From: Bacteroidota bacterium
GTDB lineage: Bacteria > Bacteroidota > Ignavibacteria > Kryptoniales > JAKASW01
Reading direction: 5' to 3'
Length of the DNA: 64,000 bases
NCBI GenBank assembly: GCA_021845665.1
Contig: JAJZVO010000006.1
Location: forward strand, 1 to 64,000
The notes under the pieces were generated by a model. The model saw only the letters and a list, made by a program, of their open reading frames with translations. It ran no database searches and had not been told where the DNA came from. Shown piece by piece: positions 1-64,000 of the stretch. Position 1 is the first letter of the stretch; each line of letters opens with the position of its first letter. Made by a program: the position numbers and the translations under genes.

Positions 1-2448
1 CAGACACGTGGCGTGTGGATTAGTGGTAATTACCTCCAGGGCGGTCCCAGCACCATAGAAACGCTGATGAGAAATCTCAGCGAAGCAAACTTTAATACGG
101 TATATATTGACGTCTGGTATCAGGGATCGACCATTTACCCCAGCCAGGTAGTTCAGGCGGCAGGCGGTCCCTCACAAAACCCAGTCTTCGTTGGCACCGA
201 CCCGCTGAAAACCACGATTCAAATTGCTCATGAGTACGGCATACGAGTTTTTGCATGGTTTGAGTATGGTTTCATGGTGGGAACCAGTACGGACTCAGCG
301 GATGCTCCCGGAATACTGCAGAAGCATCCCGATTGGGCGATGGTGCAACGCGACACGACGAAGAATTTCTTTCATAACGAGTACGGCTACTTCTTTGCCG
401 TCGACCCCAGTGTGTCTGCCGCGTCGAACTTCATAGTAGATATGTATACGGAATGCGCGCGCAATTATCCCGATCTCGACGGAATAGAGACGGATATCGA
501 GAACGATACCACAGTGTCATATTCTGACACTTCAAGAATCCGTTTCATGCAGGAGACGGGGCAGCCAGACCCTTTGACATTGCCAAACAACAATTCCGCA
601 TGGCTTTCGTGGAGGCGACTTCAGATAACAAATGTTATCCGGAGAATATATGATGGCGTTAAAGCGGTGAACCCTAATTGTGTGGTTACCTCAGCGGTTC
701 CTCCGCCATACATGTCGAGCTACATGCTCGAATCCTGGGATGAGTGGGCAAAAAGCGGTTACATCGATATGGCTGAACCAATGCTTTACCTCAACACCGC
801 TGATTTTGACAACCAGATGAGTCTTAGCACCACTTACGTCCCGCAAGGGTTCCAGCTTTCTCCGGGTATTGACATGAGTTCTGCCGGTTCCGTTGCTAAC
901 ACAATATCAGAAATACAAGATGCTGTGAACAGGAACGCCGCTGGCGTCACGATATGGTACTACGGTTATCTCAGCACTTATCCGAATGCCTTCGCAGACC
1001 TGAAGTCACAGGTGTTTCCTGAGAAGACGATGCCAAGTTACGATGATCTTCTTATCGACAACTCAAGAGGAGTTCTCGACTATCAGGGCGCCTGGACGAG
1101 AGTCCGTGGAGGATACAACGGCACCTATCTGACCGCGCAAGCGGTCCCGGGTAACACGGCGACCTTCTCCGTTAGGATACTTCGAAGCGGAGAATATACT
1201 CTTTATGGTTACTGGGGCGGAGATTCTTCCAGCAACTGCTCAAAGGCATTAGCTGAAGTATCTACTTCGAGTCTTGTTAGGACCGATACGTTGAATCAGG
1301 ATTTGAATCTCAATACGTGGTCTTATGTCGATAAATTCCAGCTTAATTCCGGCGACACAGTCACAATCAGATTGTCCGGCACCGGAGGTGGCAATCTTAT
1401 CGCTGACGCGTTCCGACTGAGGCGTGCCAGTCCCTTTTCGCTTAGCGACTATGCCGTTCCTGACAGTGAAACGATATTGCTAAAATTCTCGACTCCTCTT
1501 TTGGATCCGCTCTCGCCAATAACTACAGTATCCGCTTCGCTTACCGGAGCGAAATTGAGCTACTTCGTGGATCCGACTGACCATACGATCCTCCATCTTG
1601 CCGTCCAGACTCTTAAGGAGAATGTCCCTTTCACAGTCTATGTGAAGAATCTCGTTGATGTGTCGTATGATACACTGAATTTGTCGCGCTCTTTGATTTA
1701 CGATCCTGATAGTACCACGTTTGTCATCGACGGAAGCACGCCGAACTCCTTTTGGAAACAGACGGGTGATTGGCTGCAGGACACTAGTTCGTCCGCAATT
1801 GGCGGAAGCTATTGGGTCGCAAAGCAAGGCCAACAAGTGGATCGTGTCCAATGGGGACCCATGCAGATCAAGACCAACGGTTACTATAATGTTTACGCTT
1901 ACATTCCGAAGACGCAACTTACGCTGAGCGGCAGATGCATGTATGTCGTTTTAGATCATTTCGGAAGCGACTCGGTTTTCATTACACAATCCGCGAACGA
2001 AGGCACATGGGTTGATCTAGGAAACTTTCCGTTTCAGTCTGGAGACCAGTTTGCGGCATCATTGTCTTCAATTGCCGGGACCGACACCAGTCAATATGTT
2101 GCTGCAGACGCGATAATGCTTGAAAGAGCGGTTCAGATAACGAATGTGTTGGGAAACGACAATATCCCGAAGAGTTTTGTTGTCTATCAGAACTACCCAA
2201 ATCCGTTCAACCCATCGACTGTAATTTCTTTTCAGTTGAAAAAAAGAGCGAGTGTCTATATCACGATTTATAATTCACTTGGCCAGAAGGTAAAGCGATT
2301 GCTGGATGGAAGGAGCTACCAGGCGGGGACGTGGTTCGTCAAATTCGACGGCTCGTCAATGTCTAGCGGTCTTTACTTCGCGTCAGTGAGAATTGCAGGA
2401 ACGAGTTATGAAAGGCGTAAGATCATTAAGATGCTTCTTCTAAAATGA
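1..2448 (+). CDS. Secreted GHL10-type glycosidase-like protein with T9SS sorting domain (5' partial)
   Basis: The reading frame is open from base 1, so the N-terminus and signal peptide lie outside the window; 815 residues are visible. The first ~350 residues resemble the glycosyl-hydrolase-like 10 (GHL10) barrel: it opens with RGVWISGNYLQGG and carries DGIETDIEND near residue 160, the usual acidic strand-end motif. Two golvesin/carbohydrate-binding-like beta domains follow at about 355-475 and 575-715, separated by an Ig-like stretch. The last ~90 residues are a type A T9SS sorting domain (YQNYPNPFNPSTVISF, ending in IKMLLLK), so the protein should be exported and surface-attached or released. 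Family knowledge suggests a hydrolase acting on polysaccharide or peptidoglycan-like glycans; the substrate is not evident. It sits upstream of a ROK-regulated amino-sugar locus, which fits a degradative role, though linkage to that operon is inference. Confidence 0.85.
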   Translation, partial: QTRGVWISGNYLQGGPSTIETLMRNLSEANFNTVYIDVWYQGSTIYPSQVVQAAGGPSQNPVFVGTDPLKTTIQIAHEYGIRVFAWFEYGFMVGTSTDSADAPGILQKHPDWAMVQRDTTKNFFHNEYGYFFAVDPSVSAASNFIVDMYTECARNYPDLDGIETDIENDTTVSYSDTSRIRFMQETGQPDPLTLPNNNSAWLSWRRLQITNVIRRIYDGVKAVNPNCVVTSAVPPPYMSSYMLESWDEWAKSGYIDMAEPMLYLNTADFDNQMSLSTTYVPQGFQLSPGIDMSSAGSVANTISEIQDAVNRNAAGVTIWYYGYLSTYPNAFADLKSQVFPEKTMPSYDDLLIDNSRGVLDYQGAWTRVRGGYNGTYLTAQAVPGNTATFSVRILRSGEYTLYGYWGGDSSSNCSKALAEVSTSSLVRTDTLNQDLNLNTWSYVDKFQLNSGDTVTIRLSGTGGGNLIADAFRLRRASPFSLSDYAVPDSETILLKFSTPLLDPLSPITTVSASLTGAKLSYFVDPTDHTILHLAVQTLKENVPFTVYVKNLVDVSYDTLNLSRSLIYDPDSTTFVIDGSTPNSFWKQTGDWLQDTSSSAIGGSYWVAKQGQQVDRVQWGPMQIKTNGYYNVYAYIPKTQLTLSGRCMYVVLDHFGSDSVFITQSANEGTWVDLGNFPFQSGDQFAASLSSIAGTDTSQYVAADAIMLERAVQITNVLGNDNIPKSFVVYQNYPNPFNPSTVISFQLKKRASVYITIYNSLGQKVKRLLDGRSYQAGTWFVKFDGSSMSSGLYFASVRIAGTSYERRKIIKMLLLK

Positions 2449-2955
2449 TCGGTCGAAATTCTTTACGCTCCGTTTTGCGAAACTCTGGCGAAGCATTTAA
2501 CCCGCCGAGCTCGAGATACTCAGCGCGAACTGATGACGTCTTACGTCCGAGTGATAATTTCGTGCACTCGCCGTTCCTGCTATGGCTCGGTCAAGCGGGA
2601 GAGGTCAGGCAAATCCAGGATTCGATTCCTGAAATATCAGACTTTCAAATGGGCGACAGGACAAGGCTAATTCCTGTTCGTAAGATTAGTCTGTTGATTG
2701 GCGCCTGGCATACGGCTTATGATTACTATAACGAGATGGCAATGACGTTGTCTACTACGGAAGACAGTTTGGCGCGGTCTCGATCGGCGCAGGTCATTTT
2801 GCTTGAAAGCATTGAGTGTATTGGCTAAATTTTGTTCGCTACCCGAACAAACCGATGAGCCGTGCCATTTCCGTCTATTTCTCTGACGCCTTCATTGGCG
2901 CTGAATCTCGTCGCGAATTAGAATTTTTAGTCATTCTCAAAATGGAGAGTGGATT
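2449..2955. other. Intergenic region, no convincing gene
   Basis: About 500 bp between the GHL10 gene and the ROK regulator. A 127-codon frame starts inside the stop of the upstream gene (2445-2828), but its product resembles nothing I know and no ribosome binding site is visible. The promoter of the regulator is presumably here, but I see no clear operator. Confidence 0.5.
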
Positions 2956-4227
2956 GTGTGGAATTTCTTCAGTGAACGCATGGGAAACATTGGTGAACCG
3001 AATACGATTAGAATTCTCAGGTATGTAAGAGAACGCGGAGTTACTTCGCAAATAGAGATCTCGCGGAATTGCGGCCTTTCAAAGGCGGGAGTCTCGGAGG
3101 TGGTTCAGAAATTAATGTCGACAGGTTTCCTCCGCGAAGTAGGGACGTCATCGTCTACCAAGAATGGAGGCCGGCGAAGAGTGCTCCTGGAGTTCAATCC
3201 TGTTGCCCAGCTTGTCGTAGGAATTGATGTCGGGATGTCTTCAGCAAAGCTAGCGCTGTCTGATCTAAACGCGACAATTTTGTCAAGAACGAAAGTCACT
3301 TTCGGCAAAGGAGCGAAACCTGATGAGGTTGTTCCAAAGATGGTCAAAGCGGTAAGAGATTTGTTGAAAGAAAAGCCTGCCGACTCGGGGGAATTGATCG
3401 GGATTGGAATCGGGTTACCCGGTGTGATCGACTACTTGACCGGCACTCTACTGGTTGCAGATACTTTGCGCGGATGGGACGGCATTTCTCTCCGCGAAAC
3501 TTTTGAAGCTCAATTCAAGGTCCCCGTGTATGTTGAGAATGACGTGAAAACGATGACCATAGCAGAATACCTTCTTGGTGTGGCGAAAGGTGTCCGGGAT
3601 TTCGTTCTCCTTTGGACCGGGACCGGCATCGGTGCAGGCATAATGGTCGAAGGAAGACTTCTAAGGGGAGCCACTGCGAGCGCTGGGGAAATTGGCTACA
3701 ATGACCTTGGTTTTCTAATCGCGAACGAGAAAGAATACCCGCTCCTTTACTCCGGACAAAAAGATTTTGGAGATATTCTTTCAGAAGATTCGATCGTTGA
3801 AGCTTTCCAAAGAGCTGCCGGAACCGAAGATGAAACCTCGTGTGACATCGAGGTAATTCTTGAGAAAGCTTCAGAGGGCGATGAAGTTGCCACGGAGATT
3901 TTTAAGGAAATGAGCAGGCTAATCGGTACAATCGGCATACTTCTAGCGAACACAATAAATCCGGAGATGATTGTTCTAGGAGGACACGTTATCGAATCGT
4001 ATCCTCAGTTGATGCTGGATGTTTCTGCTTTTTTGAAGAAGGACATACTTCCGGCTCCTGTGCAAAAAGTGAAGGTCGTACCTGCTCATCATAAAACTGA
4101 TGGCGTCTTACTGGGCGCGATAGGGCTTATACTGTATGAACTATTTGAACCGCAGCCTCCCATGACGCATATGAAGCGACGTTATCGGAGCGCAAAAGAA
4201 TCCAGTGGAGGTATCCTTGTTAGTTAA
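2956..4227 (+). CDS. ROK-family transcriptional regulator (NagC/XylR type)
   Basis: A 423-residue protein with an N-terminal winged helix-turn-helix (about residues 15-70, with ISRNCGLSKAGVSEVVQKL as the recognition part) followed by a ROK fold (about 90-395). The phosphate motif is altered (GIDVGMSSAK rather than DxGGT), and the region after AGEIGYNDLGF lacks the CxCGxxGCxE zinc motif of ROK kinases, so it should be a sugar-sensing repressor and not a kinase. The start is a GTG with GGAG about 9 bases upstream; an in-frame ATG at 2980 is an alternative. It precedes the amino-sugar genes at 4494-14027 and is the obvious candidate to control them. The 266-bp gap downstream (4228-4493) would hold the operator, but I cannot point to one. 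Confidence 0.88.
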   Translation: MWNFFSERMGNIGEPNTIRILRYVRERGVTSQIEISRNCGLSKAGVSEVVQKLMSTGFLREVGTSSSTKNGGRRRVLLEFNPVAQLVVGIDVGMSSAKLALSDLNATILSRTKVTFGKGAKPDEVVPKMVKAVRDLLKEKPADSGELIGIGIGLPGVIDYLTGTLLVADTLRGWDGISLRETFEAQFKVPVYVENDVKTMTIAEYLLGVAKGVRDFVLLWTGTGIGAGIMVEGRLLRGATASAGEIGYNDLGFLIANEKEYPLLYSGQKDFGDILSEDSIVEAFQRAAGTEDETSCDIEVILEKASEGDEVATEIFKEMSRLIGTIGILLANTINPEMIVLGGHVIESYPQLMLDVSAFLKKDILPAPVQKVKVVPAHHKTDGVLLGAIGLILYELFEPQPPMTHMKRRYRSAKESSGGILVS

Positions 4228-4493
4228 AGGAGTAGCCGGAGGGGGAACGGTCGGGTCACGTGGATGGGACTCAGTACCCCTCACCGACAAGGTGCCAAGG
4301 AGAAGTTAATCGGTGAATCGATTTTGCAGACGTGATCCAATTATAGTTTTACACAGGATGGGTATGATGGTTTTCAGTAATCGATACTGGTCTAGCACGC
4401 AAGATTGTCCATCCTCAAGTGAGTTGCATTCGCGGTGGTATTATCGCGGTCGTCAGATAGTCGCGCCTCGCAATTCCAGAATTTTGGTGCACG

Positions 4494-5882
4494 ATGCTGG
4501 ATTATAAGGTCGTTGTTGATAGCTGGAAAATATCAGCCGAAGTAGACGTGCTAGTTGTCGGTGGCGGTACCGCAGGATCGGTCGCGGCCATTTCAGCGGC
4601 GCGCGAAAAGAAAAAGACACTTGTCGTCGAAGAGTTTGGTTTTCTCGGAGGGACACAGACTGCAGGCCTGGTCACGCCAATGATGCCAAACCAGATCGAC
4701 AAGGTACCTCTAAATCGCGGTATAGACTGGGAGATAAACTCACGAATGATGGAGGTGGGTGAATCCGGTCAGTGGCCCGATGGGAACATGGGATGGTTTA
4801 ATCCTGAGATGCTGAAGGTTGTTCTGGAGCAGATGGTGATTGATACCGGCGCGGAGATTCTGTACTACACAATGTTCGAAGACTCCATCATGGATGGCAA
4901 TACTATTCGCGGTGTGTCTATTTTGAACAAGGGTGGCAGGGCTGCGATAATAGCAAAAAGGGTGATAGATGCCACAGGCGATGCAGATGTTGCTGCAAGA
5001 GCCGGCGTCCCCTTCTTCTCCGGCGATGAGGCAACCGCCACAAATCAGCCTTTTTCAGTGAGGTTTTCGGCTGGCGGCATCGATATGCATAGATTTATCT
5101 CCTTCCTCCATTCTCTAGGGCGTTCGGAAGTTACGCAGCATCCTAAAGGTTCGAATACGCCGTTGATACATACTGCGATGGTATGGGGAAGAGACTTTCC
5201 ACTTGAGCCGGTCTTTCGTCAGGCCGTCAAAGATGGAGTACTCTTGGAGACGGACGGGAATTATTTCCAGGCGTTCACCGTCGCGGGTAGGAGTGGCGAA
5301 GTGTTTTTCAATTGCCCTAGAATCACGCTCCAGGTCGATGGGACAAATCCTTTCCATTTGACGAGAGCCCAAATACTAGGGAGACAGGCCATCCTTAGAT
5401 ACCTTACCTTCTGTCGAAAGTATTTGCCGGGATGCGAAAATGCGTCGATCACAAGCATCGCTCCAATGGTTGGAGTCCGTGAATCCCGCAGGATCCAAGG
5501 GGAATACCTTTTGACAGTTGAAGATATACTTGGTGCGAGAAAATTCCCGGATGCCATCGCGAGAAGCAATTACCCGATCGATATCCATAGCTCTGACGAG
5601 AAGGGGGGAATGCAATTGCACCACCTTCCTGCAGGCGCGTACTATGAGATTCCATACCGCTGCATCGTTCCTAAGGTGGTTGATAAGCTACTTGTGGCTG
5701 GGAGGTGCATGTCGGCAACGTTTGAGGCGCAAGCTTCTGTGCGCATTCAGACAAATTGTCGCGCCATGGGAGAGGCAGCAGGTCTCGCATCTTCGATATC
5801 ACTCGACAGCAGTGCCTCTCCCCGCGGTGTGAACGGGGCGGAGCTCAGAAGTGCGTTGCGCCAAAGGAACGCAAGCTTGTGA
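4494..5882 (+). CDS. FAD-dependent oxidoreductase (FAD_oxidored family)
   Basis: A 462-residue flavoprotein with the N-terminal dinucleotide-binding motif VLVVGGGTAGSVAA (residues ~20-33) followed by EFGFLGGTQTAGLVTPMMP. The C-terminal FAD-contact region reads LLVAGRCMSATFEAQASVR. This matches the FAD-dependent oxidoreductases common in polysaccharide-utilization loci, whose substrates are mostly unknown. There is no signal peptide, so it should be cytoplasmic. No good Shine-Dalgarno precedes the ATG at 4494, so the start is uncertain by a few residues. It is the first gene of the set after the regulator and is followed 64 bp later by a permease. An oxidation of an imported sugar or lactam is plausible, but that is inference from context. 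Confidence 0.8.
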   Translation: MLDYKVVVDSWKISAEVDVLVVGGGTAGSVAAISAAREKKKTLVVEEFGFLGGTQTAGLVTPMMPNQIDKVPLNRGIDWEINSRMMEVGESGQWPDGNMGWFNPEMLKVVLEQMVIDTGAEILYYTMFEDSIMDGNTIRGVSILNKGGRAAIIAKRVIDATGDADVAARAGVPFFSGDEATATNQPFSVRFSAGGIDMHRFISFLHSLGRSEVTQHPKGSNTPLIHTAMVWGRDFPLEPVFRQAVKDGVLLETDGNYFQAFTVAGRSGEVFFNCPRITLQVDGTNPFHLTRAQILGRQAILRYLTFCRKYLPGCENASITSIAPMVGVRESRRIQGEYLLTVEDILGARKFPDAIARSNYPIDIHSSDEKGGMQLHHLPAGAYYEIPYRCIVPKVVDKLLVAGRCMSATFEAQASVRIQTNCRAMGEAAGLASSISLDSSASPRGVNGAELRSALRQRNASL

Positions 5883-5946
5883 TGTACCACGTTCCTCTTA
5901 CTCGTAAATCACAAGCGGCGAACGCGAAGAATGAGGTCTGTTTATC

Positions 5947-7443
5947 GTGATCGTCGCGGTTGTTATCCTCTTTCTGTTTGCTGGTTCAGCATCTCTGATG
6001 TTTCTCCGCAAGTTGCCCGCCATAGTTGCCCTCCCCATCCTGGCGCTTGGTATCGGGCTTGTCGAAGTAATTGCGGGACATCTATCCTTGAACGATTTTC
6101 TTTTGGTTGTGGTAGCTAACGGCGCCGAACGGCTGGTTGAGCCGATGATCATCATCATATTTGGCGGTACGATCAGCGTGGTTCTTCAAAAATCCGGAGC
6201 GGCGGAGAATCTTGTCAAACTTGGCGCGGAGCTCGCCGGGTCGAGTCCGCTCGCAGTATCGCTTGTGGTGCTGGCAATTGTCGGGTTACTCTTTACTACA
6301 ATTACCGGATTGGGCGCTGTCATAATGATTGCGACGATAGTGCTTCCCATTCTTGCTTCCGTCGGTGTTCGGGAAGAAGTAGCAGGCGGGATCTTGCTAT
6401 TCGGAATAAGTGTGGGCGGGATTTTGAATGTGAACAACTGGGCTGTTTACAAAACGGTCCTGACGATCGGTCCGACGGCCATTTCGAGCTACGCGCTGCT
6501 TCTTTTCCTCGTACTGATCCCTGTATCGATTGTGTACATCATCATTGAGTTATGGCGCAGCCGGTTGATCCGCTTTGATTCATCGAGAGTGTTGAGAGCC
6601 GTGTCATATCTCTTGGGTGCAGCTGTAAGCGGCGTTTTGGGATACATCTTTCTCAAGAGCGTGAACTTCAACCCGCTTTTGACTTTCGTGCGATATCTAT
6701 TCGAATTTCTCGGAATAGCGCTGCTCCTCTATGTTATCTACGATCGATTTTCAGCGTTCAGGAAGGGGAACGAGTCTGAGGTTAAATGGTATTGCTACCT
6801 GATTCCTTTGGTTCCGCTGGTGTTGATCCTGGTATTTCATGTTGAATACATCGCGTCATTTTTGATAGGATTTGTGTACAGCATCCTGGTTACTTTGAGG
6901 CCCGGGAGCGTTCAACTGACAACACGATCCCTCGTAGAGGGCGTAGAAGGGGTTGCTCCGGTCATCGTGCTCATCATAGAGATCGGCATGCTACTGAGCT
7001 CCATTCTTGGGCCATCACCCGGCGGTCCGGGAAGTGGGCTCTTTGCGAGCACCGTTCAAGGCGGTGGCCATGTGTGGCCAGTCCTAACCGATATGCGACC
7101 CATCTTTCGGCTTGTCATTCCACACACGTTTTGGGAATATACATTGGGGTTTGGCCTTCTGGCCCCTTTGGCGCTTTATCGCGGTCCGATGAACGTGTGG
7201 GGGCTCGGCTACGGGGTGGCTGGTATTCTTATGTCGACCGGACAGCTCAGTGCCAACGCAATCATGGGAATTCTGATGTCGATGAGCATCGTGCAGGGTA
7301 TTTCTGATCCGACTAACACACAAAACGTCTGGCTGGCAAATGAATTAGGTGTGGACGTCAACAGTCTGATGTGGAGAACTCTCCCTTACGCCTGGGTGAC
7401 GGCTTTTGCCGGACTCATCATAGCAGGTTTGAGGTTCTTCTGA
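5947..7443 (+). CDS. Multi-pass permease, GntP/CitMHS-like ion transporter superfamily
   Basis: A 498-residue protein made almost entirely of hydrophobic helices (roughly a dozen). The order resembles ion-transporter superfamily permeases: an early LPAIVALPILALGIGLVE segment, a glycine-rich re-entrant-type stretch (TTITGLGAVIMIA), and a C-terminal SDPTNTQNVWLANELG segment. The start is GTG with GAGGT about 8 bases upstream. Its stop overlaps the start of the hydantoinase-type gene (TGATG at 7441-7445), so the two are probably translationally coupled. The likely role is proton- or sodium-coupled import of the compound handled by the flanking oxidoreductase and hydantoinase-type enzyme. The transported substrate cannot be read from the sequence. 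Confidence 0.75.
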   Translation: MIVAVVILFLFAGSASLMFLRKLPAIVALPILALGIGLVEVIAGHLSLNDFLLVVVANGAERLVEPMIIIIFGGTISVVLQKSGAAENLVKLGAELAGSSPLAVSLVVLAIVGLLFTTITGLGAVIMIATIVLPILASVGVREEVAGGILLFGISVGGILNVNNWAVYKTVLTIGPTAISSYALLLFLVLIPVSIVYIIIELWRSRLIRFDSSRVLRAVSYLLGAAVSGVLGYIFLKSVNFNPLLTFVRYLFEFLGIALLLYVIYDRFSAFRKGNESEVKWYCYLIPLVPLVLILVFHVEYIASFLIGFVYSILVTLRPGSVQLTTRSLVEGVEGVAPVIVLIIEIGMLLSSILGPSPGGPGSGLFASTVQGGGHVWPVLTDMRPIFRLVIPHTFWEYTLGFGLLAPLALYRGPMNVWGLGYGVAGILMSTGQLSANAIMGILMSMSIVQGISDPTNTQNVWLANELGVDVNSLMWRTLPYAWVTAFAGLIIAGLRFF

Positions 7444-9623
7444 TGGTCGATGTTGACGCGAACGGAAGTAGGAAGGTGAAGGTAGGCATAGATGTCGGAG
7501 GCACGTTCACGCATGCTGTCGCGGTGAATGCCTATACTGCTGAGGTGCTGGGTAAAGCCATGGTGCCAACAACGCACAAAGCGAAGGAAGGCGTCGCTCT
7601 CGGCGTGGTGCAGTCCCTGAAGAAGTTACTCGCCTCAGTCGGGATCTCTCCGGATGAAGTATCATTAATAGCTCACAGCACTACACAAGCCACGAATGCT
7701 CTCCTGGAGGGTGATGTCGCGCCGGTTGGAATCATAGGCATGGGAAATGGCTCCCTCAAATTCCGGATCAAGTCGCAGGAAAATGTCCGAGAGCTCGAAC
7801 TTGCCCCGGAGAAGTTCTTGAAGACGCGATTCGCATTTGTGGATACCGTCGGTGGCTTGAGGGAAACGGATCTTAAGAACGCCGTCGATAACCTCTCATC
7901 CGAAGGTGCAGAAGTGTTTGTTGCAACTGAGGCGTTTGGGGTCGACGATCCGTCGAATGAAACCCGCGCTGCCGAAATAATTGAGAGCTTAGGCTATCGA
8001 TGCACTGCTGCCTCTGAAATCTCACATTTGTATGGGCTAAGAGTTCGGACTCAGACAGCCGCCATAAACGCAAGCATGCTTCCAAAGATGCTGGAAGCCG
8101 CTGACATGACCGAGGCTTCCGTGAAGTCCAACGACATCGCCAGTAGGCTCATGATCATGCGGAGCGATGGCGGCATTATGAGTGTGGCTGAAATGCGGAA
8201 GCGGCCCATTCTTACCATGCTTTCCGGACCCGCAGCCGGTGTGGCTGCGGCCCTTATGTACGTACACGTATTCGACGGAATCTTTCTCGAGGTTGGTGGA
8301 ACATCTACCGACATTTCGATTATTAGACATGGCCGTCCGGTCCTCAGGACGGCAGAGATCGGCGGACGCAGAGTATTTCTGCGGACGCTGGACGTACGTA
8401 CGGTCGGAGTGGCCGGGGGATCCATGGTCAGATTGTCAAATGGCAGAGTTGTGGATGTCGGTCCACGAAGTGCGCATATCGCCGGTTTGAAATATATCTC
8501 CTTCTCTACGCCGGAAGAACTGCCTGATCCGCAAATCCATTTGATAAGACCGACAAGTTCGGACCCAGCAGATTACTGCGCGATCTCCGCCGAGCCAGGC
8601 CGTGAGCCGGAGTACGCGCTCACCGCTACCGATGCCGCTAACTACTTGAGCCTGATAGGCGGCGAGTACGCGCGCGGAAATTCCGAGGTGGTTCGGAGAG
8701 TACTGGAGAAGGTTGCGAACCTTTACAAAATCGATCCGAAAAAGCTTGCGTCAGATATACTTAACAAGGCAACAGATAAAGTGATGCGGACCGTCGAGGC
8801 TCTCATAAGCGACTACAAATTGGACAGGTCCACATTGCATCTCGTTGGCGGTGGGGGCGCTGCCGAAGTGATCGTGCCGTTTACGGCAAAACGTTTAGGT
8901 GCCGCTTTTTCAGTGTCCAAGAATCCGGAAGTTGTATCTGCCATTGGCGCTGCGCTTGGGCTCATTCAGGAAACGGTCGAGCGGAATATACTTCAACCCA
9001 CTGAAGAAGACATACTGAAAGCGCGCCGGGAAGCTTTGGACGGAGTGTTGAGAATGGGTGCGTCGGCAGATTCCGCGGAGGTACACGTGGAGGTCGACCA
9101 GCGCAATAAGAAAGTTGTGGCTACCGCATTTGGAACTCCTGAGTTAAGAACCAGGGACTTATCAGTTTGCTTGTTATCTGATGTTGAACTTCGAGAAATG
9201 GCTGGGAAGAATCTGCGCGTGCCTCATGGCGATGTTGCGATCCTTGGCGAGACAAGTCACCTCCACGTGTTTCAAGCAACACGCTGTGAAACATCCATTT
9301 TTGGATTGAGGCAACGTGTCTCTCGGCCGATCGTCGTGGTCGATGGAAATGGAGTTGCGAGATTGACTTTGCCACGCGGCAACGTCACGGTGACCAATGC
9401 CGGATCGATTTTTGAAATGTTGCCAAGAGCTCTTGATGAACAATCGTTGTACGGAGACGCTGGTTTGGTGATGCCCGAAGTCTACCTTGCCGTTGGGGCT
9501 AAAGTAGTTGACCTATCGAATCTGGCTGGCGTAAACCAGGTCCTCGCAGTATGCAGGATGGAGCTCCAGCAAATCCCGGCTTCGGAACCGATAGTTGTGA
9601 TTATTTCTGAAAAGAAAATTTGA
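7443..9623 (+). CDS. Hydantoinase/oxoprolinase A-type protein (HyuA family)
   Basis: A protein of about 726 residues counted from the ATG at 7443, which overlaps the stop of the permease. The N-terminus has the ATPase motif GIDVGGTFTHAV, then AHSTTQATNALLEG. A middle hydantoinase_A domain contains RSDGGIMS, LSGPAAGVAA and GGTSTDIS, all family hallmarks, and a C-terminal HLVGGGGAAEVIVP segment follows. Members open lactam or hydantoin rings or activate ketones at the cost of ATP, usually with a HyuB partner; no HyuB is adjacent here. Longer frames starting upstream at 7371 would overlap the permease by 70 bp and lack a better ribosome site. A lactam- or imide-like intermediate is suggested by family, not shown. 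Confidence 0.85.
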   Translation: MVDVDANGSRKVKVGIDVGGTFTHAVAVNAYTAEVLGKAMVPTTHKAKEGVALGVVQSLKKLLASVGISPDEVSLIAHSTTQATNALLEGDVAPVGIIGMGNGSLKFRIKSQENVRELELAPEKFLKTRFAFVDTVGGLRETDLKNAVDNLSSEGAEVFVATEAFGVDDPSNETRAAEIIESLGYRCTAASEISHLYGLRVRTQTAAINASMLPKMLEAADMTEASVKSNDIASRLMIMRSDGGIMSVAEMRKRPILTMLSGPAAGVAAALMYVHVFDGIFLEVGGTSTDISIIRHGRPVLRTAEIGGRRVFLRTLDVRTVGVAGGSMVRLSNGRVVDVGPRSAHIAGLKYISFSTPEELPDPQIHLIRPTSSDPADYCAISAEPGREPEYALTATDAANYLSLIGGEYARGNSEVVRRVLEKVANLYKIDPKKLASDILNKATDKVMRTVEALISDYKLDRSTLHLVGGGGAAEVIVPFTAKRLGAAFSVSKNPEVVSAIGAALGLIQETVERNILQPTEEDILKARREALDGVLRMGASADSAEVHVEVDQRNKKVVATAFGTPELRTRDLSVCLLSDVELREMAGKNLRVPHGDVAILGETSHLHVFQATRCETSIFGLRQRVSRPIVVVDGNGVARLTLPRGNVTVTNAGSIFEMLPRALDEQSLYGDAGLVMPEVYLAVGAKVVDLSNLAGVNQVLAVCRMELQQIPASEPIVVIISEKKI

Positions 9624-9651
9624 AATCGTAAAAAGTTAGACTGGAGAATAG

Positions 9652-11832
9652 ATGTCCTATCTAAAACAGGGTTTGCCTGAATTTAATCATCTCAGGCATT
9701 TAGCACTTCTCTATGGAGACAGCAAGAAGAAGTGGACGAAGGAAGAGCTTAAATATTATGTGGCACACTTGGGGGTGGATGGGAAAGCTGATGATTGGTT
9801 TTTTGATTCTTTCTTGTTCATAAGTCCGAAATCAGGTGCAGGGAGAGACTATCTAGCTGATGTGAATCTTGGCAAAACTATGTCAGGAGAGGGAGACTTT
9901 TGTCCCATGTGCTCCCCCAATCCTGCAGATAAGTCAGATTGGGACGCACTTCTTGCCTACTATTTTGGTGAAGGGGGAGCGCTGCAGACTCTGGATAACA
10001 CAATCTCTGAAATCGCCGGCCACGTTCCGTTGCCTACTTACAAGAGGAACGTCGTTTTATCGCTACCATACCCGCACATAACGCAGGAAAAGTTTGGCAG
10101 AAATGGGGACAGTCGCGAGACTTTAAATTTTTCAATCAAAGGTCAAAACTTGGAACGTGCCACGGAAGCGCGACTCGGTGCGGAAGAATGGTTTGTGGAA
10201 AGGGTTGTAGAGCTGTGGCACAAGGGGCAATACAAACATCTCAATCTGCTTGGGCTATACTGGATATTTGAAACCATCTACAGATCTTGGGACGTCGATG
10301 ATCATGTGTTGCTGAAGGAACTCCGCAAGCACATCAATTCGAACGGATTAAAATTCCTCTGGATACCTTTCTACGCAACGTACAACTTCCATCTCCTTGA
10401 GGATTATCAGAAATACTATTTCGATGCGGCATTTCTGCAGCCTAACTTCCTTTTTTATAAAGAGGGGAAATATATCGAGACAGCTGCGACAGTGGCAAGG
10501 AAGTGCAACGCTGGAATTGAAATGGAGTACTACCTCGAACTTGATGAGCCGATTTCTATCACGGACGAACGACATCTGCGTTTTAGAGAGTATCTAAACG
10601 CCGGCGTGAAATATGGCTACATGACGGAGTCGGCCTGTGCGCACTTCCAGGGAGTCGACTCTCTTCAGAAAATGTATTCCCATACAGATCCAATCGAAAG
10701 GGAGTTCTATGAGGACATCTTTCATTTTGTCAAAGGCACATACGAGGTAAAGGACTATCCTCCATTACCACCTCGTCCCTTTTTCGTCCCCAAGAAGAAG
10801 GCAGCTATTGCGTTGGATCTAGGTGGCACAAATTTGCGAATGGCTGTCGTCGATGACACCGGGAAAATAGCTCATTGGAGCGAAGGGGATACACCTACGA
10901 GCAGGGATGGGATTATCAACTGGATTATCGAAAAGGTAGGTAAAGGTTTGATCTTCGCCGAATCAATGGATTTAAATGTTGTCGGTGTTGGTATGAGCAC
11001 TGGCGGAAGAGTTAATTACGAAAAAGGGATAATAGAGGATTCCACTGCTCTGATTCCGGATTGGAGAGACGTCCACATCAAGCAGATGCTTGAAGCTCGA
11101 TTCAACATCCCTTCAGTTATTGATAACGACGGGAATTGTGCCGCAGTAGCCGAAAAAGTATTTGGGAAAGCAAAATCGGCCGACAACTTCATATCCATTG
11201 CCCTGGGAACAGGGATTGGTGGAGGCATATACGTTGACGGAAAGCTGCTGCGTGGAGAAAGTAACTACACTTCTGAAATAGGCCATATCTCCGTGGATTC
11301 AAACGGTCCTAAGTGTTCTTGTGGAAATTACGGATGCATAGAGTTGTACGCTTCCGGTTCCGGACTTGCTCGATGGGCGGAAGAGGAATTATTGACGCCA
11401 CTTATCGTTGGGGCCGGCGGGAATCGATCCTCAAAAGGGATTTCAGAGTCTGCCCGGTTGGGAAATCCTTTGGCAATTGAGCTACTCCGCAGGGCAGGTG
11501 AGAAACTCGGCGCAGCTGTGGTAGGACTGGTTAACATCTTCAATCCTTCGATGATAATCTTCTCCGGGCGTCTCGTAGATGTAGGCGTTCAGTACTTTGA
11601 AAGTTTCAGAGAGACTTTATCAAAGCGCGGTATGAGGCCTGCCATCGATGGTGTTGAAATAGCATTTTCATCTTTTCCACAAGAAGTGGGAATCATCGGC
11701 GCAGCCGCCCTTGCCTTCCAATCCTCCATCGAAGACCTGTCCAATTCGTTGAACGCAAACCGCCGTATCGAGAGTCTTACAATGATTGAAGTAGGCTCAC
11801 ACTCTAGAATGAAGGGAAGATCTCATGAATAG
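9652..11832 (+). CDS. Fusion: N-terminal DUF4855-like domain + C-terminal ROK sugar kinase
   Basis: A 726-residue protein with two parts. Residues 1 to ~370 resemble DUF4855, a domain of unknown function with a glycosidase-like barrel character (HLALLYGDSKKKW, DDWFFDSFLFI, LNLLGLYWIFE). Residues ~381-726 form a complete ROK kinase. It has the phosphate motif ALDLGGTNLRMAVVDD, the catalytic region IDNDGNCAAVAE near 490, ALGTGIGGGIYVDG, and the zinc motif KCSCGNYGCIE near 553. There is no signal peptide. A GGAG site lies 6 bases before the ATG. The end overlaps nanE by 8 bp (ATGAATAG). That coupling suggests the kinase makes ManNAc-6-P for NanE; other hexosamine substrates are possible. The fusion architecture is unusual. 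Confidence 0.85.
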   Translation: MSYLKQGLPEFNHLRHLALLYGDSKKKWTKEELKYYVAHLGVDGKADDWFFDSFLFISPKSGAGRDYLADVNLGKTMSGEGDFCPMCSPNPADKSDWDALLAYYFGEGGALQTLDNTISEIAGHVPLPTYKRNVVLSLPYPHITQEKFGRNGDSRETLNFSIKGQNLERATEARLGAEEWFVERVVELWHKGQYKHLNLLGLYWIFETIYRSWDVDDHVLLKELRKHINSNGLKFLWIPFYATYNFHLLEDYQKYYFDAAFLQPNFLFYKEGKYIETAATVARKCNAGIEMEYYLELDEPISITDERHLRFREYLNAGVKYGYMTESACAHFQGVDSLQKMYSHTDPIEREFYEDIFHFVKGTYEVKDYPPLPPRPFFVPKKKAAIALDLGGTNLRMAVVDDTGKIAHWSEGDTPTSRDGIINWIIEKVGKGLIFAESMDLNVVGVGMSTGGRVNYEKGIIEDSTALIPDWRDVHIKQMLEARFNIPSVIDNDGNCAAVAEKVFGKAKSADNFISIALGTGIGGGIYVDGKLLRGESNYTSEIGHISVDSNGPKCSCGNYGCIELYASGSGLARWAEEELLTPLIVGAGGNRSSKGISESARLGNPLAIELLRRAGEKLGAAVVGLVNIFNPSMIIFSGRLVDVGVQYFESFRETLSKRGMRPAIDGVEIAFSSFPQEVGIIGAAALAFQSSIEDLSNSLNANRRIESLTMIEVGSHSRMKGRSHE

Positions 11833-12520
11833 CTTGAAACGTGGACTCATCGTCTCCTGTCAGGCAGAAGATGGGAGTCCTTTCAATTCCCCGGAATTCA
11901 TAGCCGCTTTTGCCAGGGCCGCCGAACTGGGCGGAGCAGTCGGCATCAGAGTGAGGGATTACGAAAACGTTCGGGCCGTCAAGAACGCAACAAAGCTTCC
12001 GGTCATCGGCCTTACAAAGGGTTTCTACAAATCCGGGAAGGTGTTGATAACTCCAGTGATAGATGATCTGTTAAGGCTGGCAGATTCAGGTGCGGACATT
12101 GTCGCTGTTGATGCTACTGGCAGGAAGAGGCCTAACGGAATGTCCGGAGTCGAGTTCCTCAGGTTAGCGAAATCCAGAATAAACATCCCCGTGATGGCAG
12201 ATATCTCAAGACTCGATGAGGCGCTTGCCGCTGCGGACGCGGGAGCTGATTTTGTCGGCACAACTCTATCCGGGTACACTGAGGATTCCGGTCCGACTGA
12301 CGGCGTGCCTGATCTGGAACTGATAAAGGCGATCTCTTCTCGTACGAGAACGCCGCTGATCGCCGAAGGGAGAATCTGGACTCCCGAACAGGCGAAGAGC
12401 GCTATTGAATTCGGCGCTTATGCCGTATGTGTTGGCACAGCTATAACGCGACCGGTAGATATCGTGCAGAGATTTGCTTTGCCGGTCATGGCCAGTATTT
12501 CATCTGCCAAACAACCATGA
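11825..12520 (+). CDS. nanE: N-acetylmannosamine-6-phosphate 2-epimerase
   Basis: A 231-residue single-domain TIM barrel, the usual length for NanE. Conserved segments are GLIVSCQAEDGSPF at the N-terminus, PVIGLTKG carrying the catalytic lysine region, DIVAVDATGRKRPNG, FVGTTLSGYTED, and PLIAEGRIWTPEQA with the conserved glutamate. It converts ManNAc-6-P to GlcNAc-6-P in the cytoplasm, feeding amino-sugar catabolism or cell wall synthesis. It overlaps the end of the kinase fusion by 8 bp, so the two steps are probably coupled. No nanA (sialate lyase) is seen in the window, so free sialic acid need not be the source. Confidence 0.95.
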   Translation: MNSLKRGLIVSCQAEDGSPFNSPEFIAAFARAAELGGAVGIRVRDYENVRAVKNATKLPVIGLTKGFYKSGKVLITPVIDDLLRLADSGADIVAVDATGRKRPNGMSGVEFLRLAKSRINIPVMADISRLDEALAAADAGADFVGTTLSGYTEDSGPTDGVPDLELIKAISSRTRTPLIAEGRIWTPEQAKSAIEFGAYAVCVGTAITRPVDIVQRFALPVMASISSAKQP

Positions 12521-12590
12521 TGCACGTCTTCTGGCGTTTGTGATTGTTGGTTACCATTTGATGTAGCCGAAGAACAAAAAGGAGAGAACA

Positions 12591-14027
12591 ATGGCAAGTA
12601 CCGTAGATCTTCCTTCCCAACAACAAAGGGTCCTCGCGTTAGACGCACTTCGCGGTCTCTCCGTTCTGCTGATGGTGTTCGCATCCAGCATCCCGTTCGG
12701 AGTCGCCCTTCCTTCTTGGCTCTACCATGCGCAGGAGCCGCCTCCCACAAATGTCTTCAATCCCCATTTGCCCGGCATTACTTGGGTCGACCTTGTCTTT
12801 CCATTCTTTCTGTTCACAATGGGAGCCGCGATACCTATCGCATTATCAAAGAGGCTTCGAGGAAGAGCGTCTCCATGGCGAGTTTTACCTACCGTCCTGT
12901 GGAGATTTGTGTTGCTGGTTGGATTTGCCGTTTATGTCGCGCAGATAAGGCCGCAGGTGATCAGCAACAACCCAAACTCGGCAGTTTGGCTTGCCGCGCT
13001 TGTCGGCTTCGCGCTCCTCTTCCCTGCGCTTGCGAGGTTTCCGAAAGATTGGTCCAAAACAAGGAAATATTCGGTAAGGATAGGCGGGTGGATCGGCGCT
13101 GTCATCCTGATGGCCCTTCTGCGGTTTCCGGACGGTTCGGGCTTCTCACTTTACAGGAGCGACATCATAATCCTCGTGCTCGCCAACGTGGCCCTCTTCG
13201 GTGGGGTGATATGGCTCTTCACGCGCGAACATCTGTTCGCACGCCTGGGGATCATGGGCTTCCTTATCGCCCTCCGTTTGTCTGCCGGAACTTCCGGATG
13301 GATTCAAGCCTTATGGAATCTCTCACCCGTTCCGTGGGCGTATCAATTCAGGTTCCTGCAATATCTGCTGATCGCGATCCCCGGCACAATCGTTGGGGAC
13401 CTGCTTGTGAAGTCGATGGATTCCTTTTCGGGTCAATCTGCCACGGAAAAGAGTTGGGATTCAAAAAGGATGTTCTCCATCTCGGCCGTAATGGTAATAA
13501 TAAATGTGGCGGTTGTGGCGGGACTTGAGGCTCAATGGGTGTTTGGAACAACTGTTATATCTGTTTTCCTATGCATGGTTGGCTGGCAATTGTTGAAAAC
13601 GCCGGTCTCGCCAAATGAGCGCCTCCTCAATACTCTCTACAAATGGGGAGTGTATTGGTTTCTGCTCGGAATGTTTTTTGAACCATACGAAGGGGGAATC
13701 AAGAAGGATCCATCCACTCTGAGCTACTACTTCGTGACTAGCGGACTGGCGATTTTCGCCCTCATGGCCATGATCATCTTCGTGGATGTCTTTCAGAAGA
13801 AAAAGGGATTCGCCTTCCTTATAGACAGCGGCCAAAATCCAATGGTGGCATACGCCGGAATCAACAGCCTGATATTGCCTTTACTGGCTCTGACCAGATT
13901 GAACGTTCTTTTGCATGATATTACCCCGACTCCATGGTTGGGTGTGTTAGGAGGAGCTTTCGTCACTTACCTGGTGGCATTGGCTACTACCATCTTCACA
14001 AGGAAAAAGATCTTCCTGAGGACCTGA
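12591..14027 (+). CDS. HGSNAT/NagX-like membrane acyltransferase (DUF5009 family)
   Basis: A 478-residue multi-pass protein starting with the family signature LALDALRGLSVLLMVFAS, then PGITWVDLVFPFFLFTMGAAIPIA and a run of about ten membrane helices. It resembles the bacterial relatives of heparan-alpha-glucosaminide N-acetyltransferase that accompany amino-sugar utilization genes (often called NagX). An AAAGGAGAG ribosome site lies 7-8 bases before the ATG. It follows nanE by 70 bp and closes the locus. A role in acetylating glucosamine units across the membrane is family inference; the substrate is not determined. Confidence 0.8.
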   Translation: MASTVDLPSQQQRVLALDALRGLSVLLMVFASSIPFGVALPSWLYHAQEPPPTNVFNPHLPGITWVDLVFPFFLFTMGAAIPIALSKRLRGRASPWRVLPTVLWRFVLLVGFAVYVAQIRPQVISNNPNSAVWLAALVGFALLFPALARFPKDWSKTRKYSVRIGGWIGAVILMALLRFPDGSGFSLYRSDIIILVLANVALFGGVIWLFTREHLFARLGIMGFLIALRLSAGTSGWIQALWNLSPVPWAYQFRFLQYLLIAIPGTIVGDLLVKSMDSFSGQSATEKSWDSKRMFSISAVMVIINVAVVAGLEAQWVFGTTVISVFLCMVGWQLLKTPVSPNERLLNTLYKWGVYWFLLGMFFEPYEGGIKKDPSTLSYYFVTSGLAIFALMAMIIFVDVFQKKKGFAFLIDSGQNPMVAYAGINSLILPLLALTRLNVLLHDITPTPWLGVLGGAFVTYLVALATTIFTRKKIFLRT

Positions 14028-14154
14028 AGAATGTTCTAGCCTCGGGTTTATTGGGTACGCGGTGGAATTGTGTTTGAATTTTCAGTGTGGCGAATTCAGA
14101 AGGGCGGTAGCGGTATGGAAAAAAATGTCTCTATAGACACATAAGGAGGAACAA

Positions 14155-17100
14155 ATGAAAAGACTCTTATTGCTCGGCCTGGTAGGCGTTCTTGCCTTCT
14201 CAGCCCCCGCATTTTCTCAGACAACCGTTCTGTGGCAGAAGACAGCAGCGACGAGCAGCCTGCCATCGTGGTTTGCGACGAACAATACGCAAAGGAACTT
14301 AGCGTATGCCGATATCGGAGGGAATGGGCATCTGTATGTGACGAAGGCGGGAGGACTATCTCCGATCATGATACTCGACGCGAGTACTGGAGATTCGATA
14401 GGAACGCTGAACGAGACGGGAATATCCGGAGGGACATTCGATCTGGACGACATAGAGTCCTCGACAAACGGAGTGATATTTGCCGGGAACCTGACGATAA
14501 ATGCGAAGACGAGTCCGTTCAAGGTATATGAATGGACGAGCGAGAGCGCGACGCCGAAGGCGGTGATAAGTTACTCGGACAGTTCGTACCGATTGGGAGA
14601 CCACTTCACGGTGACGGGATCGACTGTGGATAACAGCGTTGCAGTGTGGGTGGCTGCGACTAGCGGCTCGGCTGTGGTGAAGTTCACAACGACGGACAAC
14701 GGTGCTACATTCACGCCAACAGTGATAAAGCTGGATTCCGTGATAGGGTCTGTGCCAAAGGTGGCTCCGCTGCCGAACGGAGACTATTTTATAAGCTCGG
14801 GCGGCAAGGGAATAGAGGAGTTCGACAGCACCGGTAAGTTCATCGGAAGTGTTGCGTCGATGCCGTCGTCGCTTGGCAGTATGGCTTACATATCCGGCGG
14901 ATCGCCGGCCAAGTCTTACGTGTTCGGTTACGACTACACGAACACTGTTGGAACGCCACCTCAGTACGTTCAGGTTACAGACATAACGAAAGGCATAACC
15001 AGCGCGGATTCTGTTTCTGCAACACCGATACTTGGCACGACTCTGAACGCCAACGGAACAGGCGACATTGCGGTGACGGATGACGGAGACGGTACCGTAA
15101 CGATATACGTGCTCTCCACTAACAATGGGATCGGTGCCTACAAGTTTACCGCATGGCAATTACCACAATTGCCTGGGGCGATGCCTGCAGTCTGGCAGGA
15201 TTCGAGAGCGACCAACAACCTCCCATCCTGGTTCAATACGAGCAACGAGGAACGCAATATGGCCTATGGAAACGCGGGAGGAAAAGAGGATCTATACCTG
15301 ACGTATGGAGGACCGTCTCTGGCGCCTGTTCTTGTATTGGACGCCGCGACGGGGGATTCTGTGGGAACGCTGGACACGACGGGCATATCGGGCGGTGTCT
15401 TCCCATTGAATGGTATCGGAGTATCGACAGATGGAATGATTTTCGCGTCGAATCTTACGGTGAACGCGAAGACTACGCCGTTCAGGATATACGAGTGGAC
15501 TAGCGATACTGCGATGCCGAAGCTTGTGGCTACATTTGCAGACAGTGCCTATCGGCTTGGAGATCACATAACGGTAACGGGTTCGACGAGCGACAACAGC
15601 GTCACAGTCTGGGTAGCGGCAACGAGCGGATCCGCTCTAGTGAAGTTCACAACGACAGACAATGGTGCGGCATTCACACCGACGGTGATACCGCTTACGT
15701 CGAGTGTCGGGTCCACTCCGAAGGTGAGCCTGACTGGAAACGGAGATATCCTCATCAGTTCAGCCGGCGATGGGATAAAGGAATATGATGCGACCGGGAA
15801 ATACATTGGAACGGTTACAGCTATGCCTATTACCGTCGGGAGCATGGCTTACATAGCCGGCGGTTCTCCGATGAAGGCCTACGTATTTGGCTATGATTAC
15901 ACGAACATCACCGGCATTACGCCACAATTTGCGGAAGCTGAGGACGTGACAAGTGGGATTAGCTCTGCCGATTCGGTGGGCGCGACTCCTGTACTCGGAA
16001 CCGCTTTGAACGCCAACGGAACCGGCGACATAGCGGTGAAGGACAACGGGGACGGTACCTTGACGATTTACGTGCTTGCGACGAACAACGGCATCGGGGC
16101 CTTCACCTTCAACGCGTGGCAGCCCGCACCTCCGGCCGTTCGGCAAACGATGCCCGTTCTGTGGCAGAAGACGTCGGCGACGAGCAGCCTGCCATCGTGG
16201 TTTGCGACGAACAATACGCAAAGGAACTTAGCGTATGCCGATATCGGAGGGAATGGGCATCTGTATGTGACGAAGGCGGGAGGACTATCTCCGATCATGA
16301 TACTCGACGCGAGTACTGGAGATTCGATAGGAACGCTGAACGAGACGGGAATATCCGGAGGGACATTCGATCTGGACGACATAGAGTCCTCGACAAACGG
16401 AGTGATATTTGCCGGGAACCTGACGATAAATGCGAAGACGAGTCCGTTCAAGGTATATGAATGGACGAGCGAGAGCGCGACGCCGAAGGCGGTGATAAGT
16501 TACTCGGACAGTTCGTACCGATTGGGAGACCACTTCACGGTGACGGGATCGACTGTGGATAACAGCGTTGCAGTGTGGGTGGCTGCGACTAGCGGCTCGG
16601 CTGTGGTGAAGTTCACAACGACGGACAACGGTGCTACATTCACGCCAACAGTGATAAAGCTGGATTCCGTGATAGGGTCTGTGCCAAAGGTGGCTCCGCT
16701 GCCGAACGGAGACTATTTTATAAGCTCGGGCGGCAAGGGAATAGAGGAGTTCGACAGCACCGGTAAGTTCATCGGAAGTGTTGCGTCGATGCCGTCGTCG
16801 CTTGGCAGTATGGCTTACATATCCGGCGGATCGCCGGCCAAGTCTTACGTGTTCGGTTACGACTACACGAACACTGTTGGAACGCCACCTCAGTACGTTC
16901 AGGTTACAGACATAACGAAAGGCATAACCAGCGCGGATTCTGTTTCTGCAACACCGATACTTGGCACGACTCTGAACGCCAACGGAACAGGCGACATTGC
17001 GGTGAAAGAGAACAGCGATGGTTCGACCACATTATTCGTGCTGTCGACGAATAATGGAATTGGCGCTTACACGTTTGCCGCTCAGCTTACTGCGATTAAG

Positions 17101-17385
17101 CAGGAAAGGAACCTTGTTCCGGATTCTTATGACCTTAGTCAGAATTATCCAAATCCGTTTAACCCGACAACTCAGATCAGTTACTCCATCCCTAAGAACA
17201 GCTTTGTAACTCTGAAAGTATATAATGTTCTCGGACAGGAAGTTGCCACGCTGTTCGCCGGAGAACGGAGCGCCGGTACCTATACGGCCACATTCAATGC
17301 TTCTCGGTTTGCCAGCGGAGTCTACTTCTACCGCTTGAGTGCCGGTAGCTTCGTCAGCATCAAGAAAATGGTTCTCATCAAATAG
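14155..17385 (+). CDS. Secreted three-repeat DUF4623 protein with T9SS sorting domain
   Basis: A 1076-residue protein. Residues 1-21 are a clear signal peptide (MKRLLLLGLVGVLAF...FSQ). Three repeats of a DUF4623-type beta domain follow, at about 24-340, 343-662 and 666-980, each with motifs like LDASTGDSIGTLNETGISGG, YRLGDHFTVTGS and LNANGTGDIAV. Residues ~982-1076 are a T9SS sorting domain (LSQNYPNPFNPTTQI, ending in IKKMVLIK). Function is unknown; related proteins are surface-exposed. An AAGGAGG site is at 14143, just after a small TGTCT/AGACA hairpin (14126-14139) that could affect translation. Repeats 1 and 3 are identical at DNA level over 829 bp while repeat 2 has diverged. Confidence 0.85.
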   Translation: MKRLLLLGLVGVLAFSAPAFSQTTVLWQKTAATSSLPSWFATNNTQRNLAYADIGGNGHLYVTKAGGLSPIMILDASTGDSIGTLNETGISGGTFDLDDIESSTNGVIFAGNLTINAKTSPFKVYEWTSESATPKAVISYSDSSYRLGDHFTVTGSTVDNSVAVWVAATSGSAVVKFTTTDNGATFTPTVIKLDSVIGSVPKVAPLPNGDYFISSGGKGIEEFDSTGKFIGSVASMPSSLGSMAYISGGSPAKSYVFGYDYTNTVGTPPQYVQVTDITKGITSADSVSATPILGTTLNANGTGDIAVTDDGDGTVTIYVLSTNNGIGAYKFTAWQLPQLPGAMPAVWQDSRATNNLPSWFNTSNEERNMAYGNAGGKEDLYLTYGGPSLAPVLVLDAATGDSVGTLDTTGISGGVFPLNGIGVSTDGMIFASNLTVNAKTTPFRIYEWTSDTAMPKLVATFADSAYRLGDHITVTGSTSDNSVTVWVAATSGSALVKFTTTDNGAAFTPTVIPLTSSVGSTPKVSLTGNGDILISSAGDGIKEYDATGKYIGTVTAMPITVGSMAYIAGGSPMKAYVFGYDYTNITGITPQFAEAEDVTSGISSADSVGATPVLGTALNANGTGDIAVKDNGDGTLTIYVLATNNGIGAFTFNAWQPAPPAVRQTMPVLWQKTSATSSLPSWFATNNTQRNLAYADIGGNGHLYVTKAGGLSPIMILDASTGDSIGTLNETGISGGTFDLDDIESSTNGVIFAGNLTINAKTSPFKVYEWTSESATPKAVISYSDSSYRLGDHFTVTGSTVDNSVAVWVAATSGSAVVKFTTTDNGATFTPTVIKLDSVIGSVPKVAPLPNGDYFISSGGKGIEEFDSTGKFIGSVASMPSSLGSMAYISGGSPAKSYVFGYDYTNTVGTPPQYVQVTDITKGITSADSVSATPILGTTLNANGTGDIAVKENSDGSTTLFVLSTNNGIGAYTFAAQLTAIKQERNLVPDSYDLSQNYPNPFNPTTQISYSIPKNSFVTLKVYNVLGQEVATLFAGERSAGTYTATFNASRFASGVYFYRLSAGSFVSIKKMVLIK
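14248..15076 (+). repeat. Copy 1 of an 829-bp exact direct repeat inside the DUF4623 gene
   Basis: Compared line by line, this stretch is identical to 16177-17005, at an offset of 1929 bp (643 codons, in frame). The identity begins just after AAGACAGCA versus AAGACGTCG and ends at GACATTGCGGTGA. Confidence 0.92.
16177..17005 (+). repeat. Copy 2 of an 829-bp exact direct repeat inside the DUF4623 gene
   Basis: Exact match to 14248-15076. The diverged middle repeat (about 15180-16140) lies between the copies. This suggests a recent gene conversion or a recent duplication that skipped the middle unit. Confidence 0.92.
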
Positions 17386-17392
17386 CGACATT

Positions 17393-17436
17393 TGTCGCCT
17401 TAGGATAGGTTATTCGTGAGAATACTTGAGGCGACA
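17393..17436 (+). terminator. Hairpin just 3' of the DUF4623 gene, possible terminator
   Basis: TGTCGCCTTAG pairs with TTGAGGCGACA across a 22-base loop, starting about 8 bases after the stop codon. There is no U-tract, so it may stabilise the transcript end rather than terminate transcription. Confidence 0.4.
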
Positions 17437-17499
17437 GATGAACGAAGACGACCGGATAGAAGCGAAGTAAGGAATGTGATTCGAGCGATTCCTTCGGAG

Positions 17500-17545
17500 G
17501 GGGAGAGTTCGTTTGGGAGTTAGAGAACTCAAACGAGCTCTCCCC
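17500..17545. repeat. Long hairpin of about 16-17 bp
   Basis: GGGGAGAGTTCGTTTG pairs with CAAACGAGCTCTCCCC with one G-T wobble. The loop itself contains the palindrome GAGTT-AGAG-AACTC. No U-tract follows. It could be the remnant of a mobile-element end or a structured RNA. Confidence 0.5.
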
Positions 17546-18029
17546 GGATGAGGAGCTAGTTCCGTTTGATGTGGAAGGATTGCCTCTCCTTAAGCAGAAC
17601 CCGTCCTGGCAGCAAGAACGTCGGAGCGGGTTTCTTATTGACGGTTGCAGTAAGAAATTCAGGGACGCGACACCGTGTGCAAGTGCGCTTCACATAACGG
17701 GAGCATGTAATCGAGCTCAAGGTGGCGGCTAGGCGTTCCTTAACTATATCATGACAACAGCCACAGAAATCCACACGAACGCTATTTCGTCTTTTCGTTT
17801 ATCCGGCACAAAAATGGTGCACCTGTCAAAATTGTCAATGTTTTGGAGTGGGTACTGCGTTCGGCTCCAAGCAGATTGGCGAGTAGGGAAAATTGCCGTT
17901 TGCTGAAAGATTTGTGCTTGGGCAGCCGCCAGAAGAGTCTTCCCTCTTGTCGTTTTCCTAACGAAAGAAACGGCAATGTTCGCCGCCAAACAGTTCGAGT
18001 CATCGTCCTGCCCGAGGAGCGATAGAGAT

Positions 18030-18054
18030 GCCCGGTGAAGTCATCGGGCTTTTT
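18030..18054 (+). terminator. Intrinsic terminator-like hairpin abutting the GIY-YIG start
   Basis: GCCCGGTG-AAGT-CATCGGGC (8-bp stem, one G-T pair) followed by TTTTT. It ends only 5 bases before the GIY-YIG start codon at 18060, where a ribosome site would be expected. Confidence 0.6.
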
Positions 18055-18059
18055 CGTAT

Positions 18060-18305
18060 ATGTCAGGATACTGGGTCTACATATTGTACTCTGAGAAAGG
18101 GGATGTGTATTACAAGGGGTCGTCGGGGAACCCTGCGATACGCCTTGTCCATCACAACACAACCGAACGAGGGTACACGTCAAGATATCGGCCATGGCGT
18201 CTGGTATTCAGGAAAGAATATCGGACGAAGGCCGAGGCACAGGCAGCGGAGCGGAGGCTGAAGGAGATGAAGAGCAAGCTGGGATTTCGACAGAGATTGG
18301 AATAA
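18060..18305 (+). CDS. GIY-YIG endonuclease-like small protein
   Basis: An 81-residue protein, the full length of the small single-domain GIY-YIG family. The signature is WVYILYSEKGDVYYKGSS: YIL takes the GIY position and YYKG the YIG position. The conserved arginine/histidine segment RLVHHNTTERG and the ERRLKEMKSKLG tail follow. These proteins are scattered through many bacterial genomes, often in repeat-rich spots; their cellular role is poorly known and may be nucleic acid repair or selfish spread. No Shine-Dalgarno is visible because a U-tailed hairpin occupies the space directly upstream. Confidence 0.8.
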   Translation: MSGYWVYILYSEKGDVYYKGSSGNPAIRLVHHNTTERGYTSRYRPWRLVFRKEYRTKAEAQAAERRLKEMKSKLGFRQRLE

Positions 18306-18339
18306 TGGAATAGTCGGAATATTGAACAAGAGGTTGGAT

Positions 18340-18618
18340 ATGGCAAAGCAGGCATTGACGAAAGGAGACTCGGCAATTACCCGGAGGGACCTGCAGATAT
18401 TCGTGATGGAAGTTGAGCTGGTAAATAGACTTGGCGAGAAGAAAGGAGACAGAGGTCAGAAGTTGGAGGTCAGAGGTCGGAAACCGGTAATGTCGAGCGA
18501 GGCGTATGCTCTCTTAAAGTACAATGCGGAGTATGTGATCGACAGGCTGCCGGAGAGGAATGGAAGAAGTGAAAAGGGAGAACGGAACGCGGAGCAAGGA
18601 GAAAGGAACAAGGAATAG
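18340..18618 (+). CDS. Small hypothetical protein, low-complexity C-terminus
   Basis: About 92 residues from the ATG at 18340 (a TTG at 18322 is also in frame). I do not recognise it. The middle is encoded by the short direct repeat GAGGTCAGA (18452-18480) and the tail is purine-rich and charged (GERNAEQGERN). The N-terminal half could form helices. It lies directly after the GIY-YIG gene. It may be a real small protein or an accidental frame through repeats. Confidence 0.3.
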   Translation: MAKQALTKGDSAITRRDLQIFVMEVELVNRLGEKKGDRGQKLEVRGRKPVMSSEAYALLKYNAEYVIDRLPERNGRSEKGERNAEQGERNKE

Positions 18619-18640
18619 AGGGACAAAGGGCGGAGGGCAT

Positions 18641-18675
18641 GAAGCGCCGTAGGCGCGACATGTTGGCAGAAATAG
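18641..18675 (+). repeat. Intergenic palindromic repeat, copy 1
   Basis: AAGCGCCGTAGGCGCGACATGT followed by TGGCAGAAATAG. The core GCGCC-GTA-GGCGC is a perfect hairpin. Confidence 0.7.
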
Positions 18676-18705
18676 AAGCAAAATGCTGCCGGAAGATGCG
18701 AAGCA

Positions 18706-18738
18706 GATCGGGCGCGACCAGTTAGTCGCCGAGAATGC
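18706..18738 (+). repeat. Intergenic palindromic repeat, degenerate copy
   Basis: GGGCGCGACCAGTTAGTCGCC forms a related hairpin and shares the GGCGCGAC(C)A-GT core with the copies on either side. It is less conserved. Confidence 0.45.
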
Positions 18739-18758
18739 AGTGCTCGGGTTGGAGCCTG

Positions 18759-18793
18759 CAAGCGCCGTAGGCGCGACATGTCTGTAGAAAGAA
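18759..18793 (+). repeat. Intergenic palindromic repeat, copy 2
   Basis: AAGCGCCGTAGGCGCGACATG followed by TCTGTAGAAAGAAA; the first 21 bases match copy 1. Confidence 0.7.
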
Positions 18794-18812
18794 ATCTCCC
18801 CCCATCTTGGGG

Positions 18813-18855
18813 GACCCCTTTAGGGGTGACACGTTAGTGCGGAAATAAAGATAGA
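18813..18855 (+). repeat. Intergenic palindromic repeat, variant copy 3
   Basis: ACCCCTTTAGGGGTGACACGTT followed by AGTGCGGAAATAAAG. It has the same layout as copies 1-2 (hairpin, GAC-ACGT, then A-rich tail) with a compensatory change of the stem to CCCC-TTTA-GGGG. It ends just before the ribosome site of the next gene. Confidence 0.55.
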
Positions 18856-18876
18856 AGATTTGGAGGTGAATGAAAT

Positions 18877-19545
18877 ATGCTTGTGAAAATGAGGGTAGTA
18901 TTGATACTCAGCGCAATCATTGCCGGAAGCGCAGCAGCTCAGACATCCGGCACTGCATCGGGCCAGACCTGGCAAATCCCGTTCGGCTCCGAAGGGAACA
19001 CGATATCGCTAAGCGTGGCCAACAATTCGTCCGTCGACGCGAACAATGTCACGGTGACGTTCACAAACCTCCCGGCATGGCTGGATTTCAAGTCGAACTC
19101 GATCGTGCTGAAGAGTATCCCCGCTAAGAGCACGGGAGATGCGGAATTCACATTTTCAGTTGACAAGAAAGCTCCTGTGGGAAAGGACACGGCGCTTACT
19201 GCGGTGATAAACACATCGGACGGTCAATCCTGGGATAAGGACATAACCGTCATGGTCAGTGCGCCGAAGGATTACAAGCTGTACAACAACTTTCCCAATC
19301 CGTTTAACCCATCGACAAAGATAGCCTTCGAGCTGCCGAAGGCATCGCATGTCACACTGACGATTTACGATGTGCTCGGGAGGGAAGTGACAGAGTTAGC
19401 CAACCAAGAATACCCGGCCGGATACAACGAGATAACCTGGAACGGCCTGAACAGGAATGGAGAGCAGGATGCATCGGGCGTGTACTTCTACCGGATTGCG
19501 GCAGGTACCTGGAGCAAGGTGATGAAGATGTTGAGTCTGAAATGA
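18877..19545 (+). CDS. Small secreted protein with Ig-like domain and T9SS sorting domain
   Basis: A 222-residue protein. The start follows GGAGGTG by about 9 bases; an ATG at 18889 is an alternative. Residues ~5-24 are a signal peptide (MRVVLILSAIIAGSAAAQ). The middle (~30-130) is a single Ig-like/NEW3-type beta domain (FTNLPAWLDFKSNSIVLK). Residues ~132-222 are a FlgD-like T9SS sorting domain (YNNFPNPFNPSTKIAF, ending in VMKMLSLK). Function is unknown; export to the surface is the only supported role. The palindromic repeat cluster lies directly upstream. Confidence 0.8.
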   Translation: MLVKMRVVLILSAIIAGSAAAQTSGTASGQTWQIPFGSEGNTISLSVANNSSVDANNVTVTFTNLPAWLDFKSNSIVLKSIPAKSTGDAEFTFSVDKKAPVGKDTALTAVINTSDGQSWDKDITVMVSAPKDYKLYNNFPNPFNPSTKIAFELPKASHVTLTIYDVLGREVTELANQEYPAGYNEITWNGLNRNGEQDASGVYFYRIAAGTWSKVMKMLSLK

Positions 19546-19562
19546 CGGAGTCATTAAGACGA

Positions 19563-19586
19563 AATCCGCCATTGTCTTGGCGGATT
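19563..19586 (+). terminator. Hairpin after the small T9SS gene
   Basis: AATCCGCC-ATTGTCTT-GGCGGATT, an 8-bp perfect stem 18 bases after the stop. No U-tract follows, so terminator function is uncertain. Confidence 0.4.
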
Positions 19587-20111
19587 GATACTCAAGTAGC
19601 ATCAGACCACGATGGAAGGATGGGCAAACATTGCAAGACCTTTTACCTATCCATTTCAACTTGATGGATCGGAAGCAGGACTGAATGGTTGCACAGAATC
19701 AGGCCCGTCGCTAAGAAGAAACATCTCTTTGATCGTCTTCGTGATAAGTGACCGGAGCCTCACGATCAGAAAGCTCGAGTCATCGTCTTGGTCGGGAGCG
19801 GTTGACCGCAGTTCTGCCAACCTGATGCTTCAAATTCATTCCGTGCGGCCTTCAGATGGCCATCCTACGGGGCGCATTATTCCCAATCCCCGTGCTTTTT
19901 CTCCGAAGGAAGGTCTCGATGTGAGGGATCCCAACAAGCCGTGCACCAATGTCCTTCCGAATTTCAACCTGCTCCGCAATATCCCGCGCTTCATGGATCT
20001 GTCGCGGCGGATGCCCACGAAAAGGCGATCGCCAAAAGTTCTACGAGGAGTTGACCACGAGGCTGAATATAATGGTTGGAATGAATTAGATTTAAAAAAA
20101 AGGAGGGAACC
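19587..20111. other. Intergenic region, no convincing gene
   Basis: About 525 bp. A 167-codon frame (19612-20115) runs through most of it and ends inside the next start codon. It has no ribosome site and an arginine/serine-rich product I cannot relate to any family. The last bases hold a strong AAGGAGGG ribosome site for the next gene. Confidence 0.45.
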
Positions 20112-20696
20112 ATGAAGCTTATAAAACTACTCAGTCCTTTACTGATTTTATCTATTCTCCTGATTCTGCCTTCGGCCTCTTCCGCCCAGGAAAACAAAGT
20201 CCGCCTGAGCCTGAAGGCCAGTGTCATGCAACGAATCGGAGTAAATACGGATATTACAATTGATTACAGCAGGCCCGGAGTGAAAGGGAGGAAGATATGG
20301 GGCGGACTCGTCCCCTACGGCATGGCTCCGGGAATTAAGGAATCAAAGGGGAAGCCTTTTCCCTGGCGAGCAGGGGCTAACGAAAATACGACCATACAGT
20401 TTTCAAATCATGTGCTCGTTGAAGGCCATAGTCTGCCTGCGGGGAAATATGGCCTCTTTATGATCCCCGGGAAGAAAGAGTGGATCATCATATTCAGCAA
20501 GGACAACTCGGCCTGGGGAAGCTTCTCGTATAACCAGGCGGATGATGCGCTCCGGATTACTGTGAAGCCCGTCGAGGCGCCGCACATGGAGTGGCTGATG
20601 TATGGATTTGATCATCTTGCTGGTACTTCGGCGATTGCTTACCTCTGGTGGGATAATCTCAAGGTGCCGTTTAAGATCGCGGTGGCCGGGGAATAA
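20112..20696 (+). CDS. DUF2911 domain secreted protein
   Basis: A 194-residue protein with a strong hydrophobic signal peptide (residues 1-26, ending SASSAQ). Most of the rest is a DUF2911 domain: DITIDYSRPGVKGRKIWGGL, PWRAGANENTTIQFS, LPAGKYGLFMIPG and WGSFSYNQADDALRI are family landmarks. The family is common in Bacteroidota, is predicted periplasmic, and has no known function. AAGGAGGG lies 7 bases before the ATG. It appears monocistronic. Confidence 0.88.
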   Translation: MKLIKLLSPLLILSILLILPSASSAQENKVRLSLKASVMQRIGVNTDITIDYSRPGVKGRKIWGGLVPYGMAPGIKESKGKPFPWRAGANENTTIQFSNHVLVEGHSLPAGKYGLFMIPGKKEWIIIFSKDNSAWGSFSYNQADDALRITVKPVEAPHMEWLMYGFDHLAGTSAIAYLWWDNLKVPFKIAVAGE

Positions 20697-20970
20697 ACTG
20701 CCGGGATATTCACACTTGCCGGGATTTACGTTATCCTGATCCGTCGGAACATATAAAGCGAGAGTCTGTTATCCATGCGCATCACTGGTGAAGTTAGTCA
20801 GTCCGAAGTTGATGTGTTGAATCCGCTATGGAGTCCTTGACCCGATTGCCGGAGGTGGCACCATATCAACGCTCATTAATTATCAGGCTCGATTGATCCG
20901 GAGTTCGTCGAACTTAGCATGAGAGTCGGGATCATATATCCTACGAGCTTTCAGTGGAAATCCCTGTGAC

Positions 20971-21429
20971 CTAACGTATCGACAGTCTGAGTTCAAAGGA
21001 CATGGGGTTTACTTCCGCTTTTAAAGAATAGACTCCGGCGGTAAGTGTATGGCCTGGGCTTGCTACGAGTACTCGATCAATTGAGTAGAGTGTTTCCGTT
21101 TTTCCTGAATCTGCAGGGATCAACTCCTCGAAAGTGGACGATACGCCGCCCGCCATTACGGTGTCACCGATCGGATTTAGAAGCGCCCAGTGAAACAACC
21201 CGTCCCCGACTGTAATTGTCTCGGTAGCAGAGCCGCTATTTTGCACAGTGACCTCAGCTTGTAACGTATCTCCCGGATCGTAAATCGTCTTCGACGAGAA
21301 AAGCGTATAATGGAGCGTGCCCGATCCTACGGAATCCGAATCCGAAACGGGATTGCTGTTCTTGCCGCATCCTGCGAATACTGGCAATATCATGAAGGTG
21401 AACAGGAGAAGTCCTGGGTTACTGTACAT
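20971..21429 (-). CDS. Lipoprotein with BsuPI-like (intracellular proteinase inhibitor) domain
   Basis: A 152-residue protein on the minus strand. The N-terminus is a lipoprotein signal with lipobox FAGC (cysteine near residue 21). After a linker, residues ~45-150 form a beta domain with YDPGDTLQAEVTVQNSGSATETI and FHWALLNPIGDTV, resembling the BsuPI-related family. Despite the family name, membrane-anchored members have no established inhibitor role. Its start overlaps the end of a 41-codon gene (21419-21544), so the two probably form a small operon. AAAGGA lies close upstream. Confidence 0.72.
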   Translation of the reverse strand: MYSNPGLLLFTFMILPVFAGCGKNSNPVSDSDSVGSGTLHYTLFSSKTIYDPGDTLQAEVTVQNSGSATETITVGDGLFHWALLNPIGDTVMAGGVSSTFEELIPADSGKTETLYSIDRVLVASPGHTLTAGVYSLKAEVNPMSFELRLSIR

Positions 21430-21544
21430 AGTGTCCTTTCTTTACGGACTGGACTTTCGAATGAGCTTTTGCTGATATTCGAAGCGCTACCAGCACGACA
21501 ATTGCGAGGGGTATCGCGATGGATTTACCCACTCCTGCAAACAT
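21419..21544 (-). CDS. 41-aa single-pass membrane peptide upstream of the lipoprotein
   Basis: An ATG frame of 41 codons on the minus strand, preceded by AAGGAG at 8 bases' spacing. The product begins MFAGVGKSIAIPLAIVVLVA, one hydrophobic segment, followed by a basic tail (ISAKAHSKVQSVKKGHYVQ). It overlaps the lipoprotein start by 11 bp, which suggests translational coupling. I do not recognise it. The ribosome site and overlap are the reasons to believe it. Confidence 0.5.
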   Translation of the reverse strand: MFAGVGKSIAIPLAIVVLVALRISAKAHSKVQSVKKGHYVQ

Positions 21545-21559
21545 AGTGGTACTCCTTGT

Positions 21560-21921
21560 TTTTTGTTTTGGCATCGTTATCACGTTGTCCATTGAAGACT
21601 CTGCCTGATGCCCTTCGGTGGTTTATGACGCAAACCCATCCGCTGGGGTTTAACCGCTGCGATATACCCGGAAGACGATGGCGATATCCGAATAGGCCGG
21701 CCCTCCACCTTCCTAAACATTTTTGGCAAGAATCCTTTTGGGAGTTGAAAGGCATAATTTGAGCAACTTGTTGCACGGGGCTTTTGACTTTGAAGGCAGA
21801 TGCCTGTCAAAGCGGGGACCGTGTCTGTAACCGGACAGGTATGAATTGCGATATTGACCGCCGAGGCGAAGAGCCTTAGAATGTCTCTAGTGGTAAATAT
21901 ACCTATAGCGGAAGTGCTGCA
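21560..21921. other. Divergent intergenic region
   Basis: About 360 bp between the minus-strand lipoprotein unit and the PBP gene. Promoters for both directions should be here. I see no convincing gene or RNA; the short frames on both strands have no ribosome sites. Confidence 0.45.
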
Positions 21922-24027
21922 ATGAAGAACAAATACTCGCGCGAAGAGATGGAACGCTACTTCGCAGATCCGGAATATAGAAAATCACGCGGGCGGAGAA
22001 GAAAATCTTCAATAAGGAAACCAAGTCGCCGCGCGGCGATTTACGCTTCGACTATCGTGCTCGTGTTCATTTACGGGTTCTATATAGTCAGCGGGCTACC
22101 GTCCACGAAGGAATTGGAAAACCCTAAACCCGATCTCACGACGAGAATTCTTTCGGAAGACGGACAAGTCATAGGCCGCTTCTACCAGGAGAACAGGGAC
22201 GTAACGCATATCAGCAAAATTCCTCCGTATGTTGTGAGTGCGCTGATCTCGACTGAGGACAGGAGCTTCTACACCAATTGGGGACTTGATCCGGCGAGAA
22301 TCTTGAGTGCCTTTTTCGAAGACTTGATACACCTGCGGGTAGTGCAGGGCGCAAGCACAATCGCGCAACAGCTTGCCCGCAATCTCTATCTCAACCAGAG
22401 TGTTACACTCACCAGGAAGATTCGCGAAGCGATAACGGCAGTCGAGTTGGAGAGGAGGTATACGAAGCGTGAGATCCTCTCGATGTATCTCAACGACGTT
22501 TACTTCGGGCGCGGCGCTTACGGGATTGAATCTGCCTCCGAAGTTTATTTCGACGAGCCTGCGTCCCGGCTTACTCTGCCTCAGGCCGCCCTATTAGTAG
22601 GGATGTTGAGAAACCCGGCTCTGTTTGATCCGGTAGCGCACCCTGAACGGGCTCACATGATAAAAAACGTCGTGCTCCATAATATGTATGAAAACGGGAA
22701 GTTATCGAGACGGGCCTACGAGGGTGCGCTCAGGGAGCCGTACAATCTCAAATATCGCGGGGCTTCCGGAGAGCTTGCATCAGGCTTCGTTGAAATGGTT
22801 AGGGAGGAACTCGAGACTTGGGCGAAGAAACGCAGGATAGATATCTACAGAGACGGCCTGACCGTCTATACCACACTCGATTCGAGAATGCAGGCTTATG
22901 CCGACAGCGCGGTGAGCCAGCATTTGAGAGTATACCAGAAGCTGTTCGATTCCCGTTGGAACTGGAATGAGAATCGAGTCACCCTGGATTCGGCGGTGAG
23001 AAATGCGATCGAGCTTTCACCTGCATACGAGGATGCTTCAACCGGCGTGGAGAAAAGTCATGTTTACCGTCGTCTCGTGAACGATCCAGCCTTCATCGAT
23101 TCCGTTGAGAAAGCCGAAGAAAGAATACAAGTCGGATTCGTTTGTATCGATCCGAAGAACGGCTACATAAAAGCCCTGGTCGCGTCTTCCAACTACAAGC
23201 ATTTTCATTACGGGCTAAACCATGTGACTCAGATCGTCCGTCAATGCGGCTCGGCGTTCAAGCCGTTCGTTTACACGGTGGCCGTAGAGGACGGATACCC
23301 ACCTTCGTACAAATTGCTTAACCAGCCTATAACCATCATTATGCCGGACGGAAGCGACTGGACACCGCAGAATGCCAATGGAAAATTCGGTGGAGAAGTG
23401 ACGTTGAGTGACGCCATCAAGTATTCGATCAATGCGGTAGCGGTCAGGGCCATCCAGGAAATAGCACCTGTGCGGAAAGTAATTGCACTGGCGCATGAAA
23501 TGGGAATCACGACCTATATTCCTCCTTACGCCTCGATTGCATTGGGTGCCAGTCTTGTCATTCCCATCCAGTTGGCGAGTGCATATGGCGTCTTTGCCGA
23601 CCAGGGAATCCTGACAAAGCCGATAGCGATCGTGAAAATTGAAGACAAATATGGAAATGTGCTGTGGCGCAATCACACAGTATCTACCGACGTCCTGAGG
23701 AAGCGGACCGCCTACACCATGACTAAAATGCTTGAAGGTGTCGTGAACGGCGGAACAGGAAGAACGGTCAGGAGATATTTCTATCTGGATTGCGCAGGCA
23801 AGACGGGAACGACGAACGACTTCGCGGATGCCTGGTTCGAAGGCTACACACCCCAGCTCGTGGCGGGAGTGTGGGTCGGTTTTGACGATCAGCGTGTACA
23901 TTTCACAAACTGGTATGGCCAGGGTGCCGACGCCGCGGCGCCGATATGGGCAATCTTCATGAGGGATGTTTACAACGACAGAGCTATCGGCCTGCCGATT
24001 ACCACATTCGTTCCGCCGCAGGGGTAG
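21922..24027 (+). CDS. Class A penicillin-binding protein (PBP1A type)
   Basis: A 701-residue bifunctional cell wall synthase. A cytoplasmic basic tail (residues 1-45) precedes one membrane anchor (~47-65). The GT51 glycosyltransferase domain (~85-260) contains STEDRSFY with the catalytic glutamate, VQGASTIAQQLARNLYL and RKIREAITAVELE. The transpeptidase domain (~400-680) has all three active-site motifs: SAFK with Ser444, SIN in KYSINAVAVR, and KTGTT in the C-terminal part. In the GT51 motif the usual histidine after FY is replaced (FYTNWGLDP). It polymerises lipid II and crosslinks peptides in the periplasm. It stands alone, with no operon partner visible. Confidence 0.93.
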   Translation: MKNKYSREEMERYFADPEYRKSRGRRRKSSIRKPSRRAAIYASTIVLVFIYGFYIVSGLPSTKELENPKPDLTTRILSEDGQVIGRFYQENRDVTHISKIPPYVVSALISTEDRSFYTNWGLDPARILSAFFEDLIHLRVVQGASTIAQQLARNLYLNQSVTLTRKIREAITAVELERRYTKREILSMYLNDVYFGRGAYGIESASEVYFDEPASRLTLPQAALLVGMLRNPALFDPVAHPERAHMIKNVVLHNMYENGKLSRRAYEGALREPYNLKYRGASGELASGFVEMVREELETWAKKRRIDIYRDGLTVYTTLDSRMQAYADSAVSQHLRVYQKLFDSRWNWNENRVTLDSAVRNAIELSPAYEDASTGVEKSHVYRRLVNDPAFIDSVEKAEERIQVGFVCIDPKNGYIKALVASSNYKHFHYGLNHVTQIVRQCGSAFKPFVYTVAVEDGYPPSYKLLNQPITIIMPDGSDWTPQNANGKFGGEVTLSDAIKYSINAVAVRAIQEIAPVRKVIALAHEMGITTYIPPYASIALGASLVIPIQLASAYGVFADQGILTKPIAIVKIEDKYGNVLWRNHTVSTDVLRKRTAYTMTKMLEGVVNGGTGRTVRRYFYLDCAGKTGTTNDFADAWFEGYTPQLVAGVWVGFDDQRVHFTNWYGQGADAAAPIWAIFMRDVYNDRAIGLPITTFVPPQG

Positions 24028-24362
24028 ACGGGGCTACCTGGAACTCCGCCGCGTTTATCCCGCAGGGAAAAGAATGCGCGTAGATAAGGAGGCAGGCTTG
24101 CAGTCCCGAGGGGAGCGTTCGAAGTTCTCGACGGGAAGCCCCCTTCCTGTTTTCCTCAGCGTGTGCCCTTATACCATCACGTCTTCGGCCGCCAAATGGA
24201 AGGTCGAGGCGCAGTTTAATGAGCTACCACTCGCCATGCTTGATATTGAGTACCTTGGGTAATTACCTTTGACCAGGTTCCAGTGAGCATTCCTGATCGA
24301 TGGGTGATTCCATCCAAAGGCATGGGCATTCCGGTTAATGAAAATCTGATAGGACCTGCATT
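24028..24362. other. Intergenic region
   Basis: 335 bp between the PBP and GH31 genes. A 98-codon frame overlapping the PBP end (23966-24262) is not recognisable. The promoter for the GH31 gene is probably here, but no clear motif is seen. Confidence 0.4.
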
Positions 24363-27137
24363 ATGAGACATCTGCTGAAAACGTTCGTGATCCTCGCCGT
24401 ATTGTCTTCGTCGGTGCAAGCAATTGCCAATCCGATCCCTGTAGTGAGTGTGAAGAAGAACTCGCTTGGCATAACGTTGCAAATGAGACCCGGAACCATG
24501 CGCCTGGAGGTGTATTCGCCTCGCGTCATACGGGTGATATATGCATCGCACGACACTATCCCAAACCTCCTGAGCCTGGCTGTGGTAGGTAAACCTCAGC
24601 CGACAAAATGGGAAGTGAGCGAGCTAAAAGACGAGATAATCCTGAGCACCGATGATATTCAGGCACACGTTAATCGGGAGACGGGCGCTGTCTCCTTCTT
24701 CGATAAATCCGGTCGCCCGGTCCTCGCTGAAAATCCAACGGGCGGGAAGTCACTTACCCCAAATGTGATAAACGGGATTAGAACACTTCGGAGCACCGAT
24801 CAGTTTATGCTCGCCCCCGGCGAGGCGATCTACGGACTGGGCCAGCACCAGACCGGAATGATGAACTATCGAGGCTCAACTATCCGTCTGCAGCAGCGCA
24901 ATCCAGGCGAAAGCGCCGTGCCCGTCCTGGTATCCAGCAAGGGCTACGGCCTATTCTGGGCAAACCCGGCGATCACCGATGTGAACGTTGGAGGAGGACC
25001 GATAGAAACCATCCCGTCAGACCACCTCTATACTGAAAGTGGCCGGCCCGGTGGCCTAACTGCCCGGTATTACCGGGGTATGAATTTCGACACTCTAGTC
25101 GCCACGCGTATCGATTCGCTGGTGGATTTCAACTGGGACAATATTCCGCCGGCCGGGCTTCCGCATGATAACTACAGCATTCGCTGGGAGGGTTCTGTAA
25201 AAGTCCGGCAGGGAGGAAAATATGCATTCATCGTCTCGAGCGACGATGGGTCGCGGTTGTGGGTCGATGGCCGGGAAGTGATCGACGACTGGGGACAGCA
25301 TGCGAGGCAGACCGAAAGGGCCGTGCTAAACTTCGCGGCTAACAGCCGCCATCGCATCCGACTCGACTATTTCCAGGCCGCCGGCGGGGCGTCGGTGCAC
25401 CTTGCATGGGAACCGCCGCCGACGAAGTTGGCAAGAACCCTCGTTACCTGGAATTCCGATGCGGCGCAGGCCATCGATTATTATTTCATGTATGGACCGG
25501 CGCTCGATTCGGTCGTCGCTGACTACCGCCATTTGACGGGAGCGGCGCCTATGTTCGGACGGTGGGCCTGGGGCCTGTGGCAGTGCAGGAACCATTATGA
25601 AACTCAGAAACAGATCCTCGATGTAGCTGCTCGCTATCGCAGGATGCACATTCCTCTGGACAATGTTATACAAGACTGGCAGTACTGGACGCCGAATCCG
25701 TGGGGCTCCGATCGCTTCGATACGACACGCTATCCGGATGTCACTGAGATGACGCACGAATTGCACGCCGAACATTTACATGTGATCATCTCAGTATGGG
25801 CTCGCTTCGACACCGGGTGCTCGAACTGGCGCGAGCTTAAAGATGCAGGCGCATTGTATCCCGAATTAGTGAAAAATGTTTATCCGAAAGGCGTGGGCCA
25901 GTGGTATGACGCATTCAATCCTGTCGGCCGCGAGATCTTCTGGCACCAGCTGTCTGTCAACCTCTTCTCGAAAGGCATCGACGGCTGGTGGCTCGATGCC
26001 AGCGAGCCTGAATTGAGCGGGAACTGGGGCGAATTCCAGGATTACATGACCTATGATGGGCCGGGCTTCCTCGTATACAACGCATACCCCCTCATGCACA
26101 CCGAAGGAGTGTACCAGGGTCAGCGGGCTCAGACATCGAAGAAGCGAGTCTTCATACTCACGCGTTCTGCCTATGCCGGCCAGCAACCCAACGCAGCTGT
26201 TACTTGGTCGGGTGATATCCGCGCGACGTGGAATGTCTTTGCAGAACAAATCCCGGCAGGCTTGAACTTTTCAATCAGCGGAATTCCTTACTGGAACACC
26301 GACACCGGCGGCTTCTTCGATTACAGCCCCAGCGATGCATCCTATGATCCGCTTTTCGCCCGCTGGTTCCAGTTCAGCGCGTTCTGCCCGATGTTCCGTA
26401 TCCACGGCAACCACAACAAGGCGATTTTCAGGTTCCCGCCCGCTACGCGAAAAATCCTGATCAAGTATGACAACCTCCGCTATCATCTTATCCCCTATAT
26501 CTACTCGGTTTCCTGGATGGTAACGCACGACAGCTATACCATGATGCGTCCCCTCGTAATGGATTTCCGCCACGACCACGAAGTCTACGGCATCACGAAT
26601 CAGTATATGTTTGGTCCTGCGTTGATGGTCTGCCCGGTCACAGCCAAAGGGGCGACTACTCGCAGGGTATATCTGCCTGCCGGGACGAGATGGACGAACT
26701 TCTGGACAGGCGAGACTTATGACGGGGGCCGTACAATTATTGCGCCCGCTCCGCTAAAGACTCTTCCGTTATTCGTGCGAGCCGGTTCCATAATACCATA
26801 CGGGCCGTCAGTTCAGTATGCGACGGAGGGTGACAACCCGATGGAACTGCGTGTATACCGGGGTGCAAATGGGAAGTTCACACTCTACGAAGACGAAGGC
26901 GACAACTACGACTATGAAAAAGGTGAATACGAGACGATCCCGATTACATGGAACGAAGCGACGCACACTCTCGAGATTGGACAGATTTCCGGCAATTATC
27001 CGGGGATGCTGAAGGACCGGACGTTCCGCATTGTCTGGGTGTCGGCTGGACACGGCACGGGAGTCGGATCTACTAAGAAGGCTGATGTAATTGTTCACTA
27101 TGATGGGAATGCTGTCGCTATCAAGGGGCCGAAGTGA
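24363..27137 (+). CDS. Secreted GH31 alpha-glycosidase with inserted PA14 domain
   Basis: A 924-residue protein. Residues 1-22 are a signal peptide (LLKTFVILAVLSSSVQAIA). An N-terminal GH31 beta domain (~25-215) is followed by a PA14 insert (~218-352: YAFIVSSDDGSRLWVDG, RIRLDYFQAAGGASVHLAW). The catalytic barrel comes next (~380-735). The nucleophile lies in GWWLDASEPE near residue 544 and the acid/base in WSGDIRATW near residue 618. C-terminal beta domains complete the protein. This architecture matches alpha-xylosidases acting on xyloglucan oligosaccharides, but alpha-glucosidase activity is possible. It ends without a sorting domain, so it is probably periplasmic. Confidence 0.92.
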   Translation: MRHLLKTFVILAVLSSSVQAIANPIPVVSVKKNSLGITLQMRPGTMRLEVYSPRVIRVIYASHDTIPNLLSLAVVGKPQPTKWEVSELKDEIILSTDDIQAHVNRETGAVSFFDKSGRPVLAENPTGGKSLTPNVINGIRTLRSTDQFMLAPGEAIYGLGQHQTGMMNYRGSTIRLQQRNPGESAVPVLVSSKGYGLFWANPAITDVNVGGGPIETIPSDHLYTESGRPGGLTARYYRGMNFDTLVATRIDSLVDFNWDNIPPAGLPHDNYSIRWEGSVKVRQGGKYAFIVSSDDGSRLWVDGREVIDDWGQHARQTERAVLNFAANSRHRIRLDYFQAAGGASVHLAWEPPPTKLARTLVTWNSDAAQAIDYYFMYGPALDSVVADYRHLTGAAPMFGRWAWGLWQCRNHYETQKQILDVAARYRRMHIPLDNVIQDWQYWTPNPWGSDRFDTTRYPDVTEMTHELHAEHLHVIISVWARFDTGCSNWRELKDAGALYPELVKNVYPKGVGQWYDAFNPVGREIFWHQLSVNLFSKGIDGWWLDASEPELSGNWGEFQDYMTYDGPGFLVYNAYPLMHTEGVYQGQRAQTSKKRVFILTRSAYAGQQPNAAVTWSGDIRATWNVFAEQIPAGLNFSISGIPYWNTDTGGFFDYSPSDASYDPLFARWFQFSAFCPMFRIHGNHNKAIFRFPPATRKILIKYDNLRYHLIPYIYSVSWMVTHDSYTMMRPLVMDFRHDHEVYGITNQYMFGPALMVCPVTAKGATTRRVYLPAGTRWTNFWTGETYDGGRTIIAPAPLKTLPLFVRAGSIIPYGPSVQYATEGDNPMELRVYRGANGKFTLYEDEGDNYDYEKGEYETIPITWNEATHTLEIGQISGNYPGMLKDRTFRIVWVSAGHGTGVGSTKKADVIVHYDGNAVAIKGPK

Positions 27138-27192
27138 TTTCCGGAGCGACAGGTTGGGCCCGCCGTTCAACAGGTTCTGTCAGGAGGATACG

Positions 27193-28446
27193 ATGAAACG
27201 CTTGAGATTCGCTATTGTCACCGTCATTTTATCTGCCACGCTCTGCAACGCTCATGCTGCCGTCGACGCGACGGACACTTCGTTTCAAATCGTCGAGAGC
27301 GTGCCGGTCGCCACCATCTACGGTCAGCCGGGTGTGCCGCGAACTCAGCGGGCATGGATCGACATGCTTCGCGGGGCAAAACATTCGATCGATATCGCTG
27401 CCTTCTACATTTCAAACAAGCCAGGAGAGGCGCTGGCGCCGGTGATCGATACGCTCGTGGCTCGTGCAGAAGCGGGTGTCAGAGTGCGCATACTTCTTGA
27501 CAGGAAGTTTCTCCGTGAAAGCGAAAGCAGCATCAGACCGCTTCGCGGCGTACCCAACATGGAAATCCGTGTCCTTCCGGTGGATAGCCTGACCGGCGGC
27601 GTTTTGCACGCGAAGTACTTCATTGTCGACAATCGGAGCGTGTTCGTAGGAAGCCAGAACTGGGACTGGCGTGCGCTCGACCAGATCCATGAAATAGGCG
27701 CACGAATTGAAAACCGCCGATTCGCCCGCACCTTCGAAGGAGTGTTCGATTTTGACTGGCGCCTTGCGGGCCATCCTGACCTTCCGGCAGCCGCTAAGGC
27801 TGCCGTGACGCCGCCCGATTTCGCGCCGGTCACCGAGGGCGATCCCGTGGTCTTACGTGAAAGAAGTGGCTCCCCTGTCATCGCATTTCCGGCGTTCAGT
27901 CCGCCCTCACTGGTCCCCAGGTGGGTAACCCACGAACAGCCGGCACTCGTTCGCTTCATCGAATCGGCCAGGGATACACTGCGAATTCAGGTGATGACGC
28001 TGTCGGGATTTATGGACTACGGCCCGAAAGGTTACTGGCCGGCATTGGACAACGCGCTGCGCGATGCGGCGGCACGCGGAGTGAAGGTCGAGATTATTGT
28101 CGCCGACTGGGCGCTTCGCGAACCGATGCAAGCTTATCTCAAGAGCCTCGCCGTGCTCCCAAATATCACCGTAAAATTCAGCACTCTGCCTCGAGCGCCT
28201 CAGGGTTTCATACCGTACGCACGTGTCGAGCATTGCAAATACGCCGTTGCGGACGGTGACCGATCCTTTATCGGCACGGGAAACTGGAGCTGGAGCTATT
28301 TCAATACCACAATCGACGCTTCCATTTTTATCGGCGGTCGCAGCCCGGCTGAGACACTCACGAAGATATTCGACCGCGACTGGAACGGCCCATACGTCAC
28401 TAAAATTGATGCAGGGCACACCTACGCGCCGCCCAAGATCCGTTGA
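27193..28446 (+). CDS. Secreted phospholipase D-like protein, two HKD motifs
   Basis: A protein of about 417 residues from the ATG at 27193, which follows GGAGG by 6 bases; the frame is open further upstream, overlapping the GH31 gene, without a better start. Residues 1-22 are a signal peptide ending AHAA. Two PLD repeats each carry an intact HxKxxxxD motif: HAKYFIVDNRSVFVGSQNW and HCKYAVADGDRSFIGTGNW. The protein should be periplasmic or secreted and act on phosphodiester bonds; whether the substrate is phospholipid or nucleic acid is not shown. It follows the GH31 gene by 55 bp and may share its transcript. Confidence 0.87.
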   Translation: MKRLRFAIVTVILSATLCNAHAAVDATDTSFQIVESVPVATIYGQPGVPRTQRAWIDMLRGAKHSIDIAAFYISNKPGEALAPVIDTLVARAEAGVRVRILLDRKFLRESESSIRPLRGVPNMEIRVLPVDSLTGGVLHAKYFIVDNRSVFVGSQNWDWRALDQIHEIGARIENRRFARTFEGVFDFDWRLAGHPDLPAAAKAAVTPPDFAPVTEGDPVVLRERSGSPVIAFPAFSPPSLVPRWVTHEQPALVRFIESARDTLRIQVMTLSGFMDYGPKGYWPALDNALRDAAARGVKVEIIVADWALREPMQAYLKSLAVLPNITVKFSTLPRAPQGFIPYARVEHCKYAVADGDRSFIGTGNWSWSYFNTTIDASIFIGGRSPAETLTKIFDRDWNGPYVTKIDAGHTYAPPKIR

Positions 28447-28619
28447 AAAGAGACGGCCATTGTTTTCTTTGCCATCTGTGCAGAAGGCAATTGCGGTTTG
28501 TCGTTTCCCGGTAGGGATCATGAATCGGCACAAGATGCTGTCCCGGGCGTGAGAAAGTTCTCCTTCCCGAAGTTGACTTTCGGAATATCTGGTGCTACTT
28601 TAGGTAAAAAGGTGGCACG

Positions 28620-29039
28620 GTGAAGGGCAAGCTAGTTCGTTTCGGCGTGTCGATGGAAGACACGCTTCTCGACAAGTTCGACAGGCTCATCAGCAAACGC
28701 GGCTATACGAACCGGTCTGAGGCTATCCGCGATTTCGTGAGAAATGAACTCGTCGAAGAGGGAATTCATGGCGGTGATGCTGCATCATTCGGAGTCCTGT
28801 CGTTCGTCTACGATCACCGTGTGCGTGGGCTGGAAGCAAAGCTGACCGACTTCCAGCATGATCACTTTAAGTGCATCGTCTCAACTTCCCATGTGCATAT
28901 CGACCACGACAATTGTCTAGAAGTCATAATACTTAAGGACAAGGCGGAGAAGGTAAACGAGGTTGCAAATAGGATCCTGAGCTATAAAGGGGTCAAACAC
29001 GGAGAACTGAGCCTGACACTGGCGGGGAAAGAATTATGA
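28620..29039 (+). CDS. nikR: NikR-type nickel-responsive transcriptional regulator
   Basis: A 139-residue protein, standard NikR length, with a GTG start. The N-terminal ribbon-helix-helix (LVRFGVSMEDTLLDKFDRL, then TNRSEAIRDFVRNEL) binds DNA. The C-terminal ACT-like domain has the nickel ligands: a histidine in FQHDHF, then HVHIDHDNCLE, supplying the HxH and cysteine. It represses or controls nickel uptake genes when nickel is bound. The TonB-dependent receptor 55 bp downstream is the likely target and co-operon member. I could not identify a palindromic operator in the 170 bp upstream. Confidence 0.92.
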   Translation: MKGKLVRFGVSMEDTLLDKFDRLISKRGYTNRSEAIRDFVRNELVEEGIHGGDAASFGVLSFVYDHRVRGLEAKLTDFQHDHFKCIVSTSHVHIDHDNCLEVIILKDKAEKVNEVANRILSYKGVKHGELSLTLAGKEL

Positions 29040-29094
29040 GATCACGCCGGATAAGACTTTTTCCGGCCATGCTCCGTGAAAGGCAAGGTTAACT

Positions 29095-30948
29095 ATGAAG
29101 GGCGCTGCGATGAATGAAGCTGTTCATTCTTCTTGGGCTTTTGTGCTTTCCTTCCTCACCGCTTTCGCTCAAGGATCGAATTCCGATTCCACAAAGACTT
29201 ACTACGGAAAGCCTGTCGTAGTGACCGGAACACGCGAGGCGATGAGCGAAAGGCTTGTTCCGGCAACTATCTCGATTGTAACCGAAAAGGATATCAAATC
29301 CACCGGACAAATATCGCTCCTCGATGCATTAAGCCGGCGGGTTCCCGATCTCTTTGTGGCGCAGAGAGGCGTAATAGGCTACGGCATCAACAACCAGGCA
29401 GGGACCATCACGATACGCGGACTCGGCGGGAGCCCGAACACACAGGTGCTTGTTATGATCGATGGAATCCCGCAGTTCATGGGACTCTTCGGTCATCCGC
29501 TTCCTGATTCGTACATGAGCGAAGATGCCGAGAGAGTCGAGGTGGTAAGGGGCCCGGCAAGCGTTCTGTATGGTACCAATGCCATGGGTGGGGTCATCAA
29601 CATCATTACTAAGAAGAACAACCATACCGGCACCTCGCTGAAGGCCGGCATGACTTTCGGTTCCTATGATACACAGGAGTACAGCGCTGGAGCAGGATTC
29701 GCGATGGGGAAGCTCAAAATTCTCATATCCGGCGATCACGACCAGACAGCTGGGCACAGGCCGAATTCCAGTTTCAATTCGAACGATGGCTATCTTAACG
29801 CCGGATACAAGATAGATGATAATTTCGGCCTCATTCTCAACGCAGTCATAAACCGGTTCAACACCTATGATCCGGGTACAGTATATTCGCCGCTGGCAAA
29901 CAATTGGATGAATGTCCTCCGGAGCACGAGCGGCATTTCTCTGAACGATGAGTTTTCCCGGTTCGATGGCTCTCTGAAATTATATTATTCCTACGGGGAC
30001 CACTCGGTTTATGACGGGTTTTATTCGCTCGATAGAAGCGTCGGTGCCATCCTGTACCAGAATTATCATCCGTCTGAAGGAAGTGTGCTCACAATCGGCG
30101 GTGATTACCGGTACTTCGGAGGCTCAGCGGCAAACGACATAACCATGTCGAATTACGGAAAGCATTACGAAAACGAATCGGGAGTTTATGCTTTGGTGGA
30201 ACAGCTCCTTTGGAGCCAGGTCATGTTGAATGCCGGCGCCAGATTGGAGCACAGCAACGTCTACGGCGATGAGCTGGTACCTCAGACAGGCATCGCGTGG
30301 ATAGCAACACCTTCTAGTACCCTCAAGGCATCTGTGTCGAAGGGCTTCAGAAGTCCCACGATCCGAGAGTTGTACCTGTTTCCCGCGCCGAATCCGAATT
30401 TGCGGCCGGAGAGACTCTGGAATTACGAAGCAGGGCTCCTTCAATCTTTTCCAGGCGAAATAAGTCTGCAGCTTACAGCCTTCATCGCAAAGGGGAGTAA
30501 TCTTATTCTTACCGAGGGTGTCTACCCTAACTTGCAACTGCTGAACTCCGGCAATTGCACGCACAAAGGTATCGAGTTTGTGGGCCACTACACGCCGATG
30601 AACGCTCTGAGGCTCGATGCAAGCTTCAGCTACATTGATCCCGGCAACCAGACGTACTCGACTCCCGGCAAGAAATTCTTTTTTGGGTTCAATTACACTT
30701 ATGAGAGAGCGGACATTGACCTGACTCTCGAGCATATTGCCTGCCTTTACGGCGCCGTCAACTACCAGAAGAGGCTGCCTGACTATACTCTTCTCGGCGC
30801 GCAAGTAACGTATAATGCCACCGGGTATTTGCAGTTTCTAGTCACAGCGGAAAACCTTTTCAACGCCAGCTACCAGACAATTTATGGTTATCCCATGCCT
30901 GGGAGGACACTGTTTGCCGGGTTGAATCTCTACCTTAGTTCTATTTGA
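29095..30948 (+). CDS. TonB-dependent outer membrane receptor, probably nickel/cobalt-linked
   Basis: A 617-residue protein. The plug domain (~40-160) includes VVVTGTREAMSERLVPATI, DALSRRVPDLFV, TIRGLGGSPNTQVLVMIDG and EVVRGPASVLYGTNAMGGVINI. The rest is a 22-strand-type barrel ending in an aromatic-rich C-terminus (GLNLYLSSI). The chosen start gives a weak signal peptide (WAFVLSFLTAFAQG). A better-looking one (MKLFILLGLLCF) is encoded in another frame from 29114, so the 5' end may contain a frameshift. Co-location with nikR suggests uptake of nickel or a nickel chelate, which would need energy from TonB-ExbBD encoded elsewhere. Confidence 0.85.
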   Translation: MKGAAMNEAVHSSWAFVLSFLTAFAQGSNSDSTKTYYGKPVVVTGTREAMSERLVPATISIVTEKDIKSTGQISLLDALSRRVPDLFVAQRGVIGYGINNQAGTITIRGLGGSPNTQVLVMIDGIPQFMGLFGHPLPDSYMSEDAERVEVVRGPASVLYGTNAMGGVINIITKKNNHTGTSLKAGMTFGSYDTQEYSAGAGFAMGKLKILISGDHDQTAGHRPNSSFNSNDGYLNAGYKIDDNFGLILNAVINRFNTYDPGTVYSPLANNWMNVLRSTSGISLNDEFSRFDGSLKLYYSYGDHSVYDGFYSLDRSVGAILYQNYHPSEGSVLTIGGDYRYFGGSAANDITMSNYGKHYENESGVYALVEQLLWSQVMLNAGARLEHSNVYGDELVPQTGIAWIATPSSTLKASVSKGFRSPTIRELYLFPAPNPNLRPERLWNYEAGLLQSFPGEISLQLTAFIAKGSNLILTEGVYPNLQLLNSGNCTHKGIEFVGHYTPMNALRLDASFSYIDPGNQTYSTPGKKFFFGFNYTYERADIDLTLEHIACLYGAVNYQKRLPDYTLLGAQVTYNATGYLQFLVTAENLFNASYQTIYGYPMPGRTLFAGLNLYLSSI

Positions 30949-31456
30949 GCTCATATCTAAATTGCACCTATTTCAAACGGGTAGGCGATATATAATGAAG
31001 CACCAATCCTGAATCCTGCATCGCAATGCGGGCCGTGGGGATATGACAGCCGTTTGCTATAAACAACTCTTGATTCCGGGAGTCGCGAACCACAAGTCTG
31101 ATTTACGGGATGAATACATTACAAGCAAGCATCCGGGACGCTTGGTAAGCGAATCTGCGGCGCATGCAATGAGGCCGGCTCTCTGACTTTCGAAGCCGGC
31201 AGCCCATAGACATTCAGCCACCTCTTTCATCTCCGGATGAAAAATGACATCAGCGCTCATCTTCCGCGAATTGTACGTCTTGCCGGAATTGGCTATATTT
31301 TGCCAACAATTCAGAAACTGATGAGGATATCTGGTGTGCCTTCTTCCTTGATGAACAGGCTGGATGGATTCTCAGATGTTTGCAACTTTAGATAAGTCCG
31401 GGCGATCGATCATTCCAAAGATAATTATCTGTTAACATTCAATAATAGGAGTTCAA
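30949..31456. other. Intergenic region upstream of enolase
   Basis: About 510 bp. A 67-codon minus-strand frame (31057-31260) has no spaced ribosome site and an unrecognised product. An AGGAG site lies 6 bases before the eno start; the enolase promoter should be in the AT-rich last 80 bp. Confidence 0.45.
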
Positions 31457-32737
31457 ATGAAAATCAAATCGCTAGATGCGTTGGAAATTTTGGATTCGAG
31501 AGGGAATCCGACAGTTGAAGTTGACCTTATGCTTGAAGATGGAACACAAGCGCGTGCGATGGTGCCGAGTGGAGCTTCTACCGGCGAAAGAGAGGCTACC
31601 GAACTGCGTGACGGCGACAAGAAACGCTACGGCGGCAAAGGCGTGAAGAAAGCCGTCGAGAACGTCCTGAAGAAGATCGGACCCGAGATAACGAAAAGAG
31701 ATTTCTTGTCGCAGAAAGAGCTCGACTATTTCATGATCGAACTGGACGGGACAGAAAACAAGTCGGCTCTCGGAGCGAACGCTTTGCTCGGCGTCTCGAT
31801 GGCATACGTCCGAGCATCGGCTGCGAGTGCGGGAGTGCCGCTCTATCAATTCATCGGCGGGCTGAATGCCAATCTTCTTCCCGTTCCTTGCATGAACGTA
31901 ATAAACGGCGGCAAGCATGCCGACAACACCGTCGACTTCCAGGAATTCATGATCGCGCCGCATAATGCATCGTCGTTTGCGGAGGCGATCAGGATGGGAG
32001 AGGAAACTTTCCACGCGCTCAAATCGGTCCTTCACGGGAAGGGACTCAGCACGGGCGTCGGCGACGAAGGCGGATTTGCGCCCGATCTCAAATCAAATGA
32101 GGAAGCCGTAGAAGCTATACTCGAAGGAATTACAAAGGCGGGCTATAAGCCCGGTGCCGACATCAGCATCTGTCTCGATCCGGCTGCCAGCGAAATGTGG
32201 GACAACGGCAAGTACCTTTTCTTCAAGAGCACTAAGAAGACGATCTCCAGCGACGACTTGATCAAACAGTGGGAGAACTGGGTGAAACAGTTTCCTATAG
32301 TTTCTCTAGAAGACGGACTTGCAGAGAACGATTGGGAAGGCTGGAAGAATCTTACACAGGTCCTCGGCTCAAAGATCGAACTCGTCGGCGACGATATCTT
32401 CTGCACAAACAAAAAGATCCTTGCACAGGCGATAGAGAAGAAGGTCGGAAACTCGATATTGATAAAACTCAACCAGATCGGCACCGTCACGGAAACGCTC
32501 GAGACGATCGAACTCGCTTACAACAACGACTATAAATGCTTTGTCTCCCATCGGAGCGGAGAGACCGTCGATTCAATAATTGCGGACCTTACCGTGGCTG
32601 TGAATGCCGGCCATCTCAAGACCGGAAGCGGATGCCGCGGAGAAAGAATCGAGAAGTTCAATCAGCTTCTGCGAATTGAGAGACGCCTCGGCAAGTCTGC
32701 TCGCTTTGCAGGTAAGAAGGCTTTCAAAAATTCTTAG
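31457..32737 (+). CDS. eno: Enolase
   Basis: A 426-residue enolase of normal length. Landmarks are the N-terminal [15 protein letters not shown], the active-site loop [19 protein letters not shown], the magnesium/substrate region [21 protein letters not shown], and the C-terminal [20 protein letters not shown]. It interconverts 2-phosphoglycerate and phosphoenolpyruvate in the cytoplasm. A strong hairpin follows at 32754, so it is probably a single-gene transcript. Confidence 0.98.
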
Positions 32738-32753
32738 TCTGAGGAAAAACACC

Positions 32754-32782
32754 GAGGGCTGCCGGTTGACCCGGCAGCCCTC
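32754..32782 (+). terminator. Strong hairpin terminator after eno
   Basis: GAGGGCTGCCGG-TTGAC-CCGGCAGCCCTC, a perfect 12-bp stem 17 bases after the eno stop. The downstream U-rich stretch is weak (TCTCTGT). An A-rich stretch on the upstream side (GGAAAAACAC) could make it bidirectional. Confidence 0.75.
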
Positions 32783-32989
32783 TCTGTATGATGCCAGGGG
32801 ACTGCAAACATTTAGCCGATCGTAATTGCGGCCGCGAAAGGCCCAATACCTCCTAAATCGATAAAAGACCCGGTTTCCCCCGCCATTTGAATATTCCCTG
32901 GTATCCTCACACACCTCGATTACAGCAAACCGTCTCCATTTGTTAGTCCAATCCGGCTATTCTATTTTTCCGTTTGAAAGAGGGTTGAG

Positions 32990-33358
32990 ATGAAAAGAGC
33001 ATTGACTTCTATTGTAGTTATCGTCAGCCTTTCAAGAGTGTCGGCGGCTTTTGCGTCGTTCCACTTCACGCAGAGTCGCGTGGTCCCAGTCCAGAGTATC
33101 GCAACCATTGTCATATCCTTGCAACAAGTAAATTCTCATGACGGTCACGCGAAGAACGCGAGAATCATTTCGGCATCCGCCGGCGAAGGGGCGATATCAC
33201 TTGCTGACGTCGTCGGCATTGTACTTTTCTTCGCTGTGCTCACCGTGCTTTTCGTGTTGTGCCGAAAAGGCGTCTTCCCGGAGACATCATGTTTGTGCGA
33301 ACCTCCTGCGTGGTTGCGAAGAGTATTCATGAGGTCGAGGCGGAGAGCAGACGCGTAG
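32990..33358 (+). CDS. Hypothetical membrane protein
   Basis: A 122-residue protein I do not recognise. It has a signal-like N-terminus (MKRALTSIVVIVSLSRVSAAFA), a short polar middle with several histidines, one clear membrane helix at about 72-92 (VVGIVLFFAVLTVLFVL) and a basic, cysteine-containing tail. A GAGGG-like ribosome site precedes the ATG. It stands alone between enolase and the sulfur island. Confidence 0.45.
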   Translation: MKRALTSIVVIVSLSRVSAAFASFHFTQSRVVPVQSIATIVISLQQVNSHDGHAKNARIISASAGEGAISLADVVGIVLFFAVLTVLFVLCRKGVFPETSCLCEPPAWLRRVFMRSRRRADA

Positions 33359-33657
33359 GTCACGCCCTGCCATCATCAGCGGAGTTGTACGGCAACAGCA
33401 AGCAGTACTGTGAAGATCGGTCGACTACGGCCTGACGCTTCAGGACGTATCGAACCGCTTGAAGACACATCTCGGATACACTAACCCTCCCATTCTTTGT
33501 TTCTCATTCTACTCGATTCTAATTTCATGCAACCATTCGTGCGAACGAGAAGTGAATGCTTCAGCGCAAAACATTGAGAATCGATCTTCGACCTTAGATA
33601 TCATCCCAAGGGGGATAGCATCTCGCAAAGTATCAACCTCTACTTGACGGAAAACTA
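33359..33657. other. Intergenic region at the left edge of the sulfur island
   Basis: 299 bp with no credible gene. It probably holds the promoter for the four-gene membrane complex that begins at 33658. Confidence 0.4.
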
Positions 33658-35160
33658 ATGAAGACCAAAGTCATAACCGAACAGGGTCGCGACAAAGCTC
33701 TGGCAACAATTAAGAAACCGGAAGTGATCGAGAGACAGAAACTGAATGTCAGGTATCACATCGAAGATCTCGATGTGAACGACCGCCCACGCCGTTTCCT
33801 CGAGGCTTTCGCTGCAATACTAAAGCACTCCAATTACAGAATGGTCCTCGATCATTTCACCCGCGTGACCGCAAGATGTTCGAGATGTGCGGTCGCCTGC
33901 CATATCTACCAGGCAACCGGCGATCCGAAGGACATCCCGTGTTATCGGTCTGGACTGCTGCTTGATGTCTACCGCCGCCATTTCACACTTGGGGGAATGA
34001 TCAGGGGGCGAATCACAGGAGGCGGATACATCACGGATGAGAAGATTGAAGAGATGGCTGATAGCTTTTACAATTGCACCGCGTGCAGAAGGTGCGCCCT
34101 TGAGTGTCCGCTCGGATTGGACCACGGCCTGGTTACTCACCTGGGCCGCTACATACTGAGCGAAATAGGTATAGTCCCGAGAGCCCTGGTTGTGAGCGTT
34201 CGGGCACAGTTAGAAGGCCCGTACCACAACACGTCCGCAGTGCCGGTCCCGGCGTTGAAAGATACAATCGAATTTCTCGAAGATGACATGTATGAAGAGA
34301 AATCGGTAAAAATAAAATTCCCTGCGGATGTCGAGGGAAGCGATTATGTTTTCTTCGCCCCCGTCAGCGATTACCTGATGGAGGCCGACACTCTTATGGG
34401 CATCGCGTCGGTCTTTGCCGCGACCGGCGATTCATGGACCATAGGGACAGAGAATTTTGACGCTATCAACTACGGCCTGTTCTATAACGACAGGATAATG
34501 GAGAGGGTAATCAAAAGGGTCGACAGCGAAGCGAGGAGACTTAACGGGAAGCAGGTCCTGATCGGAGAATGCGGACACGCGTCCCGCACGGCGAAGAATT
34601 TCCTTCCGACTTTTTGCGGAGGCAGCGATTCGTTACCGGTATTGAATATCCTTGAGTATACTCACAAGGCGTGGAGAGAAGGCAAACTGAAGCTTGACCC
34701 GGATGTCGTCACTGAGAAGGTTGCGTACCACGATCCGTGCAACCTCGCCAGGAACCGGTGGATCGTCGATCAGCCGCGCGAAGTGTTGAAATCCTTCTGC
34801 CGTAATTATGTGGAGATGACGCCGAAAGGAGAGGACAATATCTGCTGCGGCGGCGGAGGCGGGGCGGTCTCCATCGATGAGATACGCTCATATAGGATGA
34901 CAATCGGCGGAAAGCTGAAAGCGGAGCAAATCAGGAAATGCGGATGCGAAATCCTCGTGGCGCCTTGCGCGAACTGCAAGAAGCAGCTCAGGGAACTTGT
35001 CGAAGACCAGGGACTAAATTGCCGGGTTGTGGGGTTTCACGACCTGATCTATAAGGCGATCGACTTCGATGGTTCACTCAAGGTGCAACATGAAGAGGAC
35101 ACAACTTTAGATCCGGGCAAGTATAATCCGGGGCGGCCTTCGGACGGAAAGGGGAAGTAG
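33658..35160 (+). CDS. HdrD/DsrK/HmcF-like iron-sulfur subunit
   Basis: A 500-residue cytoplasmic protein. Two [4Fe-4S] motifs lie in the N-terminal half (ARCSRCAVACHIYQ and CTACRRCALECPLG). Two CCG-type cysteine clusters follow (GECGH...HDPCNLAR...CCGGGGG and APCANCKKQL), as in the catalytic subunit of heterodisulfide reductase and in HmcF, TmcB and DsrK. It differs from the true DsrK at 48807 by having CxxC (CANC) in the last cluster where DsrK has GCICAID. It likely exchanges electrons between the membrane and a thiol/disulfide or other cytoplasmic partner. The cytochrome b gene follows after 2 bp. Confidence 0.85.
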   Translation: MKTKVITEQGRDKALATIKKPEVIERQKLNVRYHIEDLDVNDRPRRFLEAFAAILKHSNYRMVLDHFTRVTARCSRCAVACHIYQATGDPKDIPCYRSGLLLDVYRRHFTLGGMIRGRITGGGYITDEKIEEMADSFYNCTACRRCALECPLGLDHGLVTHLGRYILSEIGIVPRALVVSVRAQLEGPYHNTSAVPVPALKDTIEFLEDDMYEEKSVKIKFPADVEGSDYVFFAPVSDYLMEADTLMGIASVFAATGDSWTIGTENFDAINYGLFYNDRIMERVIKRVDSEARRLNGKQVLIGECGHASRTAKNFLPTFCGGSDSLPVLNILEYTHKAWREGKLKLDPDVVTEKVAYHDPCNLARNRWIVDQPREVLKSFCRNYVEMTPKGEDNICCGGGGGAVSIDEIRSYRMTIGGKLKAEQIRKCGCEILVAPCANCKKQLRELVEDQGLNCRVVGFHDLIYKAIDFDGSLKVQHEEDTTLDPGKYNPGRPSDGKGK

Positions 35161-35162
35161 GC

Positions 35163-35858
35163 ATGGAATCCCTATTGCATTTTGCCCGCGGCCCTCTCTT
35201 TCGCCTCTGCTTCATGATAATGCTCCTTGGTCTCGCACGTATACTGTTCCTGGATTTATGGGAGGCATATAGGGCCTATCGCAAAGCCGGAGACAAGAAG
35301 ATGCCGTGGAGACTGATAGTGCGCCGCGGCCTTGAATGGGCTTTCCCAATGAAAAGAATATGGCGGAACCCGCAGCTCTATTCCTTCGTCTCCATACTGT
35401 TCCATATCGGGTTGATACTTGTGCCGGTGTTTCTGTTTGCGCACATCGATCTATGGAAAAGTGCGATTGGCATCTCATGGCCTGCGCTTCCGTTCCGGTG
35501 GGCCCTTTGGCTGACCATAAGCACGATTGTCTGTGCTGCCGTCCTGCTGATCGAGCGCTTGTCTGTGAAAGCGATACATTCATTGAGCCGCGGCCAGGAT
35601 TACTTCTGGCTTATTTTACTTCTCTTCCCTTTCGTAACGGGATTTGTCTGTGCGAACTTAAAGATCGGTGCCGGGCTGTACCAGTTTCTAATGCTTGTGC
35701 ATGTCCTTTCGGGTGATGTGATATTTCTCCTGATACCGTTTACGAAAATGGCTCACTGTGTGCTTGCCCCATTTTCGCAGATCATAGATGCCCTTGCGTG
35801 GAAATTTCCGCCGGCAACGGACCAGGACATATTGGAAACTCTAAATCCGAATCATTAA
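35163..35858 (+). CDS. NarI/DsrM/HmcE-like membrane cytochrome b subunit
   Basis: A 231-residue integral membrane protein with about five helices and histidines in helices 2 and 5 that could bind heme b (SILFHIGLILVPVFLFAHI, FLMLVHVLSGDVIFLLIPF). It resembles the gamma subunit of nitrate reductase, DsrM and HmcE, which oxidise or reduce menaquinol and pair with HdrD-like subunits. It follows the HdrD-like gene by 2 bp, a clear pair. Its last residues (ETLNPNH) run into an inverted-repeat element. Confidence 0.8.
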   Translation: MESLLHFARGPLFRLCFMIMLLGLARILFLDLWEAYRAYRKAGDKKMPWRLIVRRGLEWAFPMKRIWRNPQLYSFVSILFHIGLILVPVFLFAHIDLWKSAIGISWPALPFRWALWLTISTIVCAAVLLIERLSVKAIHSLSRGQDYFWLILLLFPFVTGFVCANLKIGAGLYQFLMLVHVLSGDVIFLLIPFTKMAHCVLAPFSQIIDALAWKFPPATDQDILETLNPNH

Positions 35859-35969
35859 ATACTATACAAATTCAAATGGGTGGAATTGGATTCAGTAATG
35901 GTGCCGAATTTGGGATATCTGTTTGAGTTTTGGATTTGTTTAGAGTTTACGATTTCGAATTTAGGAATT
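35838..35969. repeat. Inverted-repeat element, copy A
   Basis: The left arm near 35841-35877 contains ATACTATACAAATTCAAATG. The right arm near 35929-35965 contains GGATTTGTTTAGAGTTTACG. The arms are imperfect inverse complements enclosing about 50 bp of unrelated sequence. Related copies are at 41880, 50835 and 59891. The left arm overlaps the last codons of the cytochrome b gene. Confidence 0.75.
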
Positions 35970-36013
35970 CTAACGTCGCGAGCGTTTAAGTAAAATGAAG
36001 AGAAAGGCAGAGT

Positions 36014-36790
36014 GTGGCGTTGAGCAAAGCTATTCTAACTGATGTCACTAAATGTATCGGCTGCCTTAAGTGCGTAGAGGCGTGCAAAGATGTCAATCAC
36101 CTCGAAGCGGACGTCCCGAGAGTTTGGGACAAGAACGACGGGTTGTCCGCCGAAAATTGGACTTCGATCATACAAAAGCACGGAAAGCATTATGTCCGGA
36201 AGCTATGCCGTCATTGTCTGGAGCCTGCCTGCGTTTCGGTTTGTCCCGTCGGAGCACTGCGTAAGACAGAGATTGGCGCCGTGATTTATGACAGCGCGAA
36301 ATGCATGGGTTGCCGTTACTGCATGATGGTCTGTCCGTTCGGGATTCCCCGGTACGATTGGGACCAGACCGTGCCTCATGTCGAGAAGTGCATCCTTTGT
36401 TACGATAGGCTCAAAGAGGGTAAACAGCCGGCGTGTACCGAAGCGTGCCCGGAAAATGCGACGATCTTCGGAGATCGTGACGCCCTCTTGAAAGAAGCTC
36501 ACAAAAGAATAAGAGAGAATCCCGCGAAATATGTAAACAGGGTTTGGGGTGAGAATGAAGTCGGCGGAACTTCTGTGCTCTACATCTCCGATATTAATCT
36601 CGATTTCCTCTCATATCAGACCCGTCCGGTCGACATGCCGCTCCCGAAGGAGACTTTACCGGCAATGGAGGCTGTCCCTTATGCTTTTTTCGGGATGGGT
36701 GGAGTCATGCTCGGCCTTAGCTGGATTATCAAGCGGAGAATGAAGTTGAGCGGGGAGAAAAGCAATAAAGAGGATTCCACACATGAATAG
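36014..36790 (+). CDS. Four-cluster ferredoxin subunit (DsrO/HmcB/HybA-like), no Tat signal
   Basis: A 258-residue protein with four [4Fe-4S] motifs: CIGCLKCVEAC; CRHCLEPACVSVCP; CMGCRYCMMVCP; and CILCYDRL...CTEACP. A C-terminal membrane anchor (AFFGMGGVMLGLSWII) follows. It starts directly at the first cluster with GTG and has no twin-arginine signal in frame (in-frame stops lie just upstream), unlike DsrO at 51031. The final overlap ATGAATAG couples it to the NrfD fusion. It should carry electrons between the NrfD subunit and its partner. On which side of the membrane it sits is unclear. Confidence 0.83.
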   Translation: MALSKAILTDVTKCIGCLKCVEACKDVNHLEADVPRVWDKNDGLSAENWTSIIQKHGKHYVRKLCRHCLEPACVSVCPVGALRKTEIGAVIYDSAKCMGCRYCMMVCPFGIPRYDWDQTVPHVEKCILCYDRLKEGKQPACTEACPENATIFGDRDALLKEAHKRIRENPAKYVNRVWGENEVGGTSVLYISDINLDFLSYQTRPVDMPLPKETLPAMEAVPYAFFGMGGVMLGLSWIIKRRMKLSGEKSNKEDSTHE

Positions 36791-38696
36791 GGTGCACAAC
36801 ACGAAGATCGTCCTCTGGCTGATCACCGGGCTGGCAGCGGCGATCGCGCTCAACAGGTTCGTCTTCGGTCTCGGTGCGACAACGAATCTGAACGATGAAG
36901 TCCCCTGGGGTTTCTGGATAGGCTTCAAACTCAGCTGGGTCGCGCTGTCTGCCGGCGGTTTTGTGATCGGCGCCATCTTCTACATGATGAAACGCGAGAA
37001 GTTCCATTCGCTCGTCCGGATCGCAATACTGACCGCATTTCTCGGCTACAGCGCATTCATTGTCAGCCTGATATTCGACCTCGGTCTACCGTGGAACATA
37101 TGGCACATGATAATCTATTGGAACCCTAACTCGCCGCTTTTCGAAGTGGGGTGGTGCGTGATGCTTTATACAACGGTATTAGTACTCGAGTTTCTCCCCG
37201 TCCCGCTTGAAAATACAAGCCGTTACGCGACCGTAAGAGCATTCCTTCAGAAATTTCGTTTTCCAATCGTCCTCCTAGGTATAATGCTTTCGACTCTGCA
37301 CCAGTCTTCACTCGGCACATTGTTCCTCATCATGCCGCGGCGACTGTTTCCGTTGTTCTATTCCCACATAATTCCCATCGAGTTCTTCATTTCAGCGATC
37401 GCGGGCGGACTCCTGATGCTCGCCTTCGAGACGCTGGCGCTTCACTGGATGTACCGTCGCACACTTGAAACAGACCTCGTCCATGTGCTTTGCAGCGTCA
37501 GCGTGTGGATTCTCGGTCTGTACTTCCTTGTCAAAATCGGTGATGTAGCGCTAGAAGGGAAACTTGGCCTGCTGCTCGACGGGAGCTGGATGAGTTACCT
37601 TTACATCGTTGAGATGCTCCTGACGACCGTTATTCCTTTCGTCATGTTTGTTATGCCGAAGTGGTGCGCGAACAGAAGGGTTCAGTGGATCGGGACATCG
37701 ATAGGAATAGTCGGTGTTGTGCTGAACAGAATCGACATAGGCGGCTTTGCGATGCGCGATGCGACGCTATGGTACACTCCGTCGTGGATGGAGGTTGTGT
37801 TGAGCGTCGGCATTCTCTCGACCGCGGCGCTGGTCTTCCTTTTCATCATCGAGACTTTCCACGTATGGGATATTCAGCCTCGCGATCCGGAAGCTTTATC
37901 TCACACTCCTCCATTTTTCGACCGAGTTTCCGGTACCTGGCTCGGGAGCCCAAAGACCAGCGCACTGACAAGACATACTCTTGCCTTCGTGATCAGCTTT
38001 GCGGTAGGGATGGCTTTGATCTCCGGAAAGAGACTCCATGCCGAGGGGATTGAGAATGTAACAGTTCGGCCGGCGAGCGGGATCGATACCCTGTGCATCA
38101 ACGGTAACAGGGACAGTCAATTTGTCGAGTTCCCTCACCAGGCTCATATCGGTTGGATGAGAAGCGGCAGAATATCGTCCGTAACAATAGACAGTCTCCA
38201 CTACGTGTTGGGGGCCGGTGCCGACAGCTGCATCGTCTGTCACCATCTGGATGTCCCGGGAGAGAAACTAAGCAATTGCTGGGAATGTCACACGAGCATG
38301 TATAGCGAAGTAGATTTCTTCCGGCACGATTGGCACGCCTCTGCAAGCGGCGCCAATCTTAAGTGCGACGATTGTCACACGCCTGGTGAGACCAGAACCG
38401 GGCGTACGGCCAGGAAGTGTACCGCTTGCCACCCTTCCTACACTTTCGCTGACACCGCCGGGTATGGCCCGAACGCATACTACATACCGTCGTACGTCGA
38501 CGCTATGCACAAGCTGTGCGTCTCGTGTCATACAATTGAATCAAGAGTAATAAAAGACAAGCCGAACCTGGCTTTGTGTTCGACGTGTCACCGGACAGGT
38601 ACACCTCCGGGTTTAAGGGCCGGGATGAAGTGGGATGTGTCCCTGCCGCGTTTTGACAACGTGGTTCTTCCGACACCGGTGCGGGGTATTAGGTGA
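36783..38696 (+). CDS. NrfD/DsrP/HmcC-like membrane subunit fused to a hexaheme cytochrome c domain
   Basis: A 637-residue protein. Residues 1 to ~420 are a ten-helix NrfD-type quinone-interacting subunit (WGFWIGFKLSWVALSAGG, LSTLHQSSLGTLFLIMP). The last helix (~397-415) leads into a ~210-residue domain with six CXXCH heme c sites: CIVCH, CWECH, CDDCH, CTACH, CVSCH and CSTCH (residues ~482-605). The heme domain should be periplasmic. In Dsr, Hmc and related complexes the NrfD protein and cytochrome are separate gene products. Together with the three genes upstream it forms a complete quinone-linked redox complex, probably passing electrons across the membrane to or from the sulfite reduction machinery. 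Confidence 0.87.
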   Translation: MNRVHNTKIVLWLITGLAAAIALNRFVFGLGATTNLNDEVPWGFWIGFKLSWVALSAGGFVIGAIFYMMKREKFHSLVRIAILTAFLGYSAFIVSLIFDLGLPWNIWHMIIYWNPNSPLFEVGWCVMLYTTVLVLEFLPVPLENTSRYATVRAFLQKFRFPIVLLGIMLSTLHQSSLGTLFLIMPRRLFPLFYSHIIPIEFFISAIAGGLLMLAFETLALHWMYRRTLETDLVHVLCSVSVWILGLYFLVKIGDVALEGKLGLLLDGSWMSYLYIVEMLLTTVIPFVMFVMPKWCANRRVQWIGTSIGIVGVVLNRIDIGGFAMRDATLWYTPSWMEVVLSVGILSTAALVFLFIIETFHVWDIQPRDPEALSHTPPFFDRVSGTWLGSPKTSALTRHTLAFVISFAVGMALISGKRLHAEGIENVTVRPASGIDTLCINGNRDSQFVEFPHQAHIGWMRSGRISSVTIDSLHYVLGAGADSCIVCHHLDVPGEKLSNCWECHTSMYSEVDFFRHDWHASASGANLKCDDCHTPGETRTGRTARKCTACHPSYTFADTAGYGPNAYYIPSYVDAMHKLCVSCHTIESRVIKDKPNLALCSTCHRTGTPPGLRAGMKWDVSLPRFDNVVLPTPVRGIR

Positions 38697-39210
38697 ACCG
38701 GCTTTTCGGCGGTGATTAAGTTTAGGAGTGTCGGCCGCGCTCCGATTGTGCCATTGTTGGAGCGCTGACGATTCCGCGGGTGTGAGATAGCCCATCTTGC
38801 CCCAATGTGCGCAAGTGGGATGACGGGTGCCGGTTTTGAGTGCTCAGTGGTGAAATGGGACTTCTCCCAAGATCAGTCGATATGCCAGCAAAAAGGGGAA
38901 ATGCGCTCAACCAATATTTGCTACGACATGGAGCATCGGAAGCCTCTCTCCCATTGTGTTGTCTTAATGAACAGGACTGTCATGTCCCTGGAAATTGCCG
39001 ATGAAGATTTCGGCAACACAATACGGCATAAAGATTGGAACGACCTGAATTGTCTAAGTGGAAAGACGATGAAGCGATGTGCAGATAATAGCGCCCACTT
39101 GTTCACACGACCTCGGGGATGACGCGTCTCATTCATTGTGTACTCACCCGGCGGAGCGGAAAAGCATGTGGGGCATTTAGAATTGTTTGAGCAAAGGCAG
39201 GTAAAGGTCC
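38697..39210. other. Intergenic region before the transposase-like gene
   Basis: 514 bp. Frames on both strands (38805-39122 +, 38921-39307 -) are unrecognised and lack ribosome sites. I looked for terminal inverted repeats pairing with the far side of the transposase-like gene and saw none. Confidence 0.4.
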
Positions 39211-40341
39211 ATGACGGTACAGTTATCAGCAGAATGCTTAGATCATCAGATCGGCCTGGTCTGTCCATTTTGTCGCAGTTTGAGAATCGTAAAACACGGA
39301 AGGACATCGGCTAACACTCTTCGCTATAGGTGTCTTTTCTGCAGAAAGACCTGGGTAAAGAACGGCTGCGACAGGCCGGGGCCTGATGTCGGGGCATTGG
39401 CGGAATCTTATCTCAACGGTAGCTCTTATAGAGACTTGCGGTCTATATTTCGGAGCTCTCCTATCAGGATCAACCAGAAGATCAGGGAATACTTGGCGGG
39501 ATGTTCGTCGTGGGAGGAATATCTGGATGCCTGCACTCCCAAGCACGAATCGCGCCTCATTCATCTTGTCGGAAAGAAATTCAAAGCAAAAGCAGGCGAC
39601 AGCAGCGGGCATTCGATGTATCTCGCGCTCGCAATAGACGCCCTCTCGACTGTCGTGCTCGGGTTCGAGATAGGCGATTGTGAGTCCGAGAATGTGTGGC
39701 TGTCGTTGCTGGACAGGATGAATTGCAGGGGATTCGCCTGCCCGACGTTCATGTCTTACGGATTCAAAGTTGTCGAAGACGCACTGAAGGTAGTGTTCCC
39801 TTATTCGGAGACGCTCCATAATTTCACGAGAACTTGCTATGATAAACACCTGAGAGAAGAACTAAGCCATTCTTTCGACACCCGGAAGTTGATTCTTGAA
39901 GCGGTGAGTGACCACATGAACGACCGTTCGTGCAGGCTGGAGGACTATCTGGTCATCTTCAAAGACAAGCGGATGAAACAAATAGTTCTCAATTCGAAAG
40001 AGTATTTTCTAAAGCGTCTCCAGGAAAGGATGATACAGCAGCCGTGTACGCGTTTTGAAGGGCTGCTTGGAGCTTTCGAGAAGAGATTCGAGAAGTTCCA
40101 CATGATAAAATACGATCCTTATCCGGTAGTAAACGCCTGGATAGCATGGTGGATGCTTGAGCCCCTTCCCATCGGTTTCAGCAGGCTCTCGCTTTATCTT
40201 CAGTGTCCATGTGAGACTCACTTCAGGAACTTCAACTGCGGGACACTTCCGAGGCAACTCCAACTTCCTCTCGACGATCCGGCCACCAGGAATTTCGTCG
40301 TCGAGCTCGCAGTGAGGTCGCTCCAGATTCCGGTAAAGTAA
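39211..40341 (+). CDS. IS256/IS1249-type transposase-like protein with missing catalytic aspartates
   Basis: A 376-residue intact frame. An N-terminal zinc ribbon (CPFCRS...RCLFCRKTW) and an HTH-like segment (~60-90) are followed by an IS256/MULE-like core (LALAIDALSTVVLGFEIGD, ENVWLSLLDRMNCRGF, ALKVVFPYSETLHNF). Aligned by eye to the family, the first catalytic Asp position is Val120 (HLVGKKF) and the second is Tyr183 (MSYGF). The third acidic residue appears kept as Glu283 (TRFEGLLGAFEKRF), and the usual CxxH after the second Asp is also lost. It is therefore probably unable to transpose and may survive as a DNA-binding protein. AAAGG precedes the ATG. It is transcribed toward dsrA, 343 bp downstream. 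Confidence 0.7.
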   Translation: MTVQLSAECLDHQIGLVCPFCRSLRIVKHGRTSANTLRYRCLFCRKTWVKNGCDRPGPDVGALAESYLNGSSYRDLRSIFRSSPIRINQKIREYLAGCSSWEEYLDACTPKHESRLIHLVGKKFKAKAGDSSGHSMYLALAIDALSTVVLGFEIGDCESENVWLSLLDRMNCRGFACPTFMSYGFKVVEDALKVVFPYSETLHNFTRTCYDKHLREELSHSFDTRKLILEAVSDHMNDRSCRLEDYLVIFKDKRMKQIVLNSKEYFLKRLQERMIQQPCTRFEGLLGAFEKRFEKFHMIKYDPYPVVNAWIAWWMLEPLPIGFSRLSLYLQCPCETHFRNFNCGTLPRQLQLPLDDPATRNFVVELAVRSLQIPVK

Positions 40342-40684
40342 TCGGCGTCGCCGGCAACTTGCAACTGAAGATGAAAGTGTTATACCACCAACGACGCGAT
40401 TGATGACGCCGCGTTGGCATTATCATGAACGGATTGGCTCCGTCCCGCAATTACAGAGTGGGCGACCTGGTCTCTATTCCGGCGGTCGGCCTGTAAATGC
40501 GCCCGTCGCAAACGGCGGCGTGACCGCCTTCCTCCCGACTTACTTTGCTACGCCGTTCCACCTTCTTCGATGGAGCGAAGTCGTTCCAATTCAACACTCA
40601 GAATACAAAAACCCCTCCGTTTCTTGTTTCCGCATCGACTCCCGTTTATGTTCTCAATGAACTCAGTCAAACAATGGAGCGATA
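40342..40684. promoter_or_regulatory. Presumed dsr operon promoter region
   Basis: 343 bp without a gene between the transposase-like gene and dsrA, ending in GGAG 6 bases before the dsrA ATG. It should hold the dsrABD promoter; I cannot assign -33/-7 boxes or an operator with confidence. Confidence 0.4.
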
Positions 40685-41896
40685 ATGCCTGACAAAAAAA
40701 GAAAGACGCCGAAGCTGGATGAACTTGAAAAGGGAGAATGGCCAAGTTTTGTCAAGGAGATAAAGAGTGCTGCGGACAAGAATGCGATGGCTAATGATTT
40801 GTTGGGCCAGCTCGAGCGTTCTTACGAGGAGAAGATCGGTCACTGGAAGCATGGCGGGATCGTCGGCGTGCTCGGATATGGCGGCGGCGTCATCGGAAGA
40901 TACTCGGATCTGCCCGAAGAGTTCCCGAGCGTGTCCCACTTCCATACCATGCGCATCAATCAGCCCGCGGGATGGTTCTATACCTCCGATGTGCTCAGAA
41001 AATTATGCGACATATGGGAAAAGCACGGATCGGGACTGACGAACATGCACGGCTCCACCGGTGACCTGGTGTTCCTGGGCACGAGGACCGAAGAGCTCGA
41101 ACCGACTTTCAAGGAGTTGACAGATCTCGGCTTCGATCTCGGCGGTTCCGGTTCGGATGTCAGGACTCCCAGCTGCTGCTGCGGAATGGCGCGGTGCGAA
41201 TGGGCATGCTACGATACAATGGCACTCACTTATTTCCTCACGATGCATTACCAGGATGAGCTCCATCGGCCGGCGTTTCCATACAAATGGAAATTCAAAA
41301 TGTCCGGCTGTCCGAACGACTGCGTTGCTGCAATAGCCCGCTCGGATATGTCGATCATCGGAACCTGGAGAGACGACATCCAGGTCGACGAAGCTGCTGT
41401 CACCGAGTGTGCTAAAGCCGGGATGGACATACAAAAGGACGTCGTCGGGAATTGTCCGGCAAAGTGTATGGATTGGGATGGGAAGAAGCTGAAGATCGAC
41501 AACAAATCATGTGTCAAGTGCATGCACTGCATTAACGCCATGCCTAAGGCGCTCGCGCCGGGAAAAGACCGCGGGGCTTGCATTCTGATTGGCGCTAAGG
41601 CACCCATCGTGGAGGGAGCTCTCCTTTCCTCGGTCCTCATACCGTTCATCAAGCTTGAGCCTCCATACACCGAGCTGATCGAACTTGTCGACAAAATTCA
41701 CGAGGTCTGGTCCGAGAACGGAAAGAACAGGGAAAGAATCGGAGAATTCATCCAGAGAGTCGGGATGGGGAATTTCCTAGAGGCGATCGGCGTGGAGCCG
41801 ATTCCCGAAATGGTTGCTCATCCTCGGGAGAATCCCTATGTGTTCTATGAGGAATATTTCGAAGAAGACGAATCACAAGAAAATCCTAAACGCTAA
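40685..41896 (+). CDS. dsrA: Dissimilatory sulfite reductase alpha subunit
   Basis: A 403-residue protein of normal DsrA length. The siroheme/[4Fe-4S] cysteines are present in [15 protein letters not shown] and [10 protein letters not shown]. The inserted ferredoxin domain has [18 protein letters not shown] with the typical spacing. With DsrB it reduces sulfite, handing the sulfur to DsrC, in the cytoplasm. It is the first gene of dsrABD-N-L-C. The last codons (ENPKR) and stop lie within the left arm of an inverted-repeat element, so the natural C-terminus may have been altered. Confidence 0.97.
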
Positions 41897-42021
41897 ACAA
41901 ATTCAAATGAGCGAATTTAAGAATGAAGAAAACCACTACGCCGGAAAAGGGTACTCCTGTCTTTCAGGTTGTGATTCTGGATTTCGTGCTTGTTTAGAGT
42001 CTAGGATTTAGAGGTTTTAAT
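41880..42021. repeat. Inverted-repeat element, copy B (between dsrA and dsrB)
   Basis: Left arm AAATCCTAAACGCTAAACAA (41881-41900), right arm TTGTTTAGAGTCTAGGATTT (near 41990-42009), near-perfect inverse complements with about 90 bp between. It fills the dsrA-dsrB gap and includes the last codons of dsrA. It could fold into a long hairpin in the dsr transcript. Confidence 0.8.
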
Positions 42022-42062
42022 TGTTTTTGAATGGGAAAAATAAGTGTTCATAAGGAGCTGAG

Positions 42063-43151
42063 ATGCCTGAAGTTCAACCGAAACCGCAGAGAAAAACCGA
42101 TATTGGACCGCCGCATTACGAGAAGTTCCTGCCGCCCATAATAAAGCAAAACTACGGCAAGTGGAAATATCATGAGATCCTGAAGCCGGGTGTTATGGTC
42201 ACCGTTTCAGAAAGCGGCGCTAAGCTTTATACTGTTAGGGCCGGTTCTCCCAGGCTTCTGAGCATCGACAAGATACGCGCGTACGCAGACCTTGCGGATA
42301 AATATTCGAACGGTTTTCTGAGATTCACCAGCCGAAACAATGTGGAGTTTCTCGTGACCGACGAGTCGAAGATCGATCCGTTGATTGCCGACCTCCGCGC
42401 GCTCGGACATCCGGTCGGCGGGATGGGCAATTCGATATCTAGCATCGTTCATACACAGGGATGGGTCCACTGCCATTCGGCGGCCACGGACGCGTCGGGT
42501 GTCGTCAAGTCGGTGATGGACGAACTTGTCGATTACTTCACTGAGATGAAGCTTCCTGGCAAACTCAGGATAGCGCTTGCATGCTGCCTGAATATGTGCG
42601 GCGCCGTTCACTGTTCAGACATCGCCGTGCTCGGAATTCACCGCCGCCCACCGAAGGTGGACCGAAGTAAACTGAAGGCGATGTGCGAGATACCTGCTGT
42701 CGTATCTGCATGTCCGACCGCCGCTGTCAGACCTGCTACCATTGACGGCGCCCCCTCGGTAGAAGTCATCGAAGAAAGGTGCATGTTCTGCGCCAATTGC
42801 TACACGGTCTGCCCGGCGATGAAGCTTAACGATCCGTTGAACGACGGCCTGTCGATCTGGGTCGGCGGCAAGGTCTCCAACGCAAGAAGCGAACCGATGT
42901 TCTCGAAGCTCGCGATTCCATTCCTGCCGAACAATCCGCCGAGATGGCCTGAAGTCACCGACGCAGTGAGGAATCTCGTCGAAGTGTGGGCGAAGAACGC
43001 TAGGAAATACGAAAGAATGGGCGAGTGGATCAACCGAATCGGCTGGCCGAGATTCTTCGAGTTGACAGGCATCCCTTTCCAGAAAGAACATATCGACGAT
43101 TTTAAGCATGCGGGTTTGACGTTTAAGCGATCCGTGCATTTGACTCACTAA
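42063..43151 (+). CDS. dsrB: Dissimilatory sulfite reductase beta subunit
   Basis: A 362-residue protein of normal DsrB length. Landmarks are [36 protein letters not shown], the cofactor cysteines in [16 protein letters not shown], and a ferredoxin domain with [16 protein letters not shown]. It contains the active siroheme site of the alpha2beta2 enzyme. An AAGGAG site lies before the ATG. It is separated from dsrA by an inverted-repeat element and followed 11 bp later by dsrD. Confidence 0.97.
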
Positions 43152-43162
43152 AGGAGACGGCC

Positions 43163-43411
43163 ATGGGAGATCAAGTAAGCGTTCAGGAAGTCTCTGACGC
43201 GATGTATAAAATGATTAAGGACAGCATGGGCCAGAAGAAGTGGAAAGCCACCGATTTGACGAAAGCCGTTACTGAAATGTTCGGCGAGAGATGTGACAAG
43301 AACACTGCGAAGTCCGCTATCAGGGAATTGATCGAGAGCGGGAAGTGCGTCTATACCTACTTCGGCGGAAGTTTCATCGAGATTCCTCACAAGGAAGGAG
43401 CCGAGAATTAA
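43163..43411 (+). CDS. dsrD: DsrD, winged-helix activator of sulfite reductase
   Basis: An 82-residue winged-helix protein (KWKATDLTKAVTEMFG, TAKSAIRELIESGKCVYT, FGGSFIEIP). It follows dsrB in the canonical position and resembles DsrD in length and in the small helical-plus-wing pattern. DsrD is found mainly in organisms reducing sulfate or sulfite, and published work describes it as an activator of DsrAB. Its presence argues for the reductive direction here. AAGGAGACGG precedes the ATG. Confidence 0.9.
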   Translation: MGDQVSVQEVSDAMYKMIKDSMGQKKWKATDLTKAVTEMFGERCDKNTAKSAIRELIESGKCVYTYFGGSFIEIPHKEGAEN

Positions 43412-43464
43412 TTCCAAAATGTCGAATTCGAGGACCTAAATAACTCAAGTCAAATCGATAACCT

Positions 43465-44943
43465 ATGGGTGGCTCTAATTACGCGCGAGTTGTCATAGCT
43501 GGTTTGTCAGGCGACTCCGGAAAAACATTGGTGTCGTGCGGCCTTCTCGGATGCTTCAGGGAACGAGGCCTCGATGTATCCGCATTCAAGAAAGGCCCGG
43601 ATTATATCGACCCGGCCTGGCTGGGTCTCGCTTCCGGCAAGCCTGCGAGGAATCTCGACACCTTCCTCATGGGATTCGATGCGGCGAAGGAATCTTTCAT
43701 GCGGCGCGCCTCAAGGGAAGGCATCAATGTCGTGGAGGGGAACAGGGGACTATTCGACGGCCTGGACAGCGTGGGAACGCACAGCACCGCGGAACTCGCA
43801 AAGCTCCTGGAGGCCCCCGTGATACTCATCCTTAATATTTCGAAAGTCACGCGCACGGCGGCGGCGATCGTACTCGGATGTAATGGTCTGGATCCTTCGA
43901 TGAAGATCGCGGGCGTGATTCTGAATAATGCAGCTAATGCGAGGCATGCCTCCGTCGCGAAACACGCGATCGAATCTGTGTCCGGAGTCCATGTGTTCGG
44001 TGCGATCCCGAAGCTGCCCGAAAGCTCTACTCTCCCGTCGAGACATCTTGGACTAATAATGCCCGGTGAATATAGGATGGCTCTTTCGTTTCTGAAAGAA
44101 GCAAAACAAATCATGGGAGACAATGTCGATATAGCCGGATTAGGGCATATTGCCTTCAACGCGGTCCCTCTGGAATACTGCGGGGCGCCGGAAGCTGAAG
44201 TGACAGCGTGTGGGCATGTTTCTGAAGGAATGCGCATAGCGTATTTCAAGGATGAATCGTTTTCATTCTACTATCCCGAGAACCTCGAAGCTCTCGAGTT
44301 AGCGGGTGCGACACTTGTTCCAATTTCTCCAAGCCGCGGGGTGTTGAGCGATGACATAGATGCACTTTACATCGGCGGCGGCTTGCCCGAAATGAATTTG
44401 AATGACCTCGTCCTCAACAGGGAGATGCTCGAACGCGTGAAGCTGCGTGCCGAGAGAGGCCTGCCGATCTACGCGGAGTGTGCCGGGTTGATGTATCTCG
44501 CGAGTTGTCTGGAGTGGAATGGCAATGCGTATCGTATGTCCGGCGTCTTGCCGATCACGGTGCGCGTGAGCAGGAAACCACAAGGACATGGTTATTGCGA
44601 AGCATCGGTGGACGGTAAGAACGCGTTCTTTAGACAGGGAAGTGTGCTGAAAGGGCATGAGTTTCATTATTCAAGGATCGTCGACCACGACGCGGGTTTG
44701 AGAACTTCGCTTCGTTTAACCCGTGGAGTTGGCAGCTTCGACAAGAGAGACGGTCTGACGTACAAGAATGTGTTCGCAAGTTACATGCATTTACACGCGA
44801 CGTCGTGCCCCGAATGGGCAAGCGGCATGATCGAGTGCGCAAGAAAATACACGGATTTCAGAAAGGGAATTAACCGCAAAGACCGCGAAGACTCTCGCAA
44901 AGGACTCGAAGAGAGGCCGGTACCGCAGCTGTCACGAGTGTGA
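43465..44943 (+). CDS. dsrN: Siroheme amidase / cobyrinate a,c-diamide synthase-like (DsrN)
   Basis: A 492-residue CbiA/CobB-type protein. The N-terminal P-loop domain has IAGLSGDSGKTLVS and KKGPDYIDPAWL. The C-terminal glutamine amidotransferase domain has the nucleophile cysteine in YAECAGLMYLAS and the histidine in GHEFHYSRI. In dsr operons this protein (DsrN) amidates the siroheme of DsrAB; a cobalamin role is the alternative. The final ~20 residues (NRKDREDSRKGLEERP) are encoded by what looks like a fragment of an AACCGCAAAGACCGCGAAG-type repeat, so the tail may be foreign. Confidence 0.9.
   Translation: MGGSNYARVVIAGLSGDSGKTLVSCGLLGCFRERGLDVSAFKKGPDYIDPAWLGLASGKPARNLDTFLMGFDAAKESFMRRASREGINVVEGNRGLFDGLDSVGTHSTAELAKLLEAPVILILNISKVTRTAAAIVLGCNGLDPSMKIAGVILNNAANARHASVAKHAIESVSGVHVFGAIPKLPESSTLPSRHLGLIMPGEYRMALSFLKEAKQIMGDNVDIAGLGHIAFNAVPLEYCGAPEAEVTACGHVSEGMRIAYFKDESFSFYYPENLEALELAGATLVPISPSRGVLSDDIDALYIGGGLPEMNLNDLVLNREMLERVKLRAERGLPIYAECAGLMYLASCLEWNGNAYRMSGVLPITVRVSRKPQGHGYCEASVDGKNAFFRQGSVLKGHEFHYSRIVDHDAGLRTSLRLTRGVGSFDKRDGLTYKNVFASYMHLHATSCPEWASGMIECARKYTDFRKGINRKDREDSRKGLEERPVPQLSRV
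44870..44911 (+). repeat. AACCGC(C)AAAG-type repeat fragment in the 3' end of dsrN
   Basis: AACCGCAAAGACCGCGAAG followed by ACTCTCGCAAAGGACTCGAAG. It resembles the stretches at 53037 and 53869, with the same TTAACC-C-AAAG opening. Confidence 0.45.
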
Positions 44944-44993
44944 TGCTTGCTTCGCAGGTCGTGCCCTTAGTGTCAGAAAATTGAGTACATGAA

Positions 44994-46679
44994 ATGGCAA
45001 AGATAGTAAAGAAAGTGTCTAGACCGTTAGGAGGCCTCAGGTCGCAGTCGGGTGGAAGCTCGTCGCGCGAGACATCGCCGCTGCGTCCTGTGCAGGTGCT
45101 GAAGACGCCGCCGTGTTCGGAGGGCTGTCCCAACGGAACGAGCATCAGGGAGTTCCTTACCGTTATCGGGCAGTCGGAGGACTCCGGGCGACCGTACCCT
45201 GAATCGTTCCGCAAGGCCTGGGAAATACTCACAGAGAAAAATCCCCTTCCGGCCGTGTGCGGGCGGGTCTGCCCGCATCCTTGTGAAGACGGGTGCAACA
45301 GAGGTCAGAAGGACGGCGCAATCGGCATAAACAATCTAGAGAGATTTGTCGGAGACTACGCGCTCGAGAATGGCTTTAAACTGCAACGTTTGTCGGATTC
45401 GTCATACCCTCAGAAAGTCGCTGTTATCGGCGCCGGACCGGCGGGCCTGTCGTGCGCGTACCAACTCGCGAGAAGAGGATACGGCGTGACGATCTACGAA
45501 GCCTTCAGCAAGCCGGGCGGAATGTTGAGGTATGGCATTCCCGATTACCGGCTCCCTTCGGATGTCCTTGACAAAGAGATCAGGAGGATCGAAGAGCTCG
45601 GCGTGGAGATTAAATGCAACCAGAGCGTAGGGCGCGACATACCTTACGAGGAGCTTCAGAAGAATTATGATGCGATCTTCGTCGGGATCGGCGCACACAA
45701 GGGCCGGCTCCTCGGCGTTCCGAATGAGGAAGCTGACAACGTCCTTACCGGTACCCAGTTCCTTAACAGAATCAATTCAGGCGAGCCTGTCGAAGTCGGC
45801 GATAAAGTACTCGTGGTCGGTGCTGGAGACACGGCTATCGATACGGCACGGGTCTCGCGGCGGCTCGGCGCGGATGTCACGATCGTCTATCGCAGGACAA
45901 GGGACGAAATGCCCGCGATCAAAGAAGAGATCGCCGGTGCAGAAGAGGAAGGCGTCAAGCTTGTGTTCCTTGCAGCGCCCGTAGCCTTCGAGCGAAACGG
46001 GACCAGGGTCACGAGGATGAAATGCCAGAGAATGGAGCTTGGCGAGCCCGATTCTTCCGGCAGAAGAACGCCCGTCCCGGTCCCCGATTCCTTCTTTTAC
46101 CTGGATGCCACCATGGTCATTGCCGCCATAAGTCAGCAACCGGACTTTACAGGCCTTGATGTACTTCACGACGGTAAAGAATGGATCAAAGCCGACCGGG
46201 ATGGTGCAACATTGCTTCCCAACACTTACGCGGGGGGCGATGACCTGGAATTGGGATTGGTGACGATAGCGATCTTCAACGGCAGGAGGGCCGCGGAGAC
46301 AATCCACAACAAATTCCAGAACATACAGCCTGAACCGGAACAGAAGCCCCCTGTAATCACTCATGACAAAATCATTTTGAGTTATTACGGGAGCAAGCTG
46401 AGGAACGAAGCCTTCAGGCTTTCACCGGACGAACGTTTAAAGAATATGGATGGTGAGATAACATCGACGCTTACGGAAGCGCAGGCGATCGACGAGGCAA
46501 TGAGATGCATGAGCTGCGGCTCGTGCTTCGACTGCGGGACATGCTGGAGCTATTGCCAGGACCAGGTCATAGTGAAACCGCTCACTAAACACGGCACCTA
46601 CAAGTACAAGCTCGATTTTTGTATAGGCTGTAAGAAATGCGCGGACAACTGTCCGTGCGGATATATAGAGATGAAGTAG
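44994..46679 (+). CDS. dsrL: DsrL-like NAD(P)H-dependent iron-sulfur flavoprotein
   Basis: A 561-residue protein of the glutamate-synthase small-subunit type. The N-terminal cysteine region (CSEGCPN...CGRVCPHPCEDGC) is followed by an FAD fold (VAVIGAGPAGLSCAYQLA), an NAD(P) fold (VLVVGAGDTAIDTARVSRRLG) and a C-terminal ferredoxin pair (CMSCGSCFDCGTCWSYC and CIGCKKCADNCPCG). In dsr loci DsrL links NAD(P)H to DsrAB. It is classic in sulfur oxidizers, and a distinct type occurs in some reducers and disproportionators. It is shorter than the ~650-residue oxidizer form. Phylogeny is needed to type it. Position between dsrN and dsrC supports the assignment over a general GltD. Confidence 0.87.
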   Translation: MAKIVKKVSRPLGGLRSQSGGSSSRETSPLRPVQVLKTPPCSEGCPNGTSIREFLTVIGQSEDSGRPYPESFRKAWEILTEKNPLPAVCGRVCPHPCEDGCNRGQKDGAIGINNLERFVGDYALENGFKLQRLSDSSYPQKVAVIGAGPAGLSCAYQLARRGYGVTIYEAFSKPGGMLRYGIPDYRLPSDVLDKEIRRIEELGVEIKCNQSVGRDIPYEELQKNYDAIFVGIGAHKGRLLGVPNEEADNVLTGTQFLNRINSGEPVEVGDKVLVVGAGDTAIDTARVSRRLGADVTIVYRRTRDEMPAIKEEIAGAEEEGVKLVFLAAPVAFERNGTRVTRMKCQRMELGEPDSSGRRTPVPVPDSFFYLDATMVIAAISQQPDFTGLDVLHDGKEWIKADRDGATLLPNTYAGGDDLELGLVTIAIFNGRRAAETIHNKFQNIQPEPEQKPPVITHDKIILSYYGSKLRNEAFRLSPDERLKNMDGEITSTLTEAQAIDEAMRCMSCGSCFDCGTCWSYCQDQVIVKPLTKHGTYKYKLDFCIGCKKCADNCPCGYIEMK

Positions 46680-46717
46680 GAAATCAAATAACTATCCACC
46701 ACAAACAGGACAACGCT

Positions 46718-47035
46718 ATGCCGACATTTGAATATGGAAATGTCAAGGTTGAAGTCGATGAAGACGGCTTCATGCAGAGACCGGAGGATTGGAACGAGGA
46801 TGTCGCGAAAGCACTCGCCACGACTGAAGACGTGAAGGAGATGACCGAAGCACACTGGAAGATCGTGTACTATCTTCGCGATTATTACAAGAAGTACGGC
46901 ATCGCTCCTATGATTAGAAAGGTGTGCAAAGAGACGGGCTTTTCCCTGAAAGAAATATATGACCTCTACCCGTCCGGACCTGCAAAAGGGGCCTGCAAAG
47001 TGGCGGGGCTTGCAAAGCCGACAGGGTGCGTCTAA
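46718..47035 (+). CDS. dsrC: DsrC sulfur carrier protein
   Basis: A 105-residue protein, with the start at the ATG at 46718; a longer in-frame extension into dsrL is unlikely. The C-terminal arm GACKVAGLAKPTGCV carries both functional cysteines (Cys93 and Cys104) and the KPTGCV end that defines true DsrC over TusE-like relatives. It carries the sulfur product of DsrAB as a trisulfide that DsrMKJOP is thought to reduce. A short U-tailed hairpin follows, which separates this unit from the dsrMKJOP unit. Confidence 0.97.
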   Translation: MPTFEYGNVKVEVDEDGFMQRPEDWNEDVAKALATTEDVKEMTEAHWKIVYYLRDYYKKYGIAPMIRKVCKETGFSLKEIYDLYPSGPAKGACKVAGLAKPTGCV

Positions 47036-47056
47036 CAGGAAGCCTGTTCTCTTTTT
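47034..47056 (+). terminator. Intrinsic terminator after dsrC
   Basis: AACAGG-AAG-CCTGTT (6-bp stem, 3-base loop) followed by CTCTTTTT, directly at the dsrC stop codon. Confidence 0.6.
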
Positions 47057-47187
47057 CAAATGATCGGCAGACCGTCCAAAAGACGGGGTGCGGTTCTTGA
47101 ATCCAGCGGCCGGAATACGCGGCATCCGAGTCGTCCGGCTCGCGGCGTAACCTCGAAGGTGAACTGCAGAAACGTTCTGAACCAACC

Positions 47188-47733
47188 ATGGTGTATTCTG
47201 TGAAGGCTAGTCTACAAGAAATATTGTTGCGGAAGAAAACTTCGATTGTTGATAAGTGGGTCCAGAGGTTTCTAAGCTACTACCCCTCGGAAAGCATGAA
47301 GTTCCTGTCGTCACAAAAGGACAGGTTTGCGAATCCGGTCGGCTACACCATTTCGAGCAGCGCCGGAGCGATCTTCGATGAACTTGTCGGTGACGGCGAT
47401 TTCCTCGTGACCGAATTGCTCCTGAAGGATGTGGTGAGGATCAGGGCGGTACAGGAATTCCTACCTTCGCAGGCGATAAGGTTCGTGTTCGATCTCAAGG
47501 AGATAATGCGAAGTGAAATCGAAAAGGAAGCTCGCGAAAAGGGATGGCGGGATGAATTCTCTGAGGTCGAGTCAAGGATAGACGGTCTTGCCTTGATCGC
47601 TTTCGACTCGTACATGGAGTCCAGGGAGAAACTCTTCAAGATTCGCATCGATGAGGTAAAAGCCAGATCCTTCCAAACAATAGTGGCAAGTGGAGCCGGG
47701 ATAAACAACAGGGAGAAAAGGAATGGCGACTGA
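47188..47733 (+). CDS. RsbRD N-terminal domain-like protein
   Basis: A 181-residue, mostly helical protein resembling the RsbT co-antagonist RsbRD N-terminal domain (LLRKKTSIVDKWVQRFLSYYP, FANPVGYTISSSAGAIFDEL). Similar genes often sit just upstream of dsrM in sulfate reducers, so a sensor or regulatory role linked to the DsrMKJOP complex is plausible but unproven. No clear ribosome site is seen before the ATG at 47188. It starts a second dsr transcription unit after the dsrC terminator. Confidence 0.78.
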   Translation: MVYSVKASLQEILLRKKTSIVDKWVQRFLSYYPSESMKFLSSQKDRFANPVGYTISSSAGAIFDELVGDGDFLVTELLLKDVVRIRAVQEFLPSQAIRFVFDLKEIMRSEIEKEAREKGWRDEFSEVESRIDGLALIAFDSYMESREKLFKIRIDEVKARSFQTIVASGAGINNREKRNGD

Positions 47734-47815
47734 TATCATGCAATTGAAGTCCGGCTCGCTTTTGATACGGGCAAAAGGCGACGGAACATCTTGCCGTAAA
47801 GGGAATAAGAGATGA
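47723..47815 (+). CDS. Possible 30-aa peptide between the RsbRD-like gene and dsrM
   Basis: A 30-codon frame (MATDIMQLKSGSLLIRAKG...) preceded by AAAAGGA at close spacing. It overlaps the end of the RsbRD-like gene by 11 bp and the dsrM start by ATGA. The double overlap suggests translational coupling through to dsrM. The product is unrecognised and the frame could be accidental. Confidence 0.3.
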   Translation: MATDIMQLKSGSLLIRAKGDGTSCRKGNKR

Positions 47816-48804
47816 ACGCCATCTTTTCACTCGTTGCGGTCATTGTGATAATAGCCGCCGCGTTTCTCGGAGCGAGCATTCCGCGGCTCGATTTCTTGTT
47901 CGGAGTCGTATTTCCTTACGCCGCCATTACCGTATTCCTGGCGGGCATAATCTACCGGGTCATAAAATGGTCGGCTTCGCCCGTGCCTTTTCACATCCCA
48001 ACTGTCGCAGGACAGCAGAAGTCTCTCCCGTGGATAAAGGACAGCCCGTTGGAGAGTCCCCACAATACCTGGGGCGTTATAGGAAGAATGGCTCTCGAAA
48101 TTTTGTTCTTCAGGTCGCTCTTCAGAAATACTAAGATGGAGATGAAGAGCGGACCGAAGCTGGTATACGGCAGCAGCAAATACCTTTGGCTGGGGGCGAT
48201 AGCGTTTCACTGGTCTATGCTGATTATCGTGCTGCGTCACCTGAGACTTTTCATGCAGCCGATTCCGTCGTTTGTGTTGGGACTCGACAGCCTGGACGGT
48301 TTCTTCCAGGTTGGATTGCCGGGACTCTATATAACGGATGTCCTCATTCTCATTGCGCTGTCCTATCTTATCTTGAGACGTCTCACCGTCCGGAGGATCA
48401 GGTACTTCTCTCTTGCCTCAGATTATTTTCCTCTCTTCCTCCTTTTCAGCATCGCGGGTACAGGTGTCCTTATGAGGTACTTCTACAGGATAGACCTCGT
48501 AAACGTCAAAGAGCTGGCTGTCGGATTGTTCTCGTTTCACCCAGCCGTACCGCAGGGCACCGGAGTGTTGTTTTACGTCCACCTCTTCCTGGTGTGTACG
48601 CTCCTGGCATATTTCCCGTTCAGCAAACTGATGCACATGCCGGGAATTTTTCTTTCACCGACAAGAAACCTGGCAAACAACAGCCGTATGAAGAGGCACG
48701 TCAACACGTGGAATCATCCGGTGAGAGTTCACACATACGAGGAATACGAGGATGAGTTCAGGGAGAAGATGAGAGAAGCGGGATTGCCTTTGGACAAGGA
48801 ATAG
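47812..48804 (+). CDS. dsrM: DsrM, membrane cytochrome b subunit
   Basis: A 330-residue integral membrane protein with about six helices of the NarI type (WLGAIAFHWSMLIIVLRHLR and VLFYVHLFLVCTLLAYFPFSKLMH carry histidines suited to heme b). The conserved DsrM C-terminal tail NTWNHPVRVHTYEEYEDEF is present. DsrM oxidises menaquinol and passes electrons to DsrK. AAAGGG lies 8 bases before the ATG. dsrK follows after 2 bp. Confidence 0.95.
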   Translation: MNAIFSLVAVIVIIAAAFLGASIPRLDFLFGVVFPYAAITVFLAGIIYRVIKWSASPVPFHIPTVAGQQKSLPWIKDSPLESPHNTWGVIGRMALEILFFRSLFRNTKMEMKSGPKLVYGSSKYLWLGAIAFHWSMLIIVLRHLRLFMQPIPSFVLGLDSLDGFFQVGLPGLYITDVLILIALSYLILRRLTVRRIRYFSLASDYFPLFLLFSIAGTGVLMRYFYRIDLVNVKELAVGLFSFHPAVPQGTGVLFYVHLFLVCTLLAYFPFSKLMHMPGIFLSPTRNLANNSRMKRHVNTWNHPVRVHTYEEYEDEFREKMREAGLPLDKE

Positions 48805-48806
48805 AA

Positions 48807-50426
48807 ATGGCCGGACCGAAATTAAAACCAGAAGAATTAGCCAGCAAGATCAAGTACAATCTTCCGCCGAATGGCTGGATGGATCAGCCTGTCGAATTCA
48901 GAGAGGGGACCTTCAACTACAGCGGTAATCCCAAAAATGTGGAGTACCTTCAGCTCCCCAATCCGAGAAAGTGGCAGCCGACGGATCCTGACTGGCAGCT
49001 TCCTGAGAACTGGAAGGAAATCATACTCGAAGGACTCAGGGACAGGCTGCACAGGTTCCGCTCGCTGCAGATTTTCATGGATATTTGCGTGCGATGCGGG
49101 GCTTGCGCCGACAAATGTCATTTCTTCATAGGCTCCGGCGATCCGAAAAACATGCCGGTCATGCGTGCCGAGCTGCTCAGGGCCGTGTACCGGAAGGATT
49201 TCACACTTGCAGGGAAAATATTCGGAAAATATGCGGGTGCGCGGGAGCTGACGCTCGACGTCGTGAAGGAATGGTTCTACTATTTTTACCAGTGTACCCA
49301 ATGCCGGCGCTGTTCGGTCTTTTGTCCCTACGGCATCGACACTGCTGAAATTACATTGCTGGTCCGCGAACTGCTGAGTCTCATAGGTGTCAACATCGAT
49401 TGGATTGTCACCCCCGTTGCTAACAGCTTCAGGACGGGCAACCATCTCGGCATCCAGCCTCACGGATTTAAAGACAGCATCGACTTTGCCGTCGATGAGC
49501 TTGAGTCGATTACAGGTGTGAAAGTCGAAGCGCCGATCAACAAGAAAGGCGCGGAGATACTCTTCATTACTCCATCAGCCGATTACTTCGGCAGCCCTCA
49601 CTATTACACGCTGCTCGGTTACCTCGCGCTGTTCCACGAGATAGGTCTCGATTATACCTGGAGCACTTACGCTTCGGAAGGGGGCAATTTCGGCTCATTC
49701 CTTTCGCACGATATGATGAAGAGCCTCAATGCCAAGATGTATGCCGAGGCGAGGCGGCTCGGGGTCAAATGGATACTCGGCGGCGAGTGCGGCCATATGT
49801 GGAGAGTCGTCCACCAGTATATGAACACGCTCAACGGCCCAGCCGATTTTCTGGAAGAACCTGTTTCCCCGGTGACGGGGACGAAGTTCGGGAACGCCAG
49901 GTCGACAAAGATGGTACACATCTGTGAGTTCACGGCAGACCTGATCAAGAACGGCAAGATCAAGCTCGACAAGAGCCGGAACGATAACCGGCGGGTAACA
50001 TTTCACGATTCGTGCAACCCGGCGAGGGCTTTGGGCCTGATAGAAGAACCGCGGTTCATAATCAGGAACGCATGCAACAATTTTTTCGAGATGCCTGAGA
50101 ATACAATCAAGGAGCAGACATTTTGCTGCGGAAGCGGCGCCGGGCTCGGAACCGACGAGAACCTTGAAATGAGAATGAGAGGCGGACTGCCGAGAGCCAA
50201 TGCCGTGAAGTTCGTGAAGGAGAAGCACGGCGTCAATTTCCTCGGCTGCATTTGTGCGATCGACAAGGCGACGCTTCCGCCGCTTATGGAGTACTGGGTC
50301 GGCGGCGTCGACGTCGGAGGCGTTCATGAGCTCGTCGGCAATGCGCTCATCATGAAGGGCGAAAAGGAGCGAACGACGGACCTCCGAGGAGACCCGCTTC
50401 ATATCGAAGGGAATAGGCATGTATGA
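48807..50426 (+). CDS. dsrK: DsrK, HdrD-like catalytic iron-sulfur subunit
   Basis: A 539-residue protein. Two ferredoxin motifs are present (CVRCGACADKCHFF and CTQCRRCSVFCPYG). The HdrD-type cysteine set follows (GECGHMWR, HDSCNPARA, FCCGSGAG and GCICAIDKATLPP). It is the proposed site where the DsrC trisulfide is reduced on the cytoplasmic side. The characteristic DsrK N-terminal segment (LPPNGWMDQPVEF) separates it from the paralog at 33658. It overlaps dsrJ by 8 bp. Confidence 0.96.
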   Translation: MAGPKLKPEELASKIKYNLPPNGWMDQPVEFREGTFNYSGNPKNVEYLQLPNPRKWQPTDPDWQLPENWKEIILEGLRDRLHRFRSLQIFMDICVRCGACADKCHFFIGSGDPKNMPVMRAELLRAVYRKDFTLAGKIFGKYAGARELTLDVVKEWFYYFYQCTQCRRCSVFCPYGIDTAEITLLVRELLSLIGVNIDWIVTPVANSFRTGNHLGIQPHGFKDSIDFAVDELESITGVKVEAPINKKGAEILFITPSADYFGSPHYYTLLGYLALFHEIGLDYTWSTYASEGGNFGSFLSHDMMKSLNAKMYAEARRLGVKWILGGECGHMWRVVHQYMNTLNGPADFLEEPVSPVTGTKFGNARSTKMVHICEFTADLIKNGKIKLDKSRNDNRRVTFHDSCNPARALGLIEEPRFIIRNACNNFFEMPENTIKEQTFCCGSGAGLGTDENLEMRMRGGLPRANAVKFVKEKHGVNFLGCICAIDKATLPPLMEYWVGGVDVGGVHELVGNALIMKGEKERTTDLRGDPLHIEGNRHV

Positions 50427-50913
50427 CTGTGGTAAGATAATCGCAGGACTCGTAATCTTCGTAGGATTGTTCACATCTCCGTTCTGGTACGACCTTTCCA
50501 GCAGTACCGCACTGCAAACGCCGAATCCTGTCCTCCCGACGAAGGCGGATCAGAATGAATGTGTGGCGAGTCTGGAGTTTATGCGCCGAGACCACATGGC
50601 CTTGCTGAATGAATGGAGGACGGAAGTTGTCAGGGACGGGATTACTTACTACAGGTCTGCGAACGGAAGGGAGTTCGAGATGAGATACACCAAGACATGT
50701 CTCGGCTGTCATCCTGATCCTTCGCAGTTCTGCGACCAGTGCCATAACTACATTGGAGTCAGCCTTTACTGCTGGGATTGTCATAATAAACCGGCACTGC
50801 AACGTCAAGGACCGCAGTTGGCAGAAATCTTAAGCCCTAAATCCGAAATTCTAAACAAACACCAAATGCAAAATCCAAAGCAGTTAAAACTCATGTTCAG
50901 CCATAGAAGGTAA
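50419..50913 (+). CDS. dsrJ: DsrJ, triheme cytochrome c (repeat-derived C-terminus)
   Basis: A 164-residue protein with one N-terminal membrane anchor (~8-25) and three CXXCH sites (CLGCH, CDQCH, CWDCH). The conserved segment ECVASLEFMRRDHMALLNEWR includes the cysteine known as an unusual heme ligand in DsrJ. It is the periplasmic part of DsrMKJOP. Residues after about 135 (AEILSPKSEILNKHQ...) are encoded by an inverted-repeat element and look foreign, so the functional protein probably ends near CHNKPALQRQG. It overlaps dsrK by 8 bp. Confidence 0.93.
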   Translation: MYDCGKIIAGLVIFVGLFTSPFWYDLSSSTALQTPNPVLPTKADQNECVASLEFMRRDHMALLNEWRTEVVRDGITYYRSANGREFEMRYTKTCLGCHPDPSQFCDQCHNYIGVSLYCWDCHNKPALQRQGPQLAEILSPKSEILNKHQMQNPKQLKLMFSHRR

Positions 50914-50972
50914 GTGTGACCAATGCGGTTTATGACATTAGGATTTGTTTAGAGTTTAATGTTTAGGATTTT
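50835..50972. repeat. Inverted-repeat element, copy C (in the 3' end of dsrJ)
   Basis: The left arm at 50837-50867 contains CGAAATTCTAAACAAACACC. The right arm at 50940-50972 contains AGGATTTGTTTAGAGTTTAA. The element supplies the last ~25 codons and the stop of dsrJ. Confidence 0.78.
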
Positions 50973-51030
50973 GAGCTTCCTTCGCATCGTTCAAGAAATT
51001 CAGATCAGAGTCTAAGAATCCGGAAGATGA

Positions 51031-51834
51031 ATGAGCATTAGTCGAAGAACAATCTTGAAATTAGCCGGCCTCACGGCGCTTGGGGTCACGGCTGAAAACT
51101 ATGCGAGCGCTCACGCAGGGAGCACCACGGCAAAGATACTCTCGAAGGCTGTCGGCGCAGGGAAGCGACTGACGAAGAGCAACTTGCAGCAAAAGGTACG
51201 GCTTGCGATGGTCGTTGATCTCAGGAAATGCGTCGCAGACCAGGGGTGCACGAAATGTATCGACGTCTGCAACAAGGCTCACAACATTCCCGACTTCGGC
51301 GACTCAAAGGATGCCATAAAGTGGATATGGAAAGAGCCCTACGAGAACGCTTTCGTGGACCAGGAAAACTTCTACATGCGGGATGAGTTCAGGAACAAAA
51401 TGGTCCCGGTGTTCTGCAACAACTGCGACAATCCGCCGTGCGTGGAAGTGTGTCCGACCCAGGCGACTTTCCAGCGGCCCGACGGGATCGTGATGATGGA
51501 CTGGCATCGCTGCATCGGGTGCCGCTACTGTATGGCAGCCTGTCCGTATGGCTCCCGAAGCTTCAACTGGAGGGACCCGCGTCCGTTCATCAGGGATATT
51601 AACCCGGACTACCCGACACGGATGAAAGGCGTTGTGGAGAAGTGCACGTGGTGCGACGAGAGAGTCGACCAGGGACTCCTTCCGCTTTGCGTCGAAGCCT
51701 GCCCCGAAAAGGCGATGGTCTTCGGGAACCTGAACGACCCCAACTCCGAGGTGAGGCAGTTGCTTAAAGACAATTTCTCTGTCAGGCGAAAACCGGGATT
51801 AGGCACGAGCCCCGAAGTCTATTACCTGGTATAA
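51031..51834 (+). CDS. dsrO: DsrO, periplasmic four-cluster ferredoxin
   Basis: A 267-residue protein with a twin-arginine signal (SRRTILKLAGLTALG, residues ~4-18), so it is exported folded. Four [4Fe-4S] motifs follow: CVADQGCTKCIDVC; CNNCDNPPCVEVCP; CIGCRYCMAACP; and CTWCDERV...CVEACP. It joins DsrP and DsrJ on the periplasmic face. The 10-bp spacing to dsrP supports the operon. The gap before it contains an inverted-repeat element. Confidence 0.96.
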   Translation: MSISRRTILKLAGLTALGVTAENYASAHAGSTTAKILSKAVGAGKRLTKSNLQQKVRLAMVVDLRKCVADQGCTKCIDVCNKAHNIPDFGDSKDAIKWIWKEPYENAFVDQENFYMRDEFRNKMVPVFCNNCDNPPCVEVCPTQATFQRPDGIVMMDWHRCIGCRYCMAACPYGSRSFNWRDPRPFIRDINPDYPTRMKGVVEKCTWCDERVDQGLLPLCVEACPEKAMVFGNLNDPNSEVRQLLKDNFSVRRKPGLGTSPEVYYLV

Positions 51835-51843
51835 GGTGCACAA

Positions 51844-53001
51844 ATGATAGAACACGCTTTCAGAGGGAGCAAAAAATACTGGAGCTGGCTCCTATTCCTG
51901 GCCCTGATAATCCTGGCCGGATTCTATTTCTACATGAGACAATTTAGTTATGGTCTGGGAATTACCGGCATGAGCAGGAATGTTAGCTGGGGTCTTTACA
52001 TCGCCCAGTTTACTTTCATAGTCGGCGTCGCGGCTTCCGCGGTGATGGTTGTTCTCCCTTACTACCTGCACGACTACAAGGCATTCGGGAAGATCACGAT
52101 ACTCGGCGAGTTCCTTGCCATCTCTTCTGTGATCATGTGCATGCTCTTTGTCTTTGTCGACCTCGGCCAGCCATTCCGGGTATTGAATATCTTTCTCTAT
52201 CCGACATTCCACTCATTAATGTTCTGGGACGTCGTTGCATTGACGGGTTATCTTGTTTTGAACGTGGTCATAACACGCGTGACATTGGCAGCGGAGCGCA
52301 ATTCAATTCCTCCTCCGAAGTGGATCAGGCCGATAATAATCATATCGATCCCCTGGGCAATTAGTATCCACACGGTTACTGCGTTCCTCTTTGCCGGTCT
52401 GGCCGGAAGACCCTTCTGGCTAACGGCCGTCCTCGCGCCGCGATTCCTGGCATCCGCGTTTTCCGCCGGTCCCGCGCTCCTGCTTCTCCTGTGCCTTCTT
52501 CTCAGGAGGCTGACGAACTTCGATGCGGGCGAGGAGGCGATTAAGAAACTCGGATTGATAATTACATACGCCATGTGTGTGAATGTATTCCTCATTCTCA
52601 TGGAATTCTTCACGACGTTCTACAGTCACATCCCGGAGGACGCGGCTCACATGCAGTATCTCTACTTCGGCCTCGATGGAAAGGCGCGGCTCGCGCCGTG
52701 GATGTGGACCTCGGCGATCCTTGCGATCGTCTCGCTTGCCATTCTGCTCGTCCCCCGGGCTCGCAGGAACCACAGGACACTTATCGTCGCATGCATCGCC
52801 GTGTTCCTGTCCATTTGGATAGACAAGGGGCTTGGCCTCGTGATTACGGGCTTCATCCCGTCTCCATTTGGAAAGGTGATCCAGTACTGGCCCACGCTGC
52901 CGGAGACGCTGATAGCCGCCGGCATATGGGCCATCGGCGTGTTCTTCATAACGATATTTTACAAGATGGCACTCTCAATAAGAAGTGAACTCGAGGCGTG
53001 A
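51844..53001 (+). CDS. dsrP: DsrP, NrfD-type membrane subunit
   Basis: A 385-residue protein with ten predicted helices of the NrfD family (NVSWGLYIAQFTFIVGVAAS, IPWAISIHTVTAFLFAGLA, DKGLGLVITGFIPSPFG). It interacts with menaquinone and passes electrons to or from DsrO and DsrJ. It ends the dsrMKJOP unit. Unlike the NrfD protein at 36783 it has no fused heme domain. Confidence 0.95.
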   Translation: MIEHAFRGSKKYWSWLLFLALIILAGFYFYMRQFSYGLGITGMSRNVSWGLYIAQFTFIVGVAASAVMVVLPYYLHDYKAFGKITILGEFLAISSVIMCMLFVFVDLGQPFRVLNIFLYPTFHSLMFWDVVALTGYLVLNVVITRVTLAAERNSIPPPKWIRPIIIISIPWAISIHTVTAFLFAGLAGRPFWLTAVLAPRFLASAFSAGPALLLLLCLLLRRLTNFDAGEEAIKKLGLIITYAMCVNVFLILMEFFTTFYSHIPEDAAHMQYLYFGLDGKARLAPWMWTSAILAIVSLAILLVPRARRNHRTLIVACIAVFLSIWIDKGLGLVITGFIPSPFGKVIQYWPTLPETLIAAGIWAIGVFFITIFYKMALSIRSELEA

Positions 53002-53036
53002 AATGTCCATGGTGCCCGCATCTGTCAAGACAGTCT

Positions 53037-53073
53037 TTAACCGCCAAGGACGCAAAGGGACGCCAAGGAAATT
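53037..53073 (+). repeat. AACCGCCAAGG-type repeat before the GxxExxY remnant
   Basis: TTTAACCGCCAAGGACGCAA followed by AGGGACGCCAAGGAAATT. This resembles the leader commonly found before GxxExxY genes and is related to 44870 and 53869. Confidence 0.5.
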
Positions 53074-53253
53074 ATGACAGAGGACGAACTCGGCAAGATC
53101 CTAGTGGATTGCACACTGAATATCGACAAGGCGCTCGGTCCAGGACTTCTCGAACCCGTCTACGTGTCGTGTGGTCTGAAATTAGGCATCCTCATAGACT
53201 TTAACGTGAAATTGCTTAAGAACGGTATCAAGGGAGTCGTAAACCATCTATGA
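53074..53253 (+). pseudogene. GxxExxY (PDDEXK-like) protein with internal in-frame deletion
   Basis: A 59-codon frame. It starts like a full GxxExxY protein (MTEDELGKILVDCTLNIDKA then LGPGLLEPVY) and ends like one (LGILIDFNVKLLKNGIKGVVN). The ~65-residue middle, with the acidic PDDEXK-type core, is absent. The join is in frame. The normal family length is about 125-130 residues. It is probably inactive and marks a remodelled spot between dsrP and the qmo genes. Confidence 0.75.
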
Positions 53254-53930
53254 CTACAAAATCCCTGGCGGTAGGCTTCTGTATCCGCAGAGCGCGCTTG
53301 CTTAATGTGGTTATCATAGGCGGCATGGCAGCTGGGTGCCGGGCTGCGGCCAGGCTGAGTAGGCTCTCGGCAGAGCATCGCGTGACGATTGTCGAGAGGA
53401 GTCCCTTCATTTCGTTCAGCAGCTGCGGCCTCCCGCTTTTCGCGTCCGGAGAAGTAGATGGTATCTCCAATCTCTACAAGACATCTTACGGCGCCGTCAG
53501 GGACGCAGAATTCTTTCGCGAGGTGAAGAGAGTGAAGGTCCTGACTGAAACTGAAGTGCTCGAAGTCCGCACGGAGAAAAATGAAGTCGTGTGTAAACCG
53601 GCCGGAGGAGACGGTGCGTTTACTCTGCCGTACGATTCGCTGATATTTGCCACCGGTTCGGAACCGGTGAGGCCGACCTTTCCTTGTGTCAGGTCGCCTC
53701 TGATCTCGTCTTTCCACTACCCGGGTGATGCTGAGAATTTCAGGAAGGCCGCACAGAAAGGAAAGGTTGCGACTGCGGTAATAATCGGCGGCGGGAACCT
53801 CCTTTACAGCAAAATTGAAAAATGTTTGAGTACTAGGGACGTGGCCGAAAACCCGCTGCAAAACTATTTAACCACAAAGGTCACGAAGAAATGGCGCAAA
53901 GAGCACAAAGAAAGAGCGATAAATGAATAG
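53250..53930 (+). pseudogene. Truncated FAD/NAD(P) disulfide oxidoreductase (CoA-disulfide reductase/NADH oxidase-like)
   Basis: A 226-codon frame. Residues ~17-195 match the N-terminal half of CoADR/Nox-type flavoproteins: the FAD motif VVIIGGMAAGCRAAARLS, the redox cysteine in SFSSCGLPLFASGEV, and YDSLIFATGSEPVRP. At VIIGGG, where the NAD(P) fold should continue, the similarity stops. The last ~35 codons are encoded by the inverted repeat at 53832-53999. About half the normal ~450-residue protein is missing and I do not see it downstream. The ATG overlaps the GxxExxY remnant stop. Confidence 0.75.
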
Positions 53931-53999
53931 AGCCCTTCGTGTCCTTCGTGAAAAATCTTCGTGCTCTTTGTGGTTTGACTTTTCGGCCGCGTCTCTAGA
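53832..53999. repeat. Long inverted-repeat element truncating the oxidoreductase
   Basis: The outer arms CTAGGGACGTGGCCGAAAA (53833-53851) and the complement of TTTTCGGCCGCGTCTCTAG (53980-53998) match at 17 of 19 positions. The inner arms TTAACCACAAAGG...AGAGCACAAAG and CTTCGTGCTCTTTGTGGTTT are also inverse complements. Total length is about 168 bp, with no coding capacity of its own. It resembles a MITE-like or REP-like element. Confidence 0.75.
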
Positions 54000-54101
54000 C
54001 CTTCGTTGAAAAGTGCAGCCTGCCATGAGCAATGAGAGTCACTTACGATTCATGAAAGATAGGCGTCGTGAAATGGAATATAGAATGAGCAGGGAGGCAA
54101 T

Positions 54102-54932
54102 ATGTCCATCATAACCATTTCAAGAGGATCGTTGAGCGCATCAGCAATGCTTGCCGCGAAAGTGTCGGAAAGACTCGGCTGGCCGGTGGTGACGAGGGAA
54201 GATGTACTCGGGGCTGCCGGGAAATATGGAATTAAAGATACGGGGTTGGGTGAGCTCTCCTTCATTGAAAAATCGCCGGGCTTTCTGGACAAGATGGGGG
54301 ACCGGAAGAAACAATACCTCGTTTGTTTTCAAACCGCGCTTTTCGATTTCGCGCTTAAAGGGAACTTCATCTATAACGGTCACCTGGCGCAGTTTCTTCT
54401 GAGGGAAGTTCCGTCGGTGGTAAGTATACTTCTGACCGCACCGGATGAATTCAGGATCAGCAGTGTAATGAAGGAGAGCGGCAAGTCGAGAGAAGAGGCC
54501 GTATCACACATAAGGCTTACCGACGAAAGACGGCAGAAATGGTCGCATTTTCTTTACGGCGTGAACTGGCGCGACCCGACATATTATGATCTGGTTTTCA
54601 ACATCGAAAGGATAAGCGTCGACCTTGCCGCAGACATTCTTGCCGGCATTGCGTCGAGAAAAGAATTCAAATCGGGCAAGGAGGCACAGCAGGTCGTCTC
54701 AAATCTGCGTTTGGCATCAATCGCAAAAGTGACACTTCAACAATCGCCGCGAACGAGGGGGAGCGGTGTGGAGGTCGAAGCGGATTCCGCTTCCGGCTTG
54801 TTGACAGTGAAGGGAAACTGCCCGAGGGTTGGTGCGAAAATGTGGGAGAACGATATAAGAACCGTCCTCTCCAAAGTCGAAGGTGTAAAGACCATCAAAG
54901 TCGACAAAAACGTTGTGGGATACTACGAATAA
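54102..54932 (+). CDS. Cytidylate kinase-like protein with C-terminal BON-like domain
   Basis: A 276-residue protein. Residues 1 to ~190 match the cytidylate kinase-like family (IITISRGSLSASAMLAAKVSE, FIYNGHLAQFLLREVPSV, LTDERRQKWSHFLYGVNW). The phosphate loop is degenerate, lacking GSGG and a lysine. Residues ~205-276 resemble a BON domain (VEVEADSASGLLTVKGNCP, VEGVKTIKVDKNVVGYY). Nucleotide kinase activity is doubtful and a sensing role is possible. It lies 15 bp before qmoA, so it is probably in the qmo operon. Its function in APS metabolism is unknown. Confidence 0.75.
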   Translation: MSIITISRGSLSASAMLAAKVSERLGWPVVTREDVLGAAGKYGIKDTGLGELSFIEKSPGFLDKMGDRKKQYLVCFQTALFDFALKGNFIYNGHLAQFLLREVPSVVSILLTAPDEFRISSVMKESGKSREEAVSHIRLTDERRQKWSHFLYGVNWRDPTYYDLVFNIERISVDLAADILAGIASRKEFKSGKEAQQVVSNLRLASIAKVTLQQSPRTRGSGVEVEADSASGLLTVKGNCPRVGAKMWENDIRTVLSKVEGVKTIKVDKNVVGYYE

Positions 54933-54947
54933 AATTGAGAATATATC

Positions 54948-56204
54948 ATGACTGAGGCTTCAATATCTTCTGATCTTCTCGTCGTAGGTGCAGGCATTGC
55001 CGGTATCACTGCGGCTGTCGAGGCCGCCGAGACAGGACTGAGAGTTGCGCTCATCGAGAAAAGGCCGTATATCGGCGGGAAAGTAACCCAGTTCAACAAG
55101 TACTTCCCAAAACTATGCCCGCCTTCCTGTGGACTCGAAATAAATATTCGCCGGCTTCGTACAAACCCGAAGGTGAAACTATTAACCCAGGCGGAAGTTA
55201 GCGCTGTATCAACGCAACAGGGAAGATACGACGTGAACGTCAAGGTGAAGCCAAGGTTTGTCACCGATCAATGCACTTCCTGCGGTGAGTGTGTGAAAGT
55301 CTGCCCGGAATCCAGGAGCAACGATTTCAATTATGGTATGGACCGCACGGCCTCAATCTACATTCCGTATGAAAATGCTTACCCCTCGAAATATGTAATC
55401 GATGATACGACGTGCAAAGGGACGAGCTGTAATAAGTGCGTAAAGGCATGCAGGTATGGCGCCATAGACCTGTCGCAAAAAGAAGAGACTGTGAGCATAC
55501 AAACGGGTGCTATCATCTGGGCGACAGGATGGGAACCTTACGACGCGAACAAACTCGATGTGTTCGGCTTCGGAACATTCCCCGATGTCATCACGAACGT
55601 GATGATGGAACGGCTCGCCGCACCCGACGGCCCGACGAAGGGAAAGATTCTTCGGCCCTCAACCAACGGAGCCATCGAAAGTGTCGCCTTCGTGCAGTGC
55701 GCCGGTTCGAGAGATGAAAATCACCTGGAATACTGTTCGTCAGTTTGTTGCATGGCTTCACTTAAGCACACAAGATATATACGGGACCAGTACCCCGATG
55801 CTGAGATGGATATTTTTTATATCGACGTCCGCTCGAGCGGAGTATTCGAAGACTTCTACAGCGACGTCTCCAGAGATCCCAAAGTGCATTTCCACAGAGG
55901 GAAGGTGGCAAAGGTCTCGCTTGACCCATCTTCCGGCAGGTTGATTCTGGAATCGGAGGACACGCTGACAGGTACGCGTTTGAAGAAGCCCGCCGAGCTC
56001 GTCGTCCTCGCGACCGGGATGCAGCCGAACGTTAGTGACCTTCCGTTGGATCGTTCGCTGATCGACGGCGACGGCTTCCTGATTTCCGACGGGTCCGGAG
56101 CGATCGCATGCGGCGTGAACACAAGACCCAAAGATGTATCTGCCGTCGTCCAGGAAGCGACGGGTTCGGTGTTGAAGGCAATTCAAGCAATCAAGAGGAA
56201 TTAG
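54948..56204 (+). CDS. qmoA: QmoA, HdrA-like flavoprotein of the quinone-interacting complex
   Basis: A 418-residue flavoprotein with the FAD motif LLVVGAGIAGITAAVEAAE at the N-terminus, KVTQFNKYFPKLCPPSCGLE, ferredoxin-type cysteines (CTSCGECVKVCP and CKGTSCNKCVKACRYG), and the HdrA-like VAFVQCAGSRDENHLEYC. With QmoB and QmoC it carries electrons from menaquinol to AprAB in the cytoplasm. qmoB follows after 4 bp. Confidence 0.95.
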   Translation: MTEASISSDLLVVGAGIAGITAAVEAAETGLRVALIEKRPYIGGKVTQFNKYFPKLCPPSCGLEINIRRLRTNPKVKLLTQAEVSAVSTQQGRYDVNVKVKPRFVTDQCTSCGECVKVCPESRSNDFNYGMDRTASIYIPYENAYPSKYVIDDTTCKGTSCNKCVKACRYGAIDLSQKEETVSIQTGAIIWATGWEPYDANKLDVFGFGTFPDVITNVMMERLAAPDGPTKGKILRPSTNGAIESVAFVQCAGSRDENHLEYCSSVCCMASLKHTRYIRDQYPDAEMDIFYIDVRSSGVFEDFYSDVSRDPKVHFHRGKVAKVSLDPSSGRLILESEDTLTGTRLKKPAELVVLATGMQPNVSDLPLDRSLIDGDGFLISDGSGAIACGVNTRPKDVSAVVQEATGSVLKAIQAIKRN

Positions 56205-56208
56205 CACC

Positions 56209-58446
56209 ATGGCCATAGAGACTAAAGTCGGCGTCTACCTCTGTTCGGGATGCGGTATCGGTGAATCGATCAATTGCGACGGACTGGCGAAGGTTGCGAC
56301 GGGCGAAAACAAAGTACCTCTTTGCAAGATCAAAGGCCGGCTCTGCAGCGATGAGGTTGTTGCGGAGATCAGGGATGATATCAAACGTGAAAATCTGAAT
56401 CGTGTAGTGATCGGGGCCTGTTCTCCAAGGGTTCTCTCCGATGTGTTTCAATTCGACTCAAACGTACTGGTTGATCGTGTAAATCTCAGAGAGGGTGTTG
56501 CGTGGGCACACAAGCCGAACGACGAAGACACACAGATGCTCGCGGAAGATTACGTCCGAATGGGAATCGCAAAGGTCAGGAACAGCGAGCCTCCTGAGGC
56601 GTTCAGGTGCGATGTCAATGAAACGATCCTCGTAGTCGGTGGGGGCGTCACGGGGTTGACTTCCGCACTGGCTTCCGCCAAAGCAGGTTATTCCGTAGTC
56701 CTTGTGGAAAAAGAGTGTTCACTCGGAGGGTGGGCTAATAGAGTATACAAAGTCGCTCCGTATCATCCTCCTTATACGGACCCGCAAGACTCGAAGATAC
56801 CTGAACTGATCCACGAAGTCGAAACGGACGCCAGGATAACCGTCATCACCTCCTGCCTAATTGAGAAGATTTCCGGGCAGCCCGGCAATTTCAAGGTGGT
56901 GTTGCGCATCGACGGAGGCGCCCGGACTGAACTGATGACCGTCGGCGCCATAGTTCAGGCCACAGGTTGGAAACCGTATGATCCCAACAAACTGGGCGCT
57001 CTTGGTTACGGCCGGTTCCACAACGTCATAACAGGTGTTCAGTTGGAAGATCGTTTCAAGAATGGAATCGATGTCGAGAACTCCGACGAGAAGCAAATCA
57101 AGAGTGTCGCGTTCATCCTATGCGCGGGTTCCCGGGATGAGAAACATCTTCCATATTGTTCTTCGATCTGCTGCTCTGCCTCTCTGAAGCAAGCCTTGTA
57201 TATCAGAGAGCGGTATCCCGACGCACTCGTGTATATAATTTACAGGGATATGCGAACCCCCGCCCAGCACGAGCTCTTCTACAAGCGCGTCCAGAATGAA
57301 GACAAGATTTTTCTTACGAAGGGTGAAGTAACCGGTTTGAGTGATTCGGAGAGCGGCTCGATCGCCATTGACATAGACAATACTCTCCTTGGTGATAAGG
57401 TCCGAATAATATCCGACCTTGTAGTGCTGGCAACAGGTATGGTCCCGACGACGCTTGTCGGCAATGTCGAATCGGACGGTGTGGAAGATGCCGCGGAGGT
57501 GACACTCGACGGTAAGAGGACTGCCGAGTCGGCTGAGGCCGGAGCGAAGATACTTAACCTGACCTACAGGCAGGGGACGGATCTGCCGACACTCAAATAC
57601 GGTTTCCCCGATTCGCACTACATTTGTTTTCCGTACGAGACGAGAAGAACCGGCATATATGCAGCCGGGACCGTCCGTGCGCCGATGGATTACTCCGCCG
57701 CGAAGAACGACGCCTACGGCGCGGCGTTGAAGGCGATACAGATCATCCATTCCGTCAAAGAAGGGAAAGCCGTTCATCCGAGGTCTGGAGACGAATCGTT
57801 CCCCGAGTTCTTCCTGCAAAGATGCACTCAATGCAAACGGTGCACGGAAGAGTGCCCGTTCGGAACTCTTGACGAGGATGAGAAGGGGACTCCGCTCCCG
57901 AATATCAACAGATGCCGGCGGTGTGGCATCTGTCTCGGCGCCTGCCCGGAGCGAATTATTTCCTTCAAGGATTATTCGATCCAGATGGTCTCTTCGATGA
58001 TAAAGTCGGTCGAGATTCCCGACGAGGACGAAGACAAGCCGAGAATTCTCGCGTTCATGTGCGAGAACGATGCGTACCCGGCGCTCGACACGGCCGGTAA
58101 GTTCAGGATGGAATATGACCCCAACGTCCGCGTGATTCCTGTGCGCTGTCTGGGTTCGGTGAACGTCGTCTGGATTGCCGATGCACTCTCGAAAGGGTTC
58201 GACGGCGTTCTCATGCTCGGCTGCAAGTTCGGCGTCGATTACCAGTGCCACTTCATTCGCGGGAGCGAGCTCGCGAATAAGAGGATGGAAAACGTTCAGG
58301 AGAAACTGAAGCAACTCGTGCTCGAGCCGCAGCGTGTGAAGCTCCTCACTCTTTCGATCGACGAATACGCGAAGCTGCCGGGCATCTTCGGCGAGTTCGT
58401 CCAGGAAATTAGAGAGCTCGGTCCAAACCCGTACAAGGGGATGTAG
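56209..58446 (+). CDS. qmoB: QmoB, HdrA/MvhD-like flavoprotein
   Basis: A 745-residue protein of normal QmoB length. The N-terminal HdrA-like part (VGVYLCSGCGIGESINCD) is followed by an FAD domain (ILVVGGGVTGLTSALASAKAG, then CAGSRDEKHLPYCSSICC), two ferredoxin motifs (CTQCKRCTEECPFG and CRRCGICLGACPERI), and a C-terminal MvhD-like domain (MLGCKFGVDYQCHFIRG). It works with QmoA and QmoC on electron transfer to APS reductase. qmoC is not adjacent: sat, apr and two other genes lie between. Confidence 0.95.
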   Translation: MAIETKVGVYLCSGCGIGESINCDGLAKVATGENKVPLCKIKGRLCSDEVVAEIRDDIKRENLNRVVIGACSPRVLSDVFQFDSNVLVDRVNLREGVAWAHKPNDEDTQMLAEDYVRMGIAKVRNSEPPEAFRCDVNETILVVGGGVTGLTSALASAKAGYSVVLVEKECSLGGWANRVYKVAPYHPPYTDPQDSKIPELIHEVETDARITVITSCLIEKISGQPGNFKVVLRIDGGARTELMTVGAIVQATGWKPYDPNKLGALGYGRFHNVITGVQLEDRFKNGIDVENSDEKQIKSVAFILCAGSRDEKHLPYCSSICCSASLKQALYIRERYPDALVYIIYRDMRTPAQHELFYKRVQNEDKIFLTKGEVTGLSDSESGSIAIDIDNTLLGDKVRIISDLVVLATGMVPTTLVGNVESDGVEDAAEVTLDGKRTAESAEAGAKILNLTYRQGTDLPTLKYGFPDSHYICFPYETRRTGIYAAGTVRAPMDYSAAKNDAYGAALKAIQIIHSVKEGKAVHPRSGDESFPEFFLQRCTQCKRCTEECPFGTLDEDEKGTPLPNINRCRRCGICLGACPERIISFKDYSIQMVSSMIKSVEIPDEDEDKPRILAFMCENDAYPALDTAGKFRMEYDPNVRVIPVRCLGSVNVVWIADALSKGFDGVLMLGCKFGVDYQCHFIRGSELANKRMENVQEKLKQLVLEPQRVKLLTLSIDEYAKLPGIFGEFVQEIRELGPNPYKGM

Positions 58447-58636
58447 GCCCGGGCTGGGGCGCGCGCCTAAGTGGCAGCCAGACGCTCCGTGGCTTTGAAT
58501 ATTTCATAGATATCCACCGCTCCCTCATTGCGGCCCAATCCCAACAACACGATTACAGAATTCCCGCTCCTCGTTGATTCTCCCTCGATGGGCGGGTATG
58601 TTTTTGCCGGTAACATTTTCAAATGAGAGGAAAGTC

Positions 58637-59878
58637 ATGGCAGGATCAACTCTTATAAGGCCGCACGGAAGTGACCGGCTGAAGGCACTTCTTCTGAGTG
58701 GCAAGGAAAAGGAAGAAGAATTAAAGAAGGCAGATGATCTGAAGAAAATCTGCATGACAAGCCGCGAGACCGGAGATCTGATAATGCTCGGCATCGGCGG
58801 ATTTACTCCGCTCGAAGGCTTCATGGGTCACGACGACTGGCAGGGAGTCTGCTCGGACATGAGAATGTCCGACGGGCTTTTCTGGCCTATTCCAATTACG
58901 CTGTCGGTCTCGGACGAAGATGCGAAGTCTCTGAAGACCGGTCAGGAAATTGCCCTGATAAGCGACGAGACTAACGAAGTCATGGGGACGATGGAAGTCA
59001 CCGAGAAGTACCAGATCGACAAGGGCTTCGAGTGCAAGCAGGTGTTTACGACGGACGATCCGGAGCATCCCGGCGTCAAGATGGTGATGCAGCAGAAGCC
59101 GTGGAACATAGCGGGTCCGGTGAAGGTGCTTTCGGAGAGTTACTTCCCGACTGAATTCGCGGGCCTGTACCAGCGTCCGGAAGAAAGCAGGAAGATATTC
59201 GCGGAAAAAGGTTGGAGAACGATTGCGGCTCTGCAGCTCCGGAATCCAATGCACCGTTCGCATGAATTTCTTGCGAAGATCGCCCTCGAAGTGAGCGACG
59301 GACTCTACATCCATCAGCTTGTCGGAAAGCTGAAACCCGGCGACATACCTGCCGAAGTCCGCGCGAAATGCATCGACGTTCTCGTTGAGAATTATTTTGT
59401 CAAAGACACGGCTGTCTGCGGCGGTTATCCTCTCGATATGAGATATGCGGGTCCGAGAGAGGCTCTGTTGCACGGCCTCTTCAGACAGAACTTCGGCTGT
59501 ACGCACCTCATCGTAGGCCGCGACCATGCGGGCGTCGGAAACTACTACGGGCCGTTCGACGCGCAGAAGATATTCTACCAGATACCTGAAGGCGCGATGC
59601 TTCTAAAGCCTCTCCCGATCGACTGGACGTTCTGGTGCTTCAAGTGCGGCGGCATGGCTTCGATGAAGACCTGCCCTCACAAGAAGGAAGACCGCCTGTT
59701 CCTGAGCGGTACGGCTTTGAGAAAAGCTCTTTCCGAAGGAAGCGACGTACCAGCCGAGTTCAGCAGACCGGAAGTCCTGGCGATACTGCGGGATTACTAC
59801 TCGAAGCTGGACGAGAAAGTGGAAATCAAGATGCACCAGTTTGCGACGGGGGATGCATCGGAGAAGGCCAAGAAATAA
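58637..59878 (+). CDS. sat: Sulfate adenylyltransferase (ATP sulfurylase)
   Basis: A protein of about 413 residues from the ATG at 58637, which has GAGGAAAG directly upstream; the in-frame extension to 58574 lacks a site. Landmarks are [15 protein letters not shown], the nucleotide-binding [16 protein letters not shown] (HxxH), and [21 protein letters not shown] zinc-type cysteine/histidine cluster ([15 protein letters not shown]) lies near the end, as in dissimilatory Sat. It makes APS from sulfate and ATP. It is preceded by a 190-bp gap likely to contain a promoter and followed by an inverted-repeat element. Confidence 0.97.
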
Positions 59879-59890
59879 CATGGGTAAGTT

Positions 59891-60036
59891 CCAAACTCGA
59901 AATACTAAACTCTAAACAAATCCGAATGTTCAAAAATCAAATTGCGGTACTCTCAGACTCAAGAAGAAACGGGACGGTTCAGACATCGGCTGTTTTGAGC
60001 TTTGAGCATTGTCTGGAGTTTAGAGATTGGGATTTA
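59891..60036. repeat. Inverted-repeat element, copy D (between sat and aprB)
   Basis: Left arm CGAAATACTAAACTCTAAAC and ...AAATCCGAATG (59898-59928). Right arm GCATTGTCTGGAGTTTAGAG and ...GGGATTTA (60006-60036). It begins 12 bases after the sat stop and lies upstream of the strong aprB ribosome site. Confidence 0.75.
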
Positions 60037-60104
60037 TGGTTTATGATGTCATTGAACGATCAGAAATTCTATCAATTAAGTGAAATTATAAAGGAGGTAT
60101 CTTA

Positions 60105-60548
60105 ATGCCGAGTTATGTGAACCCTGAAAAATGTGATGGGTGCAAGGCATTGGACAAAACAGCGTGCCAGTATATTTGTCCCAATGACCTGATGACCCTG
60201 AACAGAGACATAATGAAGGCTTTCAACCGCGAGCCGGAAATGTGCTGGGAATGCTACAACTGTGTAAAGATATGCCCGACACAGGCAATTGAAATTCGCG
60301 GCTACGCGGATTTCGTGCCGCTCGGCGCCACAGTCACACCGATGCGGAGCACCGACTCCATAATGTGGACCGTAAAGTTCCGCAATGGTACGCTGAAAAG
60401 GTTCAAGTTCCCGATCCGGACGACGGAGGAAGGAAAGGCGGTCCCCGATGGCGGATGGAAAACGAAAGATGCCGACCTCAAGAGTCCGGTGCTATTTACG
60501 GAGCCAGAGTCTTTGGGTCTTCCACAAGTAGTCTCAATAAAGCATTAG
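60105..60548 (+). CDS. aprB: Adenylylsulfate reductase beta subunit
   Basis: A 147-residue protein of normal AprB length. Two [4Fe-4S] clusters are bound by CDGCKALDKTACQYICP and CWECYNCVKICP. The C-terminal tail that wraps around AprA (TVTPMRSTDSIMWTVKFRNG) is present. It passes electrons from Qmo to the FAD of AprA. An AAAGGAGG site lies 7-8 bases before the ATG. aprA follows after 16 bp. Confidence 0.97.
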   Translation: MPSYVNPEKCDGCKALDKTACQYICPNDLMTLNRDIMKAFNREPEMCWECYNCVKICPTQAIEIRGYADFVPLGATVTPMRSTDSIMWTVKFRNGTLKRFKFPIRTTEEGKAVPDGGWKTKDADLKSPVLFTEPESLGLPQVVSIKH

Positions 60549-60564
60549 GGAGGTTTGAATAACA

Positions 60565-62439
60565 ATGGCAAATCTGAAAACTCAAGTTGTGGAGACCGAC
60601 CTTTTAATTGTTGGAGGCGGGATGGCCGCGTGCGGCGCAGCAGTCGAAGCGGCATATTGGGCGAAACAGCATGGCCTCAAAGTAACACTTGTCGACAAGG
60701 CTGCGGTCGACAGAAGCGGCGCCGTCGCGATGGGACTCTCCGCGATCAATCAGTACGTCGGAATCAAGGACGGAAAGAATACAGTCGAAGATTACGTGAA
60801 GTACGTCCGAAGCGATCTGATGGGCATAACCCGCGAAGATCTGGTCTATAATATCGCGCGCCACGTCGATTCCACTGTCCACCTGTTCGAGAAGTGGGGC
60901 CTTCCGATCTGGAAAGATGCCGAAGGAAACTATGTTCACGAAGGAAGATGGCAGCTCATGATCAACGGTGAGTCGTACAAGGTCGTCGTTGCCGAGGCTG
61001 CGAAAAATGCACTGGGCGCTGAAAACATATACGAGAGAGTATTCATCGTCGGACCGATCATGCAGGGTGGTGTATGCGTAGGCGCCGTTGGCTTCAGTGT
61101 GCGCGAAGAGAGGTTTTACGTGTTCAAGGCGAAAGCCGTGCTGGTGGCGATGGGCGGAGCGGTCCACGTTTTCAAGCCGAGATCCTCGGGCGAAGGCTTC
61201 GGCCGCGCGTGGTATCCGCCTTGGAATTCCGGCTCGAGTGCGTATTTCACGCTGAAAGCCGGTGCCGAAATGACATGCCAGGAAGTGCGTTTCATCCCGG
61301 TAAGGTTCAAGGATGCGTACGGACCTGTCGGCGCATGGTTCCTTCTTTTCAAGTCGAGAGCCACGAACGGCATGGGCGGCGACTACATGCAGGAGCGCAA
61401 GGACGAGCTGGAGAAATGGGTCCCTTATGGCAAAGTGAAACCCGTGCCGGCGAACCTGCGCAACTGGCTTATGATGCTCGATGTCATGGACGGGAAAGGC
61501 CCGATCTACATGAGAACCGAAGAGGCCATCACGAAGATCGCGTCCGAGTCCGGCGACGAGAAGGCCGCGAAGAAGAAGCTGAAAGAACTCGAAGCGGAAG
61601 CGTGGGAAGACTTCCTCGATATGACGATCTCGCAGGCGATCCTGTGGGCGGGTACCGATACGGCACCTGAAGAGAAGCCGTCAGAGATTGCGGCTGCCGA
61701 ACCTTACTTCATCGGTTCGCATTCCGGCGCGTCAGGCGCCTGGGTCAGCGGCCCGAAGGATATTGCTCCCAACGAGTACTTCTGGGGCTACCCGAACATG
61801 TCTACTGTCGAAGGCATCTTCTGCGCGGGCGATGCTTCAGGCGCGTCGAGCCACAAATTCTCATCGGGCTCCCACGCCGAAGGTAGAATTGCCGCGAAGG
61901 CCGCCATCGACTACATCGTCGATCACCCGGCCGCTCCTAATTACGACCAGGCCCAGATCGACGCGTTGAAAGCCGAGATTCTGAGACCGCTCGACGTTTA
62001 CAGTCAGTTCAGCAAGACTTCCAGCGATCCGGAAATTAACCCGAACTACATCAGGCCGAAGATGTTCATGTTCAGGCTTCAGAAGATCATGGACGAGTAC
62101 GCAGGCGGTGTCTCTTCGCAATTCAAGACTAGCAAGGCGCTCCTCGAGAAGGGACTGGATCTGCTTCAATACCTTAAGGTGGATTCGGAAAAACTCGCGG
62201 CATCTGATCTCCATGAACTGATGAGATCGTGGGAGAACGTCCACAGGATGTGGCAGGCAGAGGCGCACGTTCGTGCTATCCTCTTCAGGGAAGAAACGCG
62301 CTGGCCCGGCTACTACTTCCGGTCGGATAAACCCGCAATGAACGAGAAGGACTGGAAAGTATTCGTGAACATGAAATGGCTTCCGAAAGAAAATAAGTGG
62401 GAAGTCTTCACAAGACCGATAATCTCTATAGTCAGCTGA
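60565..62439 (+). CDS. aprA: Adenylylsulfate reductase alpha subunit
   Basis: A 624-residue flavoprotein of the fumarate reductase fold. The FAD motif LLIVGGGMAACGAAVEAAY is followed by RSGAVAMGLSAINQYVG and the substrate-site region EVRFIPVRFKDAYGPVG. It reduces APS to sulfite and AMP in the cytoplasm with AprB. AGGGAGG precedes the ATG. A strong intrinsic terminator follows at 62454. Confidence 0.98.
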   Translation: MANLKTQVVETDLLIVGGGMAACGAAVEAAYWAKQHGLKVTLVDKAAVDRSGAVAMGLSAINQYVGIKDGKNTVEDYVKYVRSDLMGITREDLVYNIARHVDSTVHLFEKWGLPIWKDAEGNYVHEGRWQLMINGESYKVVVAEAAKNALGAENIYERVFIVGPIMQGGVCVGAVGFSVREERFYVFKAKAVLVAMGGAVHVFKPRSSGEGFGRAWYPPWNSGSSAYFTLKAGAEMTCQEVRFIPVRFKDAYGPVGAWFLLFKSRATNGMGGDYMQERKDELEKWVPYGKVKPVPANLRNWLMMLDVMDGKGPIYMRTEEAITKIASESGDEKAAKKKLKELEAEAWEDFLDMTISQAILWAGTDTAPEEKPSEIAAAEPYFIGSHSGASGAWVSGPKDIAPNEYFWGYPNMSTVEGIFCAGDASGASSHKFSSGSHAEGRIAAKAAIDYIVDHPAAPNYDQAQIDALKAEILRPLDVYSQFSKTSSDPEINPNYIRPKMFMFRLQKIMDEYAGGVSSQFKTSKALLEKGLDLLQYLKVDSEKLAASDLHELMRSWENVHRMWQAEAHVRAILFREETRWPGYYFRSDKPAMNEKDWKVFVNMKWLPKENKWEVFTRPIISIVS

Positions 62440-62453
62440 CGATATCTCCTCGT

Positions 62454-62487
62454 GGGGAGCGGAGCCGTCCGCTCCCCGCTCTTTTTT
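62454..62487 (+). terminator. Intrinsic terminator after aprA
   Basis: GGGGAGCGGA-GCCG-TCCGCTCCCC, a perfect 10-bp stem with a 4-base loop, followed by GCTCTTTTTTG. It starts 15 bases after the aprA stop. Confidence 0.88.
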
Positions 62488-62505
62488 GATGGGAATTCTT
62501 GTTAT

Positions 62506-62772
62506 ATGGGACATGAAGAAGCGAAAAGCTGCCCTCACTGCAATCAGCCTCTAAAGAAGTGGCGCTGTCCGGATGGATCTTCCTGGGACGCGGAGTTTCT
62601 CCTTGTATGCTTCAACGACGAATGCTCCTACTACCTGCGTGGATGGGACTGGATGAAATCAAAATATAACCAGAACATTTCGTACCGGTACTCGTTTAAC
62701 CTGCTCAACGGTTCCACTGCCCCTTTGCCTGTATGGTCTAACGAGGCACTCAAGAATTCGATAATTGGATAG
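62506..62772 (+). CDS. Small zinc-finger protein (Ogr/Delta-like) downstream of aprBA
   Basis: About 88 residues from the ATG at 62506; a longer GTG frame would begin inside the terminator. Two cysteine pairs (CPHCNQPLKKWRCPDG and CFNDECSYYLRGW) suggest a zinc ribbon. The rest (SYRYSFNLLNGSTAPLPVWS) is conserved-looking but uncharacterised. Similar small zinc proteins accompany apr genes in sulfate reducers, which supports a real gene with an unknown role in APS reductase supply or regulation. Confidence 0.7.
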   Translation: MGHEEAKSCPHCNQPLKKWRCPDGSSWDAEFLLVCFNDECSYYLRGWDWMKSKYNQNISYRYSFNLLNGSTAPLPVWSNEALKNSIIG

Positions 62773-62793
62773 AACGATCCGAAGGAGCAAACC

Positions 62794-63618
62794 ATGAAAG
62801 AGCTCGAGAATTTGAAAGAGGCGGTCCTGAGGCAATACCCTCGATTGAACAAGAGGAGTAAATTCAATTTCAGTTGTCATAAAGGCATCAGTTGTTTTAA
62901 CATGTGCTGTACCGACGTCAACATCTTCCTGACGCCATACGACGTGATCCGGCTAAAGAACAGGCTCGGGATTCCCTCGCAGGAATTTCTCGATAACTAC
63001 ACCTTCCTTCCAATTGACCAGAGTCAGAATCATCCCGTGATCATGCTCAGCATGAACGGTGATAAAAAGAAATCGTGCCCCTTTGTCCGGGAGGAAGGGT
63101 GCTCGGTTTACAGTGACAGGCCGTGGTCATGCAGGATGTTTCCGCTGGGAGTTGCTTCTCCGAAAGAGAGTAGGCGTGACGACGGCCAGGAATTCTACTT
63201 CATGATTGAAGAACCTGTTTGCAGGGGATACATGGAACATAAAGAACAAGCCGTCGGAGACTGGATCGAAGAGCAGGGAATTGAAGAGTATGCGGAGATG
63301 GGGGAACTGTTCAAGGAAGTATCTTTGCACGATTACTTCAAGGAGAAGAAACAGCTCACGCCGGCAAAACTCGAAATGTTCTATACGGTGTGTTACAATA
63401 TCGATAAGTTCAGGGAGTTTGTCTTTGACAGCACCTTTCTGAAAAGGTTCGAAGTCGACGAGGACATCGTAAACGAGATTCGAAAAGACGATGGGGAGCT
63501 TCTGAAGTTCGGATTCACCTGGCTGAAATACTGCCTCTTCGGCGAGAAGACCATGCGGGTGAAGGCGGGCAGCATAGATCGATCCTCTCGGTCGGGTGCA
63601 GGGTCGAAAGTCAGGTAG
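62794..63618 (+). CDS. YkgJ-type cysteine cluster protein
   Basis: A 274-residue protein with a cysteine cluster typical of the YkgJ/CxxCxxCC family (FSCHKGISCFNMCCTDVNIF, later KSCPFVREEGCSVYSDRP then WSCRMFPLG and EPVCRGYM), probably binding zinc or iron-sulfur. It is soluble. GAAGGAGC precedes the ATG. Family members recur near apr/qmo genes of sulfate reducers, but no function is established. qmoC starts 25 bp downstream. Confidence 0.8.
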   Translation: MKELENLKEAVLRQYPRLNKRSKFNFSCHKGISCFNMCCTDVNIFLTPYDVIRLKNRLGIPSQEFLDNYTFLPIDQSQNHPVIMLSMNGDKKKSCPFVREEGCSVYSDRPWSCRMFPLGVASPKESRRDDGQEFYFMIEEPVCRGYMEHKEQAVGDWIEEQGIEEYAEMGELFKEVSLHDYFKEKKQLTPAKLEMFYTVCYNIDKFREFVFDSTFLKRFEVDEDIVNEIRKDDGELLKFGFTWLKYCLFGEKTMRVKAGSIDRSSRSGAGSKVR

Positions 63619-63643
63619 GTTAGCCATCTGAGAATTACAGACT

Positions 63644-64000
63644 ATGAGTGACAGGAATTTCGTCAATCCCGATGTGAAGTTCATTGAGGAACTTAAAAAA
63701 TACGGCGGACAAAGCCTGAAGAAGTGCTTCCAGTGCGCTACATGCACATTGACCTGCCCGCTCTCGACGGAGGAGAACGGCTTCCCGCGCAAGCAGATGC
63801 TCCTCGCGGAGTGGGGGCTGAAGGACAGGCTTCTCGAAGACCCGGGACCGTGGCTTTGCTTCTATTGCGGCGAATGCTCCGAGAGATGCCCGAGAAACGC
63901 CGATCCCGGCGAGACCATGATGGCGATTCGGAGGTATTTGACCTCGCAATATGACTGGACCGGGCTGTCGCGTTTGATGTACGGGTCTGTGCTTTGGGAG
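63644..64000 (+). CDS. qmoC: QmoC N-terminal part (3' partial)
   Basis: 119 residues are visible before the window ends. Two [4Fe-4S] motifs of the HdrC type (CFQCATCTLTCPLS and CFYCGECSERCPRN) and the segment GLKDRLLEDPGPWLCFYCG are typical of QmoC. The visible end (YDWTGLSRLMYGSVLWE) is where QmoC passes into its HdrE-like cytochrome b part, which would lie outside the window. It is the membrane link of the Qmo complex. HdrC alone is a weaker alternative. Confidence 0.85.
   Translation, partial: MSDRNFVNPDVKFIEELKKYGGQSLKKCFQCATCTLTCPLSTEENGFPRKQMLLAEWGLKDRLLEDPGPWLCFYCGECSERCPRNADPGETMMAIRRYLTSQYDWTGLSRLMYGSVLWE

Follow-up and report, generated by a model that had tools for sequence, protein, structure and literature searches.

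Most of what is known about sulfate reducers that do not belong to Desulfobacterota (Zixibacteria, Acidobacteriota, Calditrichota, Ignavibacteria, Kryptoniota and others) comes from metagenomes. The described systems closest to the locus reported here are Hmc (HmcABCDEF), Tmc (TmcABCD), Qrc (QrcABCD), DsrMKJOP and alternative complex III. Even for Hmc of Desulfovibrio it is uncertain which way the electrons run. In Tmc the tetrahaem cytochrome is a subunit of its own, and no NrfD subunit is known.

We analyzed a stretch of 64,000 nucleotides (the window), in which an initial annotation had placed four adjacent genes at 33658-38696, for an HdrD-like protein, a cytochrome b, a four-cluster ferredoxin and NrfD. 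The coordinates and the gene count were correct. The complex is a compact Hmc, a variant of a known complex type, and the fusion of its NrfD subunit to a hexahaem cytochrome c is a conserved form of that type which has apparently not been described so far.

Gene structure and subunits of the locus

The genes and the parts of the fusion protein are as follows.

33658..35160, + strand: HdrD/DsrK/HmcF/TmcB-like cytoplasmic iron-sulfur subunit, 500 aa (NCBIfam; Pfam CCG and Fer4_8)
35163..35858, + strand: TmcC/HmcE-like membrane cytochrome b, 231 aa (NCBIfam; conserved His)
36014..36790, + strand: HmcB-like ferredoxin, 258 aa, GTG start (NCBIfam; 16 Cys for four [4Fe-4S])
36783..38696, + strand: NrfD(HmcC-like)-hexahaem cytochrome c fusion, 637 aa (NCBIfam HmcC; Pfam NrfD and Cytochrom_CIII)
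36783..37862, + strand: NrfD part, residues 1-360, 10 transmembrane helices (AF2 model, structural alignment)
37971..38024, + strand: 11th hydrophobic helix, residues 397-414, followed by conserved [LIVA]-x-[SAG] at 418-420; putative internal signal or anchor
38088..38600, + strand: hexahaem class III (HmcA-like) cytochrome domain, residues 436-606 (six CXXCH, distal His, PDB and NCBIfam matches)

The C-terminus of NrfD had been annotated as fused to a cytochrome with six CXXCH sites, and exactly six were counted in the 637-aa ORF, which has no stop and no frameshift (cysteines at residues 483, 499, 528, 546, 579 and 599). The NrfD part scored above the gathering score of Pfam NrfD. The fusion was modelled with AF2 from a 77-sequence alignment (pLDDT 79.8), and VIA-align of this model gave a Z of 32.4 to ActC of alternative complex III (residues 1-364) and of 18.9 to menaquinone-bound PsrC. 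By this model, the NrfD part is of the ActC/PsrC fold and belongs to the NrfD superfamily, and its quinone site is putative. The predicted topology of the fusion is 10+1 helices, with a mean K+R per loop of 1.8-4.6 on the cytoplasmic side and 0.2-1.0 on the periplasmic side, that is, N-in. Helix count and loop charge thus suggest that the haem domain is periplasmic.

All six CXXCH motifs are invariant across the 77 sequences. The distal histidines H452, H488, H515, H518 and H576 are conserved in 100% and H455 in 92%, giving six bis-His haems c. The best PDB match of the haem domain was the 16-haem cytochrome 1z1n (E 1.9e-21); NCBIfam HmcA was matched by 26 of 26 haem domains, below its cut-off (26.5 of 400 bits for the domain in the window), and QrcA by 4 of 26. 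Because the haem domain was not covered by Foldseek/VIA, its kinship to HmcA rests on sequence profiles.

NrfD is followed by basic residues, a hydrophobic stretch that is mostly 15-19 residues long, a Pro or Ser, and then [LIVA]-x-[SAG]. This junction looks like an internal Sec signal; the mature fusion protein may therefore be two pieces, and the single polypeptide of the initial annotation holds for the gene but may not hold for the mature protein. Signal peptidase I would then cut after residue 420; the former signal would stay on the NrfD subunit as an additional helix, and the hexahaem cytochrome would become a free peripheral protein. FbcH, the cytochrome b-c1 precursor of Bradyrhizobium, is a precedent for such a cleaved polyprotein. 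The -3/-1 rule is satisfied at 418/420 in 77% of the 77 sequences, but it is satisfied equally at 420/422 (77%) and more often at 431/433 (84%), which makes the pattern unspecific. Moreover, the pattern is not kept in the Thermoanaerobaculia and Myxococcota branches, and an anchor that stays uncleaved accounts for the topology just as well. We regard cleavage as possible, though the less probable outcome, and the electron route favoured below would be unchanged by it.

The HdrD-like subunit, with its Pfam CCG and Fer4_8 domains, has eight cysteines for two [4Fe-4S] clusters and the CCG cysteines C305, C361, C396, C397, C437 and C440, all invariant in 64 homologues. In the cytochrome b subunit, H81 (94%), H94 (100%), H180 (100%) and H198 (92%) are aligned with the four histidines of DsrM, so two haems b are expected.

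The 16 cysteines of the ferredoxin are invariant in 77 homologues, and the protein has a single C-terminal hydrophobic helix. An N-terminal export leader is absent from the protein in the window and from every homologue; the homologues start mostly at the stop codon of the hmcE-like gene. A Tat leader that was missed or frame-shifted was considered and rejected, as none was found in any upstream frame of the window or in the relatives. With no export leader, the ferredoxin may lie on either side of the membrane; it differs in this from its homologues DsrO, HybA and HmcB (HmcB by model length), which makes any electron path proposed between the haem domain and quinone tentative.

Distribution of the fusion and linkage to dsr genes

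An assembly error or a frameshift joining two genes, which the initial annotation had named as grounds for discarding the fusion, has in its favour only the rarity of the architecture among characterized complexes. The full-length fusion was found in 7 of the 13 genomes of the genus, at 65-91% identity, and a search for the NrfD-CXXCH architecture across a named genome collection gave about 80 fusion loci from about 10 phyla. These lie on independent contigs, are 40-91% identical and each carry exactly six CXXCH in one frame; the lone exception, L092, meets a contig edge before the haem domain. An artefact is thereby refuted. All fusions form one branch, separate from the unfused paralogues. 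One 208-aa sequence (L125) was considered as a stand-alone hexahaem relative and rejected, as it ends at a contig end.

The fusion, which had been called unusual, is thus real, but it is conserved across about 10 phyla rather than a local oddity. It is the standard form of its family, yet we saw that family described in none of PMC8076601, PMC10504309, PMC10591310, PMC6338057, PMC6018796, PMC8528874, PMC10564751 and PMC7596348; the NrfD review (Duarte et al. 2021) or the comparative genomics of sulfate reducers (Pereira et al. 2011) may mention it. The initial annotation's other ground for refutation, that such a fusion is already standard in a described family, is therefore half borne out.

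Downstream of the complex, the window carries the following features.

39211..40341, + strand: neighbouring IS1/IS256-like transposase-like ORF, located after the complex and before dsrA and not counted among the subunits
40685..46679, + strand: dsrA, dsrB, dsrN (CobB-like) and dsrL (dsrA 586 and dsrB 510 bits, above cut-offs)
46718..47035, + strand: dsrC with a C-terminal two-Cys arm (Pfam DsrC 130 bits; NCBIfam 118 bits, above cut-off)
47812..53001, + strand: canonical dsrM, dsrK, dsrJ (3 haems), dsrO (Tat-type leader MSISRRTILK) and dsrP (all five above NCBIfam equivalog cut-offs)

The locus had been described as directly beside dsr, and dsrA indeed starts at 40685, 1,989 bp downstream of the complex, with the one transposase-like ORF in the gap. 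The dsrL product is a PRK12771-type NAD(P)-binding protein, and the YRR motif of DsrL-2 is present in its ORF (44994-46679). Profile PF08679 (DsrD) had no match in the genome, but as the control had none either, this absence is uninformative; DsrF-type TIGR03010 was absent. The initial annotation had made no mention of the complete dsrMKJOP and dsrC of the window.

The linkage of the fusion to dsr is strong, both as gene order in two phyla and as co-occurrence in several. Within the genus, dsr is present in 7/7 genomes with the fusion versus 0/6 of the others (P = 6e-4). Among Acidobacteriota, dsrA was found in 11/11 fusion genomes and the fusion in 0/179 genomes lacking dsr (P = 5e-13), and one contig of this phylum (L130) has the order complex-dsrA-dsrB-dsrL-dsrN-dsrC-RsbRD-dsrM-dsrK, near that of the window. 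As a genomic marker the fusion is useful: within Acidobacteriota it was observed only in dsrA genomes. Across phyla, 43 of 50 fusion genomes have dsrA (42 above cut-off and one partial). The 6-7 fusion genomes without detected dsrA are mostly Myxococcota, Bdellovibrionota and unplaced MAGs, so it can function without Dsr as well. None of the 44 other dsrA genomes of the window's phylum carries the fusion (0/44); all belong to one family and are presumed green-sulfur-type oxidisers. A dsrA scan of viral contigs gave no match.

Candidate electron routes

The initial annotation had proposed a second route for electrons between periplasm, menaquinone and a thiol/disulfide partner. Because a complete canonical dsrMKJOP (47812-53001) is encoded separately in the window, this reading stands as regards a second complex; the route and the thiol partner are those that we infer below.

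We favour, with a probability of about one half, the reading that the products of the four genes form a compact transmembrane redox complex of the Hmc type, which serves reductive dsr organisms as an inward electron route to menaquinone and/or DsrC. Small c-type cytochromes, supplied by H2, formate or a partner cell, would deliver periplasmic electrons to the six-haem domain, and these would pass to the NrfD part, where exchange with menaquinone may take place near the periplasmic face with protons taken from the cytoplasm. In addition or instead, electrons would reach the HdrD-like subunit by way of the HmcE-like subunit and its two haems b; the CCG-type cluster of the HdrD-like subunit may then reduce a disulfide or trisulfide in the cytoplasm, most likely the one on DsrC. 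The complex would work beside DsrMKJOP, and its role in these phyla would be that thought for Hmc, Tmc and Qrc in Desulfovibrio.

Electrons could also flow outward: the complex would oxidise menaquinol (or a cytoplasmic thiol) and hand the electrons, by way of the hexahaem domain, to acceptors in the periplasm or outside the cell. It would then act as a redox valve or in syntrophy and metal reduction, and its association with dsr would be only genomic. NrfD complexes run both ways, the fusion occurs in genomes without detected dsrA, and most of the relatives' clusters include a PAS sensor and response regulators, which would suit redox-responsive use. However, the strong positive association with dsrA, both in the genus and among Acidobacteriota, and the position within dsr clusters in two phyla argue against it, and the CCG-type HdrD-like subunit suits a cytoplasmic thiol acceptor. 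Furthermore, Duarte et al. 2018 (PMC6303296) placed HmcC next to the electrogenic QrcD and suggested quinone reduction for this kin. We consider outward flow unlikely.

A bolder form of the inward reading, which we offer as speculation, is that, outside the classical sulfate reducers, reductive Dsr has its dedicated electron conduit from periplasm to cytoplasm in an undescribed Hmc-type complex that was fused long ago. The leaderless ferredoxin would then be cytoplasmic, and the wiring would differ from that of all NrfD complexes whose iron-sulfur partner is periplasmic: the haems would touch the quinone site directly on one side of the membrane, and the ferredoxin would serve the opposite side.

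The complex is a good, conserved and testable candidate for coupling periplasmic electrons to Dsr in little-known sulfate reducers outside Desulfobacterota, and its leaderless ferredoxin and fused cytochrome make it a compact system for studying how NrfD complexes are wired.

Comparison with Hmc, DsrMKJOP, Tmc and Qrc

Like Desulfovibrio Hmc, the locus has homologues of HmcB, HmcC, HmcE and HmcF in one operon and a cytochrome domain of the HmcA/class III type. The module set is the same and the order similar: HdrD-like subunit, cytochrome b, HybA-like ferredoxin, 10-helix NrfD and HmcA-like haem domain. Unlike Hmc, which has a separate secreted 16-haem HmcA, it carries six haems fused to the HmcC-like subunit (637 aa, versus 376 positions in the curated HmcC model); no HmcD was found, and the first ~32 residues of the HmcB model have no counterpart in the ferredoxin. 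All four proteins scored well below the NCBIfam cut-offs, with 210 of 750 bits for HmcF, 112 of 275 for HmcE, 236 of 420 for HmcB and 257 of 550 for HmcC (over residues 8-363), and are thus homologous but outside the equivalogs.

With DsrMKJOP the locus shares the four module types, a c-type cytochrome and the four haem-b histidines of DsrM. The HdrD-like subunit was nearest to DsrK (281.6 bits, cut-off 400, versus 210 for HmcF), which would fit a divergent second DsrMKJOP with dsrJ fused to dsrP. But the NrfD part and the ferredoxin are not DsrP and DsrO: DsrP reached 32 bits (cut-off 350) against 257 for HmcC, and DsrO 113 (cut-off 200) against 236 for HmcB, with HybA at 203.8 (cut-off 263); the DsrM model was not among the matches listed. 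The six haems match HmcA rather than the triheme DsrJ, and a complete dsrMKJOP including dsrJ lies elsewhere in the window. A second DsrMKJOP is therefore very improbable, and the architecture first called Hmc/Dsr-like is confirmed but is better termed Hmc-like, even though its HdrD-like subunit is closest to DsrK.

The cytochrome b scored best with TmcC (126.5 bits, cut-off 240) and the HdrD-like subunit is also near TmcB (203, cut-off 735), both short of the cut-offs for Tmc. A reported "qrcABCD" of the acidobacterial MAG CO124 was considered as a mislabelled fusion complex, and the idea was dropped, as that genome has a true QrcD (582 bits, cut-off 570) plus the fusion. The locus resembles Qrc and alternative complex III in its NrfD fold and, as in QrcA/QrcD, in having a hexahaem cytochrome beside a 10-helix NrfD; unlike them, it has no molybdopterin-type QrcB/ActB gene in the operon, and its QrcD score was 122 of 570 bits.

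Gene layout around the fusion gene

The gene set named in the initial annotation, four ORFs including an NrfD protein with six CXXCH sites, was confirmed with its coordinates, and the complex does lie beside dsr, with one transposase-like ORF before dsrA. Because dsr, dsrMKJOP, QmoAB-type, sat and aprBA-like genes are all present, the window is nearly a whole sulfate-reduction island.

Features of the window
33658-35160, HdrD-like subunit gene
35163-35858, cytochrome b gene
36014-36790, ferredoxin gene
36783-38696, NrfD-hexahaem fusion gene (637 aa, six CXXCH)
39211-40341, transposase-like ORF, downstream of the complex
40685-46679, dsrA, dsrB, dsrN and dsrL
46718-47035, dsrC
47188-47733, RsbRD_N-domain gene
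47812-53001, complete dsrMKJOP, every subunit above its own NCBIfam cut-off
downstream of dsrMKJOP, two HdrA-like (QmoAB-type) genes and sat
60105-62439, putative aprBA, identified by reading the ORFs

Since the organism's dsrMKJOP is complete elsewhere in the window, the four genes form a second complex and not its DsrMKJOP. Thus, of the second electron route suggested initially, the separate complex stands, whereas the route itself is one that we infer.

The ferredoxin gene is separated from the cytochrome b gene by an AT-rich spacer (35859-36013); at this position some congeners have a small four-helix-bundle-like ORF (7018-7434 in locus L035, 6729-7136 in L039), and in others the two genes overlap. 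The transposase-like ORF, which has an IS1/IS256-type zinc ribbon and catalytic-region similarity, has kept its place between complex and dsrA in almost every congener that carries dsr (66-93% identity) and is absent from an Acidobacteriota cluster with the same gene order; perhaps it is a domesticated transposase or a regulator. At three loci of congeners (L040, L052, L053), an additional DsrM/DsrK-like pair and response regulators lie between the fusion gene and this ORF. The RsbRD_N-domain gene, between dsrC and dsrM, has a homologue at the same spot in Acidobacteriota locus L130 and is a possible regulator of dsr.

Occurrence and architecture of the fusion

The full-length fusion was found in 7 of the genus's 13 genomes, one with two copies. 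A scan of named genomes yielded 80 fusion loci; in every complete ORF among them, at identities down to 40%, the CXXCH count was exactly six, all in one frame. The join is therefore not the frameshift or assembly artefact against which the initial annotation had cautioned. By record title, the hosts are Kryptoniota, Bacteroidota (including Kapabacteria), Ignavibacteriota, Zixibacteria, Calditrichota, Electryoneota, LCP-89, Acidobacteriota, Myxococcota, Bdellovibrionota and Chloroflexota, though some labels may be binning errors because most hosts are MAGs. In a tree of the NrfD part, a branch with support 100/99 split the 80 fused sequences from 22 same-class paralogues without the fusion, which fits a single fusion event.

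The window's NrfD part (36783-37862) has an end branch of 0.59 in the tree, versus about 0.03-0.2 in congeners, and at the same sites both copies in genome G012 depart from the other congeners; faster evolution in the lineage, common to both G012 copies, appears to account for this. G012 (84% complete) carries the complex plus dsrA twice, on contigs C1 and C39 (L035, L034), either by duplication or as two strains in one bin. The window's genome also encodes an unfused HmcB/HmcC-like pair (L129; G000 contig C25, 5060-7097), its ferredoxin also leaderless, flanked by GcvH-like (lipoyl-domain) proteins and widespread in the class.

Model comparison gave the NrfD part ten helices and the ActC fold (Z 32.4, rmsd 3.0, 351 residues), also that of PsrC. 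Loop charges predicted both of its ends to be cytoplasmic, and an eleventh helix (residues 397-414) follows, which is predicted to place the haem domain on the periplasmic side; c-type haems are attached only there. Besides six CXXCH, this domain has six other His (452, 455, 488, 515, 518, 576), the number required for six bis-His haems; across 78 sequences five of them never vary and the other is 92% conserved. Its best solved-structure match was the 16-haem cytochrome 1z1n (E 1.9e-21), and the HmcA model matched 26 of 26 members, all below its cut-off. The junction resembles an internal Sec signal with a candidate signal-peptidase site at 418-420; cleavage there is only a possibility, because the rule is satisfied equally often at nearby positions.

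The partners keep their cofactor ligands: all cysteines for two [4Fe-4S] and the CCG site in the HdrD-like subunit, 16 cysteines in the ferredoxin, and the four His of DsrM in cytochrome b. No member of the fusion family has an N-terminal leader on the ferredoxin, whose start codon overlaps or abuts the cytochrome b stop in most genomes and which is about 32 residues shorter at the N-terminus than the HmcB model. DsrO and HybA, to which it is related, have Tat leaders; the window's own DsrO starts MSISRRTILK (Tat-type). The missing leader argues for a cytoplasmic ferredoxin, whereas basic residues past its C-terminal helix and strongly conserved periplasmic NrfD loops argue for a periplasmic one.

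Link to dsr

The co-occurrence of fusion and dsr, for which a cross-genome search had been proposed, was observed: 42 of 50 fusion genomes across phyla had dsrA above cut-off, and one more had a fragment. The fusion was present in 7/7 dsrA genomes of the genus and 0/6 others (P 6e-4), and, among 199 Acidobacteriota genomes, in 11 of the 20 with dsrA and 0/179 without (P 5e-13), both P values ignoring phylogeny and treating related genomes as independent, which they are not. It was absent from 44 other dsrA genomes of the window's phylum, all of one family and taken here for green sulfur bacteria whose Dsr is oxidative. The window's DsrL has the YRR motif reported for DsrL-2, the type accompanying reductive DsrAB (Loeffler et al., PMC7596348).

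In L130, the complex lies directly upstream of dsrA-dsrB-dsrL-dsrN-dsrC-RsbRD-dsrM-dsrK, nearly the window's order; on two further Acidobacteriota contigs its neighbours include dsrJOP (L116) or dsrN and sat (L085). Elsewhere, most clusters hold PAS sensors and response regulators, with dsr at other genome sites.

Proposed role and relation to Hmc

HmcC, QrcD and HybB have been grouped together as likely electrogenic (Duarte et al. 2018, PMC6303296). Because of homology with these proteins, the complex most likely passes periplasmic electrons to menaquinone and/or the HdrD-like subunit. The haem domain would take in the electrons; the NrfD part would reduce menaquinone and/or electrons would continue through two haems b and the HdrD-like subunit to a thiol partner in the cytoplasm, plausibly DsrC. 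Conserved ligands and predicted topology aside, we infer this mechanism throughout.

In the part of the literature on NrfD proteins and dsr diversity that was covered, no mention of the fusion was found, and an earlier description is possible; in MAG CO124, one of the fusion-bearing genomes, the NrfD proteins were classed as DsrP, QrcD, HydB and DmsC (PMC10564751). Of the Hmc or DsrMKJOP core initially proposed, homology to Hmc held, whereas the organism's DsrMKJOP is separate. Because the complex scores below the equivalog cut-offs for Hmc and has no separate 16-haem cytochrome, its sequences lead us to call it Hmc-like, not Hmc.
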